NCBI GenBank assembly: GCA_013407085.1
Contig: JACCGJ010013588.1
Span: 34,495 to 98,494, forward strand
Reading direction: 5' to 3'
From: Atriophallophorus winterbourni
Taxonomy: Eukaryota > Platyhelminthes > Trematoda > Plagiorchiida > Microphallidae
DNA: 64,000 bases
In this document: one piece after another, positions 1 through 64,000 of the stretch
How positions within the stretch are numbered: position 1 is the first letter of the stretch
How the letters are laid out: the number at the start of each line of letters is the position of its first letter
The notes under the pieces: model-generated
Told to the model about the DNA's origin: nothing
Databases searched by the model: none
Seen by the model: only the letters and a program-made list of their open reading frames with translations
Translations under genes and position numbers: made by a program

Positions 1-61
1 TTTGTGGGTAGGTTTCTTCGATTCATGTTTGATACTATCGTTCATTTCGGTTGTCAAACAG

Positions 62-563
62 GTTAACTTTCTGGGATTATGACCCTGCGCTTTATAGTTG
101 GCAGACCGCGGTAGCCCAAAAGAATCCAGAAGTATGGCTTTTAAAATACCGTTTGTTCCCGCTAAGTATTTCCACTGTTTGTGATCGTGCGCAAGCTTTT
201 GTTTGGAAGATAAGTCAGCAGCATCTTCCGGAACGCCTAGAAGTACAATATTTCTTGGATTATGTTTTTCTCCAGATATCTTCGACGAATTTCGCTCGCA
301 CCATGATAGATCTGCATGGATACGACATTGGACTCGAAAACAGTCTAAGCATTTACCAGTAGTTTTTCTACGTCATCCGCAGATTGCAGCGTTATTTTTA
401 AAAGGCGAGGATCAGCCTTCTGAGGAGAATTCAGGTCGCGGTTCAGTCGAAATAATAATGAGGGAGCAACTGCGGCCAGTCACACATGACTACAGAGTTT
501 ATACCACTGAACCAAGTCATGTTTTCGCTTAGGTTCGGACAGAGTTTCCCGTTACTCGGTCAC
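62..563 (+). pseudogene. Disrupted FN3-type exon of an upstream paralogue (candidate)
   Basis: A pyrimidine-rich tract ending in caaacag at 61 looks like a splice acceptor and a good donor (cac|gtgagt) follows 563. The first part reads ALYSWQ...VWLLKYRL in one frame, which resembles strands B and C of an FN3 domain. The second part, from about 185 to 530 in another frame, ends REQLRPVTHDYRVY, the L-x-P-x-T-x-Y pattern of FN3 strands E-F, and after one TAG continues VRTEFPV, similar to the end of exon 9 of the gene downstream (FRTHAFPP). So at least one frameshift and one stop would be needed for a single domain. I read it as a broken exon of a tandem paralogue. An alternative is a short Ig-type exon stopping near 358. 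No partner exons were found up to 19.5 kb. Confidence 0.35.
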
Positions 564-1005
564 GTGAGTACATATTACACTAAGGTTTATACTAGAGGAT
601 TTGGGTTCATAATTTGACTTGGTCTGTTTAAAGATGGTTTTGCTGAATAATTTCTCGTTTCCGTACAGTTGTAAAGTCACTGACCCCGGCGAACACTTAC
701 CCGTTTTAGTCACCATCTGCGCGTTTACCTGTTCGAGTATGATAAATTTTCTATAGGCTGTTTGTCAGAAATCTTTAAGTCGGGCAACAATGGTGCCTTG
801 ATGACGTTTTTTATCGGTTCATTCAGTTTTTGTATACTGGATTCCAGTCCATTTAGACGCGTCTCAACATTATACTCAGGGGGTTTTGCCTCCGAGTCTC
901 ACGGAGTTGGTTTGGCCGTGCAAACCAGACAAACATAAGAAACACCAGGACAATTATCTCCAAATCCGAGGTCACGATTTGTCGCATTTTGCATGCACTT
1001 TCAGC
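564..1005. other. Non-coding, no gene seen
   Basis: No recognisable coding, RNA or repeat signal was found between the damaged FN3-like exon and the 3' end of the CR1 element. Confidence 0.5.
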
Positions 1006-1029
1006 AAGGATTCAAGGATTCAAGGATTT
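1006..1029 (-). repeat. CR1 3'-terminal octamer repeat (3 copies)
   Basis: On the plus strand AAGGATTC, AAGGATTC and AAGGATTT follow one another. On the element's own strand this is GAATCCTT repeated. CR1 elements are known to end in short tandem octamers that take part in target-primed reverse transcription. A second CR1 copy at 18.0 kb ends in a related motif. Confidence 0.75.
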
Positions 1030-1120
1030 ATGGTTAAAAAAGTTAATACTTTACAACACCACAGGATTACGGTATGAATAAAACATGAAAATTACAATAG
1101 TATAAAATCAATAGTGAATA

Positions 1121-3997
1121 TCAAATGTATGGCTCACGAATGTTATTCTTTTGCATATGTAAGTCCAATTTAGCTTTAAACACCGCCAGGCAAGGAGAGT
1201 CCACCACATGTTGGGGTAGGGAATTCCAAAGAAATATAGCACGTACGGCGAAAAAATGGCGCCGACAATCAATACGGGAACTTGGAACGTAGAGGGATAA
1301 GGTATGTCCGCGTGTCACTTTCCTATCACACACATCGAGCAAGTGTTTTAGTGGATGTCCTTCAGTAGACACAATTCTATATGTGAGGATAATATCGCGT
1401 CGTATCCTCCTTTGGGTAAAGTCGCATAGACCCAGACGTTGCAATCTTTCGGTGTACGGCACATTGCGAAGACCAATCACTAACTTTGTTGCTCTATGAT
1501 AGATTTTATCGAAGAGAACAATATCTTTTCGCAGCCAAGGAGCCCAGACATCTACCGCATACTCCATCGTAGGGCGAAGGTAGATATTCATTATCCTTGG
1601 TAAGGTTACCAGAGAGAATCTTCCAAATATTCTTCGAAAGATACCCAACAATCTGTTTACCCGTCGATATATGTTCTGGCAGTGCGCTGTGCTCTTCAGG
1701 TTCCCGCTAATCCACACTCCAAGATCTTTCTCCAATGAGCTCCATGCTAGGTTTTCCGTTCCTAATCGATATGTCCAAGGAACATTCTTGCCAAGATGGA
1801 GCATCTTACATTTCTGTATGTTAAATGACATGTCATTCATGACCGCCCAATTCGACACGCTGTCCAAATCCATTTGCAGTTTCTCACAATCCTCTGCAGA
1901 ACTTATTGGCGTCCAAATTTTCATGTCATCCGCGAACAGGACTATTTTGGACGATATGAGGGGGGGTAAATCATTTATGTACAGCAGAAAGAGGAGCGGG
2001 CCTAGCACAGATCCCTGTGGGACTCCACTGGTGGTTTTGAACGTTTGGGATAGCGTTCCGTTAACTTTAACTTGGGCGTCGCGATCTGAAAGATAGTCGC
2101 ACAACCATGAGAAGAGTGGATCACATATTCCTAAACGCATCAGTTTTTGAAGAAGCAAATGATGATTGACTGTGTCAAAAGCTTTCGAAATGTCTAGGTA
2201 ACAGACGTGGATGCAAGAACTTATATCCAACTCCTTTGTCCAGTCGTCTAGCGTTATGAGAAGATTCGTTAGACACGAGCGATGAGATCGAAATCCATGC
2301 TGCGCTGGCGAAAACAAATTCTGCGATTCAAAGTGTGCAACCATTCTTTTCGAGACTATACGTTCCATGAGCTTAGCAATTACAGGTAAAAGTGTGACGG
2401 GACGATAATTTCCAGCGTCAGATCGGCAACCGCCTTTGAAGATAGGTGTTATTACGCCGGACTTCCAATCTTTCGGTACAACTCCCTTAAGCAACGAATA
2501 GTTAAACAGGCTGGAGAGCGGTTCACAAAGCTGACGGTGACAGAACCTGAGCACATCCGGTGTGATGCCATCCGCTCCTGGGGATTTTCTTACATTTAGT
2601 TTGAGTGAATGACTTGCAACAATCATTGGATTTATCGAAATATCGCACAATGTTTCGATTCCTGGTTCGATTGAATACTCAAAACGTTCCCCTAAAACCT
2701 TTGGCACGAACACTTTAGAGTAGTAAACTGCTAGAGCATTTGCGGTTTCCAACGCTGTTTCAGTAAGTTTTTCACCATTCTGGATGGGAAAAATACCTGG
2801 TTTGACTTTCGCTTTCGCGTTCATGATTTTGTATAGTAATTTTGGGTTGCGTTCCATTTTTGACAGCAGCATCAATTGGTGCGCTTCCTTATCCTCTCGA
2901 ATAAGTGCAGTCACTTTGTTGCGTAACATACGGAACTGTTGCCAAGAAGTAGAAGTATTGTTGGCTTTGTGCTGCACCCACGCTGCTCGCTTCATTGCTA
3001 TCCACTTTTTTGTTCTGCTGCGGACAACAAAACGAAGTTCATGGACGCACCTTTTCTGAACGATCTGTGAGTTCTCGTCTATCTTCAGTTTCAGAAAACC
3101 TACAAGTTCGTTCCATTGCGCGTCAGGGCTTATGTTGTCCATCTGAAAATTCGGAATCTGCACCAGCGTTTTACTCAGGGCCAATTTATCTACCCGTCGA
3201 ACCACCTCATTCGGAACAAGCGATTGCTGAGTACTGCAAACATAGTCAAACACAAGCACTGAATGGTCGCTAAGACCCAGCGGAGCCTGGAATTCGATCG
3301 CTTCGATAGATTGTTCTTCCGATGTTAACACCAAATCCAAGACAGAGGGGCGGTCAGAACCTCTCCTCCGGGTGCATTCGTGAACATGGTTGTATAACGG
3401 GACTGAATCTAGTACCTCTCTGAATCGGTATTCTAGCGTTTGTGGAGAGTGATCGTCCCTGAGATAAAGGGTGGACAGATTAAAGTCACCCATAATAAGT
3501 GTCGTTGCTTGCTGTGTGCGAGTCAAGCGCTGAAGCACTTGGATCAACCTTTCGTTGTACGATTCCGTAGATGAAGGGGAACGGTAGACCACACCAATAA
3601 TGCAAACTTCACCAGACATCAGCGTTAAAGAGCACCAAATTGTATCCTCGAGCGTTAATTCTGTCTTGTCTATTGGATGGCACTGGAGTCGATTATGGTA
3701 ATAAAGAGCAACACCACCACCACTTCTCTCTCGATCGTTCCTTATCAAATTCATATTTGGAATTGATATCTCCGTTTCAATCAATTGGGAAGAATACCAT
3801 GTTTCTGTAATGGCGATAATGTCAGGTGAGTAGCGCGAACATATCTCGGTTAGCTCAGCTAATTTGTTTGGAAGGCTTTGTGCATTTGTATATAAACATC
3901 TTATAAAGTTTGTGGTGTTTAAATCATTGAAAGTTATCAAAGGGCCGACTCGGTTAGAGTCGGAATGCTCAAGTTTTTTGGAGCCATCACATGACAT
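1121..3997 (-). CDS. CR1 ORF2: endonuclease-reverse transcriptase, 958 aa
   Basis: This single uninterrupted ORF encodes the CR1 replication protein, which nicks target DNA and copies the element RNA at the nick. The N-terminal apurinic-like endonuclease spans about residues 31-250, with TETW (64-67), GDFN (170-173) and SDHS (243-246). The reverse transcriptase spans about 510-740, with YRPVTLLP (531-538), DISKAFD (602-608), GVPQGSVLGP (658-667) and FADD (688-691). The C-terminal tail carries the CR1-typical WAPWLRKDI and RATKLV motifs. The start codon is preceded directly by an in-frame TGA, so ORF2 cannot extend upstream. All catalytic motifs are present, so the enzyme could be functional. 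The start choice is fairly sure. Confidence 0.92.
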   Translation of the reverse strand: MSCDGSKKLEHSDSNRVGPLITFNDLNTTNFIRCLYTNAQSLPNKLAELTEICSRYSPDIIAITETWYSSQLIETEISIPNMNLIRNDRERSGGGVALYYHNRLQCHPIDKTELTLEDTIWCSLTLMSGEVCIIGVVYRSPSSTESYNERLIQVLQRLTRTQQATTLIMGDFNLSTLYLRDDHSPQTLEYRFREVLDSVPLYNHVHECTRRRGSDRPSVLDLVLTSEEQSIEAIEFQAPLGLSDHSVLVFDYVCSTQQSLVPNEVVRRVDKLALSKTLVQIPNFQMDNISPDAQWNELVGFLKLKIDENSQIVQKRCVHELRFVVRSRTKKWIAMKRAAWVQHKANNTSTSWQQFRMLRNKVTALIREDKEAHQLMLLSKMERNPKLLYKIMNAKAKVKPGIFPIQNGEKLTETALETANALAVYYSKVFVPKVLGERFEYSIEPGIETLCDISINPMIVASHSLKLNVRKSPGADGITPDVLRFCHRQLCEPLSSLFNYSLLKGVVPKDWKSGVITPIFKGGCRSDAGNYRPVTLLPVIAKLMERIVSKRMVAHFESQNLFSPAQHGFRSHRSCLTNLLITLDDWTKELDISSCIHVCYLDISKAFDTVNHHLLLQKLMRLGICDPLFSWLCDYLSDRDAQVKVNGTLSQTFKTTSGVPQGSVLGPLLFLLYINDLPPLISSKIVLFADDMKIWTPISSAEDCEKLQMDLDSVSNWAVMNDMSFNIQKCKMLHLGKNVPWTYRLGTENLAWSSLEKDLGVWISGNLKSTAHCQNIYRRVNRLLGIFRRIFGRFSLVTLPRIMNIYLRPTMEYAVDVWAPWLRKDIVLFDKIYHRATKLVIGLRNVPYTERLQRLGLCDFTQRRIRRDIILTYRIVSTEGHPLKHLLDVCDRKVTRGHTLSLYVPSSRIDCRRHFFAVRAIFLWNSLPQHVVDSPCLAVFKAKLDLHMQKNNIREPYI

Positions 3998-4104
3998 TCA
4001 GGTTGAACCTCATCACTAGGCGTTTGAGGGTCGGTACTATCCGTTTGCTTGCTACCGGCTATTACCTTGGGCAAGCTCAACTTGACGTTTGGGGGTAGGT
4101 TTTT
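3937..4104 (-). pseudogene. CR1 ORF1 C-terminal remnant overlapping ORF2
   Basis: In a second frame, 56 open codons end in TGA about 60 bp inside ORF2. The peptide is Pro/Ser/Lys-rich (KNLPPNVKLSLPKV near its start) with no known domain. CR1 elements usually carry an ORF1 just upstream of ORF2, and an overlap of this kind is compatible with that. The piece opens right after a TAG, so ORF1 is either truncated or the frame is by chance. Confidence 0.35.
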
Positions 4105-4126
4105 CTATTAGCCTATTATGACTTAC

Positions 4127-4519
4127 TTACAGATTTTGGCAAACCGTAAACATGCAGCCCGATGCGCTTTTTTTCTTTTCGGGGCAATCCGGACAGGGTT
4201 GTGAGCAGCACTGTACAATGGTATGTGTAAGAGCAATGATTCTGTCGAGCGAGCGATGATGAATATCGTGAGCGCAAAAAAAGCGATGTTCATGAATAAG
4301 AACAAAATCAGAATTGAATCCGGCGATGCGCTCAATCGATGGCGAAGCATAAGATGTTTTCGATGACGTCAATCTCTCTGAAGACTCGAATAGTATAAAC
4401 AGCGGTGCACACGCAGAGTCAATATGGGAAATCACGAGTAATCCGAATTTGCTCGTGTTATCGAATACCGCTACAAGAGTAGCATATTCAGAAAGCTGTC
4501 TTCCAGGGGTTTCCAACAA
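4127..4519 (-). CDS. Unrecognised 130-aa ORF upstream of CR1 ORF2
   Basis: This open frame on the same strand as the CR1 element ends in a cysteine-rich tail (CCSQPCPDC then CMFTVC) that could be a small zinc-binding motif. It may be a relic of the CR1 ORF1, which in some families carries such fingers, or a chance frame. No domain is recognised. Confidence 0.2.
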   Translation of the reverse strand: MLETPGRQLSEYATLVAVFDNTSKFGLLVISHIDSACAPLFILFESSERLTSSKTSYASPSIERIAGFNSDFVLIHEHRFFCAHDIHHRSLDRIIALTHTIVQCCSQPCPDCPEKKKSASGCMFTVCQNL

Positions 4520-6399
4520 GGTGTACTATATCCACTTACGTGTCAGTGTAGGAACAGTCTATCCTAATAACCAGGAGCTCAAAATAATGCGACCGCACAG
4601 CACCATCGACAGGGCCGTACTATGTAATGAACAGTTTAATTTTGGATTATAACCTGCCATTAGATTAGCCTGGCATAATTAACCAACTGGTTTTAAAATA
4701 CTATAACGACAGATTCATATCTCTTAAAGTCAAACAGACAGCTCGGAGTTTTAGCTATCAACGTTCTACATATACTGACGGCCAAACCCCACGAATTCTA
4801 TTATATTATCCCAATTTTGTAACATTCATTAATGGAGAGCTAGATAATTTGGTCAGCATCTCTCATAAATGATGGAATATTTGATCAGATGTTTGTGTAG
4901 TTTTGAAAAGCAAAGGTGGTATCCTTATATAAAATAGCTGAATACACATTCGCGAAATTTCAAAGAAATTCGATAATGTAGTTCAAATGTGTCGAAAACT
5001 CATTGAAACGTCAGCTATCAGCATGTTTTAACGAGATTTGTTCAATTCGATTATAAAATGACTCACTTTTACACACTGATTTGGTCGTGTATAGCTGAGA
5101 TGATTTGCGATTTTGACCATATTTCGAAAACACAATCTGGGATGTTATCTGTATCTCCATATTTGAAACTGCATTTGATTGCCAAAACTATAGAGTGTGC
5201 TGGATTTGTGGTATTGTAAGTAACACGATTCGTTTTATTCGTGATTTTAGCTCCGTTTTACGTAAATGGTATTCTCAGTGTCGTTTTTACACCGTGAAAA
5301 ATCTTTCAATTTTTGTCTGCTTGTCTACGTTGTCGCACACCGAAAACTGCAACTCTGGTATTTACCCAAAAAAGTTGAGAATCGCAATCAGAAAGACTGA
5401 AGATTCTGTTTGGTATGGTTGTTATTGAAGTTTTCTACTTATCTGTTAGACATTCGAAGAAAACCCGAAATGTTTCCTATAAATGCAGCCTTGTAAATTG
5501 AGAATGGCCAGGGTTAACACTTATCCTCTTAGCGGTTTCTGCAAGGTAACACGCGTAAATACGCAACTACGTAACTGATATTAAAACATTTTTGAATCCT
5601 GAAACAGGTTTAACATGAATCCTAGGCATAGTGCCGATGATTTCAAAATCCAAATTGCACGAAGAACTTTCGTGTATCCATCACCTTCAAACTCTAGATT
5701 CATTGCTGAAAGTGAAGCATCGCTTTATTTTGAGTTCAACTAGCGAATCTCTTAGCCTCCTAACCAATAAACATTTCAAAAGCTTGTCACCTTAATCGCA
5801 ATGTTTTGCGACTGTGTGAACCTTATATTTGCGTGATGTGTGAAGTGTTGTAGAGCAACCCGCATAAATCAGCATTTCGTGACCAGACTGGGAGTGATGT
5901 TGATAGTTTAACACGTATTTCGAGCAGGAGCAAGCAAGCTATACTTTATTTTGAAACATTAGTCTGTTCAACATGTCTTATCACTTGAAAATTAAATGAT
6001 ATATAAAGAAAAAAATGTAACTGGTGAATCTATGTTATATATTGCATTACGTACAGTCGGTTTAACTAGATTTTCACAAATGATAAATTATACCATCGTG
6101 CAACCAAAACTGTGAATGGTTTCTAAAAAGTAACGTAGTTAGAACGTTTGCGAAAATTGAGAGTCCCCAACCCTTTCAAAAAAGCCTTCGGAGTGATGTG
6201 ATACTGACATATAAAATATTACAGACCCCAAATCATCCTTTGTAACATTTGTTCGAATACGGTGAGTCACAACATGAACGCTGCAAATCAATTCAATGTA
6301 ATTCAATTTTAATGGTCTGTAAAGCTTTACAAAACACCACCAAATTATGTGGGAACAAAAATAATGTAATGAAATAGGCTCCACAATTGCACATTGGGA
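4520..6399. other. Non-coding, no gene seen
   Basis: AT-rich sequence with only short open frames on either strand. I recognise no splice-flanked exon, no repeat and no RNA gene. Confidence 0.5.
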
Positions 6400-6725
6400 A
6401 CAGAAATTGAGTTTTTGCGGCAGTTCAATCTGCTTAGCTGTTGGTTAAGATGACCGCGCAGATGTGTGTTGTGGGAAAGATGTAACGAATTGTTGCTTGA
6501 TTATTTATTTGATTAAGCATTTTTCAAATGAAGAATAGTGCTCCTCGTTGTCGTCGGTATTGAGCTGAATGAAAATTCAATATTTTAAGTCTCATTTCGT
6601 ATGGACAATTAGAAAGTCCTAGGATGAGTCTTGTCGCAAATAGCTGAATATCTTTTTTTCAAACAAGGATCCCATGCCGGTACAGCACAATCGATATGAG
6701 GTCGGATATCGAATGAAATCCATTT
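6400..6725 (-). pseudogene. CR1 LINE 3' remnant
   Basis: The reverse complement reads FDIRPHIDCAVPAWDP, which matches the CR1 segment seen in the intact copy as YLRPTMEYAVDVWAP. The 3' part, around the decamer ttgcggcagt at 6416-6425, recurs near 35.5 kb. Many stops and indels. Confidence 0.55.
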
Positions 6726-6839
6726 GCAGATTACATTGGCGTCAAACTAACCTAGGGCTTTTCTGAGGGAACCCACGTTGCTTTCAGCTTTGCTGGCAGC
6801 AAATCGACATGGCATAGAGTTTCCTGAGTCAGACTAAAT

Positions 6840-8506
6840 ATATATAGCAATTGTGAACAACAGTAGAACGACAGCAACAAAAGCAAAAGCACAAGAAGAA
6901 TATACAGAAGCATATAGATTCCTCTAGCGAGCGTCAGTGCAGACAAGCGGAACTGCGTAGAAACACTGGCCTTAGAAACAGAAGAAGCAGCGCATCAGAA
7001 AAACACCAAAGACCTGTGTTCCACACAAAAGAAACCATCAGATAAGTTAGCGTAGTCAGAGAGGCCATTGAGAACAGAGGTGTAGAAGCGATAGCAGACG
7101 CAAAAGAACAGAAGAAGAGATGTATCGAGCACTTTCAGGAGTTATTCAACTGACCAGCTCCTTCAAACCCACCGGAGATATTGCCAGGTGAAAGCGATTT
7201 GCCAATCAGATGCTGTGTACCCACGATGGAAGAGAACGGCAGCGCCATTAGGAAACTGAAGAACGGCAAGGCTACAGGAACTCACAGTTTCCTTACAGAA
7301 GCGCTAAAGTCGAGACCAGTGTAGAGCTTCTCCATCTAATCTTCTGCTAGATCTGGGAAGAAGAAGTACTAGCTGAGTGCAAAGAAGGCTACCTCATCAA
7401 ACTCCATAAAAAGGCAAGCACAGTTTCTCCTAAAACTACCGAGGGATAACGCTGATATTCATCCCAGAAAAGGTGTTCAACCGCATCTTGCTGAACAGAA
7501 TGAAAGACGTTGTTGACTCACATCTTCATGACCAAGAAGCTGGCATCCGAACGAAGAGATCATGCACATGCCTGATCGCAACCCAGCGCATAATTTCAGA
7601 GTAGTCTCTGAAATGGAACTTGTCTCTCTTCGTCAACTTCATCGAGTATGAGAAGGCGTTTGACAGCTTCAACAGACTGACACTCTGGAGACTACTGAGA
7701 AACTACGGAGTTCCAGAAAAGATCACTAACATCATCAGGAAGTCATATGAAATAATGACCTGCTGAATAATTCATGACTGACAACTCACTGTCACCTTCG
7801 AATTAAAAACCGGAGTGAGGCTAGACTGCTTACTCTCTTCGTTCCTGTTCCTGTTTACCATAGACTGGATCATGAAGATATCGTCAGACTAGAAGCGTAA
7901 CGGCAACCATTGGACAATTTTGACGCAGTTGGACGACCTTAACATCGCCGGTCTGGCCTCTCTCTCAAACACTCAACAACAGATGCAAGAAAAGATTAGC
8001 ATCGTTGCGGTCTACTCATTTAGAGTGGGCCTCAACATCAACAAAGGGAAGAGTAATGTGTTCAAGCCCAATACATTTAACTCGACACCATCTCGCAGTC
8101 CAAGGCGAGGCGCTGAAAAACGTGGACAGTTTCACCTTCGTCTTCATCAGAAACCTGCCTCAAGAAGATGATACAGATCCGCTTACCCGACAAAATCAGC
8201 GATGAAAAATTGTGGCAACAAACAAAGCAGTAGCCTATTGACAACAAAATCCTTCAGAGTCGCTAGCAATGGATTGGATACGCCCTCCGCAAACCTGCAT
8301 CAAACATCACCAAAATATCGCTCACCTGGAACCCACCAGGGAAGAGGAAGAGAGCGGCCTGGAAATATCTCGCGCCTAGACATTAATGCAGACGCCAAGC
8401 AGATTGGCAATATGAGGAGACAGGTGGAGAGACTCGTCGAGAATCGTGGTGCCTGGAGAGAGCTAGTTGGCGGCATATGTCCGATACTGGACCTAAGGCG
8501 GAATTA
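6840..8506 (+). pseudogene. Decayed RTE-type (SR2-like) LINE reverse transcriptase
   Basis: Fragments of one reverse transcriptase occur in order but in shifting frames. FQELFN and IRKLKNGKATGT lie near 7.13-7.28 kb, MKDVVDSH near 7.5 kb, FVNFIEYEKAFDS at about 7.64 kb, YGVPEKITNIIRKSYE at about 7.71 kb and LKTGVRLDCLLSSFLFLFTIDWIMK-like sequence at about 7.8-7.88 kb. VGLNINKGKSNVF follows at about 8.03 kb, and the C-terminal ENRGAWRELVGGIC lies just before 8.5 kb. These are the landmarks of the schistosome SR2/RTE polyprotein, with the YxDD box destroyed. This family differs from the RTE copies at 27, 38 and 46 kb. It is a dead copy without a clear 5' end. Confidence 0.75.
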
Positions 8507-9666
8507 AGTAAGTAATTAGCCAACTCACAACTGGATCTAACTTCCAAATACGTACTAAGTTCAGCCATTTTGTGCACAATCTGTACATCGGTAAACAACA
8601 ATATTTCTCCATTTCATTCTGCCTCAAGATAAGCTCACAAATTTCTCCCATACCAGACGCTTATTCCCCATATACTTGTCAGCATAAGAATGCCATATGT
8701 GTCTTCGGCGTACTTCCTTCCATTTATTGTTTGATGCATTCCACGTAAGATCCTCCGGTAGACCATTGTAGGGTATTCGATACACAGATTGATTCTACGG
8801 GAATAAACCACTGCTACCGGTTTTAAAATATTTGCCTGTACCAGGAAGCGATATTAAGGGAACAACTTGTCAGTGCTAACCGCGTTTAACTGGTAAGAAT
8901 ATCTGTACTCCAAATTTGTCATGATATTAGATCAGCTGAGTTTGCAAAATAACAACATGTGGGTCAGTCCTCATAATGTTTCATGTACCAAACTCGATTT
9001 AGAGCGACCTCAAATTCAAAATTAGTGTATTATATTCTCAACGTTCCTAAACTCACTGTCTGCACTGGATTATGACCAAAGCACAAAATCGTTAGTGTAA
9101 AATGCATGTTGATGTGCACTCTACGATTTTATAGCACAATCTTTCAATTTTAGCACTTTGGGGAAACAAATTTATTTCAATCGTAACCCTTAGGTCCTAT
9201 TAACCTTGGTTTTGAACAAGTGATGTTGTAAGGCCAAATCAATAAAAATGGTTCTTTACTATATACAAATTTTCAGCTACAAAATTAGACAGAAATGACG
9301 AAGTGCTCATTAAATCAAGATTCAGGCATTCAGTCCTGAAACAGACTTTGATTGATAAATTATGTCCTGAGTCACGTAGGGAGCAATTGCATTTCTGAAT
9401 TTTTCTGTACTCAAATAAAGAGCGAATTATTAGCTTTGCATGGAAGAGAACGATGTGTATGCAACAAGGGTCTCGTGAAATAGATGTGCACTATCGCGAC
9501 AAATGAGTTTGATTAGTCTGTCGCTTCCACAGAACTGAAGGTCATCAAGCTACTCAACAAGCTATACCGTAAGCATTCAATGTTTCATGACCCTATGTTT
9601 TTTGCTGCCTCACCATCTGTGCAAACAATCCACATTTGGCTGTCTCCATATCGTTAAATAGAATAA
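8507..9666. other. Non-coding, no gene seen
   Basis: No gene or clear repeat was seen between the decayed LINE and the gypsy element. The last four bases before the LTR (CGCC, 9667-9670) are the left copy of its target duplication. Confidence 0.5.
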
Positions 9667-9670
9667 CGCC

Positions 9671-9850
9671 TGTAACACCGCTTGTTTTTCCTTATCAAAA
9701 CATTGACCTTGACAATATTAACTTCCGTTCGTTCGTGCGTGCATCGTAAACGCTCTGTAGACGTTTTGGCTACCGCGATAAACCTTTCATCTGCTGTGCC
9801 TTTTCTCCAACGTTCTTGGGGGCATTATTGTAGTTATCTGGTCTACTACA
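9671..9850 (+). repeat. 5' LTR of gypsy element
   Basis: Begins TGTAACACCG and ends TCTACTACA. It is nearly identical to 11963-12141, with a few substitutions and one-base indels, which suggests a fairly young insertion. Confidence 0.88.
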
Positions 9851-9853
9851 AAT

Positions 9854-9870
9854 TGGTGAGCCCGACGTGA
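9854..9870 (+). promoter_or_regulatory. Primer-binding site, tRNA-Trp type
   Basis: TGGTGAGCCCGACGTGA starts three bases after the LTR. It is complementary at 16 of 17 positions to the conserved 3' end of eukaryotic tRNA-Trp, the primer known for Csrn1-type gypsy elements. Confidence 0.75.
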
Positions 9871-10219
9871 TGCACGAATCCTTCGTGTACTACAATTGGT
9901 AAGGCCAATATCCACGCACAATTCGAGATTTTTTCCGGTACGTCTTTTCCCGATTTACATCGGCGTTATTTCAGGATAATTTTTTTTACCTCCTTTGACA
10001 CGTTTTACATCAAAACGTCATATGCATCGCATAACTAGACTTGTTGATCAATTCACAAGTCGGGTTAGAACACTGTACAGGGCAGACAGTTTACTTTGTA
10101 TACTGCTTGTAAGCCCCTCGTACATCAATCAACGGATCGTCGGGTAGGTACTCTCCTAGAGAGACTATGCACCAGGATTTTGTCAGTCATTTTTACGACT
10201 GACATACGATATATCTTAG

Positions 10220-10580
10220 GTGCCACAATTCCTATCCCTTACAACGTGTGTGATAGACTGGCCACTCTCCTTCGAACTCAGCGAAATCGCTGCAGTGCAA
10301 GCTACCGATGCCGACATCGCACAGCTCTGGGACGCCTATTATTTCATCACAACTCTCCCCTTGCCCGATGGCTTGGGCAATATCCTTTGCGACCTATCGC
10401 AAAGCGCTTTCCGACTACTTACCGTCTGCTTTTAGACGGCGCATTAGTCACACGATACGCAATCTTTCCAATCCTGACATTCGTGCTTGCGTTGTGTTTC
10501 ATACGGGAAAATTTGTATGGTCGAAAGCCAGTGGGTACATGCAGCATGACACTGTCATGGCACCTACGCCATTTGGGATA
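10220..10580 (+). pseudogene. Gypsy integrase zinc-binding region, frameshifted
   Basis: One frame gives AAVQATDADIAQLW and LPLPDGLGNILCDLS, the segment that precedes integrase in Ty3/gypsy Pol. Another frame continues with LPSAFRRRISHTIRNLSNPDIRA and GKFVWSKASG, the H-x-LSHPGIRA...RFVWPGM block of the H2C2 zinc-binding domain. The zinc-ligand histidine before LSNP is replaced by arginine. The reading frame is broken between the two parts and the catalytic core does not follow. Non-functional. Confidence 0.7.
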
Positions 10581-10689
10581 ATAACCGCTTGTACATCAAG
10601 TATATACCCACAATCCGCCATCTCCACAGTGAGTATGCGCCCGGAACGGCACATTTGCCAATTATGTAGCGGGTATTTAACAAGTTATT

Positions 10690-10990
10690 ATCGCATGGTA
10701 TATCCCGTGCATCTTTTTGTACCTCATCACTATAACTCGGTCGTGGCCAAAAATCCATGCACCAGAGAGTTTTTTTCTCACTTCTCAGGTACACATGCAC
10801 CTTCAGCTTTGGAAAACGTGGCACGCGCCACCCCCGGATCACCGACGCTTGTCGCCATCCAATCCGGTAACATGGAATACACGCATCCTTCGTGTATCCC
10901 CTTGGTACGCATGTACCTCCCGCTGTGGAAATCGTGGCACGCGCCACCCCCGGATCGCCGACGCCTGTCGCCATCCTCCCGGTAGACCCG
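10690..10990 (+). repeat. Duplicated non-coding segment inside gypsy element
   Basis: Two ~60-bp copies starting near 10817 and 10933 share cgtggcacgcgccacccc, with a period of about 116 bp. Related sequence occurs after the pol stop at 11.27-11.39 kb and in the minus-strand gypsy relic at 31.65-31.81 kb. Here it has been moved or copied to a position ahead of the pol C-terminus, so the interior is rearranged and not merely deleted. Confidence 0.55.
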
Positions 10991-11249
10991 AGCACACGCC
11001 GCCCAATACGGGCGATCTCCCAAGACGGTCGTCATTGACCGTGTCGGCAAGCATGACACTGTCTCAATCGACAGAGTCAAACCGGCTTTCATGGACGAGG
11101 AAGTTATCCCAAATGACCCAACGCCAACCCCGGCACCACTGGTCATTACCCCTCCTGTCCCTACAGCTAACCCAGAGCCGGCCACTACAGGAACCAAACG
11201 TGCCAAACGGCAACCCGTTCGATTCGCTGATTTTGTTGTAAATAGTTAA
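10990..11249 (+). pseudogene. Gypsy Pol C-terminal tail
   Basis: From about 11021 the frame reads VGKHDTVSIDRVKPAFMDEE, a proline-rich stretch, then KRAKRQPVRFADFV and TAA at 11247-11249. This is the end of the integrase C-terminal region (R-x-DTVSLDRLKPA) and matches the minus-strand gypsy relic at 31835-32056. The part between it and the zinc-binding region, including the DDE core, is missing. Confidence 0.75.
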
Positions 11250-11950
11250 TACTTTCATATCTTTTGGCATACACGCGTGCATTATTTCGTACCTCATTCT
11301 AATCACTCGGTCGTGGCCCTAAACCCATGCACCAGGGAGTTTTCTTTTTCTTCCCTCAGGTACGCACCCACCCACCGCTGATGCCACCGAATCGCGCACC
11401 CTTCCTGGTCCACCTACGCTTGCCCCCAACTCACCCGGTAGCCCTAACCACCAACACGAGCACAATTGTTCCAACACGCCTGTCATGTCACACAAGGTCC
11501 TTACCAGCCCAGATTGACGCGCCAACCGATTCTCCTGGCGCGGCCGTTTATCATCCTTCGGGACACAGGAAATTCTGAGCAGGGACTGTGTTTTCGAAGC
11601 TTCTGGTTCTTGTTGTCAAGCCTACGAATGCGCCTGTTTCTGCTCAAATTGGGTTCATACTAAGACCACGCCAAACGGTAAAATCCCGCTAGCAGCTGTT
11701 CACTCCATGTGAGGCGGATCGGCATTACGTTCACTCACATGTGAGACGCTACTTGGCTTAGTCCTGATCGGTTCACCCTACATCCTACTCTCAAACCACC
11801 GAAGATCGACCCACGCAGACCGAGCGCCCTGGCTGACTTCTATGTGACTGTTTGCTGAGAGACTACGTTCCTAACCGGGGTAACCTGACACCCGCATGCC
11901 CCACGCTACTGGCAACTCCCGATCAGAAGTCTTCGCTGACCAGACTTCTT

Positions 11951-11962
11951 GGAGGGGGGCTG
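11951..11962 (+). promoter_or_regulatory. Polypurine tract
   Basis: A G-rich purine run (ggaggggggctg) sits directly before the 3' LTR, where plus-strand DNA synthesis of LTR elements is primed. Confidence 0.6.
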
Positions 11963-12141
11963 TGTAACACCGCTTGTTTATCCTTATCAAAACATTGACC
12001 TTGACAATATTAACTTCCGTTTTTTCGTGCGTGCATCGTAAACGCTCTGTACGCGTTTTGGCTACCGCGATAAACCTTTCATCTCCTGTGCCTTTTCTCC
12101 AACGTTCTTGGGACATTATTGTAGTAATCTGGTCTACTACA
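11963..12141 (+). repeat. 3' LTR of gypsy element
   Basis: Starts TGTAACACCG and ends CTACTACA. It is followed at once by CGCC, the right copy of the target-site duplication. Confidence 0.88.
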
Positions 12142-12145
12142 CGCC

Positions 12146-14129
12146 TACAAACATCAACTAAGAATGTACTCGCTTCGGTGGTACAAACACAAATAAAACA
12201 ACCACCTTTCCGGCGCGGATGTGCAATCGTGCAGCATTTCTGTGCTGTGCGGCTAACATCGTGTTAAATTGATTGGTCACCGGAAGTGAGCAGCATGCTG
12301 AAACAGGATGAAGTCTCACTACCATTACTATTTTCTTTCTCATATCTGTCTAGGCCTAGGCAACTTGACAGTATTTTAGCTCTGACTGTGCGGCACTTTG
12401 CCTGGGTTGTGGTTTCATACCATATCATAAGAATGACGTCACGTGAAGTTCTGATACAAAAATGAGCTTCTTGTGTATGTTTGCCTGTTTGGGGTGTAAG
12501 TCTGATTCACGAAGTACCAGTTTTAAAGCAGCATCTAAACATACGATATTTTTGCTTAGTGTTGCATAACGCTTTCTGTTATGCAGTGGACAATTAGTTT
12601 CATGCTCAAAATATGTATAGCGGCATAAATGTGTTTTAGAGTTATTTTATTTCGCTCATGTCATTTCAATGACGTTCAATTCTAGCTCTGGTGCTGACGT
12701 GTACTGCTTTTTCAGGCAAAGATCGGAGGCAACAATTCCGAAGTTCATTACGGCCATCTAATCTCCATTCTATTTCTTAGTCATTTAAGAATGAGAGAAA
12801 ATCCTCAACCATAAGAAAAATTAACGTTTAGATGAAGTTTCCGATATTGTCAGATGAACATTTTCAAGTTCTCTTCTTTTCTCACCCCATACCCCGATTG
12901 CTATAATGCAAGTAAAATCCGCATATTTGATGTACGTATATTTTCTATACTACGATTATTACGAATTCCATTGATTTTCTAATCACAAGTTCCCCACTTT
13001 CGTATATTCAGTTTTGCAATTTTCCCATCTAAAACACCAGATTACGTGTCTTGCAGAAATCGTGAATATTTTTATGTCAAATACATAACAATTAACAAAT
13101 ACAAAATAAGAGAGAGTTATATTTCTGTACATTACACAACTGTTTATTTGGTAAGCCTAAGGATCAGAAATATGAGTGTTAATGCACGTAATGTAATATA
13201 TATTTACCATAATTAATTAAATTCTACGCAAAATATGTTACAATATGAAGAATTTCTGAATAATTTCTAATCTTGGTTTTTTACAATAAGTTTATCATTC
13301 ACAGGTTTTTACTGCACCTTCGTCTATTAGTAGTTTATTTGAATATGCGTGTAACATTATATGCTGACATCCTTAGCTTAGCGAATCTACTGTTCAGATG
13401 TTCAAAATTAATAAAAATCACTGTTGTACGTAAGGTATTTTATTCAATTTCTGTAAATTTACTGATCTCAAAAATTAAAATTTTCCAAACTTGGAGTTTC
13501 AATTGGAAGTGTAGCGGATAAGCCGAGCGTTATGTAAAATAAAAATTGTTCTAAGTGTTGTGAATTATTATAAGTGTATGAAATTATGTATAAATATATA
13601 TAATTATATTTATGCAAGAAAAGAATACACTGAGTGTCAACAACAGACTTACGAAATCCTTGTGTGGTCCACTCGGATTATTGCTAACAACGTATTTGAC
13701 CCGTGTTATTTCTTCAGCGGGATAATTGCTCGTCGTAGATGGAACAAGCAGTGAATTACCGAAAAGGGAAGAAATATTCTGGGTCAGTAATCTGAAACAA
13801 TTATTTAGTGGTTCGGCACCACGTAAGTTATCAGACGTTCACGCTGTAGGAAGCGCAAGTGTGTGTTCAGTTGATTTAAAAAAAACGACACACAGCATCA
13901 TGATGGAAAATGTTTATGGAAATGAACTTACTTTTGGAATTATTAAGGAATTATATCAATTGGGAATAATTCCTACATAACTCCCCCCCTAGAGCGGTGG
14001 CTGTTCAGCCATGCTCGACATCCATCTTTGGTGTGTACCAACGGGATCGTGCCACGCTTCGACCCAACGGACGTTGATACTAAACATCTTTAATTGTCGT
14101 TGCTTCATAGGTTAAGAGTAGTTAAAGAA
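12146..14129. other. Non-coding, AT-rich; no gene recognised
   Basis: Very AT-rich from about 12.9 to 13.7 kb. An 84-codon open frame at 13726-13980 has no recognisable domain or convincing splice context and is not called as a gene. Confidence 0.45.
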
Positions 14130-14400
14130 CAGATGTCATTTACAAATTGGCTTCTGGCGTATATTCGAAATCAAGATTATATAAGGGATAAGATACCGGA
14201 GTGCCTTTTACATCAACCAATATAGGTGACACACACTCAGGTAAACATGGAGCCATAGTTCTAATAGTAATGACTCGTACATGTGCAATGAACCTGACAG
14301 GCGGCGCAACTCCATTAGTATGGTACATGACGTTTTGTTGCCAATCTCTAGGAATGAGGGGCCAAGTAATTTGGAAATCACAGGTAAAAGAGTAATGTGT
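14130..14400 (-). pseudogene. Gypsy gag remnant
   Basis: The minus strand encodes CLPECVSPILVDVKG, matching the gag segment RLPECVQPILVAEKN of the relic at 32.9-33.1 kb. MYHTNGVAPPVRFIAHVRV also matches that relic's other frame. Short and broken. Confidence 0.6.
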
Positions 14401-14429
14401 CAGTAAATATAAACATCAAAGCGAATTCC

Positions 14430-14760
14430 AGCTTTATTAATTATTCCGCGTTTCCAATCTGTAGGACTTACTTCATTTGCTAGTGTTTTTTGAGCAGCTA
14501 TATGAGAGATTTATATAGAAAATTCGCACATTGATCAAATATTAGAGGAGTTACCCCGTCTTCCCTGTGAGAATTTCCAGTGTAAAGATTTAATAATCCT
14601 TCAAGGTAGCGTTTCGAAGTGACGTTTATTTCATTCATTGCAAAGGTGGTTGAATTTGTTTGATTTTGAATGATTATTGCATGTTCTCTCGGGTTGAATA
14701 CAGATTAATGAAAAGTGGCCGAAGCTTCAGCAGTTTCTGATGCAGTTGCTTCAGTGAAAG
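14430..14760 (-). pseudogene. CR1 LINE fragment (RT N-terminal side)
   Basis: The reverse complement gives EDGVTPLIFDQC and SPTDWKRGIIN, matching the ADGITPDVLRFC...PKDWKSGVIT block of CR1 reverse transcriptase. Several frameshifts. The outer 125 bp recurs at 16740-16880. Confidence 0.55.
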
Positions 14761-15039
14761 CGAGTGGGATTAGATTTGTATGCACTTGATCCCAAATAGT
14801 ATGAGCTTACGTTTTTCATATGCACCTCATCCGTTATCTTCATGATTTTATCGAATCGGTAATTGTTACCTATACAATGATGTACCAGTCGACCATCATA
14901 ATTAGAAATATTGTTGCTTTTTATACTACTTATAAGTAGCAAATAAGAAGCTGTTTCTAAAAGCAATCTGACCATACCCTGAAGGAAATGAACTCAGTTT
15001 CGGACATTATTAAGGTACTTACTCAGCCAGGTAAGAAAG

Positions 15040-15260
15040 CACCTATTTATACCAACATCCTGCAGCTTGCTCAGCGGTATAGATTAGTCCACGCGATCAA
15101 ACGCCTCTGATATGTCCACGTAATTCGCATGCACGCAACCACCATCATCCACAGCCTGCGTCCAGTCGTCCATTGTCTCCAGTATGTTAATCAAACATGA
15201 ACAAGACTTCCGAAATCCATGTTGATCTCTGGACAACAAGTTTGGGTTTCGAGATGACTC
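15040..15260 (-). pseudogene. CR1 LINE fragment (RT palm)
   Basis: The reverse complement reads HGFRKSCSCLINILETMDDW and VDISEAFDRVD, the GFRxxRSC...YLDISKAFD block of CR1 reverse transcriptases, with stops. It continues the same decayed copy as 14430-14760 after a gap. Confidence 0.6.
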
Positions 15261-15323
15261 ACTTTATCTCGCGATAATTTATGAATGAGATAATGTCTTG
15301 CTCACACCCCTTCGCACTTACAC

Positions 15324-15366
15324 ACCACAACCGGTTTCTGATTATTTACCGTCATCAGGTGAAGAC
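15324..15366 (-). ncRNA. Hammerhead ribozyme motif 1 (type I, family A)
   Basis: On the minus strand the order is stem I strand (TTCAC), core CTGATGA, a short stem-loop, GAAA, a minimal stem III (CCG) and cleavage triplet GTT, then GTGGTG, which re-pairs with CAC of stem I. Every invariant core base of a hammerhead is present. Stem II is weak (CGG...TCA). Hammerheads with tiny palindromic stem III (ACCGGT) are known from schistosome Sm-alpha and other animal repeats, where they may work as dimers. Confidence 0.65.
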
Positions 15367-15479
15367 AGTGAGATAAGTTTCTGTTAGCCTAAAAACAGTA
15401 ATATATATGTATAGTAATGTGTACGCGAATGCCAATACAACATGGTGTTCGTACAATCAAGACCAATGTCTCCGTTTAC

Positions 15480-16695
15480 CAACGGCAAACATCCAGCATC
15501 CCGAAATGGTCTGTTAGGGATGAGAACGTGAGCAACACATTACTTTGGTCATCCATAGGCGCCTTGAGTTCTTCACCAAGAATCACTTTGTGATTCTGTG
15601 TCTGAACATCGTGGTTCGTTGTGCGTACCCTATGTAGAAGTGGCATGCAAGTAATACTATGTTTACCACTTTTTCAAGGCTCACTGAACCTAGTCTTACT
15701 GTCTCACCTAAAGACGGTAAACAGCCAGATACCTGCAGTGGTGTGTAAAGGATGGAGATGTGAGCATCACATTACTTTGGTCATCCATAAGCGCCTTGAG
15801 TGCTTGACCAATAAACAATTTGTGATTCTGTCTGAACATCGTGGTTCGTTGTACAAACCCTATTTAGCAGAGGTATACTAGAATAACATTGTTTACCACT
15901 TTCCCACTGTTACAAGTCTAACTGAAAGTGATCGTACTGTCTTCATCTGCCGACGTCAAACAGTTAGAAACCGGTAGTGATGTTAGGGTTTAAGGATGTT
16001 AGCAACACATTACTTTTTTCATCCATAAGTGCTTGAGTGCTTGACCAAGAATCACTTTGTGATTCTGTGTTTGAACATCGTGGTTCGTTGTACTAACCCT
16101 ATGTAGCAATGGCATGCAAGTATTACTATGCTTTTCACTTTACCACTTTTGCAAGGCTCACTGAACCTGGTCTTACTGTTTCCACCTGGAGACGGTAAAC
16201 AGCGAGATACCTGCAGTGGTGCGTCAAGGATGGGGATGTGAGAAACATTACTTTGGTCATCCATAAGCGCCTTGATTGCTTGACCAAGAAACAATTTGTG
16301 ATTCTGACTGAACATCGGGGTTCGTTGTACGGACCCTATGTAGCAGTGGCATGCAAGTATTACTATGTTTACCACTGTTTCAAGGCTCACTGAACCTGGT
16401 CTTACTGTCTCCACCTGAAGACGGTAAACAGCCAGATACCTGTACTGGTGTGTAAAGGATGGATGTGAGAAACACATTACTTTGGTCATCCATAAGCGCC
16501 TTGAGTGCTTGACCAAGAAACAATTTGTGATTCTCTCTGAACATCGTGGTTCGTTGTGCGAACCCTATATAACAGAGGTATACTAGAATAACATTGTTTA
16601 CCACTTTCCCACTGTTACAAGGCTCACTGAACCTGATCTTACTGTCTCCACCTGACGAGGGCCAACAGCCAGAAACCGGTAGTGGAGTGTAAGGG
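15480..16695 (+). repeat. Tandem array of ~236-bp hammerhead-bearing units (family A)
   Basis: About five head-to-tail units. The junctions fall near 15719, 15957, 16197, 16427 and 16664, giving periods of 238, 240, 230 and 237 bp. Each unit has an AGAATCAC-TTT-GTGATTCT-like hairpin (decayed in some), a GGTTCG...CGAACC hairpin and a hammerhead-like stretch at its end. Most hammerhead copies here have core changes (CTAAAGA, CTGCCGA, GATA for GAAA). Only the last is intact. Related single units lie at 17.85, 18.8, 19.86, 23.05 and 62.1-62.6 kb. Confidence 0.8.
16647..16686 (+). ncRNA. Hammerhead ribozyme motif 2 (type I, intact core)
   Basis: TCCAC (16647-16651), core CTGACGA (16652-16658), stem II GGC/GCC with loop CAACA, GAAA (16672-16675), CCG, triplet GTA (16679-16681), then GTGGA (16682-16686). 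TCCAC and GTGGA form a perfect 5-bp stem I. CTGACGA is the same core variant as in the schistosome Sm-alpha ribozyme, since position 7 is free. Best-preserved copy in the window. Confidence 0.75.
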
Positions 16696-16739
16696 ATGTG
16701 AATGTATGTTAGTGGTTTGTATTCCGAATTCGCGTTTCG

Positions 16740-16880
16740 AATTAACATTTAATTCACTCATGGCAACCGTGGTTGAAATTGTTTGATTTTGAATGTATAT
16801 TGCATGTTCTCTGAGGTTCATTACAGAATAATAAAACGTGGCCAAAGCTCAAGCAGTTTCTGATGCATTTGTTGTTGTTT
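16740..16880 (-). repeat. Duplicate of CR1 segment 14630-14755
   Basis: Both copies share the run ttgtttgattttgaatg and an agcagtttctgatgca-type end, with scattered changes. Two copies of one LINE segment thus bracket the hammerhead array. Confidence 0.55.
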
Positions 16881-17121
16881 AATCTGACGTCTTCATACAC
16901 TCATCTCCAGGTTTCGCTATAATTCAATAGTTAACCATACGATGAAGTATTTTGGGATGGGGCTCCATCATGTGCGATATCTGTTCTAGGTAGCACAACT
17001 TGTCTTGTATGAAAATTTGTTTATTTTGTTCCACTGAACAAAGGTTAGAAACATATACCCAAACTGGCTACACGATGACCTCAGTATATAATGAAAAAAT
17101 CATGTAATATTCATCATTCTG

Positions 17122-17295
17122 AACTAGTTATATTCGAGAGTTTCTAGAATCGTTGTATTCAACATCACGATCAATCAATGCGCACGTTCAATTGGATGGG
17201 ATCTACGGAACTAGTTATATTCGAGAGTTTCTAGAATCGTTGTATTCAACTTCACGATCAATCAATGCGCACGTTCAATTGGATGGGATCTACGG
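17122..17295. repeat. Two exact-length 87-bp tandem copies
   Basis: The segment beginning aactagttatattcgagag and ending atctacgg occurs twice in a row (17122-17208, 17209-17295) with one visible difference (aacatcacg versus aacttcacg). Such high identity marks a recent duplication. Confidence 0.9.
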
Positions 17296-17849
17296 ACCAA
17301 TGAGAATATGCCAACAAGTAGGACATGCCAGAATACATGCCTATCACAGTAGATGAGGCCGCAACGCAACAAATGAATTCGAAAGATGCCCATCTTCTAG
17401 TTGCTTTGACAGAAGATTCGCTGATGTTGTCATCTAGTTTGGCGACAAAAATTCAAGAATGAACAAAACTATCTCGTACAGCACATTTGACGTACAATCC
17501 CGTATATCAGGCGGAGACATTAAAATTAGCAAACTTATATGCAATCAAACCTGGACAGGATATCCAGGCTCGCTACAGTCATAATCGTATAACTCCTATC
17601 AGATAGGTCAAAATGATGTCAATGTTGGAACAACTGATATTCAAGTTTACTGTTAACCTAACGAAAACGCCTTACGACTTGCATTCTTAGAGAGCGTATC
17701 TAAATGTTGTATTGGTGTGAGTTCAAAATCTAATGAAAATATGTAATGATTTCGATGGTATTTCAATTTTCTTTCAAAAGGATTATGAATTATTCGTATT
17801 ACAAAGTGTAATGTTAGTATAAATTGGATTAATAATTTTCCAATACTTT
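17296..17849. other. Non-coding, no gene seen
   Basis: No recognisable gene, RNA or repeat in this stretch. Confidence 0.45.
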
Positions 17850-18000
17850 GTAACTCACGGCAAAAAATCATTCTCTCTACACCTAGAGATAGCAAACAGC
17901 CTGAAAGCGAGTGTGGTGTGAAAGTGCAAGGGATGTGAGTAATCCTGTAACTTGTCATTTTCATCTATTTGATCGGTTGACTAAGGTCAACCGATCGGTC
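17850..18000 (+). repeat. Degenerate family A unit with 11-bp hairpin
   Basis: A hammerhead-like stretch at about 17878-17925 has lost core bases. Downstream GATCGGTTGAC (17971-17981) and GTCAACCGATC (17986-17996) form a perfect 11-bp stem around TAAG, in the place where other units have a weaker match. Confidence 0.55.
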
Positions 18001-18029
18001 GTCCAATGGTTGGCTGTGCCAATTTAATT

Positions 18030-18774
18030 AACGGTGGCATTTAAGATTCAAGAATTTATGGTCACAAAAAGCAGATAGCTTCACAATTACCATATCATAG
18101 TAAATATGCGTTCAATAAGAGGTATAAAAAATCAATTATACGATGTCACTGGAGTCAAGTAATATGCTCACCCTGAGTCAATACACAGGCATCGTCAAAT
18201 AGTTATGTAACAAATAATTGTCCAAGGTTCGAGTGAATGTTTGGATACAGGGAGAGGTGATAATTGCTTCGGGAAGGGCATTCCACAGGAAACAGACACG
18301 TACTGAATAGAAATATCGGCGACAATTAGTGCGGGAATGGGGAATTTGTAGTGCCGCTGAGTGGCTACGTGTAATTCCTGATTCACGGTATTTGAACAAA
18401 TGTTTGAGTGGATGATCTGGAGTATTCAATATCTTGTAAGTAATTATAACGTCACTTCGAAGTCTACGTTGAAGGGGAGTGGAGAGCTTTAGCTTTTTCA
18501 ACCTTTCCTCGTATGTAAGGTCTCGAAAACCAAGCACGAGTTTAGTTTCACGATGATAAATCCTGTCAAGCAAGAATATATCTTTTTTCATCCACGGAGT
18601 CCATGCTTGCGATGCGTGTTCCATTGTGGGAATTAAGTAGGTCTTCATGATTCTTGGCAACGTTACAGGCGTAAAGGTTCTGAAGATCCGTCGAAGCATA
18701 CCTAGAAGCTTTGAAGCACGCTTGTAAATGACCTCACAATGCACGCTGTTCATTAGTACAACTTTGTTTACCAC
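18030..18774 (-). pseudogene. 5'-truncated CR1 LINE with open 3' ORF (198 codons)
   Basis: The minus-strand ORF 18178-18774 encodes only the C-terminal part of CR1 ORF2 after the reverse transcriptase palm: FTPVTLPRIMKTYLIPTMEH, WTPWMKKDI, YHRETKLVLGF and a CR1 tail. It is similar throughout to the intact copy at 1.1 kb. The 3' end reads aagattcaagaatttatgg (plus strand), a decayed octamer repeat. The 5' truncation point adjoins a hammerhead repeat unit at about 18770. Confidence 0.8.
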
Positions 18775-18900
18775 TTACTCACGGTTTCAAGGCTAATTGA
18801 ACCTAGTCTAACTGTTTACACCTGATGACGGCAAACAGACAGAAATCGGTAGTGGAGTGCAATTGCGTCAGATGTGAGCACTGTAAAACCTGTTTATTTT
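18770..18900 (+). repeat. Single family A hammerhead unit (partial)
   Basis: The tract tttcaaggctaattgaacc through ggtagtggagtg matches the 3' part of the tandem units at 15.5-16.7 kb. Confidence 0.7.
18819..18855 (+). ncRNA. Hammerhead ribozyme motif 3
   Basis: CAC, core CTGATGA (18822-18828), a loop with weak stem II, GAAA (18842-18845), TCG, triplet GTA (18849-18851), then GTG pairing with CAC. Core invariant bases are present. Stem II has one mismatch and stem III a G-T pair, so activity is uncertain. Confidence 0.6.
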
Positions 18901-19513
18901 AATCTATTTGATAGGCTGACTTACATCAACTGTGTGGATCGTTCATCAAAATATGGGCCCTGTAAATTTTACGTCTTGAACGCATCCGTTCATGTCTGCA
19001 CTAATTCCACGCTTACGAATCATTTAACGCATTGGTCCCACGTGTCGAACTCTACAACCGACACTTTGTAGATGTTAGAATGCAAGCGATATTTGTTGGC
19101 TTACTTATGTTACTTTGGTGAACGTTATGATATTTGACGAAACAGTGTTTACGATGCAAACTCATTCTCACAGTTTTTTCAACTATCACACAGAAGAATG
19201 AAAAGAATAATTGAAATTCTCTTCACACGTGCTGTGCACCCTATTTTTATCGTAAATGAAAAACAATATATTTTTATCTTACAACCTGATCCTCGGCGCA
19301 ATTGTGTGCAAACATACCAAAATGGTAAATCTGAGGTCAAAATTATTTTTAGGACACAGGAATGTATGAATCTCAGGTAAAAACGTGCTGTAGTTTTGGC
19401 CTGAACAGCAACCAATTAGAGTGGAGAGTCCTTTCTTCAAGCAACGATTATATTCAATGTTGTGTTTAAAAAAATTTACAAACGTGGTGTGGCAATTAAT
19501 TTTGGATCAGAAA
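18901..19513. other. Intergenic or 5' flank of the L1-like gene
   Basis: No repeat or gene recognised. It should contain the promoter or a trans-splice acceptor for the gene beginning at 19514. An AG (ggatcag) lies a few bases before the start codon, but nothing decides its use. Confidence 0.4.
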
Positions 19514-19568
19514 ATGGATTGGAAATGGCTACACGTTGTGTGTTTATTGACTTTTCTGTCGCATATGA
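19514..19568 (+). CDS. Exon 1: start codon and signal peptide
   Basis: ATG at 19514 opens MDWKWLHVVCLLTFLSHM, a short charged start followed by a hydrophobic core, as in a secretory signal peptide. The donor a|gtgagt follows 19568. The exon ends one base into a codon, and the next exon starts with the two bases needed. No upstream in-frame coding signal was seen. Confidence 0.7.
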
Positions 19569-22500
19569 GTGAGTTCTTTTAACCGAAATATGTAAATTGA
19601 CTACATTGGTGACTGACCATTGTTCCAAAAAATAATGCGATGTTACGTACATTCTCCGATTGTAGAAGACTGAGTACGAATCCGTTTGTAGTGAGATATT
19701 TCAGGGATTCCTAGCAGCACGATGGATTAATCTTTTTAACAGTTTGGTCCATAAATACTAAGTACTCGTTTATATGATCTCCGTTTATTGGTGATAGAGA
19801 AAAGAGATATATTTATGTACAACGTATTTGCGATATAAGGCTCATTGAATCAAACAATCATGTCTCCATCTGGGAACGTCAAACAGTCAGAAAACCGTTG
19901 CTAAACAATGTTGAATGCAATCTGTGAGATCAGTTTTTGGTAATTTTTCACTTCTGACGCAGAGGCTTCGTCAAACCAAGGGTGATATTCAGGAAAAGGA
20001 ACATGATTAAGTAGAAGTCAACCCTCCATCACTCATTTGACCTTACAACTAAACAGTCTATATTACGCCTAAGGTGTGTCGATTTGCGTACTATTGTATA
20101 CTCTCATCAATCCAATACAAGTGAACATGGTCAAGGTCGGTTGACACAGCGGGCCACATGCGGAAAAGTACATAACTAACGCGGCTAAGGTCATACTATT
20201 TTTTGAAGAAAAACACAAATCTAATTAGAATGTATGAGGTTGAGATGCCGATTGGTAGAGCAGCTGCCAACTCATTTCGTTTAAACTCCCGTGTCTGAGG
20301 AACCCGCAATTTGACTGACAAAGATGATGTTATACAGCGCGTGCTTACTCAATGCTTAAATTTGCAGGAATGTGACCTAAACTCTGCACGAAAACAAGGA
20401 CAGGCGATAAACGCTTTCCATATGAGTGCAATGTGCCGCATTTGAAAGATATTTATGATGGTCAAAGTAAACATGCCCATGGTTTTTTGAAGCTAGTCAA
20501 CAAAGCACGGTCACTGTATTACAACTCCTACCTGGGTCATGTGTACAGAATGGATAATAGTCGTGTTCGAAAATATATACTCACACAAAAGTTTTAAAAT
20601 TACGAATTTTACCTTTGAGCACAGCCTAGTTGAAATACGATTACGGTTGCAAAACATATATGAAAGCTATTGACATTGACCTTACGGGTTGCCAGAAACT
20701 TGCTCTTAAACGCTAACTCAGCCGAAACTGTATGATGTATCCTCCCAATCTGCGGACTCAGCAGATACTTCTCTCGGCTGCTGAACGTAGATCACGCCAC
20801 GACAGTAAACTCGTTTGAAACGCTGTGCGGTGTCTACCCATAGTTGTTTTCGACAGAAGGAGGTTAGCGCAAAAAACAAAACAGCGTCATTCTAAAATTC
20901 CAGCATATCACATTGAAATATAGCGCATAACATAACACTGCACAGCAACCACTGTGCTCGGTCTACAAATTTGCTCCTTAATGTGGTGCAGAAGTGAGAT
21001 TGAAAGCTCCTATCTAAAATACGTTTCCCAGAGCAGGTTGCAATTCGAAAATTTTCGATTTCGGTACACGAGACTACCGCTGAGAGGATGAATAATGTTG
21101 CTTAAACATGCGACACGCCTTTGATTAAAAACAAGGTTAAAACTTGGTAGCAAGCATCCTAATCAAGAGTTACAACTCTGTGTAGGGTAAAGGTTGGTTC
21201 ACTATGTAAATTTAAATATGAATTCCAGAACAAAATTGCGATATCGTTTCAGGAACCCCAGCGAATGGAAAATTTGTCTTTGCGCCTTCTCTGGTGTACA
21301 CCTACGAAGGATCTCCGGTGTTTCTCCTATGTCAGATGGATGAAAATGTGGAAAAGATAAGGTAAGTGCAGATATATAAATAGAAAGACAATGCTTCGAT
21401 GTTCATGAGTGTGTGTTCCCTGAGTTTGCACCCGCGATTTACGGGCATTTTTTAACCAAAGTAGATTACATCATCAAATTAACTTAGTGCGAAACAAAAA
21501 GATCTTGAAGCTAACCATAATTATACGACGTTAACCTGCATTTCTGGGCTGCTTGTCATACAATCGTTGCGATTCCTGCGTCGCATGTTGAACAAGCCTC
21601 AACATAGATAGCAGTAGCCAACCGGAAACAAGCGCCTACGGAAGAGGTACAACTACACAGATCATTTATTAAGATCATTCTGAACGTCAACAGCAAGCAT
21701 ATCACATATATTAAGCGGACTTGCGTCAGGACGGATTACAACCGCGTTGGTACAAATTGCAGTAATTAACAACCACAAAAATGAAGAGAAACACATGTAG
21801 CAAATGGATATCTTAGGAGTCATTAGACAATACGAATTGCTTCGGCCAAGTCTAAAGCTAAAGACCTCAACGTGATGCAGATTTACCCTACCAGTATGCG
21901 GAACACATCTCAATACTCTACGCACAAAAACTGAGTCCATTCTGCATTGATGATGCGCAGAAAGCTATCAAAAAACGCTTAGCTGTCAAAGCCGAAAGAT
22001 TCTATATTGAAGGAGAACAAAACGAATGGAGTCTACAAAATACCATCAAGAAATGACTAAATGCATTGCGTCGGGTAGACTGAAAGAATACTGTGTACGA
22101 GATTACACGAGCATCAATTGGAAGTGAGAAAAAACTACCACGTGTCTTTGGTCTCAATGCACGGATATTGCATAGAGTATGAATTCGACTGCAATTAATC
22201 TTCAATCCTTGCAACCGGTAGAAGAAAATTCACACTGGAATTTCTCGAAGCATGATTTTAAATGACACAGTCACTCACTAATTGCATGCATTTGGACACG
22301 GCATACGGAAAAATGAAATTTCGTTTTTTCTACATGCGGCATGGAATCGCAACGGTCGTTTGACAAGCAGCTCAGGTATTCAGGATAACGTGGTATAAAA
22401 GTTATAAACAACCAGGCCCTTTATGTTTCGCAGAAGATGTCATCTAGTTTTGTGACGCTACGTCCGCAAACACATTTTACTTAACTAGTACACATTCATT

Positions 22501-25500
22501 TTAATGGAATGACCTTATTCACATCCGGTTAGGCAAGGATGTAAAGATTTGCTTAAAGAATTCGAAAGCTGTAATGGAGTATGGGAGAGCAAGAGCTAAA
22601 TTTTACACAGCGCACACCATTAACTCTAATGTTCTACAACGGCAAAACAGCAACTCATGTTCGATCTGACAGAATACACGCATTTATCTGGACGTAGTAC
22701 AAGTCACGTTTTACATAAACTGGATAATTACATACTTTCAATGAAAGATAACTTACTACGGTATTGTGGTGTTTGCATGATCAGGATCCGTTTGCCTTTA
22801 ATCAATGGACAAAAGAACTTTGAATTCACTATCACAGTCTCGATACGACTCGTACAGCTTACAGATACAACCCATGAACATATATATTCTTTTGAACGTG
22901 AACAAATTCATTGACTTGAACAAAACGTTAATAATCAATCGCTTTTCATTGTCAACGTCACGATATTTTGTCAATTTTAATTCAAATCATAGTACTGTTT
23001 TGCTCACGTCCTCCGCACTTACTACACATTAGTTTCGTCCTAAATAAGAGCCTCGAATGCTTGACCAAGAATCAATTTTTGATTCTTTGTTTGAATACCG
23101 TAGTCCGAGGTATCAGTGCATTCAATTATAACTTTGATTAGATTCAAATCCTTGCAGCATTCTAAAATCTGCACCAAATGTGTACTTTCAAAATCTTACA
23201 CCGGATGTACTTTAACCATTTGCAGATTGTATTAAAATTATTCCTCTAATGCCCCATAAAGCTTTGGTCACGAACTAATTTCATATACCTCGAAAGGTTC
23301 AAATATCATGCATCTTATGTTAACCACATGTTGAAGGAATGAATTTGGAACTTCTAATTTTGCATATATGATAAATCCCAATAAAGGAAATATCCACATT
23401 CTAAAGCAACGATTAGAGATGAGGAGCTAATTCAAAGGCTCGTTCATTTAAACACCTTGATTGTTCCGCATTTTTCGTCGCTCCAACATTTTCTTCGTTT
23501 GAGAAATCGTAATATCTGTCAGTTGTATGTTCAAACTCGAAGGTTTCGGATTTCCTGAATCTAGCATACTATCAGTTATTCCTGAGAAAATGTGAGACAA
23601 AGATTCATAAAGAATACTTCACGCTTTCCATCATCCATACCTCGCCTTTTAAATGTGTTTCGAATTAACTTATATATTGTGGCACTGATAATGCAAAACC
23701 GCAAATGTTGAACTCTTTCACAACTGATTTTAGTTCATTAGCTGGTCGACCGTTTTAATAGCCTCCAGATTGACCACAACAAAATACGCGTTATTGTGAA
23801 TGGGTTTACCCAAGATCGTGTTGTCGCGAGCCACGAAATCTGCAAGTCAATCGTGCCACGTATCCATGCAATTTCATCACGACGAGAAGGCGTTACGTAG
23901 AACAACATGCATCAGAATATTCAACACACATTGTGTACTGCTGCCAGTCGCCAAATAACTGTGCCATTGTTTGAGACATTGAGCTCACCGAAGAGCAGGT
24001 GGGGAAGAGAGACCGCAAAAGATTGCATCAGGTGATTTCAGGTCAACGGCTGGCCATCATCTTGCCACTTATCACATTTCAATTTTTCGGGTCCGACAAT
24101 AACCACGTTATCCCCTTTGAACATTGCATCCGATTCGTTTCTAAGGTCAACCAGTCCCATACAAATCACGTGCATCCTCACACTTGACAACACAAGTGAA
24201 AGCCTATCGATCAATCGCAAAACACACCACAAGACTGTCCTGAAACGTGTCTATCCCTGTTGTCACTTAGCTGTCATTTTTCAATCGATTTCGTGCCATT
24301 AGTTAAGCTGTAAATCCTTACCTTGTCAGGATCTACTGACCGACCTTGACATCGATTGCGCTTGATACGATGTAATGTCGCATGCTTCCAGATATGTTTT
24401 CGCGAGAATCGTTCTCATGTATTCCTTCTGAAACCCGGAATACTACGAGTTCACAATTGTCGTGGCCGGTATTTTCGGTGTTTCCTGCTCTTACGTTGGC
24501 CAACGGGTGGTGTTCGGCTTATCATCCGAAAGTTTGTGATTTGCATTCATCATCAAAATACTTCCCAACTACACAATATGACCGATTAATCAATCGACGA
24601 ATCAACATTTTCATCATGAATAATTCCATCAGCATATTTCTACACAATACATAAAACAAATCATTTGCCTTGTTCCACGTTTTTTAACGCATTGATTTTG
24701 GGTTTGTTCCAACCAGTTACTCTTGGCAACGCGATAATTTACCAGCACCATGGGTCAAGGGTTATCGATCAAATCGTCTGCCAATCAACGAGCGAGACGC
24801 TTTGGGCGCCGAATCTCTAAGATTGTGGTGGTTCTTGGATAAATCTTTCTTGAATACTGGATCGATTGACGGGAACTATGTGTGCGTTTTCAATGCTAAG
24901 AACGGGTATGCAGTTTCGGATACAATCAGGGTTGTTACGTTAGGTAAATTCCCTCTTCTACTCTTTTAGATTCAATATAATTCTAAAACAACATTATTAT
25001 ATAAAATCTACTCATGTTTAGTAGATCTACCATGAGACAGTCGAAACGGTGAGGCAGACGTTTTGAGGAGCGAGAGCTGCTTTTCTGCGGTGAAAGAAGA
25101 TTGCGTGACACCAGACATGCGTGGTTCGAACCGATCTAGTGATTACAATATTTTTGAACGAAATTATTCCTCATGATTTGATATAGGTTTATTATAATCT
25201 ACCTGAATCAATCTTAAATCACTTAATTCTATTTGACTTTAACATTAGTTATCCGAAATTTTGTGTCTGACGATAAAAATACCAATGGCTCTATATAAAA
25301 TATTCGAAATGTATCCTCTATTTGACATATACGGTTTACTCTTCCAGCCAATGGCTTCCAGTTTCTAGACTCTTGAATCCTCAACATTGAAACTTCCTCG
25401 GTTTTATTCTACAAAATTGAAAACCAGATCTTGCAGTTTAAAGCCATCGTTCCATTTTATTTGACAACGTGTCGTGTGTAATTGTCCGTTGCAATTGGGA

Positions 25501-28500
25501 TGCTATAATTCCCTACAAAACGATCACGTGATATTCTGAAGGTGGTCGGAATTAAAATTTATCCAATCTCTTTATGATCTACCTTCAGTAACTGACAAGG
25601 CGACTCGCTATTTCCTATGAGGGATATAACGATATGGACTTGATCCATTACATTGTGTCATCGAGGTAGCGAATGATCAGGTCCGAAATCAAGGCCAAAA
25701 TAAGCAAAAGGGTCTATAAAGCTATAGGGTAATGACTGGTCAGAAAAGCTCAGATGGATGTGAAAGGAGAAACCTCTATGATAACACATCGGCTAACCAC
25801 AAAACTTCAAACATTGCGTCGCGAATACAATAACGAATCATATTATGTGTGAAAACAATTATTTAAATGAAACTCATGTTAAATTGAATGCTAAAACCCA
25901 AATAATATGCCGTTAACAGTTGATATGAGCTAGGTGCAAATATAGCCCTAGGTATTCCTGTACTAACAATCCTCTAATATTACGGAGAATGTTACGGTAA
26001 AACTCGCATCCTAAATTGCTTACAATGGTATATTTTTTAACATATGTATCCGGATAATTCAATATTCTCCAGGATTCAAGTATCGTTCACGTGGCCTATA
26101 GTTTTTAAAATAATGATGCTATGTAATCGTTTTTTTAAAGCTACACCTAAATCACCAACAGAAGTTCGCGTTGAATGTGACACAGATCCTCCACTAGCAA
26201 AACTTTTCTGGCGGGCAACATCCAAGGTCACTCGGATTCCTCTAGCGTCCATCGAGATGGTATCAAGCGAAGCGATGCAGCAAGGTCAACCACCGTCGAA
26301 CCAAGTTGACGATAGTGACAGCTCATACATTCATTGGATACATTCATTGGATACTAAAAGAGGCTATAAGCCAGTTAGATGATGGAATATGGAACACCAT
26401 TCAAAACGTAAGCAGTTTCGATGTGGACTCGATTTTGTCCGACACATCCGAGGTGAACTTCCGCGTGACGCTGAAACTTCAGCGAGACAATGTCTACTAC
26501 TTTCGATTGTATACGCGATATAGGAACAAATATTCCATACCATCATCGGTGGTACCCGTGTTTTGGAGTTCTACCCAATGCACAACGGTGAGGGAACCAG
26601 AATCATTTCAACCGCAGTTCATTCACGTATACGGGATCGGTGAAGGGAACTTGATCGTCAGTTGGCAAGTAAGTACAAATCTCAACAAATTTATGTGGCA
26701 CACCACAGGAGCAAGTGAATTGTTAAATGCAGGTTGAGTTTGATTGAGGAGGTAGCTGCTGTTTGTTCACCGGCTAGTTGGAGGAAGTTATTGGCACTTT
26801 GTCAAAGATGGAATAGATTGATGATAAGTTTTTGAGGAAAGTGGCAATGACAATTCACTTGCTTATTTTAATAAAATCTCTGTTTTACTTACTAACTGGC
26901 AATCAATGGATACCTAACTTTTTACGATGTTTTACTAGGAAAAATACTAGATAAACGCTTTGAAAGCCAACATGGGCAGGACAGTATACGCAGTACTGTC
27001 CGAATGAATATAAAAAGGAAGTTGGAACGTAAGTGAACTGGATTTGCTTTGAAGATAATTTGACGGTAGAATTTGCGCTAATGCTAAGCTGCTTAAGTTA
27101 TAGTAGACTGACCGGTTCCAAGGTTGTCACGGCCGGGGCGGTTTTGGGGATAAGCTCCTAATTTCGAAAATGCTCCAATGGCCAGCGTCTCATATAGCTT
27201 CTGACAACCAAGTCCAGCTCCTGGCCTGCACGCGTGGTCCTGTGTGACCCGGCGAAACTGCTTCTACTGACAGGAGAAAGGGCGAAGGCGGCTAACTGGC
27301 GTCTCAAAATCAGCATGATTCTGGCAGTTGGAGCTTGTTAGTTCATAATGGCGCCCCACCTAGGGGAAGGAAAACCCTTATCTCAAACCTTCACTTCCGT
27401 GTGGCTACATCCATTCATGGAAAACGCATCAGTAGTCAACTTCGAGGAAAAATCCGGAGCCGGAGTCCCGTTAGGCAGTCTCTATATTGAACTGTTCTGG
27501 CGTACATCACAACGCACCAATGGAGAGGAAACTCCCTTCCGCTGATACGAAAAATAACACGGAAAGCAGCTGATACCGGTTAAAAGCTATGGCTCGAATG
27601 GCGTAGAGCTGAGCGCCTAAGGCTGCTTTCGACGGTATGAGAGACTTTCAGGTATCATTAGACGTCTATCGCATGCATTAAGCTGGGCAGCCCCCAGTCA
27701 ATAAGGTGACGTCTCATCACGGTCTGCTATCCTCATTGGGTGCATGGGGATTAGGAATCAACCGACAAGGAGACTGTATTTTTACGCACCAGCGAATCGA
27801 AATATCAAACAACAAATGTCAGTTCTGAAACTTGGAACCTGGAACGTCTGGTCTATGCTTCCAAGATTTCATGACGACGTATCGAATATCAGAGGCGTTA
27901 GAATGTCCGCCGTGATTAACAATGAGCTAAAGAGGCTGAATGTCGACGTGGCTGCCCTACAAGGGACGCGATCACCAGACACTGGTAAGCTAACAGAAAG
28001 AGATAACACATTTTTTCGGAAAGGAAGACGTTCCGATGAGCCTCGACTGTACGGAGTTGGGTTTGCCATGCAAAACGACATATTAAAATCAACAGAATCG
28101 AGCAGCAGCGGGAGCGAACGGATTTGAACTTTAAATCTGAGGTGCACCGACGCTCTCTGCGACGCCTGCTGAAAAAGACGCTTTCCATCATAACTTCACA
28201 GCCGTCCTGAAAAACGTGCCACAGAAAAACTGTGTAGTGGTATTGGGTGATTTTAATGCCAGAGTTGGTGCAGATTACGAGTCTTCGCAAAACTGTCTCG
28301 GAAGCTTCGGTGTAGGTAAAACCAATGAAAATGGGCAACGCCTTTTAGAATTGTGCACACTGTTCAATATTTGTGTCAGTAAAACGTTCTTTCAAACTAA
28401 ACCACAGCATAAATTCTCTTGAAATTATCATCGCTCTATGCATTGGCATCAGTTTGATCTTATTCTTGTTAAGCGAACTAATATAGGAAGCATTCTCCTC

Positions 28501-31500
28501 ACCAGATCATATCAAAGCGCAGACTGTGACACTGACCATTCTCTGGTCTGTGCAAAACTGAAGCATCCCTACACGAGATTTCAACGCACCAAATTTTCTG
28601 CCAAGCCTAGGATAGACGTCACTCGCATGTGCGAACATAATCTAACTGCGAGATTCGCAAAAGCCTTCACAGACGAGTTCAACAAGACAACCCCACTTGA
28701 ATCTGCTTCAGAAAACTGGGAATTGATAAAAAGCTGCATATACCGAGTCGCACTTTCCACGTTGGGTCCAAAGAAAGCTCGAACGAGCGACTGGTTTGAA
28801 TCAAATGCTTCTGAGATGACTGCTGTGTTGGATGAGAAACGCTCAGCATTCTTGAGGTTCGAAGGTATACCAACAGATAAAAATTTACGTCTTCTAAGAG
28901 CAGCTATAAATATGGTCGAACAAACTGCAAGGCGATGTGCAAACGACTATTGGACTTAAGTTAGCCTCAATATCCAAAAAGCTGCGGATACCGGAAATTT
29001 TTACGGTATGTATGATGGGCTCCCATTAAGTCTTTATCTGGTAAGCCGATTGTCGACAAAACACAACAGATGGAAAGATGGTTAGAGCACTTCTCCTCTC
29101 TCTACTCTAGGGACAGTACGGTTCTACCGCATGCACTTGAAAATGTCGAACGGTTGCCGACCATTAAATATCTAGATAGCCCTCCTACTCTTCATGAGCA
29201 CAATAAGGCAGTCGACCGCTTAGCGAATGGGAAGGCCCTTGGTAGAGACAGAATTCCACCTTAGCTCATTAAATGCGGTAGAGCAGCATTATTGCAGCCT
29301 CTTCACAATTTGCTTCTTCAGTGCCTGCAGGGCGGGTGTCCCACAAGAGATGCGAGACACAAAGATCATCACGCTATTTAAGAATAAGGGTGACAGAGGC
29401 GACTGCAACAATTACAGGGGCATCTCCCTTCTGAATGTTGTAGGCAAATTGTTTGCTAAAGTCTCACAGATCCGGCTGCAAGTTTCAGCTGATAGAATTT
29501 ACTCTGAATCTCAATGTGGCTTCCGCGAGGGAAGATCAACCGTTGACATGATCTTCTCCCTGAGAAAACTTCAATAAAAGTGTCGGGAACAGCGTATGCC
29601 ATTATACGCTGTTTTTATTGATTTATCTAAGGCATTCTAATACGTCAGAAGTGAGGGTCCTTTCAAGAAGCTTGATCTGATGGGCTGCCCACCAAGGCTG
29701 CTCAGACTCGTTATTTCGTTCCACTCAGGCATGAAAGGCTTAGTCCATTTTAACGGTTGCAGTTCAGAAGCATTTGAAATTCGCCGAGGCTTCAAAAAAG
29801 GGTGAGTTCTTGCTCCAACGCGTTCCGGCATTTTCTTTGCTCTGCTTCTGAAGCACGCATTCAGGATGAGGACGGAAGGCATTTACATACGCACGCGAAG
29901 TGATGGTAAGCTTTTCAACCTGAACCGGTTGAGAGGACAAACCAAAGCACAGGATGTGCCATTCCGTGACCTGTTGTTTGCCGACAATGCAGTTTTTATT
30001 GCTTACTCCCAAGAGAACCTACAGTCGCTAATGGACTGTTTTTCGTCGGCATGCAAAGACTTTGGTCTAACAATCAGCACGAGAAAGACCGAAGTCGTTG
30101 GTCAAGGGACTGTATCGATACCAATCATCACTGTTAGAAACTGTCAGCTTGAACCAGTACATCATTTCACATATCTTGGTTCAACCATTGCGGATAACCT
30201 CTCGCTAGACACGGATATTGATAAGCGGATTGCCGGAGCAGTTGTCATTCTGTCCCGATTGAACTCTCGTATTTGACTGTGAAGACAAAGATGATGGTAT
30301 ACAGCACGTGCGTACTAAAGGCTCTACTATACGGCAGCAAAACCTGGACCACTCACGCAAGACACGAACGGAAGCTGAATGCTTTCCATCTACGAAGCAT
30401 CCGTCGTATCTTGAACATATCGTGGATGGACAGAGTGACTAACTCTGAAGTGCATTCAAAAGCTGGTCTACAGAGCTTGTTCACCCTATTACGTCAGCGC
30501 TGCTTGTGGTGGCTTGGTCATGTCTATAGAATGAAAAATGTTCGTATTCCGAAAGATCTACTATATAGTGAGTTGCAATTAGGAAGTCGACCATTGGACA
30601 GACCGCACTTGCGGTACAAAGATGTTTGCAAAAGAGATATGCAAGCTCTTGACATTGAACCCGCAAGCTGGGAAGAACTTGCTCTTGACCGCTCACTTCT
30701 AAGGCATTGTGTAAACCGTCGTCTGCAAGCCGGCGAGTAGCAAATACAGCTCTGGGCTGCTGAACGCAGATCACGCCGCCGGCGTGCAACTGATGCAATA
30801 CAACAGAGTTCTTACTATCGTTGCAAGCGCTGCGGGAGAGATTGTTCCTCCCGAATCGGACTGTTTAGTCATTCAAAAAGCTGCAAAACATGAAATGTAT
30901 GCGATGTGATGTACATCCATGGTCGACATCGACCGACGGAGGCCAACATTAGTAGACTGACCACTAATAATGTCCGCAAGAATGTTGGAGAAAGGGCAAA
31001 GGAAATGAAAGATTTATCGCGGGAGCCAAAAGGTGCACGATGGTAGTGTGGAAGCAATCACGGAATATGAATCTTATGGTAGTGTGTATCAAGGTCAATT
31101 GTTAGATACAGTTGAACGATGTTACACAGCCGTTTTACAAGAAGTCTGGTCAGAAGAGACTTCTGATAAAGAATTGACATTTGAACGGGACAAGCAGTGT
31201 CAGATTGTTACAGGCTGGAACATTGTCTTTCAGCAACCAGTCACTTCGAAGTCAGCCAAGGCACTTGAACTGCATTGGTCGAATGTCGGTGGTGACCAGG
31301 TTAAGATAAACGAAAAACCGATCAGGACTTAGCCGAGTCACTTCTCCATGTAGTGAACGTGATGCCAGAGGCGAATCACACGGATGAAACGTGTTGCTAG
31401 CGGAAATCCTCCGTTTCATATGGTCTTAGTACAAACCCAGTAAGAGCACATGTGGGCACATCTGTAGGCTTGGCAACGAATAACCGAAAGCTCCTAAAAC

Positions 31501-34500
31501 ATAGTCCGTGGTGAAAAGTTTCTGCACTTCCAGGGTTGATGGCAAACAGCCTCGCCTGGAGAAAGCTGAGTAACGTGTAGTCGGGCAGGTAAGGACCTTG
31601 TCTGATAAGTTTCTTGTTGGGCGGTTTGCTCATGGTTGGGCCACCGGGTAGGATGGCGACAAGCGTCGGTTATTCGTGGGAGGCGCGTGCCACGGTTTAC
31701 ACAACGGGAGGTGCATGTGTACCTTAGAAGTACGAAGAAAAAACTCTCTGGTGCATGAGTTTAAGGCCACTACTGATTTATAGTGATGAGGTACGGAAAA
31801 CATGCACGGGCAGTTAACAAGTGATAACAACACTTTAAAAAGGTACTACATATTCGGCGAAAGTTACGGGTTGCCGTTTTGCTCGCCTAGCTGTTGTAGT
31901 GACAGGCGTTGAGAAAGTAGAAAGTAAGGTATTGGTTACTACCGGTGGTGCTGTGTTTGGAACTGGCGGATTAGCTGAGTGAACGGAATTGTCCATGAAC
32001 GCCGGTTTGACTCTGTCAATTGAGATCGTGTCGTGTCTACCGGCGTGGTCAATCACAACTGTTTTGTGACCGGTAAATTATCTTAAATGGTCCAGTATAA
32101 GGAGGGTGAAGAGGTCGCTTCACCATGTCGTTCCGGATAAAAACATACGAGGAATGTGCCAACTCCTTCCACATATGGGATTGTTTGGCTTGAAGTCGCA
32201 GGGGTGGTGGGTGGAAACGAATCATATAGTGTCGCAACCGCGCCACGTAATCTCTATGGGTAAACGGTGATTGCCTAGCCAGGGAGACCTATTCACCAGG
32301 TAATGCAATGAATCGACCGTATGTTAACTCGGCAGCAGTGGCTTAGAAATGGGTTTTAAAGGTTGACATTAAACCTGGGATGACAATTGGTAGGACTTCG
32401 GTCCAGTTAGTAGCTCCGTGTGCCATTAACGCGGCTTTGAGTTGCCTGTGTAACCTTTCCACCATAATATTCGCAGCAGAATGGTAAGCAGTAGTTCGGT
32501 GATGTTGGCAACCAAGGCTAGCCAGCAATTTATTGAAAACGCCATCGAAAAGGGAACCTCGGTCTGATGTGAGGTTACTCGGACAACCGAACTGTGCTAC
32601 CCAACGTTCGAAGAAGGCATTCGCAACTGTCTCGGAAGATCAGTTTAGTAGTGGAAAGGCCTCGGGCCACCTGGTAAAACGGTCTATGTAGGTGAGGATG
32701 TAAAGCCACTTGAAGGTGGTAACGGGCCAACGAGGTCTGCTACTCGAGGTGGCTACTCGAGTGTCGGCGGGATGGGGGGGCGTGATCGTGACTTATAGTT
32801 GAGTGTGAGGTTTCCAACCTCATTGCGTGAAGCTGCAACATCAGCGAGCAGATCCGCATTTCTTACTTCCGCATTATTACTTTGTGTGCGTGATTATCCT
32901 GCGGTTACCGGGTATCTTGATAGGGACGGATACATTCAGCGATGTTGTCCGCCATTTCCGCAAGCTCTGATGCCAGCGTGTTTTTTTCAGCAACCAAGAT
33001 GGGTTGTACGCATTCAGGTAAACGCTTGAGCCATAGTTCCATTACTAACGACTCGTCCATTTGCGATGATCCGAGCAGGCGGCGCATCTCCATTAGTAAT
33101 GTAGATGGCTTTTTTGTTGGCAATTTCTAAGTTTCAGAACAGCTGCTGTAGCCTAGATCGTTCAGATGGAACCGTGCGGGAAATAACGGCCTGTTTGACG
33201 ATACGGTAGCGGTCACCTATTGGTGCAACTATGAATGCGTCGAGTACATGTAACAACACATCCGCGGGGAGTTTCTGCGTTAAATGTGAAAACATGGCGG
33301 AGTCATCTATTATATATTTAGAAATAAATTCAGTTTATAAAAAATGAAACCCATACTCAGGGTCCTGTAGGATAAAGCTGGGTATTGTAATGACAGTCGA
33401 AGCCAAAGGTCCAAAAGCAACAAGGTTTACAATAATTATGGGAGTCTAAAAATTGAAATGTAATTGTATAAAACTAGTTAAAGTAATTAGTTTAAGCTAT
33501 ATATAAGTATTCAATGAACGAATAATTTAATGAAAATTCGTCTTATCACGTTTTAAAGTCATGCAAGATAGTGGAGTGCGCAACGGTAGAAGGTAAATTG
33601 TTTCAAATGAAACAGACACGGACTAAAAAATGCCTTCTAAAGTTCCTGCGGAAATGGAGTACCACCAGCACATATAAGTGTGTCCGATAATTTATCTGTA
33701 ACTGACGGTTTGCGGTTTGAAATATTTTGTAAAGTATAATAAGGCATCATCTAAATCGTCGATAGGGAAATTTGAACAGAGCTATCCTTTCTTTGTAAGG
33801 CTTGATTCGGATGCTGATAACTAGTTTGGTTGAACGGTGATAGATTCGCTGCATAAGGTCAGCATTCTTCTTCAGCCACGGAAACAATGACTGCACACCT
33901 TGTTCCATGAGGGGTCCTAAGTATGTTTTGATGATACTTGGGAATAATTTGCGCGAAAATTTCCCAAATACCCGTTTGATTATATTACGGACACGAGATG
34001 CTATTTAAAACCAGTGTTACTTTGAAGCGATATTTTTAAACGGAAGCATCTCCTGACACTTAGATCTTTTTTTACTGCAATATTCATGGAAATGCTAACC
34101 TACATGGTATGTGAATTCTACTTCATTCCCCACGTTCATGATACTGCATTTGTCAAATGATAAACAGCATTTTGTTGTTCAACGACCAACTGTGAATCGT
34201 ATTAAGATATTTTTGTAGTACCAGACGGTAAATATCCGCATAGAATTTTGTCACACTAATCAGTTTGTTTATTCTTCAAGTGACATTAAAGTGATATTTT
34301 GAATCACTTTCAGCATCAGGTAATCAAAAATGTTGCGTACGAGATGCAAGGATATCAGGTGAATGTGACATGTGAGGACTGTCAAGATCATCGTCTCCTG
34401 GGAAGCTTCTCCACGAAACAGCCGACGATCATATTGGGTAACATCAATGGACTCGTAAACCTGGAAGGTGAACATTTCAACGCACCAATTGAGACTTTTC

Positions 34501-37500
34501 GTCGGTATTCAGTACGTTCGAAATCACACAATTCGTTCATAATGTATAATGCATAACATTCACCGAATGTTTCAAGTTTGAGTAAAACTCAGCAAGGAAA
34601 CATTTCAGGACGAGTATAGGAAATTCAAGTTTGTAGAACATAAGAAGTAACTAATTACGAGCTCAAATCTGTAGAGTATTGTGTCTATAACAACATTTGT
34701 ACTTAGGTTGTTTCTCGTCGCTTGGAATCATCGATAACGTAAATTTCGTTCGGAATCTGCGTTATTTCTGGTTTTGCAGGAAGATAATGGCTGATACGTT
34801 CACCAAGTCTGCTAGCTTTTTTTGATGTTCGTTTGTTTTACTACATGTAATTACTGGAAAAACTAGACGTTGGAACCAGTTATCTCCATGAAAAATCTAG
34901 GTGGGTAAACTTCATTGTTTTACAAGGCTCACAACAAAAATTTAAATCTGGGCGAAAGGTTAAAATTGGTCATAGAATATGGTGGAGGATAAAATATCCG
35001 CAATCGTGTGCATACGTGTCACTCATATTCCGCGACCGGTTTCGTGCTGTTTGCACTCATCAGTTAGGGACAGTATGATCAGGATACGCTTGTGATTGAA
35101 ACATTAGAAGAATGGTAAACAAGTTGCGCTTGTATGCCACTGTTGGATAAGGTTGGTTCTACCAGGCTGTTCAATCACATGAGCCCACACTCATGTAGAC
35201 AGTGTTTGCACACAGGTTCCCTAAGAAAAATGCTCATCTCCATGCATTTTCACCACACACACACCGCACTACCGGTTTCGTGCCGTTTGCACTCATCAGG
35301 TAGGGACAGTAGAATCAAGAAACGCAAGAGCTTGAAAGATTGGAGAATCGTTAAAAGTGGTTTGAAGTTGTTATCTACATTTGGGTAATGCTTAGTATGA
35401 ATCACGAAATATGTTCCTATACTTGAAAGTATCGAGTTGTTTTTTTAAAATAGTCAAATGTGTCATATAATATCACGTGAGTTAGTAAATTGTTCCTCAA
35501 TTGTAGTGCGAATAGGCAAGATTCGTATTTGCGGCAGTTTAACCTACCCTGTCTATGATAGATTTTAAGCAGGTGACCGCGAAATTGTGTTATGTAAGAC
35601 GTGCAACAAATGTCTCTAAGCATGAGTTGTCTGAGTAAGTACTGGCAAGTGACAAGTAGTGAACCTCCTTGTAGCTGATACCGGATTTAGCATTTTGATA
35701 CGAATTTTGGCATTGATGATTAGAAAGCGCGCATTTTTGGCAAATCAGTCTACTTTGTTGTAAATATCCGATTATTAACTACTGAATATTTTGACACAAC
35801 AAGTCGAGCAAAGCGCTTCAGTGTCTCTGACAAAAACGCATATTGACGTGAAGTTTGGTCATGGTCCCATGCCGTTTGACGTTACTGGAATGCTACAAAA
35901 TGAACAATGCAGAGGTAGGACGAAATGGGAGGTTATAGTAATAGAAATAGTAAGAATTAGATTTCGATTGAATTTAGGAGAGAGGGATTTTCTAACTTTA
36001 CAGGACACATCCTTTAAAATTTACCATGAGATTCCCATCAGTAATATTTTAAAACATGACACTCATAAACAAGTCTTCGATTATATGGGTTAATGCTTTA
36101 TAATAAAAAAAAACAAAAATGAATAAGAATTTCCATATTTGCCAAGAAATGCCCTTAATCAGATCGAAGGATTTTTGTTTCGGTATTTAACGCCATGCTA
36201 AACAATGCATGCGTCAGTAAATTAATAAATGGATCTGATCATCATCGAATGTTAAACAAAAATCATGCAATGTTACGTGTTATGGCTGAACACGTTTAGG
36301 TCGATATTGATGTAGACGAAGACAATGATAGACATCCGATCTGTTTGAAGATTTTAATTGCAACTGCCTCGCATTCACCAAAGTTGGTCGAACAAAACTT
36401 CCCTGACAGGCTGTGTGGAACCGTGGAAGCTACTGAGAGCGTTGCCGCAGGTTTCACTCGGTAACCCATGTAAATCAGCCGGAACAGAATAAAACTATTT
36501 ACCTTTTAGAACAATCGTATCAAAAATAAATTCCGTTTTTTTCCAGCAAATAATTGTGCACTAACAAAAAGAATAAGTATATTTTGTATCAATCTATGTA
36601 ACTGTAGAATAACACTAGTACTACAAACCTGTTCAATAACGTGTCCAGACAGACGTTTAATGTTTAATCACAACAGCGTATAATGGCATACCCTGTTCCC
36701 GGCACTTTTCTTGAAGTGGTCTCAGGGAGAAGATATTATCAACGTTGATCTTCCCCTGTGGAAGCCACATTCAGTTTTGTAGTTCATTCTATCAGCTGAA
36801 AATTATATCCGGATCTGTAAGACTTTAGCAAACAGTTAGCCTACAACATTCTGAAGGTAAATTCCTCTGTAATTGTTGCAGTCATCTCTATCACCTTTAT
36901 ACTTAAATAGCGTGAAGATCTTTGTGTCTCGCATCTCGTGTGGCACAGACTCCTCCTGCCAGCACTGAGAAGCTAAATTTTCATGGGATCAATTTCATGT
37001 CAATGCTAGACGGAATGTGTTTCTAAGAGACCTAATGCTGTGGTTTCGTTTGGAAGAAAGTGTTATTGACAGAAAAACTGAACGGTGTGCACATTTTGAA
37101 AAAGCTTTGATCATTTACTTTGGTTTTACCTACACCGAACTTTCCGAGAAGACACGTAATCTGCAATAACACTGGCATTGAAATCATCAAATACAACTAC
37201 ACAGTTTCTTTCGGCACGATTTTGTTGATCACGGATGATCGATTATCTTACGCCTCTGATAATCGAGAATTCATCTTGAAATCTCGAAAGCTTGAACCGA
37301 AGGTTCTAGATTTCCAGTTTCACAACTGACCTTTGTTGTTTCGTATTTTTTTCGCTGGTGTGAAAAATAAGTCTGCTTGTCGTTTGATTCCTAATTCGCA
37401 TGCACCGAATGAGGATAAAAGACCGTAGCAAGACGGCACCTTATATACTGGGGGCTGCCCATTTTACGGCGGGCGTCAGACGTACAATGAGATCTGAAAA

Positions 37501-40500
37501 TCTGTCCCATCGTCGGAAGAAGCACCAAGCTCTAGCTTTACGTCAGTCGATCTAAAGATATTAACAGGTAACTGCTGCTACCGGTGTTATCATCCATATC
37601 ATCGAAGTTGGGTTCCAAGGTTGTCAAAGCCGGGGCGGTTTTGGGGATAAGCTCCCAATTCTAAAAATGCTCCAATGGCACGCGTCTCATATAGCCTCTG
37701 GCAACCAAGTCCAGCTCCTGGCCTGCACGCGTGGTCCTGTGCGACCCGGCGGAACTGCTTCTACTGACAGGAGAAAGGGCGAAGGCGGCTGACTGGCGCC
37801 TCAAAACCAGCATGCTTCGGGCAGGTGGAGCTCGTAAGTCCATGAAGGCGGTCCACCATGGGGAAGGAAAACCCTTATCTCAAACCTCCACTGCCTTGTG
37901 GCTACATCCAATCATGGAAAAGGCTTCAGGAGTCAACCTCGAGGAAAAATCCGGAGCCGGAGTCCCGTTAGGCAGTCCGAAGTTTTTTTTTACAACTTCG
38001 CCCTGCCAACTTCTGCGACGGCATCGTTGTCCAAACGTATCAGCCTAGCTGTTCCTTTGGTTCCGATGGTGCCGTGGAGAGGGAGCACTTGCTGCATGGG
38101 CAACAGCTATTTCTCCACTTTGAACTGCCCTGGCGTACATCACAACGCACCAATGGAGAGGACACTCCATTCCGCTTCTGCGGATAATAACACGGGAAGC
38201 AGCAGATACCGGTTAAAAGCTATGGCTCGATTGGCGTAGAGCTCAGCGCCTGGGGCTGCTTTCGACGGTGGGAGAGACTTTCAGGTCTCATTGGACGGCT
38301 ACCGCCCGCCTCAAGCTGGGCAGCCCCCAGCCAATATGGTGCCGTCTCGCCACGGTCTGCTATCCTCATTGGGTGCATGGGGATTAGGAATCAACCGACA
38401 AGCAGACTGTTATTTCTGCACCAGCGAAACCAACTACGAAAAAACAAATGTCATTTCTGAAACTGGGAACCTGGAACGTCCGGTCCATGCTTCCTGGATT
38501 TCACGACGACGTCTCGAATATCAGAGGCGTAAAAAAATCTGCTGTTATTAATAACGAGTTAAAGAGACTAAAGGTCGACGTGGCAGCCCTACAAGAGACG
38601 CGATTACCAGACACTGGTAAGCTGACAGAAAGAGATTACACGTTTTTTTGGAAAGGAAGGGGTTCTGATGAGCCTCGATTGCATGGAGTTGGGTTTGCCG
38701 TTCGAAACGACCTTCTAAAAGCAACTGAACCGAGCAGCAGCGGGAGCGAACGGATTTGGACTCTAAATCTGAGGTGCATTACTGGTACCATTACGTTGGT
38801 AAACGTTTATGCGCCGACGCTCTCTGCGACGACTGCTGAAAAAGACGCTTTTTATTACAACCTCGCAACAGTCCTGAAAAACGTGCCACAAAGAAACTGT
38901 GTAGTGGTATTGGGTGATTTCAATGCTAGAGTTGGTGCGGATTACGAATCTTGGCAAAACTGTCTCGGGAAATTCGGTGTAGGTAAAACTAATGAAAATG
39001 GACTACGCCTTTTAGAATTATGCACACAGTTCAGTCTCTGTGTTAGTAACACTTTCTTTCAAACAAAACCACAGCATAAGGTCTCTTGGAAACATCCTCG
39101 CTCTAAGCACTGGCACCAGCTTGATCTTATTCTTGTTAGGCGCACTAATATAGGAAGCGTACTTCTCACCAGATCATATCAAAGCGCAGACTGTGACACT
39201 GATCATTCACTGGTTTGTGCAAAACTGAAGCTTTCCGACACGAGATTTCACCGCACCAAATTGTCTGGTAAGCCTAGGATTGACGTCACCCGCATGTGCG
39301 AACCTAATCTAGTTGCGCGATTTGCAAAAGCCTTCACAGCCGAGTTCAGCAAGACAACCCCACTTGAATCGGCTTCAGAAAACTGGGAATCGATTAAAAA
39401 CAACATATGCCGAGTCGCACTTTCCACTTTCGGTCCGAAGAAAGCTCGAACGAGCGACTGGTTCGAAGCAAAAGCTTCTGAGATGACTGCTGTGTTGGAT
39501 GAGAAACGGTCAGCATTCTTGAGGTTCAAAGGTATGCCAACAGATGAAAACTTACGACTTTTAAGAGCATCCAGAAATAAGGTCCAACAGACTGCAAGGC
39601 GATGTGCAAATGACTACTGGACAGAAATTAGCCTTAGTATCCAAAAAGCTGCGGATACTGGAAATTTTCACGGCATGTATGATGGGATCAAGAGAGCCAT
39701 TGGTCCAAACAAGCATAAAATGGCTCCCATTAAGTCTGTATCTGGTGACCCGATTGTGGACAAAACTCAGCAGATGGAAAGATGGGTAGAGCACTTCTCC
39801 TCCCTCTACTCTAGGAACAGTACGGTTTTTACCACATGTATTTGAAAATTTCGAGCGGTTGCCGACTATTGAATATCTAGATACTCCCCCTACTCTTGAT
39901 GAGCTCAATAGAGCGATCGACCGCTTAGCGAATGGGAAGGCCCCTGGTGACGACGGAATTCCACCTGAGCTCATCAAATGCGATAGAGCAGCATTATTAC
40001 AACCGCTTCACCATTTGCTTCTTCAGTGCTGGCAGGAGGAGTGTGTCCCACAAGAGATGCGAGACACAAAGATCATCCCGCTATTCAAGAATAAAGGAGA
40101 TAGAGGCGACTGCAACAATTACAGAGGAATCTCCCTTCTGAATGTTGTAGGCAAATTGTTTGCTAAAGTTTTACAGGTCCGGCTGCAAGTTTTAGCTGAT
40201 AGAATTTACTCCGAATCTCAATGTGGCTTTCGCAAGGGAAGATCGACCGTTGACATGATCTTCTCCCTAAGACAACTTCAAGAAAAGTGTCGGGAACAGT
40301 GTATGCCATTATACGCTGTTTTTATTGATTTAACGAAGGCATTCGACTACGTCAGCAGGGAGGGTCTTTTCAAAATGCTTAATTTGATAGGCTGCCCACC
40401 AAGACTGCTAAAGCTCGTTATTTCGTTCCACTCAGACATGAAGGGCTCAGTCCATTTTAACGGTTTCAGCTCAGAAGTCTTTGAAATTCGCCGAGGCGTC

Positions 40501-43500
40501 AAACAAGGGTGTGTTCTGGCTCCCACGCTGTTCGGCATTTTCTTTGCTCTGCTTCTGAATTACGCTTTCAGGACGAGAACAGAAGGTATTTACTTACGCA
40601 CGCGAAATGATGGCAAGCTTTTCAACCTAAACCGGTTGAGAGCACAAACCAAGGCACGAAATGTGCTAATCCGTGACCTGCTGTTTGCCGACGATGCAGC
40701 CTTCATTGCTCACTCCCAGGAGCACCTTCAGTCTTTAATGGACTGTTTTTCGTCGGCATGCAAAGACTTTTGGTCTAACAATCAGCATGAGCAAGACCAA
40801 AGTCCTTAGCCAAGGGACTGTATCGCCTCCCATCATAACTGTTGGAAACTGTCAGCTTGAATCAGTACATCAGTTCACATACCTCGGTTCAACCATTGCG
40901 GATAACCTCTCGCTAGACACGGAGATTGATAAGCGAATTGGCAGAGCAGCTGTCATTCTGTCCCGTTTGAACTCTCGTGTTTGGGGTAACCGAAAGCTGA
41001 CTGTAAAGACGAAAATGATGGTGTACAGCGCGTGCGTACTGAACGCTTTACTGTACGGCAGTGAAACCTGGACCACCCACGCAAGACACGAACGGAAGCT
41101 GAATGCTTTCCATCTGCGAAGCATCCGTCATATCTTGAACATATCGTGGATGGACAGAGTGACTAATGCTGAAGTGCTTTTAAAAGCTGGTCTACTGAGC
41201 ATGTTCACTCTATTGCGACAGCGCCGCCTGCGCTGGCTTGGTCACGTCTATAGAATGGAAAATGGTCGTATTTCGAAAGATCTACTCTATGGTGAGTTGC
41301 AACTAGGAAGTCGACCATTGGGCAGACCGCACTTGCGGTACAAAGACGTTTGTAAAAGAGATATGAAAGCTCTTGGCATTGATCCGGCGAGTTTGGAAGA
41401 ACTTGCTCTCGACCGCTCACATTGGAGGCACTATGTAAAGCGTCGTCTGCATGCTGGGGAGGAGCAGATACAGCTCTTGGCAGCTGAACGCAGATCACGC
41501 CGACGACGTGCAACTAACGCAATACAACCGAGTTCTGACTATCGTTGCCAGCGCTGCGGGAGAGATTGTTCCTCCCGAATCGGACTGTTTAGTCACTCAA
41601 AAAGCTGCAAAACTTGAACATTCACGCGTTTGTGATGTACATCCATGGTCGACATCGACCGAAGGAGGCCAACAACAACATCGAAGTTGAGCGTCCTCTC
41701 ATTTGGTCCGTTGAGATTTACGCCAGGGCATCTTAAATTGGAGAACTAGCTATTGCACGTTGACCAAATGCTCCCTCTTCACGGTATCACCTGACCCAAA
41801 GTAAGGGCTAGCCTGAAATGTTTGTACAACGAGGCCGTCCCAGGACTTGGCTGCACGAAGTTAAATGACACCTCGGGCTGCCGAACGAGAACCCCGCTTG
41901 GGGTTTTTCCTCCAGGTTGACTCCTGAAGCCATTTTCATTATTAGATATAGCCAAAAGGCAGATGAGGTTATAGGTAAGGGTTTTTCTTCCAATAGGTGG
42001 ACCGCCTCAACGGACTTACATGCTCTACCTGCACGAAGCAAGCTGGTTTCGAAGCGAAAGTCAAACGCCTACACCAAGTCTCCTGTCAGTAATAGCAGTT
42101 ATGTCGGGTCACAAAACAATCACGCGTGCAGGCCAGGAGATGGACTTGGTTTAGACCGTTTTGGTGGTGACAACCTTTTAATCACAGGTTATATGTATGA
42201 AAGTATAATAAATTTGAGTATCAATTTCGATTTATGTTGTACATGATGATTAGTATAACGCAATTACGCATATGTTGTTGGGGCAACTTATGTTAGTGGA
42301 ACTTGTAAGTTCAAGAAACGTTTCACAAAAGAGGGTGTTTCTCTCAGTATCACCATGAAGCTTAGTTGTGGACGTGTATTAACACATGAAAACTCTGCAA
42401 GAAATCTTACGAAATCGTCCACAATCTGCTTCACGCTGGAATGTTACATTTTATTATGAGGTTGTGGTTCCAGATAAAACACTCAGACTAATTAAAAATT
42501 TCCACTATCGTTACTGTGTAAGCGCCCTCTTTAGATGGCAAGTTTTTGACCACGTGCTTGATTATGGGACTCGTTGACTTTGAGAATCGAGAAAGGCCCG
42601 TCACAATGTTTCATTTTGCTCCAATATTTCAACCGTTTTCAAACAATTCAGGCAGGTGATGCGTAACGCGTTCAAGTGTTTCATGTAGCCTAGTATGCGC
42701 ATAACACCTATTTTCCGATCGATTAAGGCTGTAGAATTTTACAGCTCCAGATTAAAGGCCTCTGCAGTTGTGTGAAATAAATAAGCAGCATTATTGACCA
42801 TTGCATACAAGAATTTTGTTGGTTGAACGTGAAATCTAACATATATTTACCAACTGATTGGCTGTTGAATTGGCTGTGAATTTTATACCAATGTTAGATG
42901 AGGACGTAAATTTGAGTAGTGACAAGGTGATACTGCATTGACTGTTTTAAAACAATGAGATTATATTTTGAGAACAGCCTGTAGGACAGTTAATTATGAG
43001 AGTCGTTTGTGGACACAAGATTGAAAACAGCTCAAGATTGCGAAATCAGATAAATAGATAAATAGAAAAACGATGTTGTAGCTGCCACAGGGTCTGCCTA
43101 GCGTTAATGATCAGCTAGATTATGAAAGCGACCGATTGGTGCATCGTTTGTAGGTATAATCCCCGCTTAATAGACTGTAGGTGCGATCGGTGTCCTTCAA
43201 ATAGGAATGAATTACTATGCTTCAACATTTTGCTGTCAGAAGCTGGTTTTACCTGCTTCTATTGCACGTGCGACAGCTCTTGCTGATCGTTTACCGAAAC
43301 GGTGGCCCACATAAAGGTCAATTTTCTACGTTCAACTTTTCAACAATACCAACCAATAACAACATTTTCCCTACGTATCGCATGCAATTATAAACAATAT
43401 TCCAACCGAAATTTGACAGCTGATATAATGATGTAATTCAACATTGATACGCCTTTACCCCTATACCTCAACCTCAGCGTTAAATAAACATACATCACTA

Positions 43501-46500
43501 GTTCCCACGAAAATGCCGACAATCAAAAATGACCAAGTTTTAATCGTGTGAGAATCGAATTATAATTTTGAATGACTTTGCTAAACCACAAAAAATGCAG
43601 ATTGTGTTTTACCCACATACTTTTCACAAAATTCTCATATTCATAGTTGATTTCATTTTAATGCAATTTAATCCAAGGTCGTACTCACGAAATTACCACT
43701 GGGTACACCGAGCCAATATTATGCAACCACTGGATATTCCGGGGAAGGAACACCCAATGTAAAATTGTATTCTCCTGACGTTACGAGATATGCTTCAAAT
43801 ACCGCCATTATTAGTTGGAACCTGGTGAGCGAGGACATTCTGCAGCAAAGATCGAACGGATATTTCATAGGATACCGCGTTCATTGGTGTCGAGCTCAAA
43901 TGCTGAATTCCCTATGTCTAGAAGGCACTTCGCACTACCAGGTGAGAATAATAAATTTCTCCGAGGGCACTATAAGGCAGCCTAAGGAAATTTAATGATT
44001 TCCCCAGCGGCTGACTAATGCTTAGACGAAGCGTACTGAAAACATTTTTGCTGAAATCTCTGTTGTCATTTACTCATAATTGTAAACCACTGTTGGATAT
44101 AGTGGGCACGAACAATTTGTTCAATACACTGTGCCCACAAACATGCAGATTTGGTGGTACCATGGTCTTAAACAAACACACTAATATGCCTGCATTTCCA
44201 TCATACACACACACCGTGCTTTTTGCATTCATCAGAAAGGGACAGTGCGATCATGATTCGCCTGCCTTGAATCAGTTAGGAAATGGTGAAGTGAGCTAAA
44301 ACAAATGAAGCCACTGCTGGAGCAGAATGATACGGCCAACCTGTTCAATTATATTTGCCCCCATATATATATATATATATCTTGAATAAACTGATGGACA
44401 CAAATACCATACCGGAATTGCAAGTATGTCTGTCAGGTAAGGAGTGTAATTTACACTCCATAGCTGGTGAGTGCAAAGAGAACTTTGACGGTCTTGCGGA
44501 GTGTGTGCCATGGCAATTCATGCAAATGTGTTTTTTGTTTATTGAGTTAGGTTTACACCCTATCTACATGATTGTGGGCACATGTAATTGAAAAGGCTGG
44601 TCGTGCCAACCATATCCAACGGTGGTAAATAAGCGCGACTTCTTTACAATTCTTCTACTGTTTCAAGCGCAGGCGGATCCTGAGCTTTCTGTCCGTACCT
44701 AATGGGTGCACACAGCACGAAACCGGTCGTGTTTGTGTGTGATGGAAATGCATGCAAGAGGACATTTCTTGTGGCTTTAACCCATCTACATATCTATATC
44801 ATCAAATGTTATTAAACAGCTTGTTTGTACCTAGCTTATTCAAAAGTGACTTCTAAGTTCATTCCTTTTTTAAACACAAAATCTTTTTCAAGGTTTCATT
44901 GAACCGGATACAAAAGTTTTGAATTGCTATACCCTTTGTAACGTGTGGAACAAATTTGGTTTTTTAACAGTAACATCTTTATACATCGTGCAATGTATGG
45001 GAAAATCCTCAAAATTATTAATGTGAAGCGCGGTCAATTCATACATAAATACAGCAGTCGACTATACGTCTGGAGCTTGATTTACATTATTCGAAAAGAG
45101 ACCACGGTAATCAAAAGACTTACTCACAAGTCAAATGACCCCGCTACAGGATTTCGGAAACTGATATTTGAACATCGACCACCTCAGATAGCATTGAGTT
45201 TACATCTTCATAGGCTCTTATTTGAATTTCTGTATGGAATTTCGAACAATTTTGCTTTTACAACTGTAAATGTTTTTTTCTAAAATCACAGGATTTTATC
45301 GTTCGAAATATACCGGAAAAATATAAGTTTTCGTTGCGGCGACAATCCGCAAGTTCAAACGCAATGGAGCAAATCCGTTACAATGGAACGCTAGTTACTG
45401 AAGGTAACCGAATTCACGGAACGTTGGTGGAACTAGAAGCGGACAGCATTATCCGAGCGAGAGTCTGCGTTTTGAACATGAGAAAAGAAGGCGAATTCAG
45501 GCATGTTGAATATATATATATATATATATATGCGTGTGTGTGTGTGATTGAGTGTCCTTCTCTGCAGTGAGATTGCATCGCATGACATCCTGTTATGTGA
45601 TATGCTCTGTTTCTAAGTCAGATTACCTACAAGCAAAGACTGTGTTTTTGGGAGTAGTATATGGCCCACTGTCTGCACAGGAATCTCACAATCTGCTTCT
45701 ACTAGACAGAAATAGCATGGTTAATTCCAAATTCACTTGCAGATAATTTATTATGGGTAACTTCAAATTACCGAATGTGCAGAGAAGTACAATTTACACA
45801 GAAAACTCCCTCGAAGTCGCATTCATTGGGTTGTTGGACGCTATTCTTTTTTATAACTACATTGCATGCAATACCCGATACAGCGGAACCGATGTACATT
45901 TCCTCGTGGTTCTCGTTGACAAGCTATGAGCACGACATTGATGACGTTGCTTACGAAGGTCCAACTGGTGTGAGTGTTCACGAAGTCAACCAGTTTAACC
46001 ATCTGTTTGAAGCTGTAAGATGAAATGATGCCCGGAAACCAGCAACGTACTCGAGTTTTGGGTATGCATATTATCAAATCTCTAGAATTCAATCGATGTG
46101 ATCTCCAAATGTATTATCAGAAAATTAACAAAAAAAACCCAAATTTAAACTACGAAAATGAACTCGTAAGTGGTTAAATGCACGAAACGTTGCTTGACGT
46201 CACCATCGGCTAAACACATTATCATACACCTGGCTAACGTTTCGTTAACTACTGAAAAAGTGCAAGAGATTTTCAGCCAAGACACGTTGGAATTAAAAAA
46301 AAGAGATATCACGCTTGACGAATCTCATCCCCATTATAATTTATAAAGTGGTTGACGAGCTGAGCTCATCAAATGTTTTAGAACAGCATTATGGCAACCT
46401 CTTCACCATTTGCTTTGTCAGTGCTGGCAGGAGGAGTTTGTACCACAAGAGATGCGAGACGCAAAGATCATTAAGCTATTGGAGAAAAATGGTGAGAGAA

Positions 46501-49500
46501 GCGAATGCAACAATTCAGAATCCTTCGAAATTTTCCGAATCGGCAAATGAAAATGTGTTCTTGCTCTAAAGCTGTTCGGCATTTTATTTGCTCTGCTTAT
46601 GGAGCACGCTTGTGTCAAGAACTTCAGCCTCTTACCTATGCACGAGAACTGGTAGCAAGTTTATCAACCTGACACGGTTGTGAGCACAAACTAATGCACT
46701 TATTGTAATAAATTGTGAACTGAAGTATGCCGAAAATGCAGCCATTATTGTTGACCCCAAGAACACATACAGTCGCTAATGGACTGTTTATCTTCGGAAT
46801 GCAAATGATTTGATCAAACAATCAGCATGACCACATCCAATGTTCTTGGTCAAGTGATATTATCGCCTCCAATCATCAATGTTGGAAACTGTCAGCTAAA
46901 ATAAGTACATAATTTCACATATCTTCGTTCATTAGTTGCAGATGATCTCTAGCTAGTCACGGAGAATAATAAGCAGATTAGCAAAGCATCTGTCATTTTA
47001 TCCTGATTGAAATCTAGTCTTTGGCGTGACAGAAAGTTGATTGTAAAGACAAAAATAATGGTATAATTCGGGTGGGTACTAAATTTTTTAGTATATGTCA
47101 GTCAAACCTGGAACACCCACGCAAGACACGAACGGAAACTGAATGCTTACCATCTGCGAAGCAGATGGAAGCGAGTTCAATAGCTGGTCTGCAGAGCATG
47201 TCCGCCCTTTTACTATCCGCCTGCGGTGGCGTGGCCACGTCTACAAAAGGGACAATGGTTATATTCAGAAAGATCCGATCTACGGTGAGTAGCAATCAGG
47301 AACTCGACTATTAGGCAGACGGCATTTGAGGTAAAGACGTTTGTAAAAGATGTATGATATATATAAAATGGTATTAACCCCACGAGTTGGGATGAACTTG
47401 GTCTCGATCGCTCACATTGGAAGCATTATGCAGAGCGTCGTCTGAAAGCTGAGGAGGAGCAGATACAGATCTTGTCTGCTTACCGCAAATAACCCCGCTG
47501 GCGTGCAACTGACGCCAAACGACCTAGTTCTGCCTATCGTTGTGAGCGCTGTGGGAGAGATTGTTCCTCACGAAACGGGCTGTTTAGTCATTCAAAAAGC
47601 AGTAGAACATGAACATTTATGCGATTGTTTTGTACATCCATGCTCGACATCGACCGAAGGAGGCCAACACCAACATATGATCCAAACAGCGTACGCGGCG
47701 CTGTCGTTGTTGGTTAAACATGTTGCGTAAACCAACTTTAAAAAGAAGGTTAAACACAGTGGTCCCCGTTAAATGTACGGGACTCGAATTTGAATCTCTT
47801 TTGAGCTCATCTGCAGCGCATATTCTCCGCTTAGTATATGATTCGAGCCAACGATCATCGCCATTGTTGTCTCACGCCTTACTGCCTGGTCCACCCTCCA
47901 ACGTTTGACTCATCGCAATAAACTATTCCAGAGTCATTATCCGAATGGCAAATTCAAGTAGTGCAATCTGCTTGACCAGTCGAAAAGGAGACAGCAACAC
48001 TGTTTGGTCGTCCAGCGGATCATCTCCTTGTCAGGTCTTCCCATCCTTCTCGACTGATCGCGCATATGACGCTACTCAGATGCGCCAGTCTGGAGAAATA
48101 TGAAGGCTTAAACGGTGGACGGTAGCTCAGGCCGCATGGCGTGTAACTACACTGGGGATGGTCCTGGATTCGATTCGACCTTGAGAGAAGCAATGCACTG
48201 CTGATGAGCTCAAATAAGAGCAAAACTGGTTCTCAGTGATTCCAATTTGAACCACTGTGATCGAATTTATGAACATTTTGACGGACTTTGTACTAATAAC
48301 ATAAATAAACATACTCTCCACAACCCTGAATTTTATTTGCGCACATTGTTTAACGTGGCGACTTCATATATTTATTTCTTTTATATGTTAGTGATCAAAT
48401 TACCTTCGAAACGGTCTCGCCAATTCCTGGAATTGTGATTGGCTCGGTGACGCATACATCTGTTCTTGTTAGATGGAATCGAGTCGCCGAGGTTACATAT
48501 TGCATGATCAGAGGAAAGAAAGGTTAGTCTAAGCGTATTTTTTATTTTATTTTAAATAAATTATTCGACACCAGTTAGGATCAATGTTCATTCGCAAATT
48601 ATTGTGAGGAATAATTGTTTTGAGGAACATCCTTATTGGTTCTCACGAAAGTAGAATATCTACCTACTACGTCAACTTTTACTTTGTAAACAAGCGGAAT
48701 ACTTTTTAACTGGTGCCAAGATTCGTGAGTAAGTTAGTTTTGCATGAGATGTTTCGAAAACCATGTTGCGCTTGAGGCACAATCTGATTGCTTTCGATTG
48801 CTTACGAGGTGCCGGATAGCAGTTGTTTCACAAACCAAGCATTGGAAACCAATGATTGAAGCGTTTCAGAACGATATTTATATATAGTCAGATCTGAACG
48901 ATTCGCACATTTACAGATTGGTGTAACAACGTTCGTTTTTTAGAAGGCTGGTTTTATTTCGGTATTTAGTTAGTGTTTAAATAAAACACAGAGGCGGGGC
49001 ACAATGCTCCAACTTGCAAGATCTCAAGATACTCCACATTATTCCTAGTTTTTAATGGAGGTTTGCGTGGGTAAATGTAGAATTTAAGTCAGCCACACTT
49101 AGGATTTCTATCGCTATTAAGCCTGTCAAATTTGTTAGCAGGGACACATCATTTGGAAAAATGACTAGCGTGAAAAATGATTTTTTAATATCATCTGTAT
49201 CCCTGAGAGTTTCTGTCAATTCATTGGCTCTCTAAATAATAAAAACTCCCTGCTCAACATTACTCTAGATGTTTACGATCGTTCAGATTCGAATTTTCAG
49301 TTTACGTATCGTTTGATTGGACTCTTGATTGACGCATACTGATTTTTGACGAGCTATTGGTTTCATTTATCTAAACAATATGCTCAAGACTCTTCTAGAA
49401 CGCCTTAAGCTAAACTTTTATGTAAAGGCTGAAACATGGAGAATCCGGGACAAGAAGTTGAGGAGGGCTGTAGTCCAGCTTATATTAACCAGGATGCTTA

Positions 49501-52500
49501 ATATGCTTACACAATTTGCTGGTAAGTGATTAGCTCATCATGACTTTGTGTGCAATAAATAAAAGCCATAAGATCGCAACACAACTTTTGGTAGTTGAAT
49601 CAATTAGTTTTCTGATTAATTGTCAGAAGTGAAACGTTTGCCTAATAGTTTTCGATTCTATTTGCATTTTGATCACTGCTAGAATAAGTCGAAAAATCTT
49701 TCGACATATTTGTGAAACGAAATCGCTGGAAAATAATTTTTCAACAAAATCATGTATAAAACGAACTATTTCTTCATAGCAATTTTAAATCCAGCCCTAT
49801 ATGGTATAAGGAAAAAGAAAATATTAAAATTAAAACCAAGGTCACGGGTTTTCATTTAAAATTGTCTGGTGAATATCATTGTTGACTAATCCAAATGTTG
49901 GCTCAAGATACACATTAGCCATACGACGCGGAAACCGAAAAAGCGAATTTTTTACCATTATCAAACTTGGTTGTCCTATAAAGATAAAGATTTTGATCCT
50001 AGTCAAGCTGATTGACACGGGTAAACGAGTAAAACCGGAGAGGGTTTTCTAAGAAGTTGAGTCATCGTGTAACGAAGAATTTGCGGAGCATCTTGATAGA
50101 AGCTGGGGCGATTGAATTCGGAATATTTAGTCCGAACGTAAGTGACCACTGCGATTATTTCTGAATCTCTCTATTGCCTTGACGAATATCGTTTTGCAAC
50201 CAAGAATCCAATACCTGTACCATATATTATACCGTGAGAAGACGGTAGATTAGTGTTCGTGTCTTGTGTGGGTTGTCCAGTTTTCCGGCCGTACGTTAAA
50301 GCATTCAGTCTTTCATATCGACACCATGAAGAATGGTCCAAACAATTTTTAAAGATATCTACGTATGTAACTTGACGTCTTTTAGTCAAATTCTTGTAAA
50401 TGACCTCTCGCTAGACGCGTAAATTGATAAGAAATTGGTAGAGCAACTGCCATCTTGTCTTGTTTGAATTCTTGTGTTTGAGGTAGTAGCATTCTGACCA
50501 TGATGACAAAAATGATAACGATCAGCGCGTGTTGTTTTTAGCCTACTTTGGTCGATGTCGACTAAGGATATACAACACAATCGCATGAAGTCTCATGGTC
50601 TACCGCTTGCAGAATGACTAAACAGTCCGATTCATGACAAATAGACACTCCCTCGTCGCTCACAACGATCGGTAGAACTCGGTCGTTTGCCGTTAGTTGC
50701 AAACCAGCCGCGTGATCTGCGATAAACAGACAAAAGCTGTATCTAGTCCGTCCCAGCTTGCAGACGACAGTTTACAGAATGCTTCCAATGTGATCGATCA
50801 AGATCAAGTTCTTCACATCTCGCAGTGTCTATGCCAATATCTTTCATGTCTCTTTCGCAAACGTCTTTATCGCTGCGTAAACATCCACACAACATATGGA
50901 TGGAAGATAATTTGTTTTCATTTTCGGATCATCCGTCTCATCTTGAGCATGTCGTGAATGAAAAAATTAACGAATACTGAAGTGCTTTTTGGAGCTATTC
51001 TACCGATAATGCTCACCTCAATAGGACAACGCCGAAAACGCTAGCTATGTCATATGTGTAGAATGAATGCATTCTAAAAGACATATTCTTACAAATGAAA
51101 ACTCGGTGTTTAGTCATAGGGAACATGCGCTTCATTACTTTTAAATTTATATATGAAATATATTATTTTGTGAATTTTTTTATTGTTGACCTCTCAATTC
51201 ACAAGCCTCATTTTCAGGCTGAGTAAGAGCAGATACCGTTCTTGTCTTAGGAAAGTAGTTCACGCCGATGGCAAGCATACCCCAGCGATCGGCAGAGTTT
51301 TACTTAATCGAGGCAAAAGTATTTCTATAGGATTGATTTGTGTCTTTTTCACAGAGAATTCTGCATTTTTGGATGATATGTTACCGTACAACTGTGCACT
51401 GGAATCATCACTACAATTTCTCTCCGTGAATAAACTCAAAAGCAATACGGAATATTCGATAACTGTGATGCTGTTCTCCCGAAACTGGATGAAATGGGCG
51501 TCTACAATCTGGTTTCGTACACATGCATTCCCACCGAGTAAATATTTGTCACTTATTTGAATGATATTACCATTGAAGATGAGTTAGAATAGGGAACTAT
51601 GAATCAACATTTTTTTCAAGTAATGTTATGCATAAATTTTTAACACCCTAGTAATTCTCACTTGCATTCTAGTACATCATTTGACACATCTTAATTCAAC
51701 CATCGCGGATAACCTCTCGTTAGACACGGAGAGTGACAAGCACATTGGCAGAGAAGCTGCCGATTTGTCTGGAAAACCGCAAGTTGACAGGGAAGACAAA
51801 GATGATTTTATACAGCGTGCCGTAATATCTGATTTGCTGTATGGCTGCGAAAGTTTGACCATTAGCGCAGGGAACAAACAGAAGCTCCATTAAAGCAGCC
51901 TTGTTTATTTCTTGAACATATCCTGGTTACTGCATCTAACGAATGCTAAAGTTCTGTTTGATGCTGGTCTACGGAGCAGCTTGTATGTTTTATTGCGACA
52001 GCGCCGCCTACGTTCTTGAAGCCATGTGTGCATGGAGGAAAATGGTGGTATTCCAGAAACGATACCATCTATAGTGAGTTGAATTCAGCAATTTGAAAAT
52101 GGCATAAGCCGATCGTCAATCCCAAATCCGACAGTTTTACCATTCGAAACGCTGCGAAGCGTGAAACCGGCATGTGCTCGTGATGTACACACATGGCCGA
52201 GATCGACCCAATGTGGCCAATAACAACAACAACGTTCTGTTTCATGAAGCTATCGATGCCACAGTAAGCAAACACATCCACTGATCACCAGTGATTTGTG
52301 ATGAGAATATATACCGGGGACAATTCGAACAGTTTGCACATATCGTATAGTGTCAATAGTACAATTATTCTCATGGATGGTAAAGGTGCTAATATGCACC
52401 CAACTTGTCTTTTACACCATCGCTGGTGATTAAAATGTCTCATAAGTTTTAACCGCTTACTAAAATAAGCGTGTACTGTCTCTTCAGAAAAGTGCTATTC

Positions 52501-55500
52501 CAAACACGTTGAGATTGTGTAACTCAAATGTTGAATTAACTTTCCACAATCAAGATTGAAGAATTGGTGGTGACAGGCAGCATATTGTAACCATTGTGTT
52601 GGGAGTATTTGAAAATGTTTTCGTCAGCTAAATTCTGGTCGAAAAGTAACAACTGTCGTTTATCACATTTACATTTCATCCAACATTATCCACGTTACTC
52701 TTCCGCCACGTTTTACAGCAACCTGAACATCACACACTATTCACCGCTGGGTTCATCTAGTCCAACGCTAATAAAGCTCACTGACAAATCCCACAACGCT
52801 AGAAAAGCCGGTTGGTAAAGCGCGTTTATTACACTCAAGATAAATAACGAAACCCAAACCCATCTTAAATAGGCAATTCGAACAATCAGAACACTGATCC
52901 TTAACCATGTTTCTCCCGGTTGTCACTTCCTTCTGATTTGTCAACCAATTTCGTGTCAACCGGTACAGTCGAAGCCCTCACTTTACAGGGCTCGTTTAAC
53001 CGACATTGACGAATTGCATATCGTTCGACTGCAACTGACATTGTGCAACTTTTCATTTTTCCAAAAATGTTGTCGCTCTAACCGTTTGAATGCCATCCTC
53101 CGGAAACCCGAATTGTTTGGCGTTCGGAAATGTCATCGGCTTTTTCGTTATGCTTGCTTTTGTGCAGGGTGCAGTTCTGTATGTCATTTAAAAGCTCGTG
53201 ATTAGCACTAAAGCAGTCGAATCTTATTGCAACAAATAAGTGTCCCACATTTTCTGTTGAATATGTCATAACGATAAGCCGTAAAATTCGTTTCGGAGAA
53301 CGTAATCCAATGGAATTAGACAGGAACAAAGGAACTTATATCAAGATAAACTTATACAGAAATCGCGAATCCCATCATTTGAATATATCAATCTATATGT
53401 GCTTTGCTGTAGGTGTTTTATAAAGCGGTAAAAAGTCATTTTTAGCTTGGATTTCCATGCATGCGATGTTAGATTCATAGCTGGTATATTGTCAGTTTTC
53501 ATTTTCGTTGACAACGTTCTAGGCTAGAATTTTCTGAATATCTATCACAGCGTAAATAATAGCTTGCAAACAGAGTTGTATACCTCCTGAAAACTAATCT
53601 ATTGGATGCAACATACACAAAATCGGAGTTCAGTTTTCGACTTGGTCCATCTCGAAAGCGTCTGATCAGATTGATAGGTTTATAGTAATGGCTTTACAAT
53701 TTGCAGCACCTTGTAATTGTTTTGCAAACGAAATGCTACCTTCTTGTCCTTTGATAATTCACGTCAGGCGACAAATCAGTTTTAATTTGTAAAACGTTTG
53801 CAGTACAGTCTATCCACATCCAAATCATAGTATGCTCATTCTCAATAGACTTATGTTTACATAATGAAAAATTTAAAGAGACAATCTTCTTCAACTTTGC
53901 TGTTAATCAATGCAAAACACTGCTCCGAGAAATTAGTCGGAATTGTTTCAATGGATCAGAATTCATCAGTTGCATTTGCAGTGTCACGTCATTATAAAGT
54001 CTTAACTGGAGTGATCATGTGACTGCACAGTTCTGGAAATTTCCGTTAGAAAATTTGCTACTTTCCGTTATTATTACTCACTTTATTTCTCCATCCAAAA
54101 ACATATTTCCGACCTTCTTGAAAACTCATCGCACGTCTAAGTTGTGCTTTTACCGATTTAATTGAACATAAGATCGTTGCTAGACACTCCGTGAATCTAA
54201 CAGATTGAACGGAGTAATCTAGACCGATAATGCACATCCATCGCATGAGGTCCTCGTGACTTGCAAATCATTCTACGTGAATTGAATATCGCATCCTCAT
54301 CCAAGGACCGAAAAAGTCAGGAGTTCTTCGTCCTTTAACTTGACCGATATTTGGTTGATGAATTGAAAGTCATTGTTGATTTAAGGTGGCAAACGTCATG
54401 AAAAAATAATGATTTTACGTTCAATTTGGTATCTCAAAATGTACACAAGTTAATTCTTCGAAATTTGGTGTTCTGTTTGTTTATATAAAGATGTATTACT
54501 GTTTTAAATTCTATGTGATTTATTTGTAATACAAAGGTTTGGTAAGTATTTTTATCAAAACATTTTTTAAACAAAAACATATTTTGCTCATCATAGTGTG
54601 GGCAATAATAAAAGAATAAGAATTAACGCAAGTGATTTACCATGATTCTCAGAGTGTAAAGGGTGCATTAAGATGCAAAATAAAACCGTGTTTGGGTAGT
54701 TGTGCATGCGAGAAAAATAATCTTGTAAAGTTTTGAGTAAGAAAAATCCAATTTCAACCAACAGAAATCAAAATCTGAGAGCGATACACTGTTTAACATG
54801 CTTTTATTGCACTCCTTGGAAAGTTTTACATACACATGCATATTTTCATCGTTTTATTTGAGAAAAACGAGTTTGAAGTTTGACGACGAATCTGTGGGCC
54901 AATGAGAACGTGTTTCAGCTTGAAATATGCTCTCCATTTTCGCGCCAATATTTGCCTTTGTGGATTTAAGTTTCCACCTAAGAAATAAGTTACTTCCACG
55001 GCCGTTTTTTGACCTTCCAATCGGTATACAACGAGGCGGGTGTTCCGTGGCGAAATCGCCCCTGATCATGGGGCGGATTACGGGACATCTGGTGACTTAG
55101 GAAAGATATCTCTCAAACTAGTTCTTCCAAGATTCCTTTATTTTCATAGAAATATGTTTTTTAGACAAAACAATTTATGGTACCTGATAAAATAGACAAC
55201 AAAGTATCATGTTGTGAAAGAAAACTCAAAACACATTGTTTGAAGAAATTACCATGACGTTAGCCACCTTAAGTGATCGACTCAGAGTATAAAGTTTGTC
55301 AATAAATCTACACCTTAGTAGTGCATATGCAACGTTTCCGGAAATGTAATTTTGGGTGGTTGAATTAATTGTGTACACGAAAGAAAGCCATTTCGCCTTT
55401 TCAATTACTTTTCTATACTTCTTGTCACTCCAGCAATTCTGCTACAGCCTGAACGTATGGAAGTTGAGTGTAATCAAGTTGATTTGACGTCATCCATTGC

Positions 55501-58500
55501 GGTTATTCGGTGGTCTGTAAATAAAGGAGCAAACATCAATGGAGATTATGTGATTGAATGGGTTGCAGGTCACAATCGGTCAAGTTTCGCACAAACATTC
55601 CAATCCTCAACCGATCCACATACTGCAGACCACTTGGAGAAATTTTGGACGGGACATCACTTACCGCTTGCTAGGGAGGCAGCACTCAAACAAATTGACT
55701 TGGATGATTGGAAACGTATCCCACAACACGAAGCGATATATTTTGTTCGGTCCGACAGTTTGAATTTCCAAGCAGTGTTGCCACTGTATTCAGATCTGGT
55801 CTACCATTTTCGTGTACGTTCGGTCATTGAGAATGCAGAATCTGAGGCGTCCGTTATTGTACCGAGCCCAAATCTTCATAATCTGGATGTGTGTTATACA
55901 CCCCCTGGCCCAGTTCAAGTGTTACCCATGATATTGGCCATTTACGGGACGAAACCAAATAATTTGTTCATAAGATGGACGGTGAGTTTTAACCAAACCG
56001 TTTAGACATCGCGGTAAAAAGACGTTCGAATAATGATATGTAAGATATTGAAATTGGCTCTACCAGTTGGGAAGAACTTGCTCTTCACCGCTCACTAGGG
56101 ACACACTTTACAAAGCATCACTTACAAACTATTGGAAAGGCTATCGTGCTTCCTGATGTTGAACGAACAACTGCTGCCGCGCATGCGAATATGGTCTGTT
56201 TATGTGTGCGCTTTCTGAGTGATTTTACCTATGAAATCGGAACGCTTAGTCATGAAACAGTCTTACGCATATGATACACATAACACGATCAACATCTTCC
56301 GTAGACGGAAAACAAAATGGTCGACCATAATTGTCCTTCCTGTTTGTGCCGAATCACAGAAATACGATTAAGTTTCAGCCCATAAGGCAATGGGATTTTG
56401 TGGCTAATGAGTTGTTAAAACATCAAGATCGTATTTCTCGTAACATTTTAATTAACAAAAACAGGAAAACTGACATTTAGAATTGGCGATAAAATAAGCA
56501 ATAATTGAATAATCAATCGACTGTATAGCTGTGCGAATTTGTGATGATTTTACTTTGAGGATTCAACTTTGATTAACACAAGGATAACAAGGTTGCTTAC
56601 ATTGGGAGTGAATTACAAAACAAAACAGCCAGGCCACTGTGTTTAAACTCTTGCTTGTCAAGAGTTTAACTTATTGGAAGGAATTTGTTGCTGGTTTTAG
56701 AGCGGAATAAATAGACTAGAATATAGACATTGTCCCCAGAATCTTGTTTGTGAGCATTGAATTGTCTCATGTCGTATTTTGCGCAACAATTTTGAAAGAC
56801 CAACCGCCTGCTTACGTGTGAGTTGAATAATGCTTATGTACGTTCTTTTATGCAATTTTCCATCCAAGCATGGCTGAGAAAAGATATCAAACTACTTGAC
56901 AAGTTTTATCATTGCTGGTCATCATTTTGAGGTTGTAATAACGAGATTGTCACCGGGTAGTCCAAAACCAGGCGCACGCCGCATTTCTTTCAGATTTTAA
57001 TTCAATTAATGTTAGTAAATGTACCATTTCTTGACCGATCGCTTGCAGTCTATGTTCAGAATCGGTTTCAAGCTTGAAACATCTAGGGGTAGTGTTACTT
57101 AGTGGTGCAAGTTCACACGAGAGACCCACAATTCGCGCTATCCACCTAGGCAATAATTAGTGTAACTAAAAATGTAGACCGCGCGGACCGTATTCACTTG
57201 TTTTAGATTGATGGGGATACCCACTAGTAGGCAAATAGATCAATGTTTCCACGCATGCTCTGGAGACACGACAAACCGCACGCCTACTACAGGCTGCATT
57301 TGATGCGAATATGTGTGGCTTATATCGTCGGTTACAAAACATATCTATGTAAATTCTTGCAAATATCCCTGCAAAGCTCTTATCAGATTGGCATGCAAGA
57401 TTTCGCCCACAACCGAAACTAATGTTGATGTCTGGATATCCTGTAACCTCAAGTCAGTGAAGCATTGCCAAACCGACTATAACAGAGACGGCCTTATCTT
57501 GGGTATTTGAAAAGGATTTTCATGACCATCATACCCAAACCCATTCCACAAATTGAACACAACATGCGCGTCATGCTAATGAGTAGTAGATACATGCAAG
57601 GGCTATATTACTGTGAACAGGGAGATAAGGATCACCTTGACATGGTCCATCATCCTTCAGACAAGTTGGTCTTCCGTTACAATAATTTACAATTCCAACA
57701 ATTCCCCTCCAAACTTAAAATATAAGTTGAGCCACAGGAAGCACTTCCAGCATTTCGTGTCATTCAACATTATTTCTCAAAAATCCATCCCATCAACCAT
57801 TTTTTGAAGCCTAGGAATCTCACTCGTTCACGCAAACATTTAAATGCCTTGACCATCCTACATACTCAATTAGGAATTCGCAGTAATTATTTCGCGGTCA
57901 CTATCCTTTTCACTGAGAACGTCGCTCCCGAAGAACGCATACTCTGAAGGTGTACAATGCATTACCGCTAAGTGCTAATCGCGAGCTTTTGGATGAAAGC
58001 CAGAACTCAAACCTCCGACACAACAAAAGAGCATGCAGAGAAGAGAAGTTCGACTACGAATATGTCATCATCAGGGTTTTAAATAATTGCTTTCCCTCAA
58101 TTCAAGCGACGCCATTCTTGGAAATATGAGAAGATTGAAAACATCAGTCGCTATCGAAAGAAATGCAATCCATCAAAGTCGATTACATGAGCCCTGTATG
58201 GCGATGGGTTTAACTATAACGACTGGCATGAAATCGACGCCATGATAGATGTATTTCAGGAGTAGTGTTGTGGTTGTTTGGTTTGACTGTATATGATCGG
58301 CCTGTGTCTCGTTATTTGCATTTTGCGTGATAAACGCGATATTTGCCAGCTCTACTTCCTGGCCTCTCTTAACACCTGCCACCATAAGACAGGATTTTCT
58401 CCTCGAAGCTCGATAACACTATGTCGTTTCTTGGGATAGTTAGCCTTCCTTAGTATCTGTCGGAGTTGTAGATGCATTTATCGTTTCATCCTGTGCTTTT

Positions 58501-61500
58501 TTAAAACACATTGCTTTCCCTACCATTAAATATTTGATTTGTGAATACCCTGTTCTGAGCTAATTATACTGCTGAAAGAGCAGACTGATTCGTAGAAATA
58601 TTTTTGCTCAGCTAACTTGATGACAATATTCGTTAGCCTTTAGATGAAATACTACATGGCGGACCTGGATTACGTTATATCGTGAGCTATGCATGTGTAG
58701 AATGCCCATTGACTGACTCAGTTTCTGTCGAGGTGGGACAAGAAATTTGCCAGATTGAGATTTCGCCGTCGGTACCTAGCATGACGACACGATTCACGCA
58801 TTTTTTCAAATCACATATTGGAAGTTTTGCGAAATATAAGGTAAGATATGACAATACGTATTATACGTTTACAATTAATTTTTTTATATATATTTTGTTT
58901 TATTTCATTCATTTTTCATTCGAAACGCTGATTGTTGGTAGCTGTCCGTAAAACTCTGGAATTCATCACTCAAATTGATTAACATATTGTGTATAACCTC
59001 TCGTTAGACACGGAGAATGATGACCAGATATGAAAAGCTACTGCCATGTTGTCTAGTTTGAAGACTCGTGTCTCGTGGGGCGCCGCAAGTTAAATGTGAA
59101 GGCAAAAATTAAGCAGACAGCCTTTGAAATACGCCGAGTAGTAAAATAAAAATATTTTCTTGCTTTTCAGTATTATTGTCTCTCATGCTCAATCACGATA
59201 TTAGTAAAAGTACATAAGTTATTTAAAAACGTAGACAATGTGATCGCAATCTTTGCAATCAGAACTGTTTGAAAGCACAAACTAACATACGGAATATGGT
59301 AATCCATGACCTGTAGTTTACCGGCCATAAACTTATTATTGTACACTACTAAGAACACCTCAACTCGCATATGGAGTATTTTTGTCGGAATACAATTAGC
59401 ATGAGCTACACCAAATTTCTTTGTCAACGGACTTTATAGTCTCCCATCACCGCTGTTGCATACTGTCAGTTTGAACCAGTACATCGTTTACATAACTTAA
59501 TTCACACTTTGCAGATAACCTCTCGCTAGACACTAAGATTGATAAGTGGGTTCTCAGAACAACAGTCATCTTGTTCCCTTTAAATTACGTGTTGGAAAAT
59601 TGATCCTTTTGTTTGCTACTACTCATCAGTAGCAAGTCATTCTAAATATTTGCATATTTGATCACGATTGTCCTTAATTTGAGGACTGGACTCGAGTTTC
59701 ATTTTTATTGGAGCTCATTACCAGTGAATATCCTCTGCCTCGGTTGCGACTCTAACCAGGGACCTTCATTACTGTACTCCCGGGCATCACGACCTGGGCT
59801 ACCGTCCACCATTTGACCGATCGCAATTTTCCGTTCATGAATCTTTCTCGAAGTTGACATATTTGAGTAGCTTTATCTGCCCTACTAATAGTGAAGGAGC
59901 CAGCAACATCTATTGTGGTCTCTCAAAATATCTGATCTCGATGTAAGGTATGTGGCGACCACTAGTTGACGATGAATTCATAGTTGTCGGTATACAGCGC
60001 GTTCGTACTATATGCTTTTCTGTACTTCCGTGAAACGTGTACCATTCACGCAACAAACATAGATAAAGCTGATTGTTACAGAGTTACCTGGGATCTGCCG
60101 CATGTTAAACCGTTGTTTGGATTGACAGATCGATAAGCGCATAAATGTAGTCTGAAAACTGTGTAATGCGGCATTGGCGCTTACGGTGTCTGAAAAGCTA
60201 ACTTTTTCATCAAAATTCACTGATCCGCAATTGAAATCAGGAAGACGACTGTTGTGTTGGCTGTACTTACTAACCATAAAACGTTGTTGAATTGTCATGA
60301 AACGTTGGAACATTAACCGCATCACCTTTATTGTAAAATATTTCGAAAGCGTCAGCTTCAAGCTGAGTTAGACGGATTCGCTTGTTTTGAAACACTGATA
60401 GGATGATAAAACAAATTGCGCTTGTTTGCCACAGTTTTATATGGTTGGTACGACTGATATGTTCCAGCAGCATAAAACCTGTCTTGGAGTGTGTGTGATT
60501 GAAATGTATGTAAGTGAGCTTGGTTGATCATGAACATGTATTTAAACGCATTTACATATGTTTGGGCAGATGTTATCAAACCTATCAAACAGTGGCATGC
60601 AAACGCAACTTGTTGTCCATTCTTCCAGTGTTTTAGGCGCAATCTTATTCTGATCCTACTATCCCTACCCGATGAGTGCAAACAGCACGAAAGCGGTCGT
60701 GGGTTGTGCGCTATATAGATGAGTGTAGATGAGCATTTTTCAATATTTTTCTTTACGTTATCTGTAAACATTTAACCTATTCATCGTTTCAGGTCACATT
60801 GGAAATTAAAAATGCATTTGGTTCACGTATCTTGGAAGGTGCAGGCATGTCCGGAGATCAAATCCCAAGTTACAGTCTGCAATCTCCGGAACTAGTATTG
60901 GCGACGTCTAATGTGTTTGTGATCAAGTGGACAGAGCCTCCGAATAATCTGGTTTCCTCAAACATAAATGGATTTTTCAGAGGATATCGGGTAAACTGGT
61001 GCGGACAACGCACTTCAGACGCCGAATGCTCAAACACATATAAGGTAACGTTTCAAGGAATTTATCCATCGCATTATTGATATTGCTCGTAACACAAAGT
61101 ACGTATTTATTTCAGGACTTTGTTGGTAATTCGTTGATAGAAGAACCATTAGCCTACTATCGACATTTGGACACGTCCGCTTGTCTGGACCCGAGAGCGA
61201 TTGACCAGAGGTTCCCGCCAAACTTTGCGAAGCAAATCTCATTACTCCATCAGGAGGATTTTACGCGATCGTGGAAAATTTACCGACTGACGTTCCAATC
61301 AAGATGGCAGTCAGTTTGCTTAATACAAAATATTCCGGAGTCCCTGGGTAAAAATGTAGTAAACTATGAAATTGAGCATGGCCTCGATTCCATCCTGATT
61401 TTGTTTGCTACCAGCAATCGATACAATTCCAAACAACCTTCCTAGGCATATTAGACTGCTGGTATTAGTTTCCCGTCACGTCTGGTACGGAATAAGGACG

Positions 61501-63692
61501 AGGACGTCTTGTAATTGCTTACTTCACTTTTGTATGTCTCGCTCCAAGGGTGGATTTGCTGGCTTCAATGTTGTCCCGAATCACACTAGCCCATGCACCT
61601 GGATCAGAGGGCAAGATCATTGCCTTCCGTGGTAGGACAAGGACATCTAACAGTCCAAGGACATCTACATAATCCTTCACAGTGGATACCCTGGTCTTCA
61701 CATGACGGCCTTGCGGCCACCACCAAATACGATTGGGTAAAGGGTCGAGTATGAGTTTTGCAATCGCTTAGTCAGTCTTTTGGAAGACTTGTCCAAACAA
61801 CTGTACTGTCATCCATTGTATGGAGAGGTAATCCATTGCATCGGTTTCGAACAGCAGAGCTAGAAATCCCGGCCAGAATACAGAGGGCTATGTATATCCT
61901 TAGAACTAATAATCGAACAATTTTAAAGATATTACATCCTGTGTATCGGTTCACACGAAATCAACTGACAAATCAGATCGAAGTGAAGACCAAGACAGTC
62001 ACGTTTGAGGATCAGTGTTGTGATTAATTGTTTTCGCTTCAAAAGATCGGCGTGTTTGAAACAAAGTTATATTTGAATGACATTGTTACACAGGGTTCGT
62101 ACAACGACCCACGACGTTTAAACACAGATTAAAAATGTAATTCTTGGTCAAACGCTCGAAGGGGTTATGGATTAATAAAGTAATGTGTTGCTCAAATCCT
62201 TCGCACATGCACAGTATTACCGGTTTCTGGCTGTTTGTCGTAAATAGGTGGAGACAGTAAGATTATTTTCAGTAAGCCATGAAACAGTATAAAAGTTGTA
62301 AACAAAGTTATAGTTGAATGCTCCACGAAGAATCACTGTATGATTCTGTGTTTAAACAACGTGGTTCATTCTACGAACGGTATGTAATAGTAGCATTCAA
62401 GTATAACATTGTGTACCACATATCCAGTATTTTAATGCTCAGAAAACCTAATCTCACTGTCTCAAAATGATCACGTTAAAGAGCCACAACCCTTATTCTT
62501 GTGTAAGTACAGGGGATGTGTAAAACACAATATCTAGGTTATTTTGAGGGTCTTGAGTACGAGACCAGGATTATCTCAGTGATTTATAGTAGAACATGGT
62601 TGTTGTTGTACGTACCCTATTAATCGAAGTATAACATTGTTGACCACGTTCCAAGCAATTAAGAGCATTTATAAACGAAACTTGTTTGAATGCATGTTCC
62701 GCTCTACGTGTAGGCATCTAACATAAGTTTGTTTATGCTGATTCTTCTAATCCCTAGCTGTTGATATTCCACCCAGCCGCCTTTTAGAACTTTACTTCTT
62801 TTCTATGGTTGTATGGCAGTCAAGCGTTAGGCACATGCTACCAGTGTAATGCTGTTTCTGATGAGCATAATGAGGATATGATCATATTGTACACTGCCTT
62901 CGCCTAATGATGCACACAGGAACAATTTGTTTAGTTTTATTCAGGAGATGTGAACACCGCATTGCATTCGGTAATTTAAGTATTTTGAGCGCTTGAACAA
63001 GACTAACTCTTTGTTTTTCTGGTTGAAAATTGTCTCTCGTTCTAAAAAACCAATTCGGTCCACAGTGTTACAACATCTCCACTGTTTGAAACTTTATTTA
63101 ACCTAATATAACTCTCTCCGATTAATGACAGCAAACGATCAGAAATAATTGTGTACTGTGTTTACCGAGTTAGAAAAGGCGAAAAGCACTTAGCTGTACA
63201 GGCGACAAGATCTTTATTGGCAAAATACGGGTGACAGAATCGGCCGTTCAAGATGACCCTAAATTCGATCGTTGGGTCAATGCTTTTATGACACGGATCC
63301 AGTTGATTTCCTAAATCAAGTGTCTAGGGGTTTTTTATGAAGGGTTTTCCAAACATTCTCGCAACACATCCACTAACCTCGTGCCGACAACTCGGCACCG
63401 TGTGAACAATGCGACCACGATCGTTCAAACATGACTTCCATTTTGACGTACGTTAGTTCCTCACTGAGTTTACCAGGGAAACATGTTGAAGATTCTTCAA
63501 GGTTCATCAGCTCTCTCTTGTCTCAACTAAACCATTCCATTTTTTCGCAAATTTTCAGCGAATATATCAACGTCAACACTTCGAGGCCAGTGTCGTCTTA
63601 TCACGTGTCTGTGGTCGGGGATACATTCGTTAAGTTGTCATGGAATCATCAAGTCCGCTCGAAGTATGACCACATTGTTGACATAATCGAAG
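19514..63692 (+). CDS. L1CAM/neuroglian-like adhesion gene, 14 exons, 3' incomplete (gene span)
   Basis: The model joins exons 19514-19568, 21253-21361, 24717-24943, 26141-26668, 34314-34511, 43678-43941, 45292-45500, 48392-48522, 51256-51537, 55435-55982, 58637-58840, 60793-61044, 61116-61309 and 63559-63692. Reading phase agrees at every junction once the 13-bp duplication in exon 4 is discounted. The product is a secreted or membrane protein: signal peptide, one Ig domain, then at least seven and a half FN3 domains. Members of the L1 family mediate neurite adhesion and guidance. A usual member has six Ig and four to five FN3 domains, a membrane segment and an ankyrin-binding tail. Here only the first Ig is present and the FN3 run is duplicated. 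The 3' end, with any membrane segment, is outside the window. Confidence 0.75.
19569..21252. other. Intron 1, with LINE and hammerhead repeat debris
   Basis: A degenerate family A hammerhead stretch (ctccatctgggaacgtcaaac) lies at about 19870. An RTE fragment fills 20225-20850, entered separately. The rest is unremarkable. Confidence 0.6.
20225..20850 (+). pseudogene. RTE LINE 3' fragment
   Basis: Matches the last ~700 bp of RTE copy 2 in order: gattggtagagcagctgcc, acaaagatgatgttatacag, gtacagaatgg and the region before the C-terminal finger. Many indels and stops. It is the same family as the copies at 27, 37.6 and 46 kb. Confidence 0.7.
21253..21361 (+). CDS. Exon 2: first half of Ig domain
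   Basis: Acceptor gtttcag|, donor ag|gtaagtg. Reads TPANGKFVFAPSLVYTYEGS then PVFLLCQMDENVEKI. The YEGSPVFLLC stretch is the strand A'-B pattern of an Ig domain with its first disulphide cysteine. It begins with two bases completing exon 1's last codon and ends two bases into a codon. Confidence 0.8.
21362..24716. other. Intron 2, with dispersed repeats
   Basis: A family A fragment lies at 23040-23110 (aagaatcaatttttgattct hairpin, then a cgtagtccgaggta end). A repeat of unknown class spans 24000-24650. Nothing coding was recognised in 21.4-23.0 kb. Confidence 0.55.
24000..24650 (+). repeat. Dispersed repeat of unknown class, copy 1
   Basis: Similar to 52650-53330 on the same strand. Translated, NRSHVFLLKPGILRVHNCRG and NRLNAILRKPELFGVRKCHR line up, and the flanking DNA (ttgtcacttagctgtcattt and its partner) also matches. 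A third, opposed piece lies at about 61940-62030. It could be a non-autonomous transposon. No terminal structure was identified. Confidence 0.45.
24717..24943 (+). CDS. Exon 3: second half of Ig domain
   Basis: Acceptor ccaaccag|, donor g|gtaaat. The first base completes AG|T (Ser), giving YSWQRDNLPAPWVKGY..., the strand-C tryptophan, and ends GSIDGNYVCVFNAKNGYAVS then DTIRVVTL. D-G-x-Y-x-C-x-x-x-N is the Ig strand-F signature and the closing tail resembles the first Ig domain of L1-family proteins. The exon ends one base into a codon. Confidence 0.85.
24944..26140. other. Intron 3, nothing recognised
   Basis: 1.2 kb, AT-rich. A ggttcgaacc sequence near 25.12 kb resembles a tRNA B box but has no matching A box. 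No Ig2-Ig6 exons were found here. Confidence 0.55.
26141..26668 (+). CDS. Exon 4: FN3-1 and start of FN3-2, frame broken by a 13-bp duplication
   Basis: The acceptor tttaaag| gives G|CT (Ala), then TPKSPTEVRVECD and LAKLFWRATSK, FN3 strands A and B. After a tandem copy of acattcattggat (26327-26339, 26340-26352) the frame shifts by one. The other frame then reads LDDGIWNTIQNVSS, VYYFRLYTRYRNKYS and, in the next domain, FIHVYGIGEGNLIVSWQ up to donor |gtaagt. Exon 10 (55435-55982) matches both halves in one frame, including HHLPLAREAALKQIDLDDW against the region around the duplication. So the duplication is an insertion in this copy, by mutation, polymorphism or assembly error. The exon would end on a codon boundary without the extra 13 bp. 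Confidence 0.8.
26327..26352 (+). repeat. 13-bp tandem duplication in exon 4
   Basis: acattcattggat occurs twice in direct succession. Thirteen is not a multiple of three, so it shifts the frame. See exon 4. Confidence 0.95.
27114..30949 (+). mobile_element. RTE-clade LINE, copy 1, decayed full-length
   Basis: Starts ggttccaagg like copy 2 and ends with the ggccaaca tail. The 13-bp sequence TAGTAGACTGACC flanks it on both sides (27101-27113 and 30950-30962). The coding region (about 27744-30740) is cut into seven or more pieces by stops, frameshifts and small deletions. Endonuclease (MSVLKLGTWNVWSML, GDFNARVGADYE) and reverse transcriptase (NKGDRGDCNNYRGISLLNVV) are recognisable. The catalytic box reads LFADNA, so the second aspartate is lost. 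Dead copy. Confidence 0.88.
31835..32790 (-). pseudogene. Gypsy integrase core and C-terminus, minus strand
   Basis: In order on the minus strand: LTYIDRFTRWPEAFPLLN followed by an in-frame TGA near 32642, AFFERWVAQFGCPSNL, TSDRGSLFDG (second catalytic Asp), AYHSAANIMVERLHRQLKAA (catalytic Glu), YVFIRNDMVKRPLHPPYTGP and finally DTISIDRVKPAFMD with a tail ending RRAKRQPVTFAEYV. The three acidic DDE residues can be placed but stops and frameshifts make it inactive. These motifs are the Ty3/gypsy integrase standard. Confidence 0.8.
32905..33300 (-). pseudogene. Gypsy gag remnant, minus strand
   Basis: Minus-strand pieces read KLPADVLLHVLDAFI, SERSRLQQLF and, after a frameshift near 33125, KKPSTLLMEMRRLLG and LWLKRLPECVQPIL. 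This is the LP-x-V-x-D...SE-x-RLQQL...KPSQLLRRMRxLxG...LWLxRLP order of trematode gypsy Gag. It abuts the integrase relic directly, showing that the central pol region has been lost. Confidence 0.75.
33550..34080 (-). pseudogene. CR1 LINE 3' remnant
   Basis: The reverse complement gives VRNIIKRVFGKFSRKLFPSI then IKTYLGPLMEQGVQ and LKKNADLMQRIYHRSTK, matching the post-palm part of CR1 ORF2 in the intact copy. Confidence 0.7.
34314..34511 (+). CDS. Exon 5: middle of FN3-2
   Basis: Acceptor cactttcag|, donor tca|gtacgt, length 198 (66 codons, phase 0 both ends). Reads HQVIKNVAYEMQGYQVNVTC, EDCQDHRLLGS and ETFRRYS. G-Y-x-V-x-V is FN3 strand C. The matching exon in the second cassette is 58637-58840 (GLRYIVSYACVEC). 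The final RRYS joins VVLT of exon 6 to form strand F (Y-x-V-x-L). A GGTGAAC at 34467 could serve as an earlier donor but would break phase with exon 6. Confidence 0.8.
35030..35071 (-). ncRNA. Hammerhead ribozyme motif 4 (family B)
   Basis: Minus strand: GTCCCTAA, core CTGATGA, stem II GTGC/GCAC with loop AAACA, GAAA, CCG, triplet GTC, then GCGG. All core bases are present and stem II is a perfect 4-bp helix. Stem I is weakened by changes next to the core (AA against GC). Confidence 0.7.
35264..35307 (-). ncRNA. Hammerhead ribozyme motif 5 (family B, intact core)
   Basis: Minus strand: CCCTAC, core CTGATGA (rc of 35293-35299), stem II GTGC/GCAC with loop AAACG, GAAA (rc of 35276-35279), CCG, triplet GTA, then GTGCGG. 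Stem I pairs C-G, A-T, T-G, then after one mismatch C-G and C-G. It satisfies all core requirements. GUA is a permitted NUH cleavage triplet. Confidence 0.75.
35480..35660 (-). pseudogene. CR1 3' fragment
   Basis: Shares ttgcggcagt, a gaccgcg stretch and spacing with the remnant at 6.4 kb. No open frame. Confidence 0.45.
36640..37610 (-). pseudogene. Older RTE copy 3, right part (minus strand)
   Basis: The reverse complement follows RTE copy 2 from the 5' UTR (ggctgcccattt, 37.45 kb) through endonuclease (37.09-37.42 kb) to the reverse transcriptase palm (36.68-36.98 kb), with large deletions. The element is cut at 37610 by the insertion of copy 2 and resumes at 41690. Confidence 0.7.
37611..41678 (+). 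mobile_element. RTE-clade LINE, copy 2, full length with target duplication
   Basis: 4068 bp from ggttccaagg to the (aac)n-type tail ggccaacaacaa. The 11-bp direct repeat CATCGAAGTTG flanks it (37600-37610 and 41679-41689). An ~840-bp 5' UTR precedes the coding region 38448-41617, which is complete apart from two single-base frameshifts. It is the youngest RTE copy in the window and the best candidate for a recently active element. Confidence 0.92.
38448..41617 (+). CDS. RTE polyprotein (endonuclease-RT-zinc finger), two +1 frameshifts
   Basis: Three consecutive frames cover the protein: 38448-39845, 39859-40809 and 40787-41617. The first opens MSFLKLGTWNVRSML and contains the endonuclease (LQETRLPD, GDFNARVG, CDTDHSLV). 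The second holds the reverse transcriptase (APGDDGIPPELIK, DRGDCNNYRGISLLNVVG, FIDLTKAFDYV, GVKQGCVLAP, LFADDAAF). The third holds the thumb, ending in a CQRCGRDC...H...C finger. Both breaks are one extra T in a T-run, judged against copy 1: near 39829 (gttttta versus gttcta) and near 40769 (cttttgg versus ctttgg). Otherwise all active-site motifs are intact. Homopolymer sequencing error is a plausible cause. Confidence 0.88.
41690..42175 (-). pseudogene. Older RTE copy 3, left part (5' UTR, minus strand)
   Basis: The reverse complement matches the 5' UTR of RTE copy 2 at about 37.7-38.17 kb (ggcttcaggagtcaacct, tacgccagggca and others), continuing exactly where 36640-37610 stops. Together they show copy 2 landed within this UTR. 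Confidence 0.75.
42176..43677. other. Rest of intron 5, nothing recognised
   Basis: No coding frame, RNA gene or named repeat was found. Confidence 0.45.
43678..43941 (+). CDS. Exon 6: end of FN3-2 and start of FN3-3
   Basis: Acceptor aatccaag|, donor cag|gtgaga, 264 bp, phase 0 at both ends. Reads VVLTKLPLGTPSQYY, then ATTGYSGEGTP, TAIISWNL and NGYFIGYRVHWC. GYSGE-x-P is the linker between FN3-2 and FN3-3 in L1-family proteins, and N-G-x-x-x-GYRVxW is their strand C. Exon 12 (60793-61044) matches it motif for motif. Confidence 0.88.
44211..44243 (-). ncRNA. Hammerhead remnant 8
   Basis: Minus strand: GTCCCTTT, intact core CTGATGA, stem II ATGC/GCAC, but GAAA and the cleavage triplet are deleted. 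Inactive by inspection. Confidence 0.55.
44694..44733 (+). ncRNA. Hammerhead ribozyme motif 6 (decayed core)
   Basis: CGTAC, CTAATGG in place of CTGATGA, perfect stem II GTGC/GCAC (loop ACACA), GAAA (44719-44722), CCG, triplet GTC (44726-44728), GTG. The G5 and A9 changes should abolish cleavage. Confidence 0.6.
45292..45500 (+). CDS. Exon 7: end of FN3-3, probable GC donor
   Basis: Acceptor atcacag|. Reads DFIVRNIPEKYKFSLRRQSA, then MEQIRYNGTLVTEG and GTLVELEADSIIRARVCVLN, the E-F strands of an FN3 domain. The frame leaves the domain at GEF, where the DNA reads AG|gcatgt. No GT donor in the right phase is near. The two leftover bases AG join the T that opens exon 8 to make Ser, so I infer a GC-AG intron. 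Confidence 0.7.
45510..45547. repeat. (TA)n(TG)n microsatellite
   Basis: Uninterrupted ta/at dinucleotides followed by tgtg. It lies 10 bp after the putative exon 7 donor. Confidence 0.9.
45560..46030 (+). pseudogene. CR1 LINE endonuclease remnant
   Basis: Shifting frames give FLGVVYGPLSAQESHNLLLL, IMGNFKLPNVQRST (GDFN motif changed) and HDIDDVAYEGPTG, in the order of CR1 endonucleases. Only the endonuclease end is present. Stops are frequent. Confidence 0.65.
46330..47675 (+). pseudogene. 5'-truncated RTE LINE, copy 4
   Basis: Begins inside the reverse transcriptase (gagctcatcaaatg, matching 39.97 kb of copy 2), has internal deletions near 46.5 kb and the catalytic box region, and ends ggccaacaccaac. 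The C-terminal finger coding stretch (tgtgagcgctgtgggagag) is still visible near 47.54 kb. Confidence 0.82.
47775..47930 (-). repeat. tRNA-derived SINE, minus copy
   Basis: The reverse complement contains gggtggaccaggcagtaagg and ttggctcgaatcat, placed like polymerase III A and B boxes, then gatgagctcaaaagag, which matches the plus copy 0.35 kb downstream. Confidence 0.55.
48110..48240 (+). repeat. tRNA-derived SINE, plus copy
   Basis: ggtggacggtagctcaggccg (an A-box-like TAGCTCAGG-type stretch) is followed about 40 bp later by the B-box-like GGATTCGATTC and a gatgagctcaaataagagc body. The layout is that of a tRNA-headed SINE. A third copy lies at 59.7 kb on the minus strand. Confidence 0.65.
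48392..48522 (+). CDS. Exon 8: first half of FN3-4
   Basis: Acceptor atatgttag|, donor g|gttagt. The leading T completes Ser from exon 7. Reads DQITFETVSPIPGIVIGSVT then HTSVLVRWNRVAEVTYCMIR. V-L-V-R-W is FN3 strand B. Exon 14 (63559-63692) has the same length class, the same phases (1 base in, 1 base out) and FVKLSWNHQV at the same place. Confidence 0.75.
48523..51255. other. Intron 8, LINE scraps
   Basis: A short SR2-like RTE scrap reading AETWRIRDKKLRR lies at about 49420-49510. A scrambled RTE fragment occupies 50370-51080. 48.6-49.4 and 49.5-50.37 kb show nothing. Confidence 0.5.
50370..51080. pseudogene. Rearranged RTE fragments in both orientations
   Basis: 50394-50545 is plus-strand RTE (gacctctcgctagacgcg). 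50550-50880 is minus-strand RTE 3' end (the finger and following region). 50920-51080 is plus again (cttgagcatgtcgtgaatg). An inverted middle block suggests rearrangement or twin-priming. Confidence 0.6.
51256..51537 (+). CDS. Exon 9: second half of FN3-4
   Basis: The frame VVHADGKHTPAIGR, SISIGLICVFFT, LSVNKLKSNTEYSITVMLFS, WFRTHAFPP shows FN3 strands E-G (L-x-x-N-T-x-Y-x-I-x-V). Donor ccga|gtaaat. An acceptor at aggaaag| (51255) supplies the two bases that exon 8's last codon needs. The stronger-looking cag| at 51220 would give a phase one base off or a stop. So the start is uncertain by ~35 bp. The last base A joins CA of exon 10 to make Thr. Confidence 0.65.
51680..52230 (+). pseudogene. 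RTE LINE 3' fragment
   Basis: ttcaaccatcgcggataacctctcg through the thumb coding region, then an (aac)n tail at 52.21 kb (ggccaataacaacaac). Deletions remove the finger. Confidence 0.75.
52650..53330 (+). repeat. Dispersed repeat of unknown class, copy 2
   Basis: Partner of 24000-24650 (see there). Part of it (52890-52970) also matches 61940-62030 in reverse complement, around tgacaaatcag. Confidence 0.45.
55435..55982 (+). CDS. Exon 10: FN3-5 (copy of FN3-1) and start of FN3-6
   Basis: Acceptor tcactccag|, donor acg|gtgagt. Two bases CA complete exon 9's codon. Reads ILLQPERMEVECNQ, SSIAVIRWSV, GDYVIEWVA, LKQIDLDDWKRIPQ, LVYHFRVRSV, then DVCYTPPGP and GTKPNNLFIRWT. C-x-TPP...G-T-x-P-x-N-L-x-I-x-W is the L1-family junction between FN3-1 and FN3-2. 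It is 548 bp and intact in one frame, in contrast with its homologue exon 4. This makes the start of the second FN3 cassette. If the gene were in fact two genes, this exon would lack its own signal peptide and Ig. Confidence 0.88.
56060..56310 (+). pseudogene. RTE LINE 3' scrap
   Basis: ccagttgggaagaacttgct matches the C-terminal thumb (SWEELALDRS) of RTE copies 1 and 2. Followed by decayed finger sequence. Confidence 0.6.
56840..57720 (+). pseudogene. CR1 LINE scraps
   Basis: aaagatatcaaactacttgac encodes KDIKLLDKFYH, the CR1 WLRKDI block. At 57418-57510 the plus strand reads DVWISCNLKSVKHCQ, matching GVWISGNLKSTAHCQ of the intact CR1. The blocks are out of their normal order, so two scraps are present. 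Confidence 0.55.
58637..58840 (+). CDS. Exon 11: middle of FN3-6
   Basis: Acceptor attcgttag|, donor aag|gtaaga, 204 bp, phase 0 at both ends. Reads PLDEILHGGPGLRYIVSYAC then VECPLTDSVSVEV and AKYK. W-T|P-L...H-G-G-P-G-L-x-Y-x-V-S-Y is the L1-family FN3-2 core. A nearer AG (cctttag) would put a stop in frame. Confidence 0.85.
58990..59560 (+). pseudogene. RTE LINE scraps
   Basis: gtataacctctcgttagacacgg (58991) and cagataacctctcgctagac (59511) are two copies of the same RTE position, with thumb-region sequence between. Two overlapping scraps. Confidence 0.6.
59690..59840 (-). repeat. tRNA-derived SINE, third copy
   Basis: The reverse complement reads ggtggacggtagcccaggtcg (A-box side) and ccctggttagagtcgcaac (B-box side), parallel to the plus copy at 48.11 kb. 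Confidence 0.6.
59950..60080 (+). pseudogene. RTE LINE scrap
   Basis: cggtatacagcgcgttcgta and accattcacgcaacaaac match the RTE thumb region. Confidence 0.55.
60400..60760. repeat. Family B hammerhead repeat, opposed halves
   Basis: 60420-60460 (ttgcgcttgtttgccac) is in minus orientation. From 60540 the plus orientation takes over and runs into a hammerhead block. Confidence 0.6.
60664..60704 (+). ncRNA. Hammerhead ribozyme motif 7
   Basis: CCTAC, CCGATGA (core with U4 changed to C), perfect stem II GTGC/GCAC with loop AAACA, GAAA (60689-60692), GCG, triplet GTC (60696-60698), GTGGG. CCTAC/GTGGG forms a 5-bp stem I with one G-T pair. One core base departs from consensus. Confidence 0.65.
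60793..61044 (+). CDS. Exon 12: end of FN3-6 and start of FN3-7
   Basis: Acceptor gtttcag|, donor aag|gtaacg, 252 bp, phase 0 at both ends. Reads VTLEIKNAFGSRILEG, AGMSGDQIP, VFVIKWTEPP, NGFFRGYRVNWCGQ. Same motif order as exon 6, including SGxxxP linker and GYRVxWC. Confidence 0.88.
61045..61115. other. Intron 12, 71 bp
   Basis: Shortest intron of the gene, gtaacg...tttcag. Its homologue in the first cassette (intron 6) is 1350 bp owing to repeat insertions. Confidence 0.75.
61116..61309 (+). CDS. Exon 13: end of FN3-7
   Basis: Acceptor atttcag|. Reads DFVGNSLIEEPLAYYRHLDT, ISLLHQEDFTRSWKIYRLTF. It starts DF like exon 7. The frame stays open to 61445, but a donor ca|gtcagt after 61309 gives the phase (two bases left) that exon 14 needs and matches the end of exon 7. 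The later g|gtaaaa after 61347 gives the wrong phase. End therefore moderately certain. Confidence 0.65.
61310..63558. other. Intron 13, repeats
   Basis: 61450-61740 is unrecognised sequence with weak open frames on both strands. 61940-62030 matches the unknown repeat in reverse. 62130-62560 is an opposed pair of family A units. 62.6-63.5 kb shows a partial family A match at most. Confidence 0.5.
62130..62560. repeat. Opposed pair of family A hammerhead units, decayed
   Basis: 62215-62275 holds, on the minus strand, CTGTCTCCAC, a ruined core (CTATTTA), a CCAGAAACCGGT block. From about 62330 the plus orientation begins (aagaatcactgtatgattct hairpin). Neither hammerhead has an intact core. Confidence 0.65.
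63559..63692 (+). CDS. Exon 14: first half of FN3-8
   Basis: Acceptor attttcag|, donor g|gtagac. After one base it reads EYINVNTSRPVSSYHVSVVG then DTFVKLSWNHQVRSKYDHIV. F-V-K-L-S-W is strand B. It has the same phases as exon 8. The second half of the domain (an exon 9 equivalent) would lie beyond the window. Confidence 0.78.
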
Positions 63693-64000
63693 GTAGACAG
63701 TTAAAGTTGCTTATAACATTTTTTATTGAATTATTATTATATGAAAGGACGATCTGAAAGATTCTAATCAAACTTGTCCAAAAATTGAATATACTGGTTA
63801 GAGAAGGGAGATAAAAATCTCTTTTTGTCCCAAAGAAATTTTATTCGAAAAGTTTAAGCACACGAACGACTGGAATACTGAGAATCAAAAAACGCAAAAT
63901 CATTATACTAAAATCTTAGATATTTCACCTCCATATTATTTAATACTGAAGATCCATTTCTAGTAGAACAAACGAATTATAGCTCAGGTCGTGTATGTTC
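63693..64000 (+). other. Intron 14 start, nothing recognised
   Basis: AT-rich, no exon or repeat recognised up to the window end. Confidence 0.5.

Follow-up and report, generated by a model that had tools for sequence, protein, structure and literature searches.

The hammerhead-bearing repeats in a 64-kb window of the Atriophallophorus winterbourni genome (the whole stretch of DNA analysed here) belong to two dispersed subfamilies, A and B, which we interpret, at a probability of about 0.62, as non-autonomous non-LTR retrozymes inserted by internally started target-primed reverse transcription, with a PLE-type protein as the most likely helper. The hammerhead motif, the structure of the family, covariation in its stems, a bias towards head-to-head compounds, clustered 3′ ends, target-site duplications and relics of GIY-YIG proteins are all directly visible in the DNA. 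Retrozymes as a kind are known; what is new here is the head-to-head bias, the duplications in about one third of the compounds and the position of the 3′ ends 30–50 nt past the ribozyme cut.

The starting point was an array at 15.3–16.7 kb that an earlier note had described as tandem ~236-bp repeats with type I hammerheads. The repeats are real: the array is one of five TRF rows in the window (15507–16705, period 229, 5.1 copies), its units are spaced 229–239 bp apart, and an opposed arm lies at 15279–15469. Together these form a head-to-head B compound, whose direct arm (15467–16705, +) comprises a partial unit and five B units of 229–239 bp (15504–15737, 15738–15976, 15977–16215, 16216–16444 and 16445–16681), with motifs at 15689–15753, 15927–15992, 16166–16231, 16395–16460 and 16632–16697. 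The inverted arm (15279–15469, −) is a 5′-truncated B unit with a hammerhead-like motif (model R1 match at 15313–15378, −), and its outer end, at about 15279, falls near a recurrent 3′ end that we call site 1. GC content in the 2-kb windows containing the array is 0.402 and 0.393, below 50%, and the only frame of at least 130 aa listed over it is 16052–16564 (−), of 170 aa.

The best B copy of the window, at 16632–16697 (+), has an inner stem I of CTCCAC/GTGGAG, a distal stem I of CTTAC/GTAAG, a stem II of GGC/GCC with G.A at its base, the stem III ACCGGT and A at H17. The claim that this copy keeps every core base at 16647–16686 stands for CTGACGA..GAAACCGGTA, and its inner stem I is in fact 6 bp long, but stem II is closed by G.A. 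In the same way, the opposed copy at 15324–15366 (−) does carry CTGATGA..GAAACCGGTT, but the closing pair of its stem II is C.A. GATA replaces GAAA in three of the five units of the array, and the last unit keeps the core with G.A at 10.1/11.1. Because three units share this replacement (A14U), which inactivates the hammerhead, some of the array's growth took place with no intact ribozyme in the units concerned. The earlier note had offered a covariance-model score as the check on 16647–16686, and here the result went against it, with no Rfam hammerhead match up to E=10 in 15200–16900. We rejected this null as a final verdict on the hammerhead because relatives with the same loopless stem III score 37.2 bits, which also means that the absence of a stem III loop is not alone the cause of the zero score. 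The two named copies (16652, +, and 15358, −) are decayed members of subfamily B and poor representatives of a family for which tandem repeats with type I hammerheads are borne out.

Better copies lie elsewhere in the window. A plain scan for CTGANGA...GAAA recovered canonical A copies at 35063 and 35299 (−), which the earlier note had overlooked along with those at 44, 60 and 62 kb. They form a tandem pair, 236 bp apart, at 35018–35392 (−), with a canonical core, stem II GTGC/GCAC and stem III ACCGGT, and their hammerheads at 35254–35319 and 35018–35083 score 20.0 and 18.4 bits with RF00163, for which the threshold is 34 bits. The array and three further sites make up four head-to-head groups (15.3–16.7, 44.1–44.9, 60.4–60.7 and 62.0–62.7 kb). 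An A group with arms at 44080–44433 (−) and 44499–44862 (+), separated by 65 bases, has a motif at 44679–44747 (+) and a second near 44200–44255 (−) that carries a deletion. An A compound at 60373–60741, with arms at 60373–60472 (−) and from 60454 (+), has a motif at 60649–60714 (+) with stem II intact and core U4 changed to C. A B compound at 62035–62654, with arms at 62035–62322 (−) and 62314–62654 (+), has a motif at 62202–62267 (−) and a decayed one at 62447–62511 (+). The remainder are relics on the plus strand: a decayed solo B-like copy at 17802–17933 (motif 17863–17928), a solo B copy with a CTGATGA/GAAA core at 18754–18867 that is joined head-to-head with a 5′-truncated CR1-like fragment (18178–18774, −), decayed B copies at 19815–19928 and 62944–63165, and a fragment of B unit body without a hammerhead at 23023–23140. 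A profile search of the window with a model built from nine copies returned 17 places at E <= 0.001, those nine included.

To place these motifs against chance and against the known family, we used descriptors, shuffles and the Rfam model. A strict type I descriptor requiring G10.1–C11.1 finds one site in the window (35299, −) compared with 5 in 1000 dinucleotide shuffles, and a relaxed descriptor with 10.1/11.1 free finds three (16652, +; 15358, −; 35299, −) compared with 22 in 1000, the three being related to one another and hence not independent. An Rfam search of the whole 64-kb window gave no match at the gathering threshold. Among A copies, RF00163 scores span 18.4–37.2 bits; loci L019 and L020 (37.2 bits) pass the 34-bit threshold, and none of the 20 other A loci scored (of 24) reaches it. 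No A/B motif passes in 17 B loci, and in the 5 B-bearing loci scored there is no hammerhead match to B. Across 112 motifs from 41 searched sources, the pairs of the stems form in 81.1% of cells, compared with 22–48% when partners are slid, and the second pair of stem II is U-A in 58 motifs and G-C in 41. The three helices are thereby backed by covariation, which comprises few independent events in an alignment fitted to the structure and is weak on the 13 window copies alone.

The subfamilies were also scored for the state of the ribozyme motif. In A (n=63), the core is intact in 29 motifs and 10.1/11.1 is G-C in 54; in B (n=49), the core is intact in 33 and 10.1/11.1 is C.A in 34, a split that is partly by construction, as motifs were sorted into A and B by stem II letters in the same count. 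Core, stem II and at least 5 of the 6 inner stem I pairs occur together in 15/63 A motifs and 1/49 B motifs (stem III not being asked for). Stem III is a loopless palindrome, ACCGGU, from which the earlier note had proposed action as a dimer, and this suggestion has precedent, since the available text of PMC7229834 and PMC6155905 describes type I hammerheads that act as dimers when helix III is weak. When two copies of the 16652 motif are folded as a pair, they share a 6-bp ACCGGU helix. Circular folds of the A and B consensuses form stems I and II, stem I making the neck of a ring of pairs, and are mildly more stable than shuffles (z −1.9 and −1.8); in both, the CUG of the core pairs with the CGG of stem III, a predicted pairing that would be in keeping with a monomer performing poorly alone.

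We then looked beyond the window, in the 537-Mb assembly (15,840 contigs). Protein searches turned up no near relation; in one of them the listed matches came from cnidarians, crustaceans, molluscs and other animals, the best at 59% identity. RF00163 has at least 32 matches there, at least 27 of them over threshold (74 scored among 96,317 first-look candidates), and none in 14 control genomes. Of 20 matches with loci, two are the A-like L019 and L020 and 18 constitute a third family, S, most of whose members have the stem III ACTCGAGT and a tRNA-like part just upstream. DNA searches with the A and B units gave 3789 and 3477 first-look candidates, which are not copy counts; 40 candidates were scored per unit, and 40 separate main places were listed for each. 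Subfamily A is marked by the stem II GUGC/GCAC, and B is the subfamily of the array at 15.5–16.7 kb. The two share unit length, an internal loop in stem I, the loop II AAACAG and the loopless ACCGGU stem III. Their consensuses align closely in the 3′ halves and differ in the 5′ halves, which have hairpins in similar places (for example, GGTTGGTCGTACCAACC in A and GGTTCGTTGTACGAACC in B, read by eye). The B consensus lacks the G10.1–C11.1 pair of stem II, yet over stretches of at least 200 bp its median identity to consensus is 93.4% (n=21), compared with 89.6% for A (n=36), in a sample chosen by resemblance to the window copies and excluding long B arrays. Full ribozyme activity may therefore not be needed for copying.

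Evidence on how these units move comes from the scars of their insertion. Opposed neighbours are head-to-head in 34 cases and tail-to-tail in 4 (A, B, S and the window, with the window's own loci L021 and L051 omitted); by another method, 42 A/B loci, two of which are the window itself, give 22 and 3 (two-sided p 1.6e-4 against equal odds). Exact flanking repeats of at least 8 nt bracket 9/28 head-to-head compounds, compared with 2.65% between different loci, and repeats of at least 10 nt bracket 5/28, compared with 0.13%; among direct elements, 11/53 have repeats of 8–14 nt (control, 2.4%). Head-to-head compounds with a flanking duplication probably entered in one event. We also considered foldback or self-priming as their source and rejected it, as palindromes at 19 junctions show no excess over random places. 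Short overlaps occur at many head-to-head junctions.

The 3′ ends lie 25–52 nt past the ribozyme cut, and not at it, in 16/18 B and 15/27 A cases. Pol III termination as the cause was rejected for B, where there is no oligo-T at this place; A does have oligo-T there. In 13/22 A/B head-to-head compounds, one outer end falls at 30–50 and the other at 141–160, compared with a uniform expectation of 0.015 per compound, the two windows having been chosen after seeing the data; the other 9/22 lack this arrangement. Site windows taken from B only catch 5/18 A junctions, where 0.13 would be expected. Of 38 direct A/B elements, 19 end at the first site, 5 at the second and 14 at neither. S compounds have two nearby sites, with one end at each in 5/7 and both at the first in 2/7.

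We repeated these counts on loci that had not been used to set the sites (8 A, 2 B and 12 B that the duplicate filter had earlier omitted). The first site replicates, with 8/21 new outer ends against 1.9 expected. The second drew 3/21 outer ends against 1.8 expected, with one more at 161, 1 nt outside the range used for that site, and among the new compounds none pairs an end strictly at the first site with one strictly at the second. All 6 new simple compounds are head-to-head (L090, L096, L097, L099, L080 and L103, the last cut by the locus edge) and none is tail-to-tail; one further locus, L092, holds a complex group. The first site and the orientation therefore replicate, and the second site is not established.

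The make-up of these samples bears on the counts. Of 26 distinct B loci, 17 enter the first-set B counts (16 in counts that omit the locus of the window itself); the duplicate filter, based on shared 60-mers, had removed long arrays of similar B units. Of the 13 B loci filtered first, four (L055, L061, L068 and L078) have the same flanks as a retained locus and 9 are distinct; of 4 filtered later, L101–L103 are distinct and L104 has the flanks of L080. The A loci left out were 5 of 30: L022, L040 and L043, which have long stretches in common with a kept locus; L023, with 550 of its 3187 60-mers in common with L021; and L024, which lies wholly inside L023. Of the S loci, 1 of 18 was left out, L004, perhaps wrongly (123 shared 60-mers), and of the new A loci, 2 of 10. 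Outer-end and duplication counts omit L021 and L051, as well as clusters at a locus edge or without a 100-nt arm, and no ends were taken from the edge-touching clusters (L062, L069–L072 and L075) or from L103. After re-checking the filtered B loci, we withdrew an earlier proposal that a larger repeat carries the B insertions.

The genome also holds traces of a possible helper. GIY-YIG domains give at least 17 weak matches over the cut-off, at 28–29 bits (150 of 1370 candidates scored). Locus L082 carries a YMDD frame followed by a GIY-YIG domain (27.6 bits); we take this frame, which Pfam does not recognise, to resemble a PLE reverse transcriptase. In the window, a relic at 17121–17433 (+), about 0.4 kb downstream of the array, resembles L088 at the DNA level and, by tblastn, the portion of the L081 frame that follows the GIY-YIG domain; a second, at 21983–22324 (+), resembles the frames with GIY-YIG in L081 and L082. 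The idea that A/B hammerheads belong to PLE pseudo-LTRs was discarded after none of 8 GIY-YIG loci (2.1–3.5 kb each) gave a model match to them; one of these loci, L084, contains a 39-nt B piece, and a Gypsy-like composite accounts for 4 of the 8. The A/B units, at ~236 bp, have no PLE reverse transcriptase and GIY-YIG ORF of their own; they are not themselves PLEs and would at most make use of one.

The closest competitor is movement of the retrozymes by an ordinary LINE (RTE or CR1), with L1-type twin priming producing the head-to-head compounds. Twin priming would also account for the combination of head-to-head orientation and duplications, and 5′ truncation and duplications of 8–14 nt fit LINEs; many junctions also show short overlaps. 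Both RTE and CR1 copies occur, including a long RTE and an open CR1 frame. Twin priming leaves a varied outer end on the inverted arm, whereas 13/22 first-set A/B compounds have one outer end at each recurrent site; only that second fixed site, if real, would separate PLE-type insertion from twin priming, and it did not clearly replicate. The LINEs themselves, in a small control from loci chosen for hammerheads, show 1 head-to-head and 2 tail-to-tail RTE pairs (38 pieces) and no opposed CR1 pairs (13 pieces), and by eye the 3′ ends of A/B have no sequence in common with the RTE end. On balance we consider a LINE an unlikely mover, but one to be taken seriously, and PLE-type insertion a supported lead, not proof.

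A second competitor is that these repeats are mainly satellite DNA, spread by unequal exchange or DNA-level copying and carrying hammerhead remnants without a current role. GATA is common to three of the five units at 15.5–16.7 kb, and B does form long arrays, from 1.8 kb to beyond 3.2 kb in length (L062, L069–L072 and L075); at least 6 of the 12 filter-omitted B loci consist of one array reaching the locus edge, and three fill about 3.2 kb. For these long arrays, satellite growth is the better explanation, probably at the DNA level. As an account of the family it is incomplete and, in our judgement, improbable, because it leaves out the dispersed short copies at unrelated sites, whose 5′ ends scatter, whose 3′ ends cluster and which have target-site duplications. 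Least probable is a mobile repeat whose hammerhead is not a working ribozyme: the window has no Rfam match at threshold, B lacks G10.1–C11.1 and mutated copies dominate, but A relatives reach 37.2 bits, stem II changes in a compensatory manner between A and B, and the strict motif occurs once in the window against 5 in 1000 shuffles.

The retrozyme interpretation agrees with what has been described in other animals. The non-LTR retrozymes of Acropora, Mytilus and axolotl are presented in the available text of PMC7229834 as tandem units of 150–450 bp (220–240 in Acropora) with a type I hammerhead, GC below 50%, dispersed, and with duplications of more than 4 bp where present, as in A and B. The B consensus departs from the metazoan retrozymes in its missing G10.1–C11.1 pair, and neither head-to-head compounds nor a clustering of 3′ ends past the cut did we find described for retrozymes in the literature searched, as far as its accessible text extends. 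For newt satellite 2 and axolotl retrozymes, portions of PMC6155905 and PMC7229834 report a helix III too short for efficient cleavage by a single motif and dimers in tandem transcripts, a likeness to A and B in principle only. The schistosome Sm-alpha satellite, which the earlier note had named as the known parallel, is, judged by description, a better fit to S than to A or B: Sm-alpha and Sj-alpha are SINE-like elements with a type I hammerhead in a short repeat, and S adds the upstream tRNA-like part. A and B are set apart from them, by descriptions, through a unit of ~236 bp rather than 335 (the length given in the available part of PMC8490949) and by having no tRNA-like part that we could see.

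The likeness to PLEs lies in the manner of insertion. As far as the accessible text of PMC3846280 (Adineta) and PMC11167929 (Anolis PAc) goes, PLEs show an inverted 5′ copy placed head-to-head, partial tandems, 8–10 bp duplications, an internal start of reverse transcription and a type I hammerhead with minimal helix III. Sections of PMC11167929 further indicate that the Anolis PLE (PAc) cuts and extends both strands, that its reverse transcription begins at two internal sites and that it inserts in vitro even with a mutated hammerhead. PLEs have also been named a "strong candidate" for the retrozyme helper, with type I hammerheads in both, tandem copies and co-occurrence as the grounds given in parts of PMC7229834 and PMC7761336. 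There are differences: A/B units encode no protein, and stem I of their hammerheads contains an internal loop; A/B junctions have no palindromes, unlike those of Adineta PLEs as presented in the text available from PMC3846280; and the supposed A/B sites are ~115 nt apart, compared with 30–40 nt for PLE tails in the published passages available.

Taken together, these comparisons suggest the following mechanism. Noncoding units of 230–240 nt would be built around a type I hammerhead whose loopless ACCGGU stem III is best formed between tandem units; multimer transcripts are predicted to be cut to unit length and possibly circularised. Target-primed reverse transcription would start inside the RNA, ~30–50 nt past the ribozyme cut, with perhaps a second start 141–160 nt past it, would at times copy more than one unit and would stop at varied places on the 5′ side. 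Priming from both strands of one break could then yield a head-to-head compound within a target-site duplication. We propose a PLE-type protein as the most likely helper because PLEs are reported to insert in this way. With somewhat less confidence, we lean towards the broader view that retrozymes are parasites of PLEs, as PLE-type insertion, head-to-head and started inside the RNA, would be common to A, B and the tRNA-SINE-like S.

The mechanism by which animal retrozymes move is unproven, and insertion scars offer a direct and cheap test of the PLE-helper idea, which here leans towards PLEs. If PLE parasitism is true, it would answer who moves retrozymes and why such short elements have hammerheads like those of PLEs, and B would show that copying continues even when a pair considered important for cleavage is gone. 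Subfamily B raises the question of whether a retrozyme family can keep spreading with a weakened ribozyme. If PLE insertion holds, the idea could be tested in each genome that bears retrozymes, and an RNA of 236 nt would make the start sites easy to study in vitro.

In the genome of A. winterbourni, we found that long arrays of the B subfamily (L062, L069-L072 and L075) extend from 1.8 to >3.2 kb, lengths that are minima where the locus edges cut the arrays, and are 89-92% alike to the B consensus. These arrays are a satellite-like expansion of a unit carrying a hammerhead. For the window array (15504-16681), units 1, 3 and 4 share the changed core box GATA, and units 2 and 5 retain GAAA and are similar to each other, indicating that duplications involving units of both kinds enlarged this array. 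Near a B insertion in another locus, we also observed a match to U2 spliceosomal RNA (L067, 552-745, + strand; 152.9 bits). For the related A subfamily, the window's locus at 35 kb has an identical counterpart on another contig (L022, G000:C4632:23704-23949), suggesting that the assembly may contain unmerged haplotypes.

The window also holds LINE-type elements: a CR1-like open frame of 958 aa with endonuclease and reverse transcriptase domains (1121-3997, - strand), and a long RTE-type element (37800-41690, + strand), after whose 3' end the element's initial ~370 bp recur in inverted orientation (41689-42052, - strand).

Among the loci with matches to the GIY-YIG endonuclease, L081, L084, L085 and L086 all carry a GIY-YIG frame followed by a Gypsy-like reverse transcriptase, in identical order and with translated pieces 89-98% alike; in L081, a large part of this composite is present again, inverted. 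The composite may reflect either capture of the endonuclease or its nested insertion and subsequent co-amplification. Directly behind the GIY-YIG frame of L082 (1335, + strand) lies CTGATGA...GAAACGTC, which could be a minimal hammerhead of a Penelope-like element or a chance occurrence inside coding sequence; it received no score from R1, our hammerhead motif model, or from the Rfam model. In the window, a relic of a GIY-YIG frame contains an 87-bp tandem duplication with copies 99% identical (17121-17294).

A third hammerhead family in this genome, S (L001-L018), has units of about 410-427 bp, and an additional S hammerhead was found in L077 (41.1 bits). Most copies have a tRNA-like part directly upstream, with a B-box-like GGTTCGAGTCC within it, and stem III of most copies is the palindrome ACTCGAGT. 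Across 17 loci, opposed copies were arranged head-to-head in six cases and tail-to-tail in none. S resembles the alpha SINEs of schistosomes.
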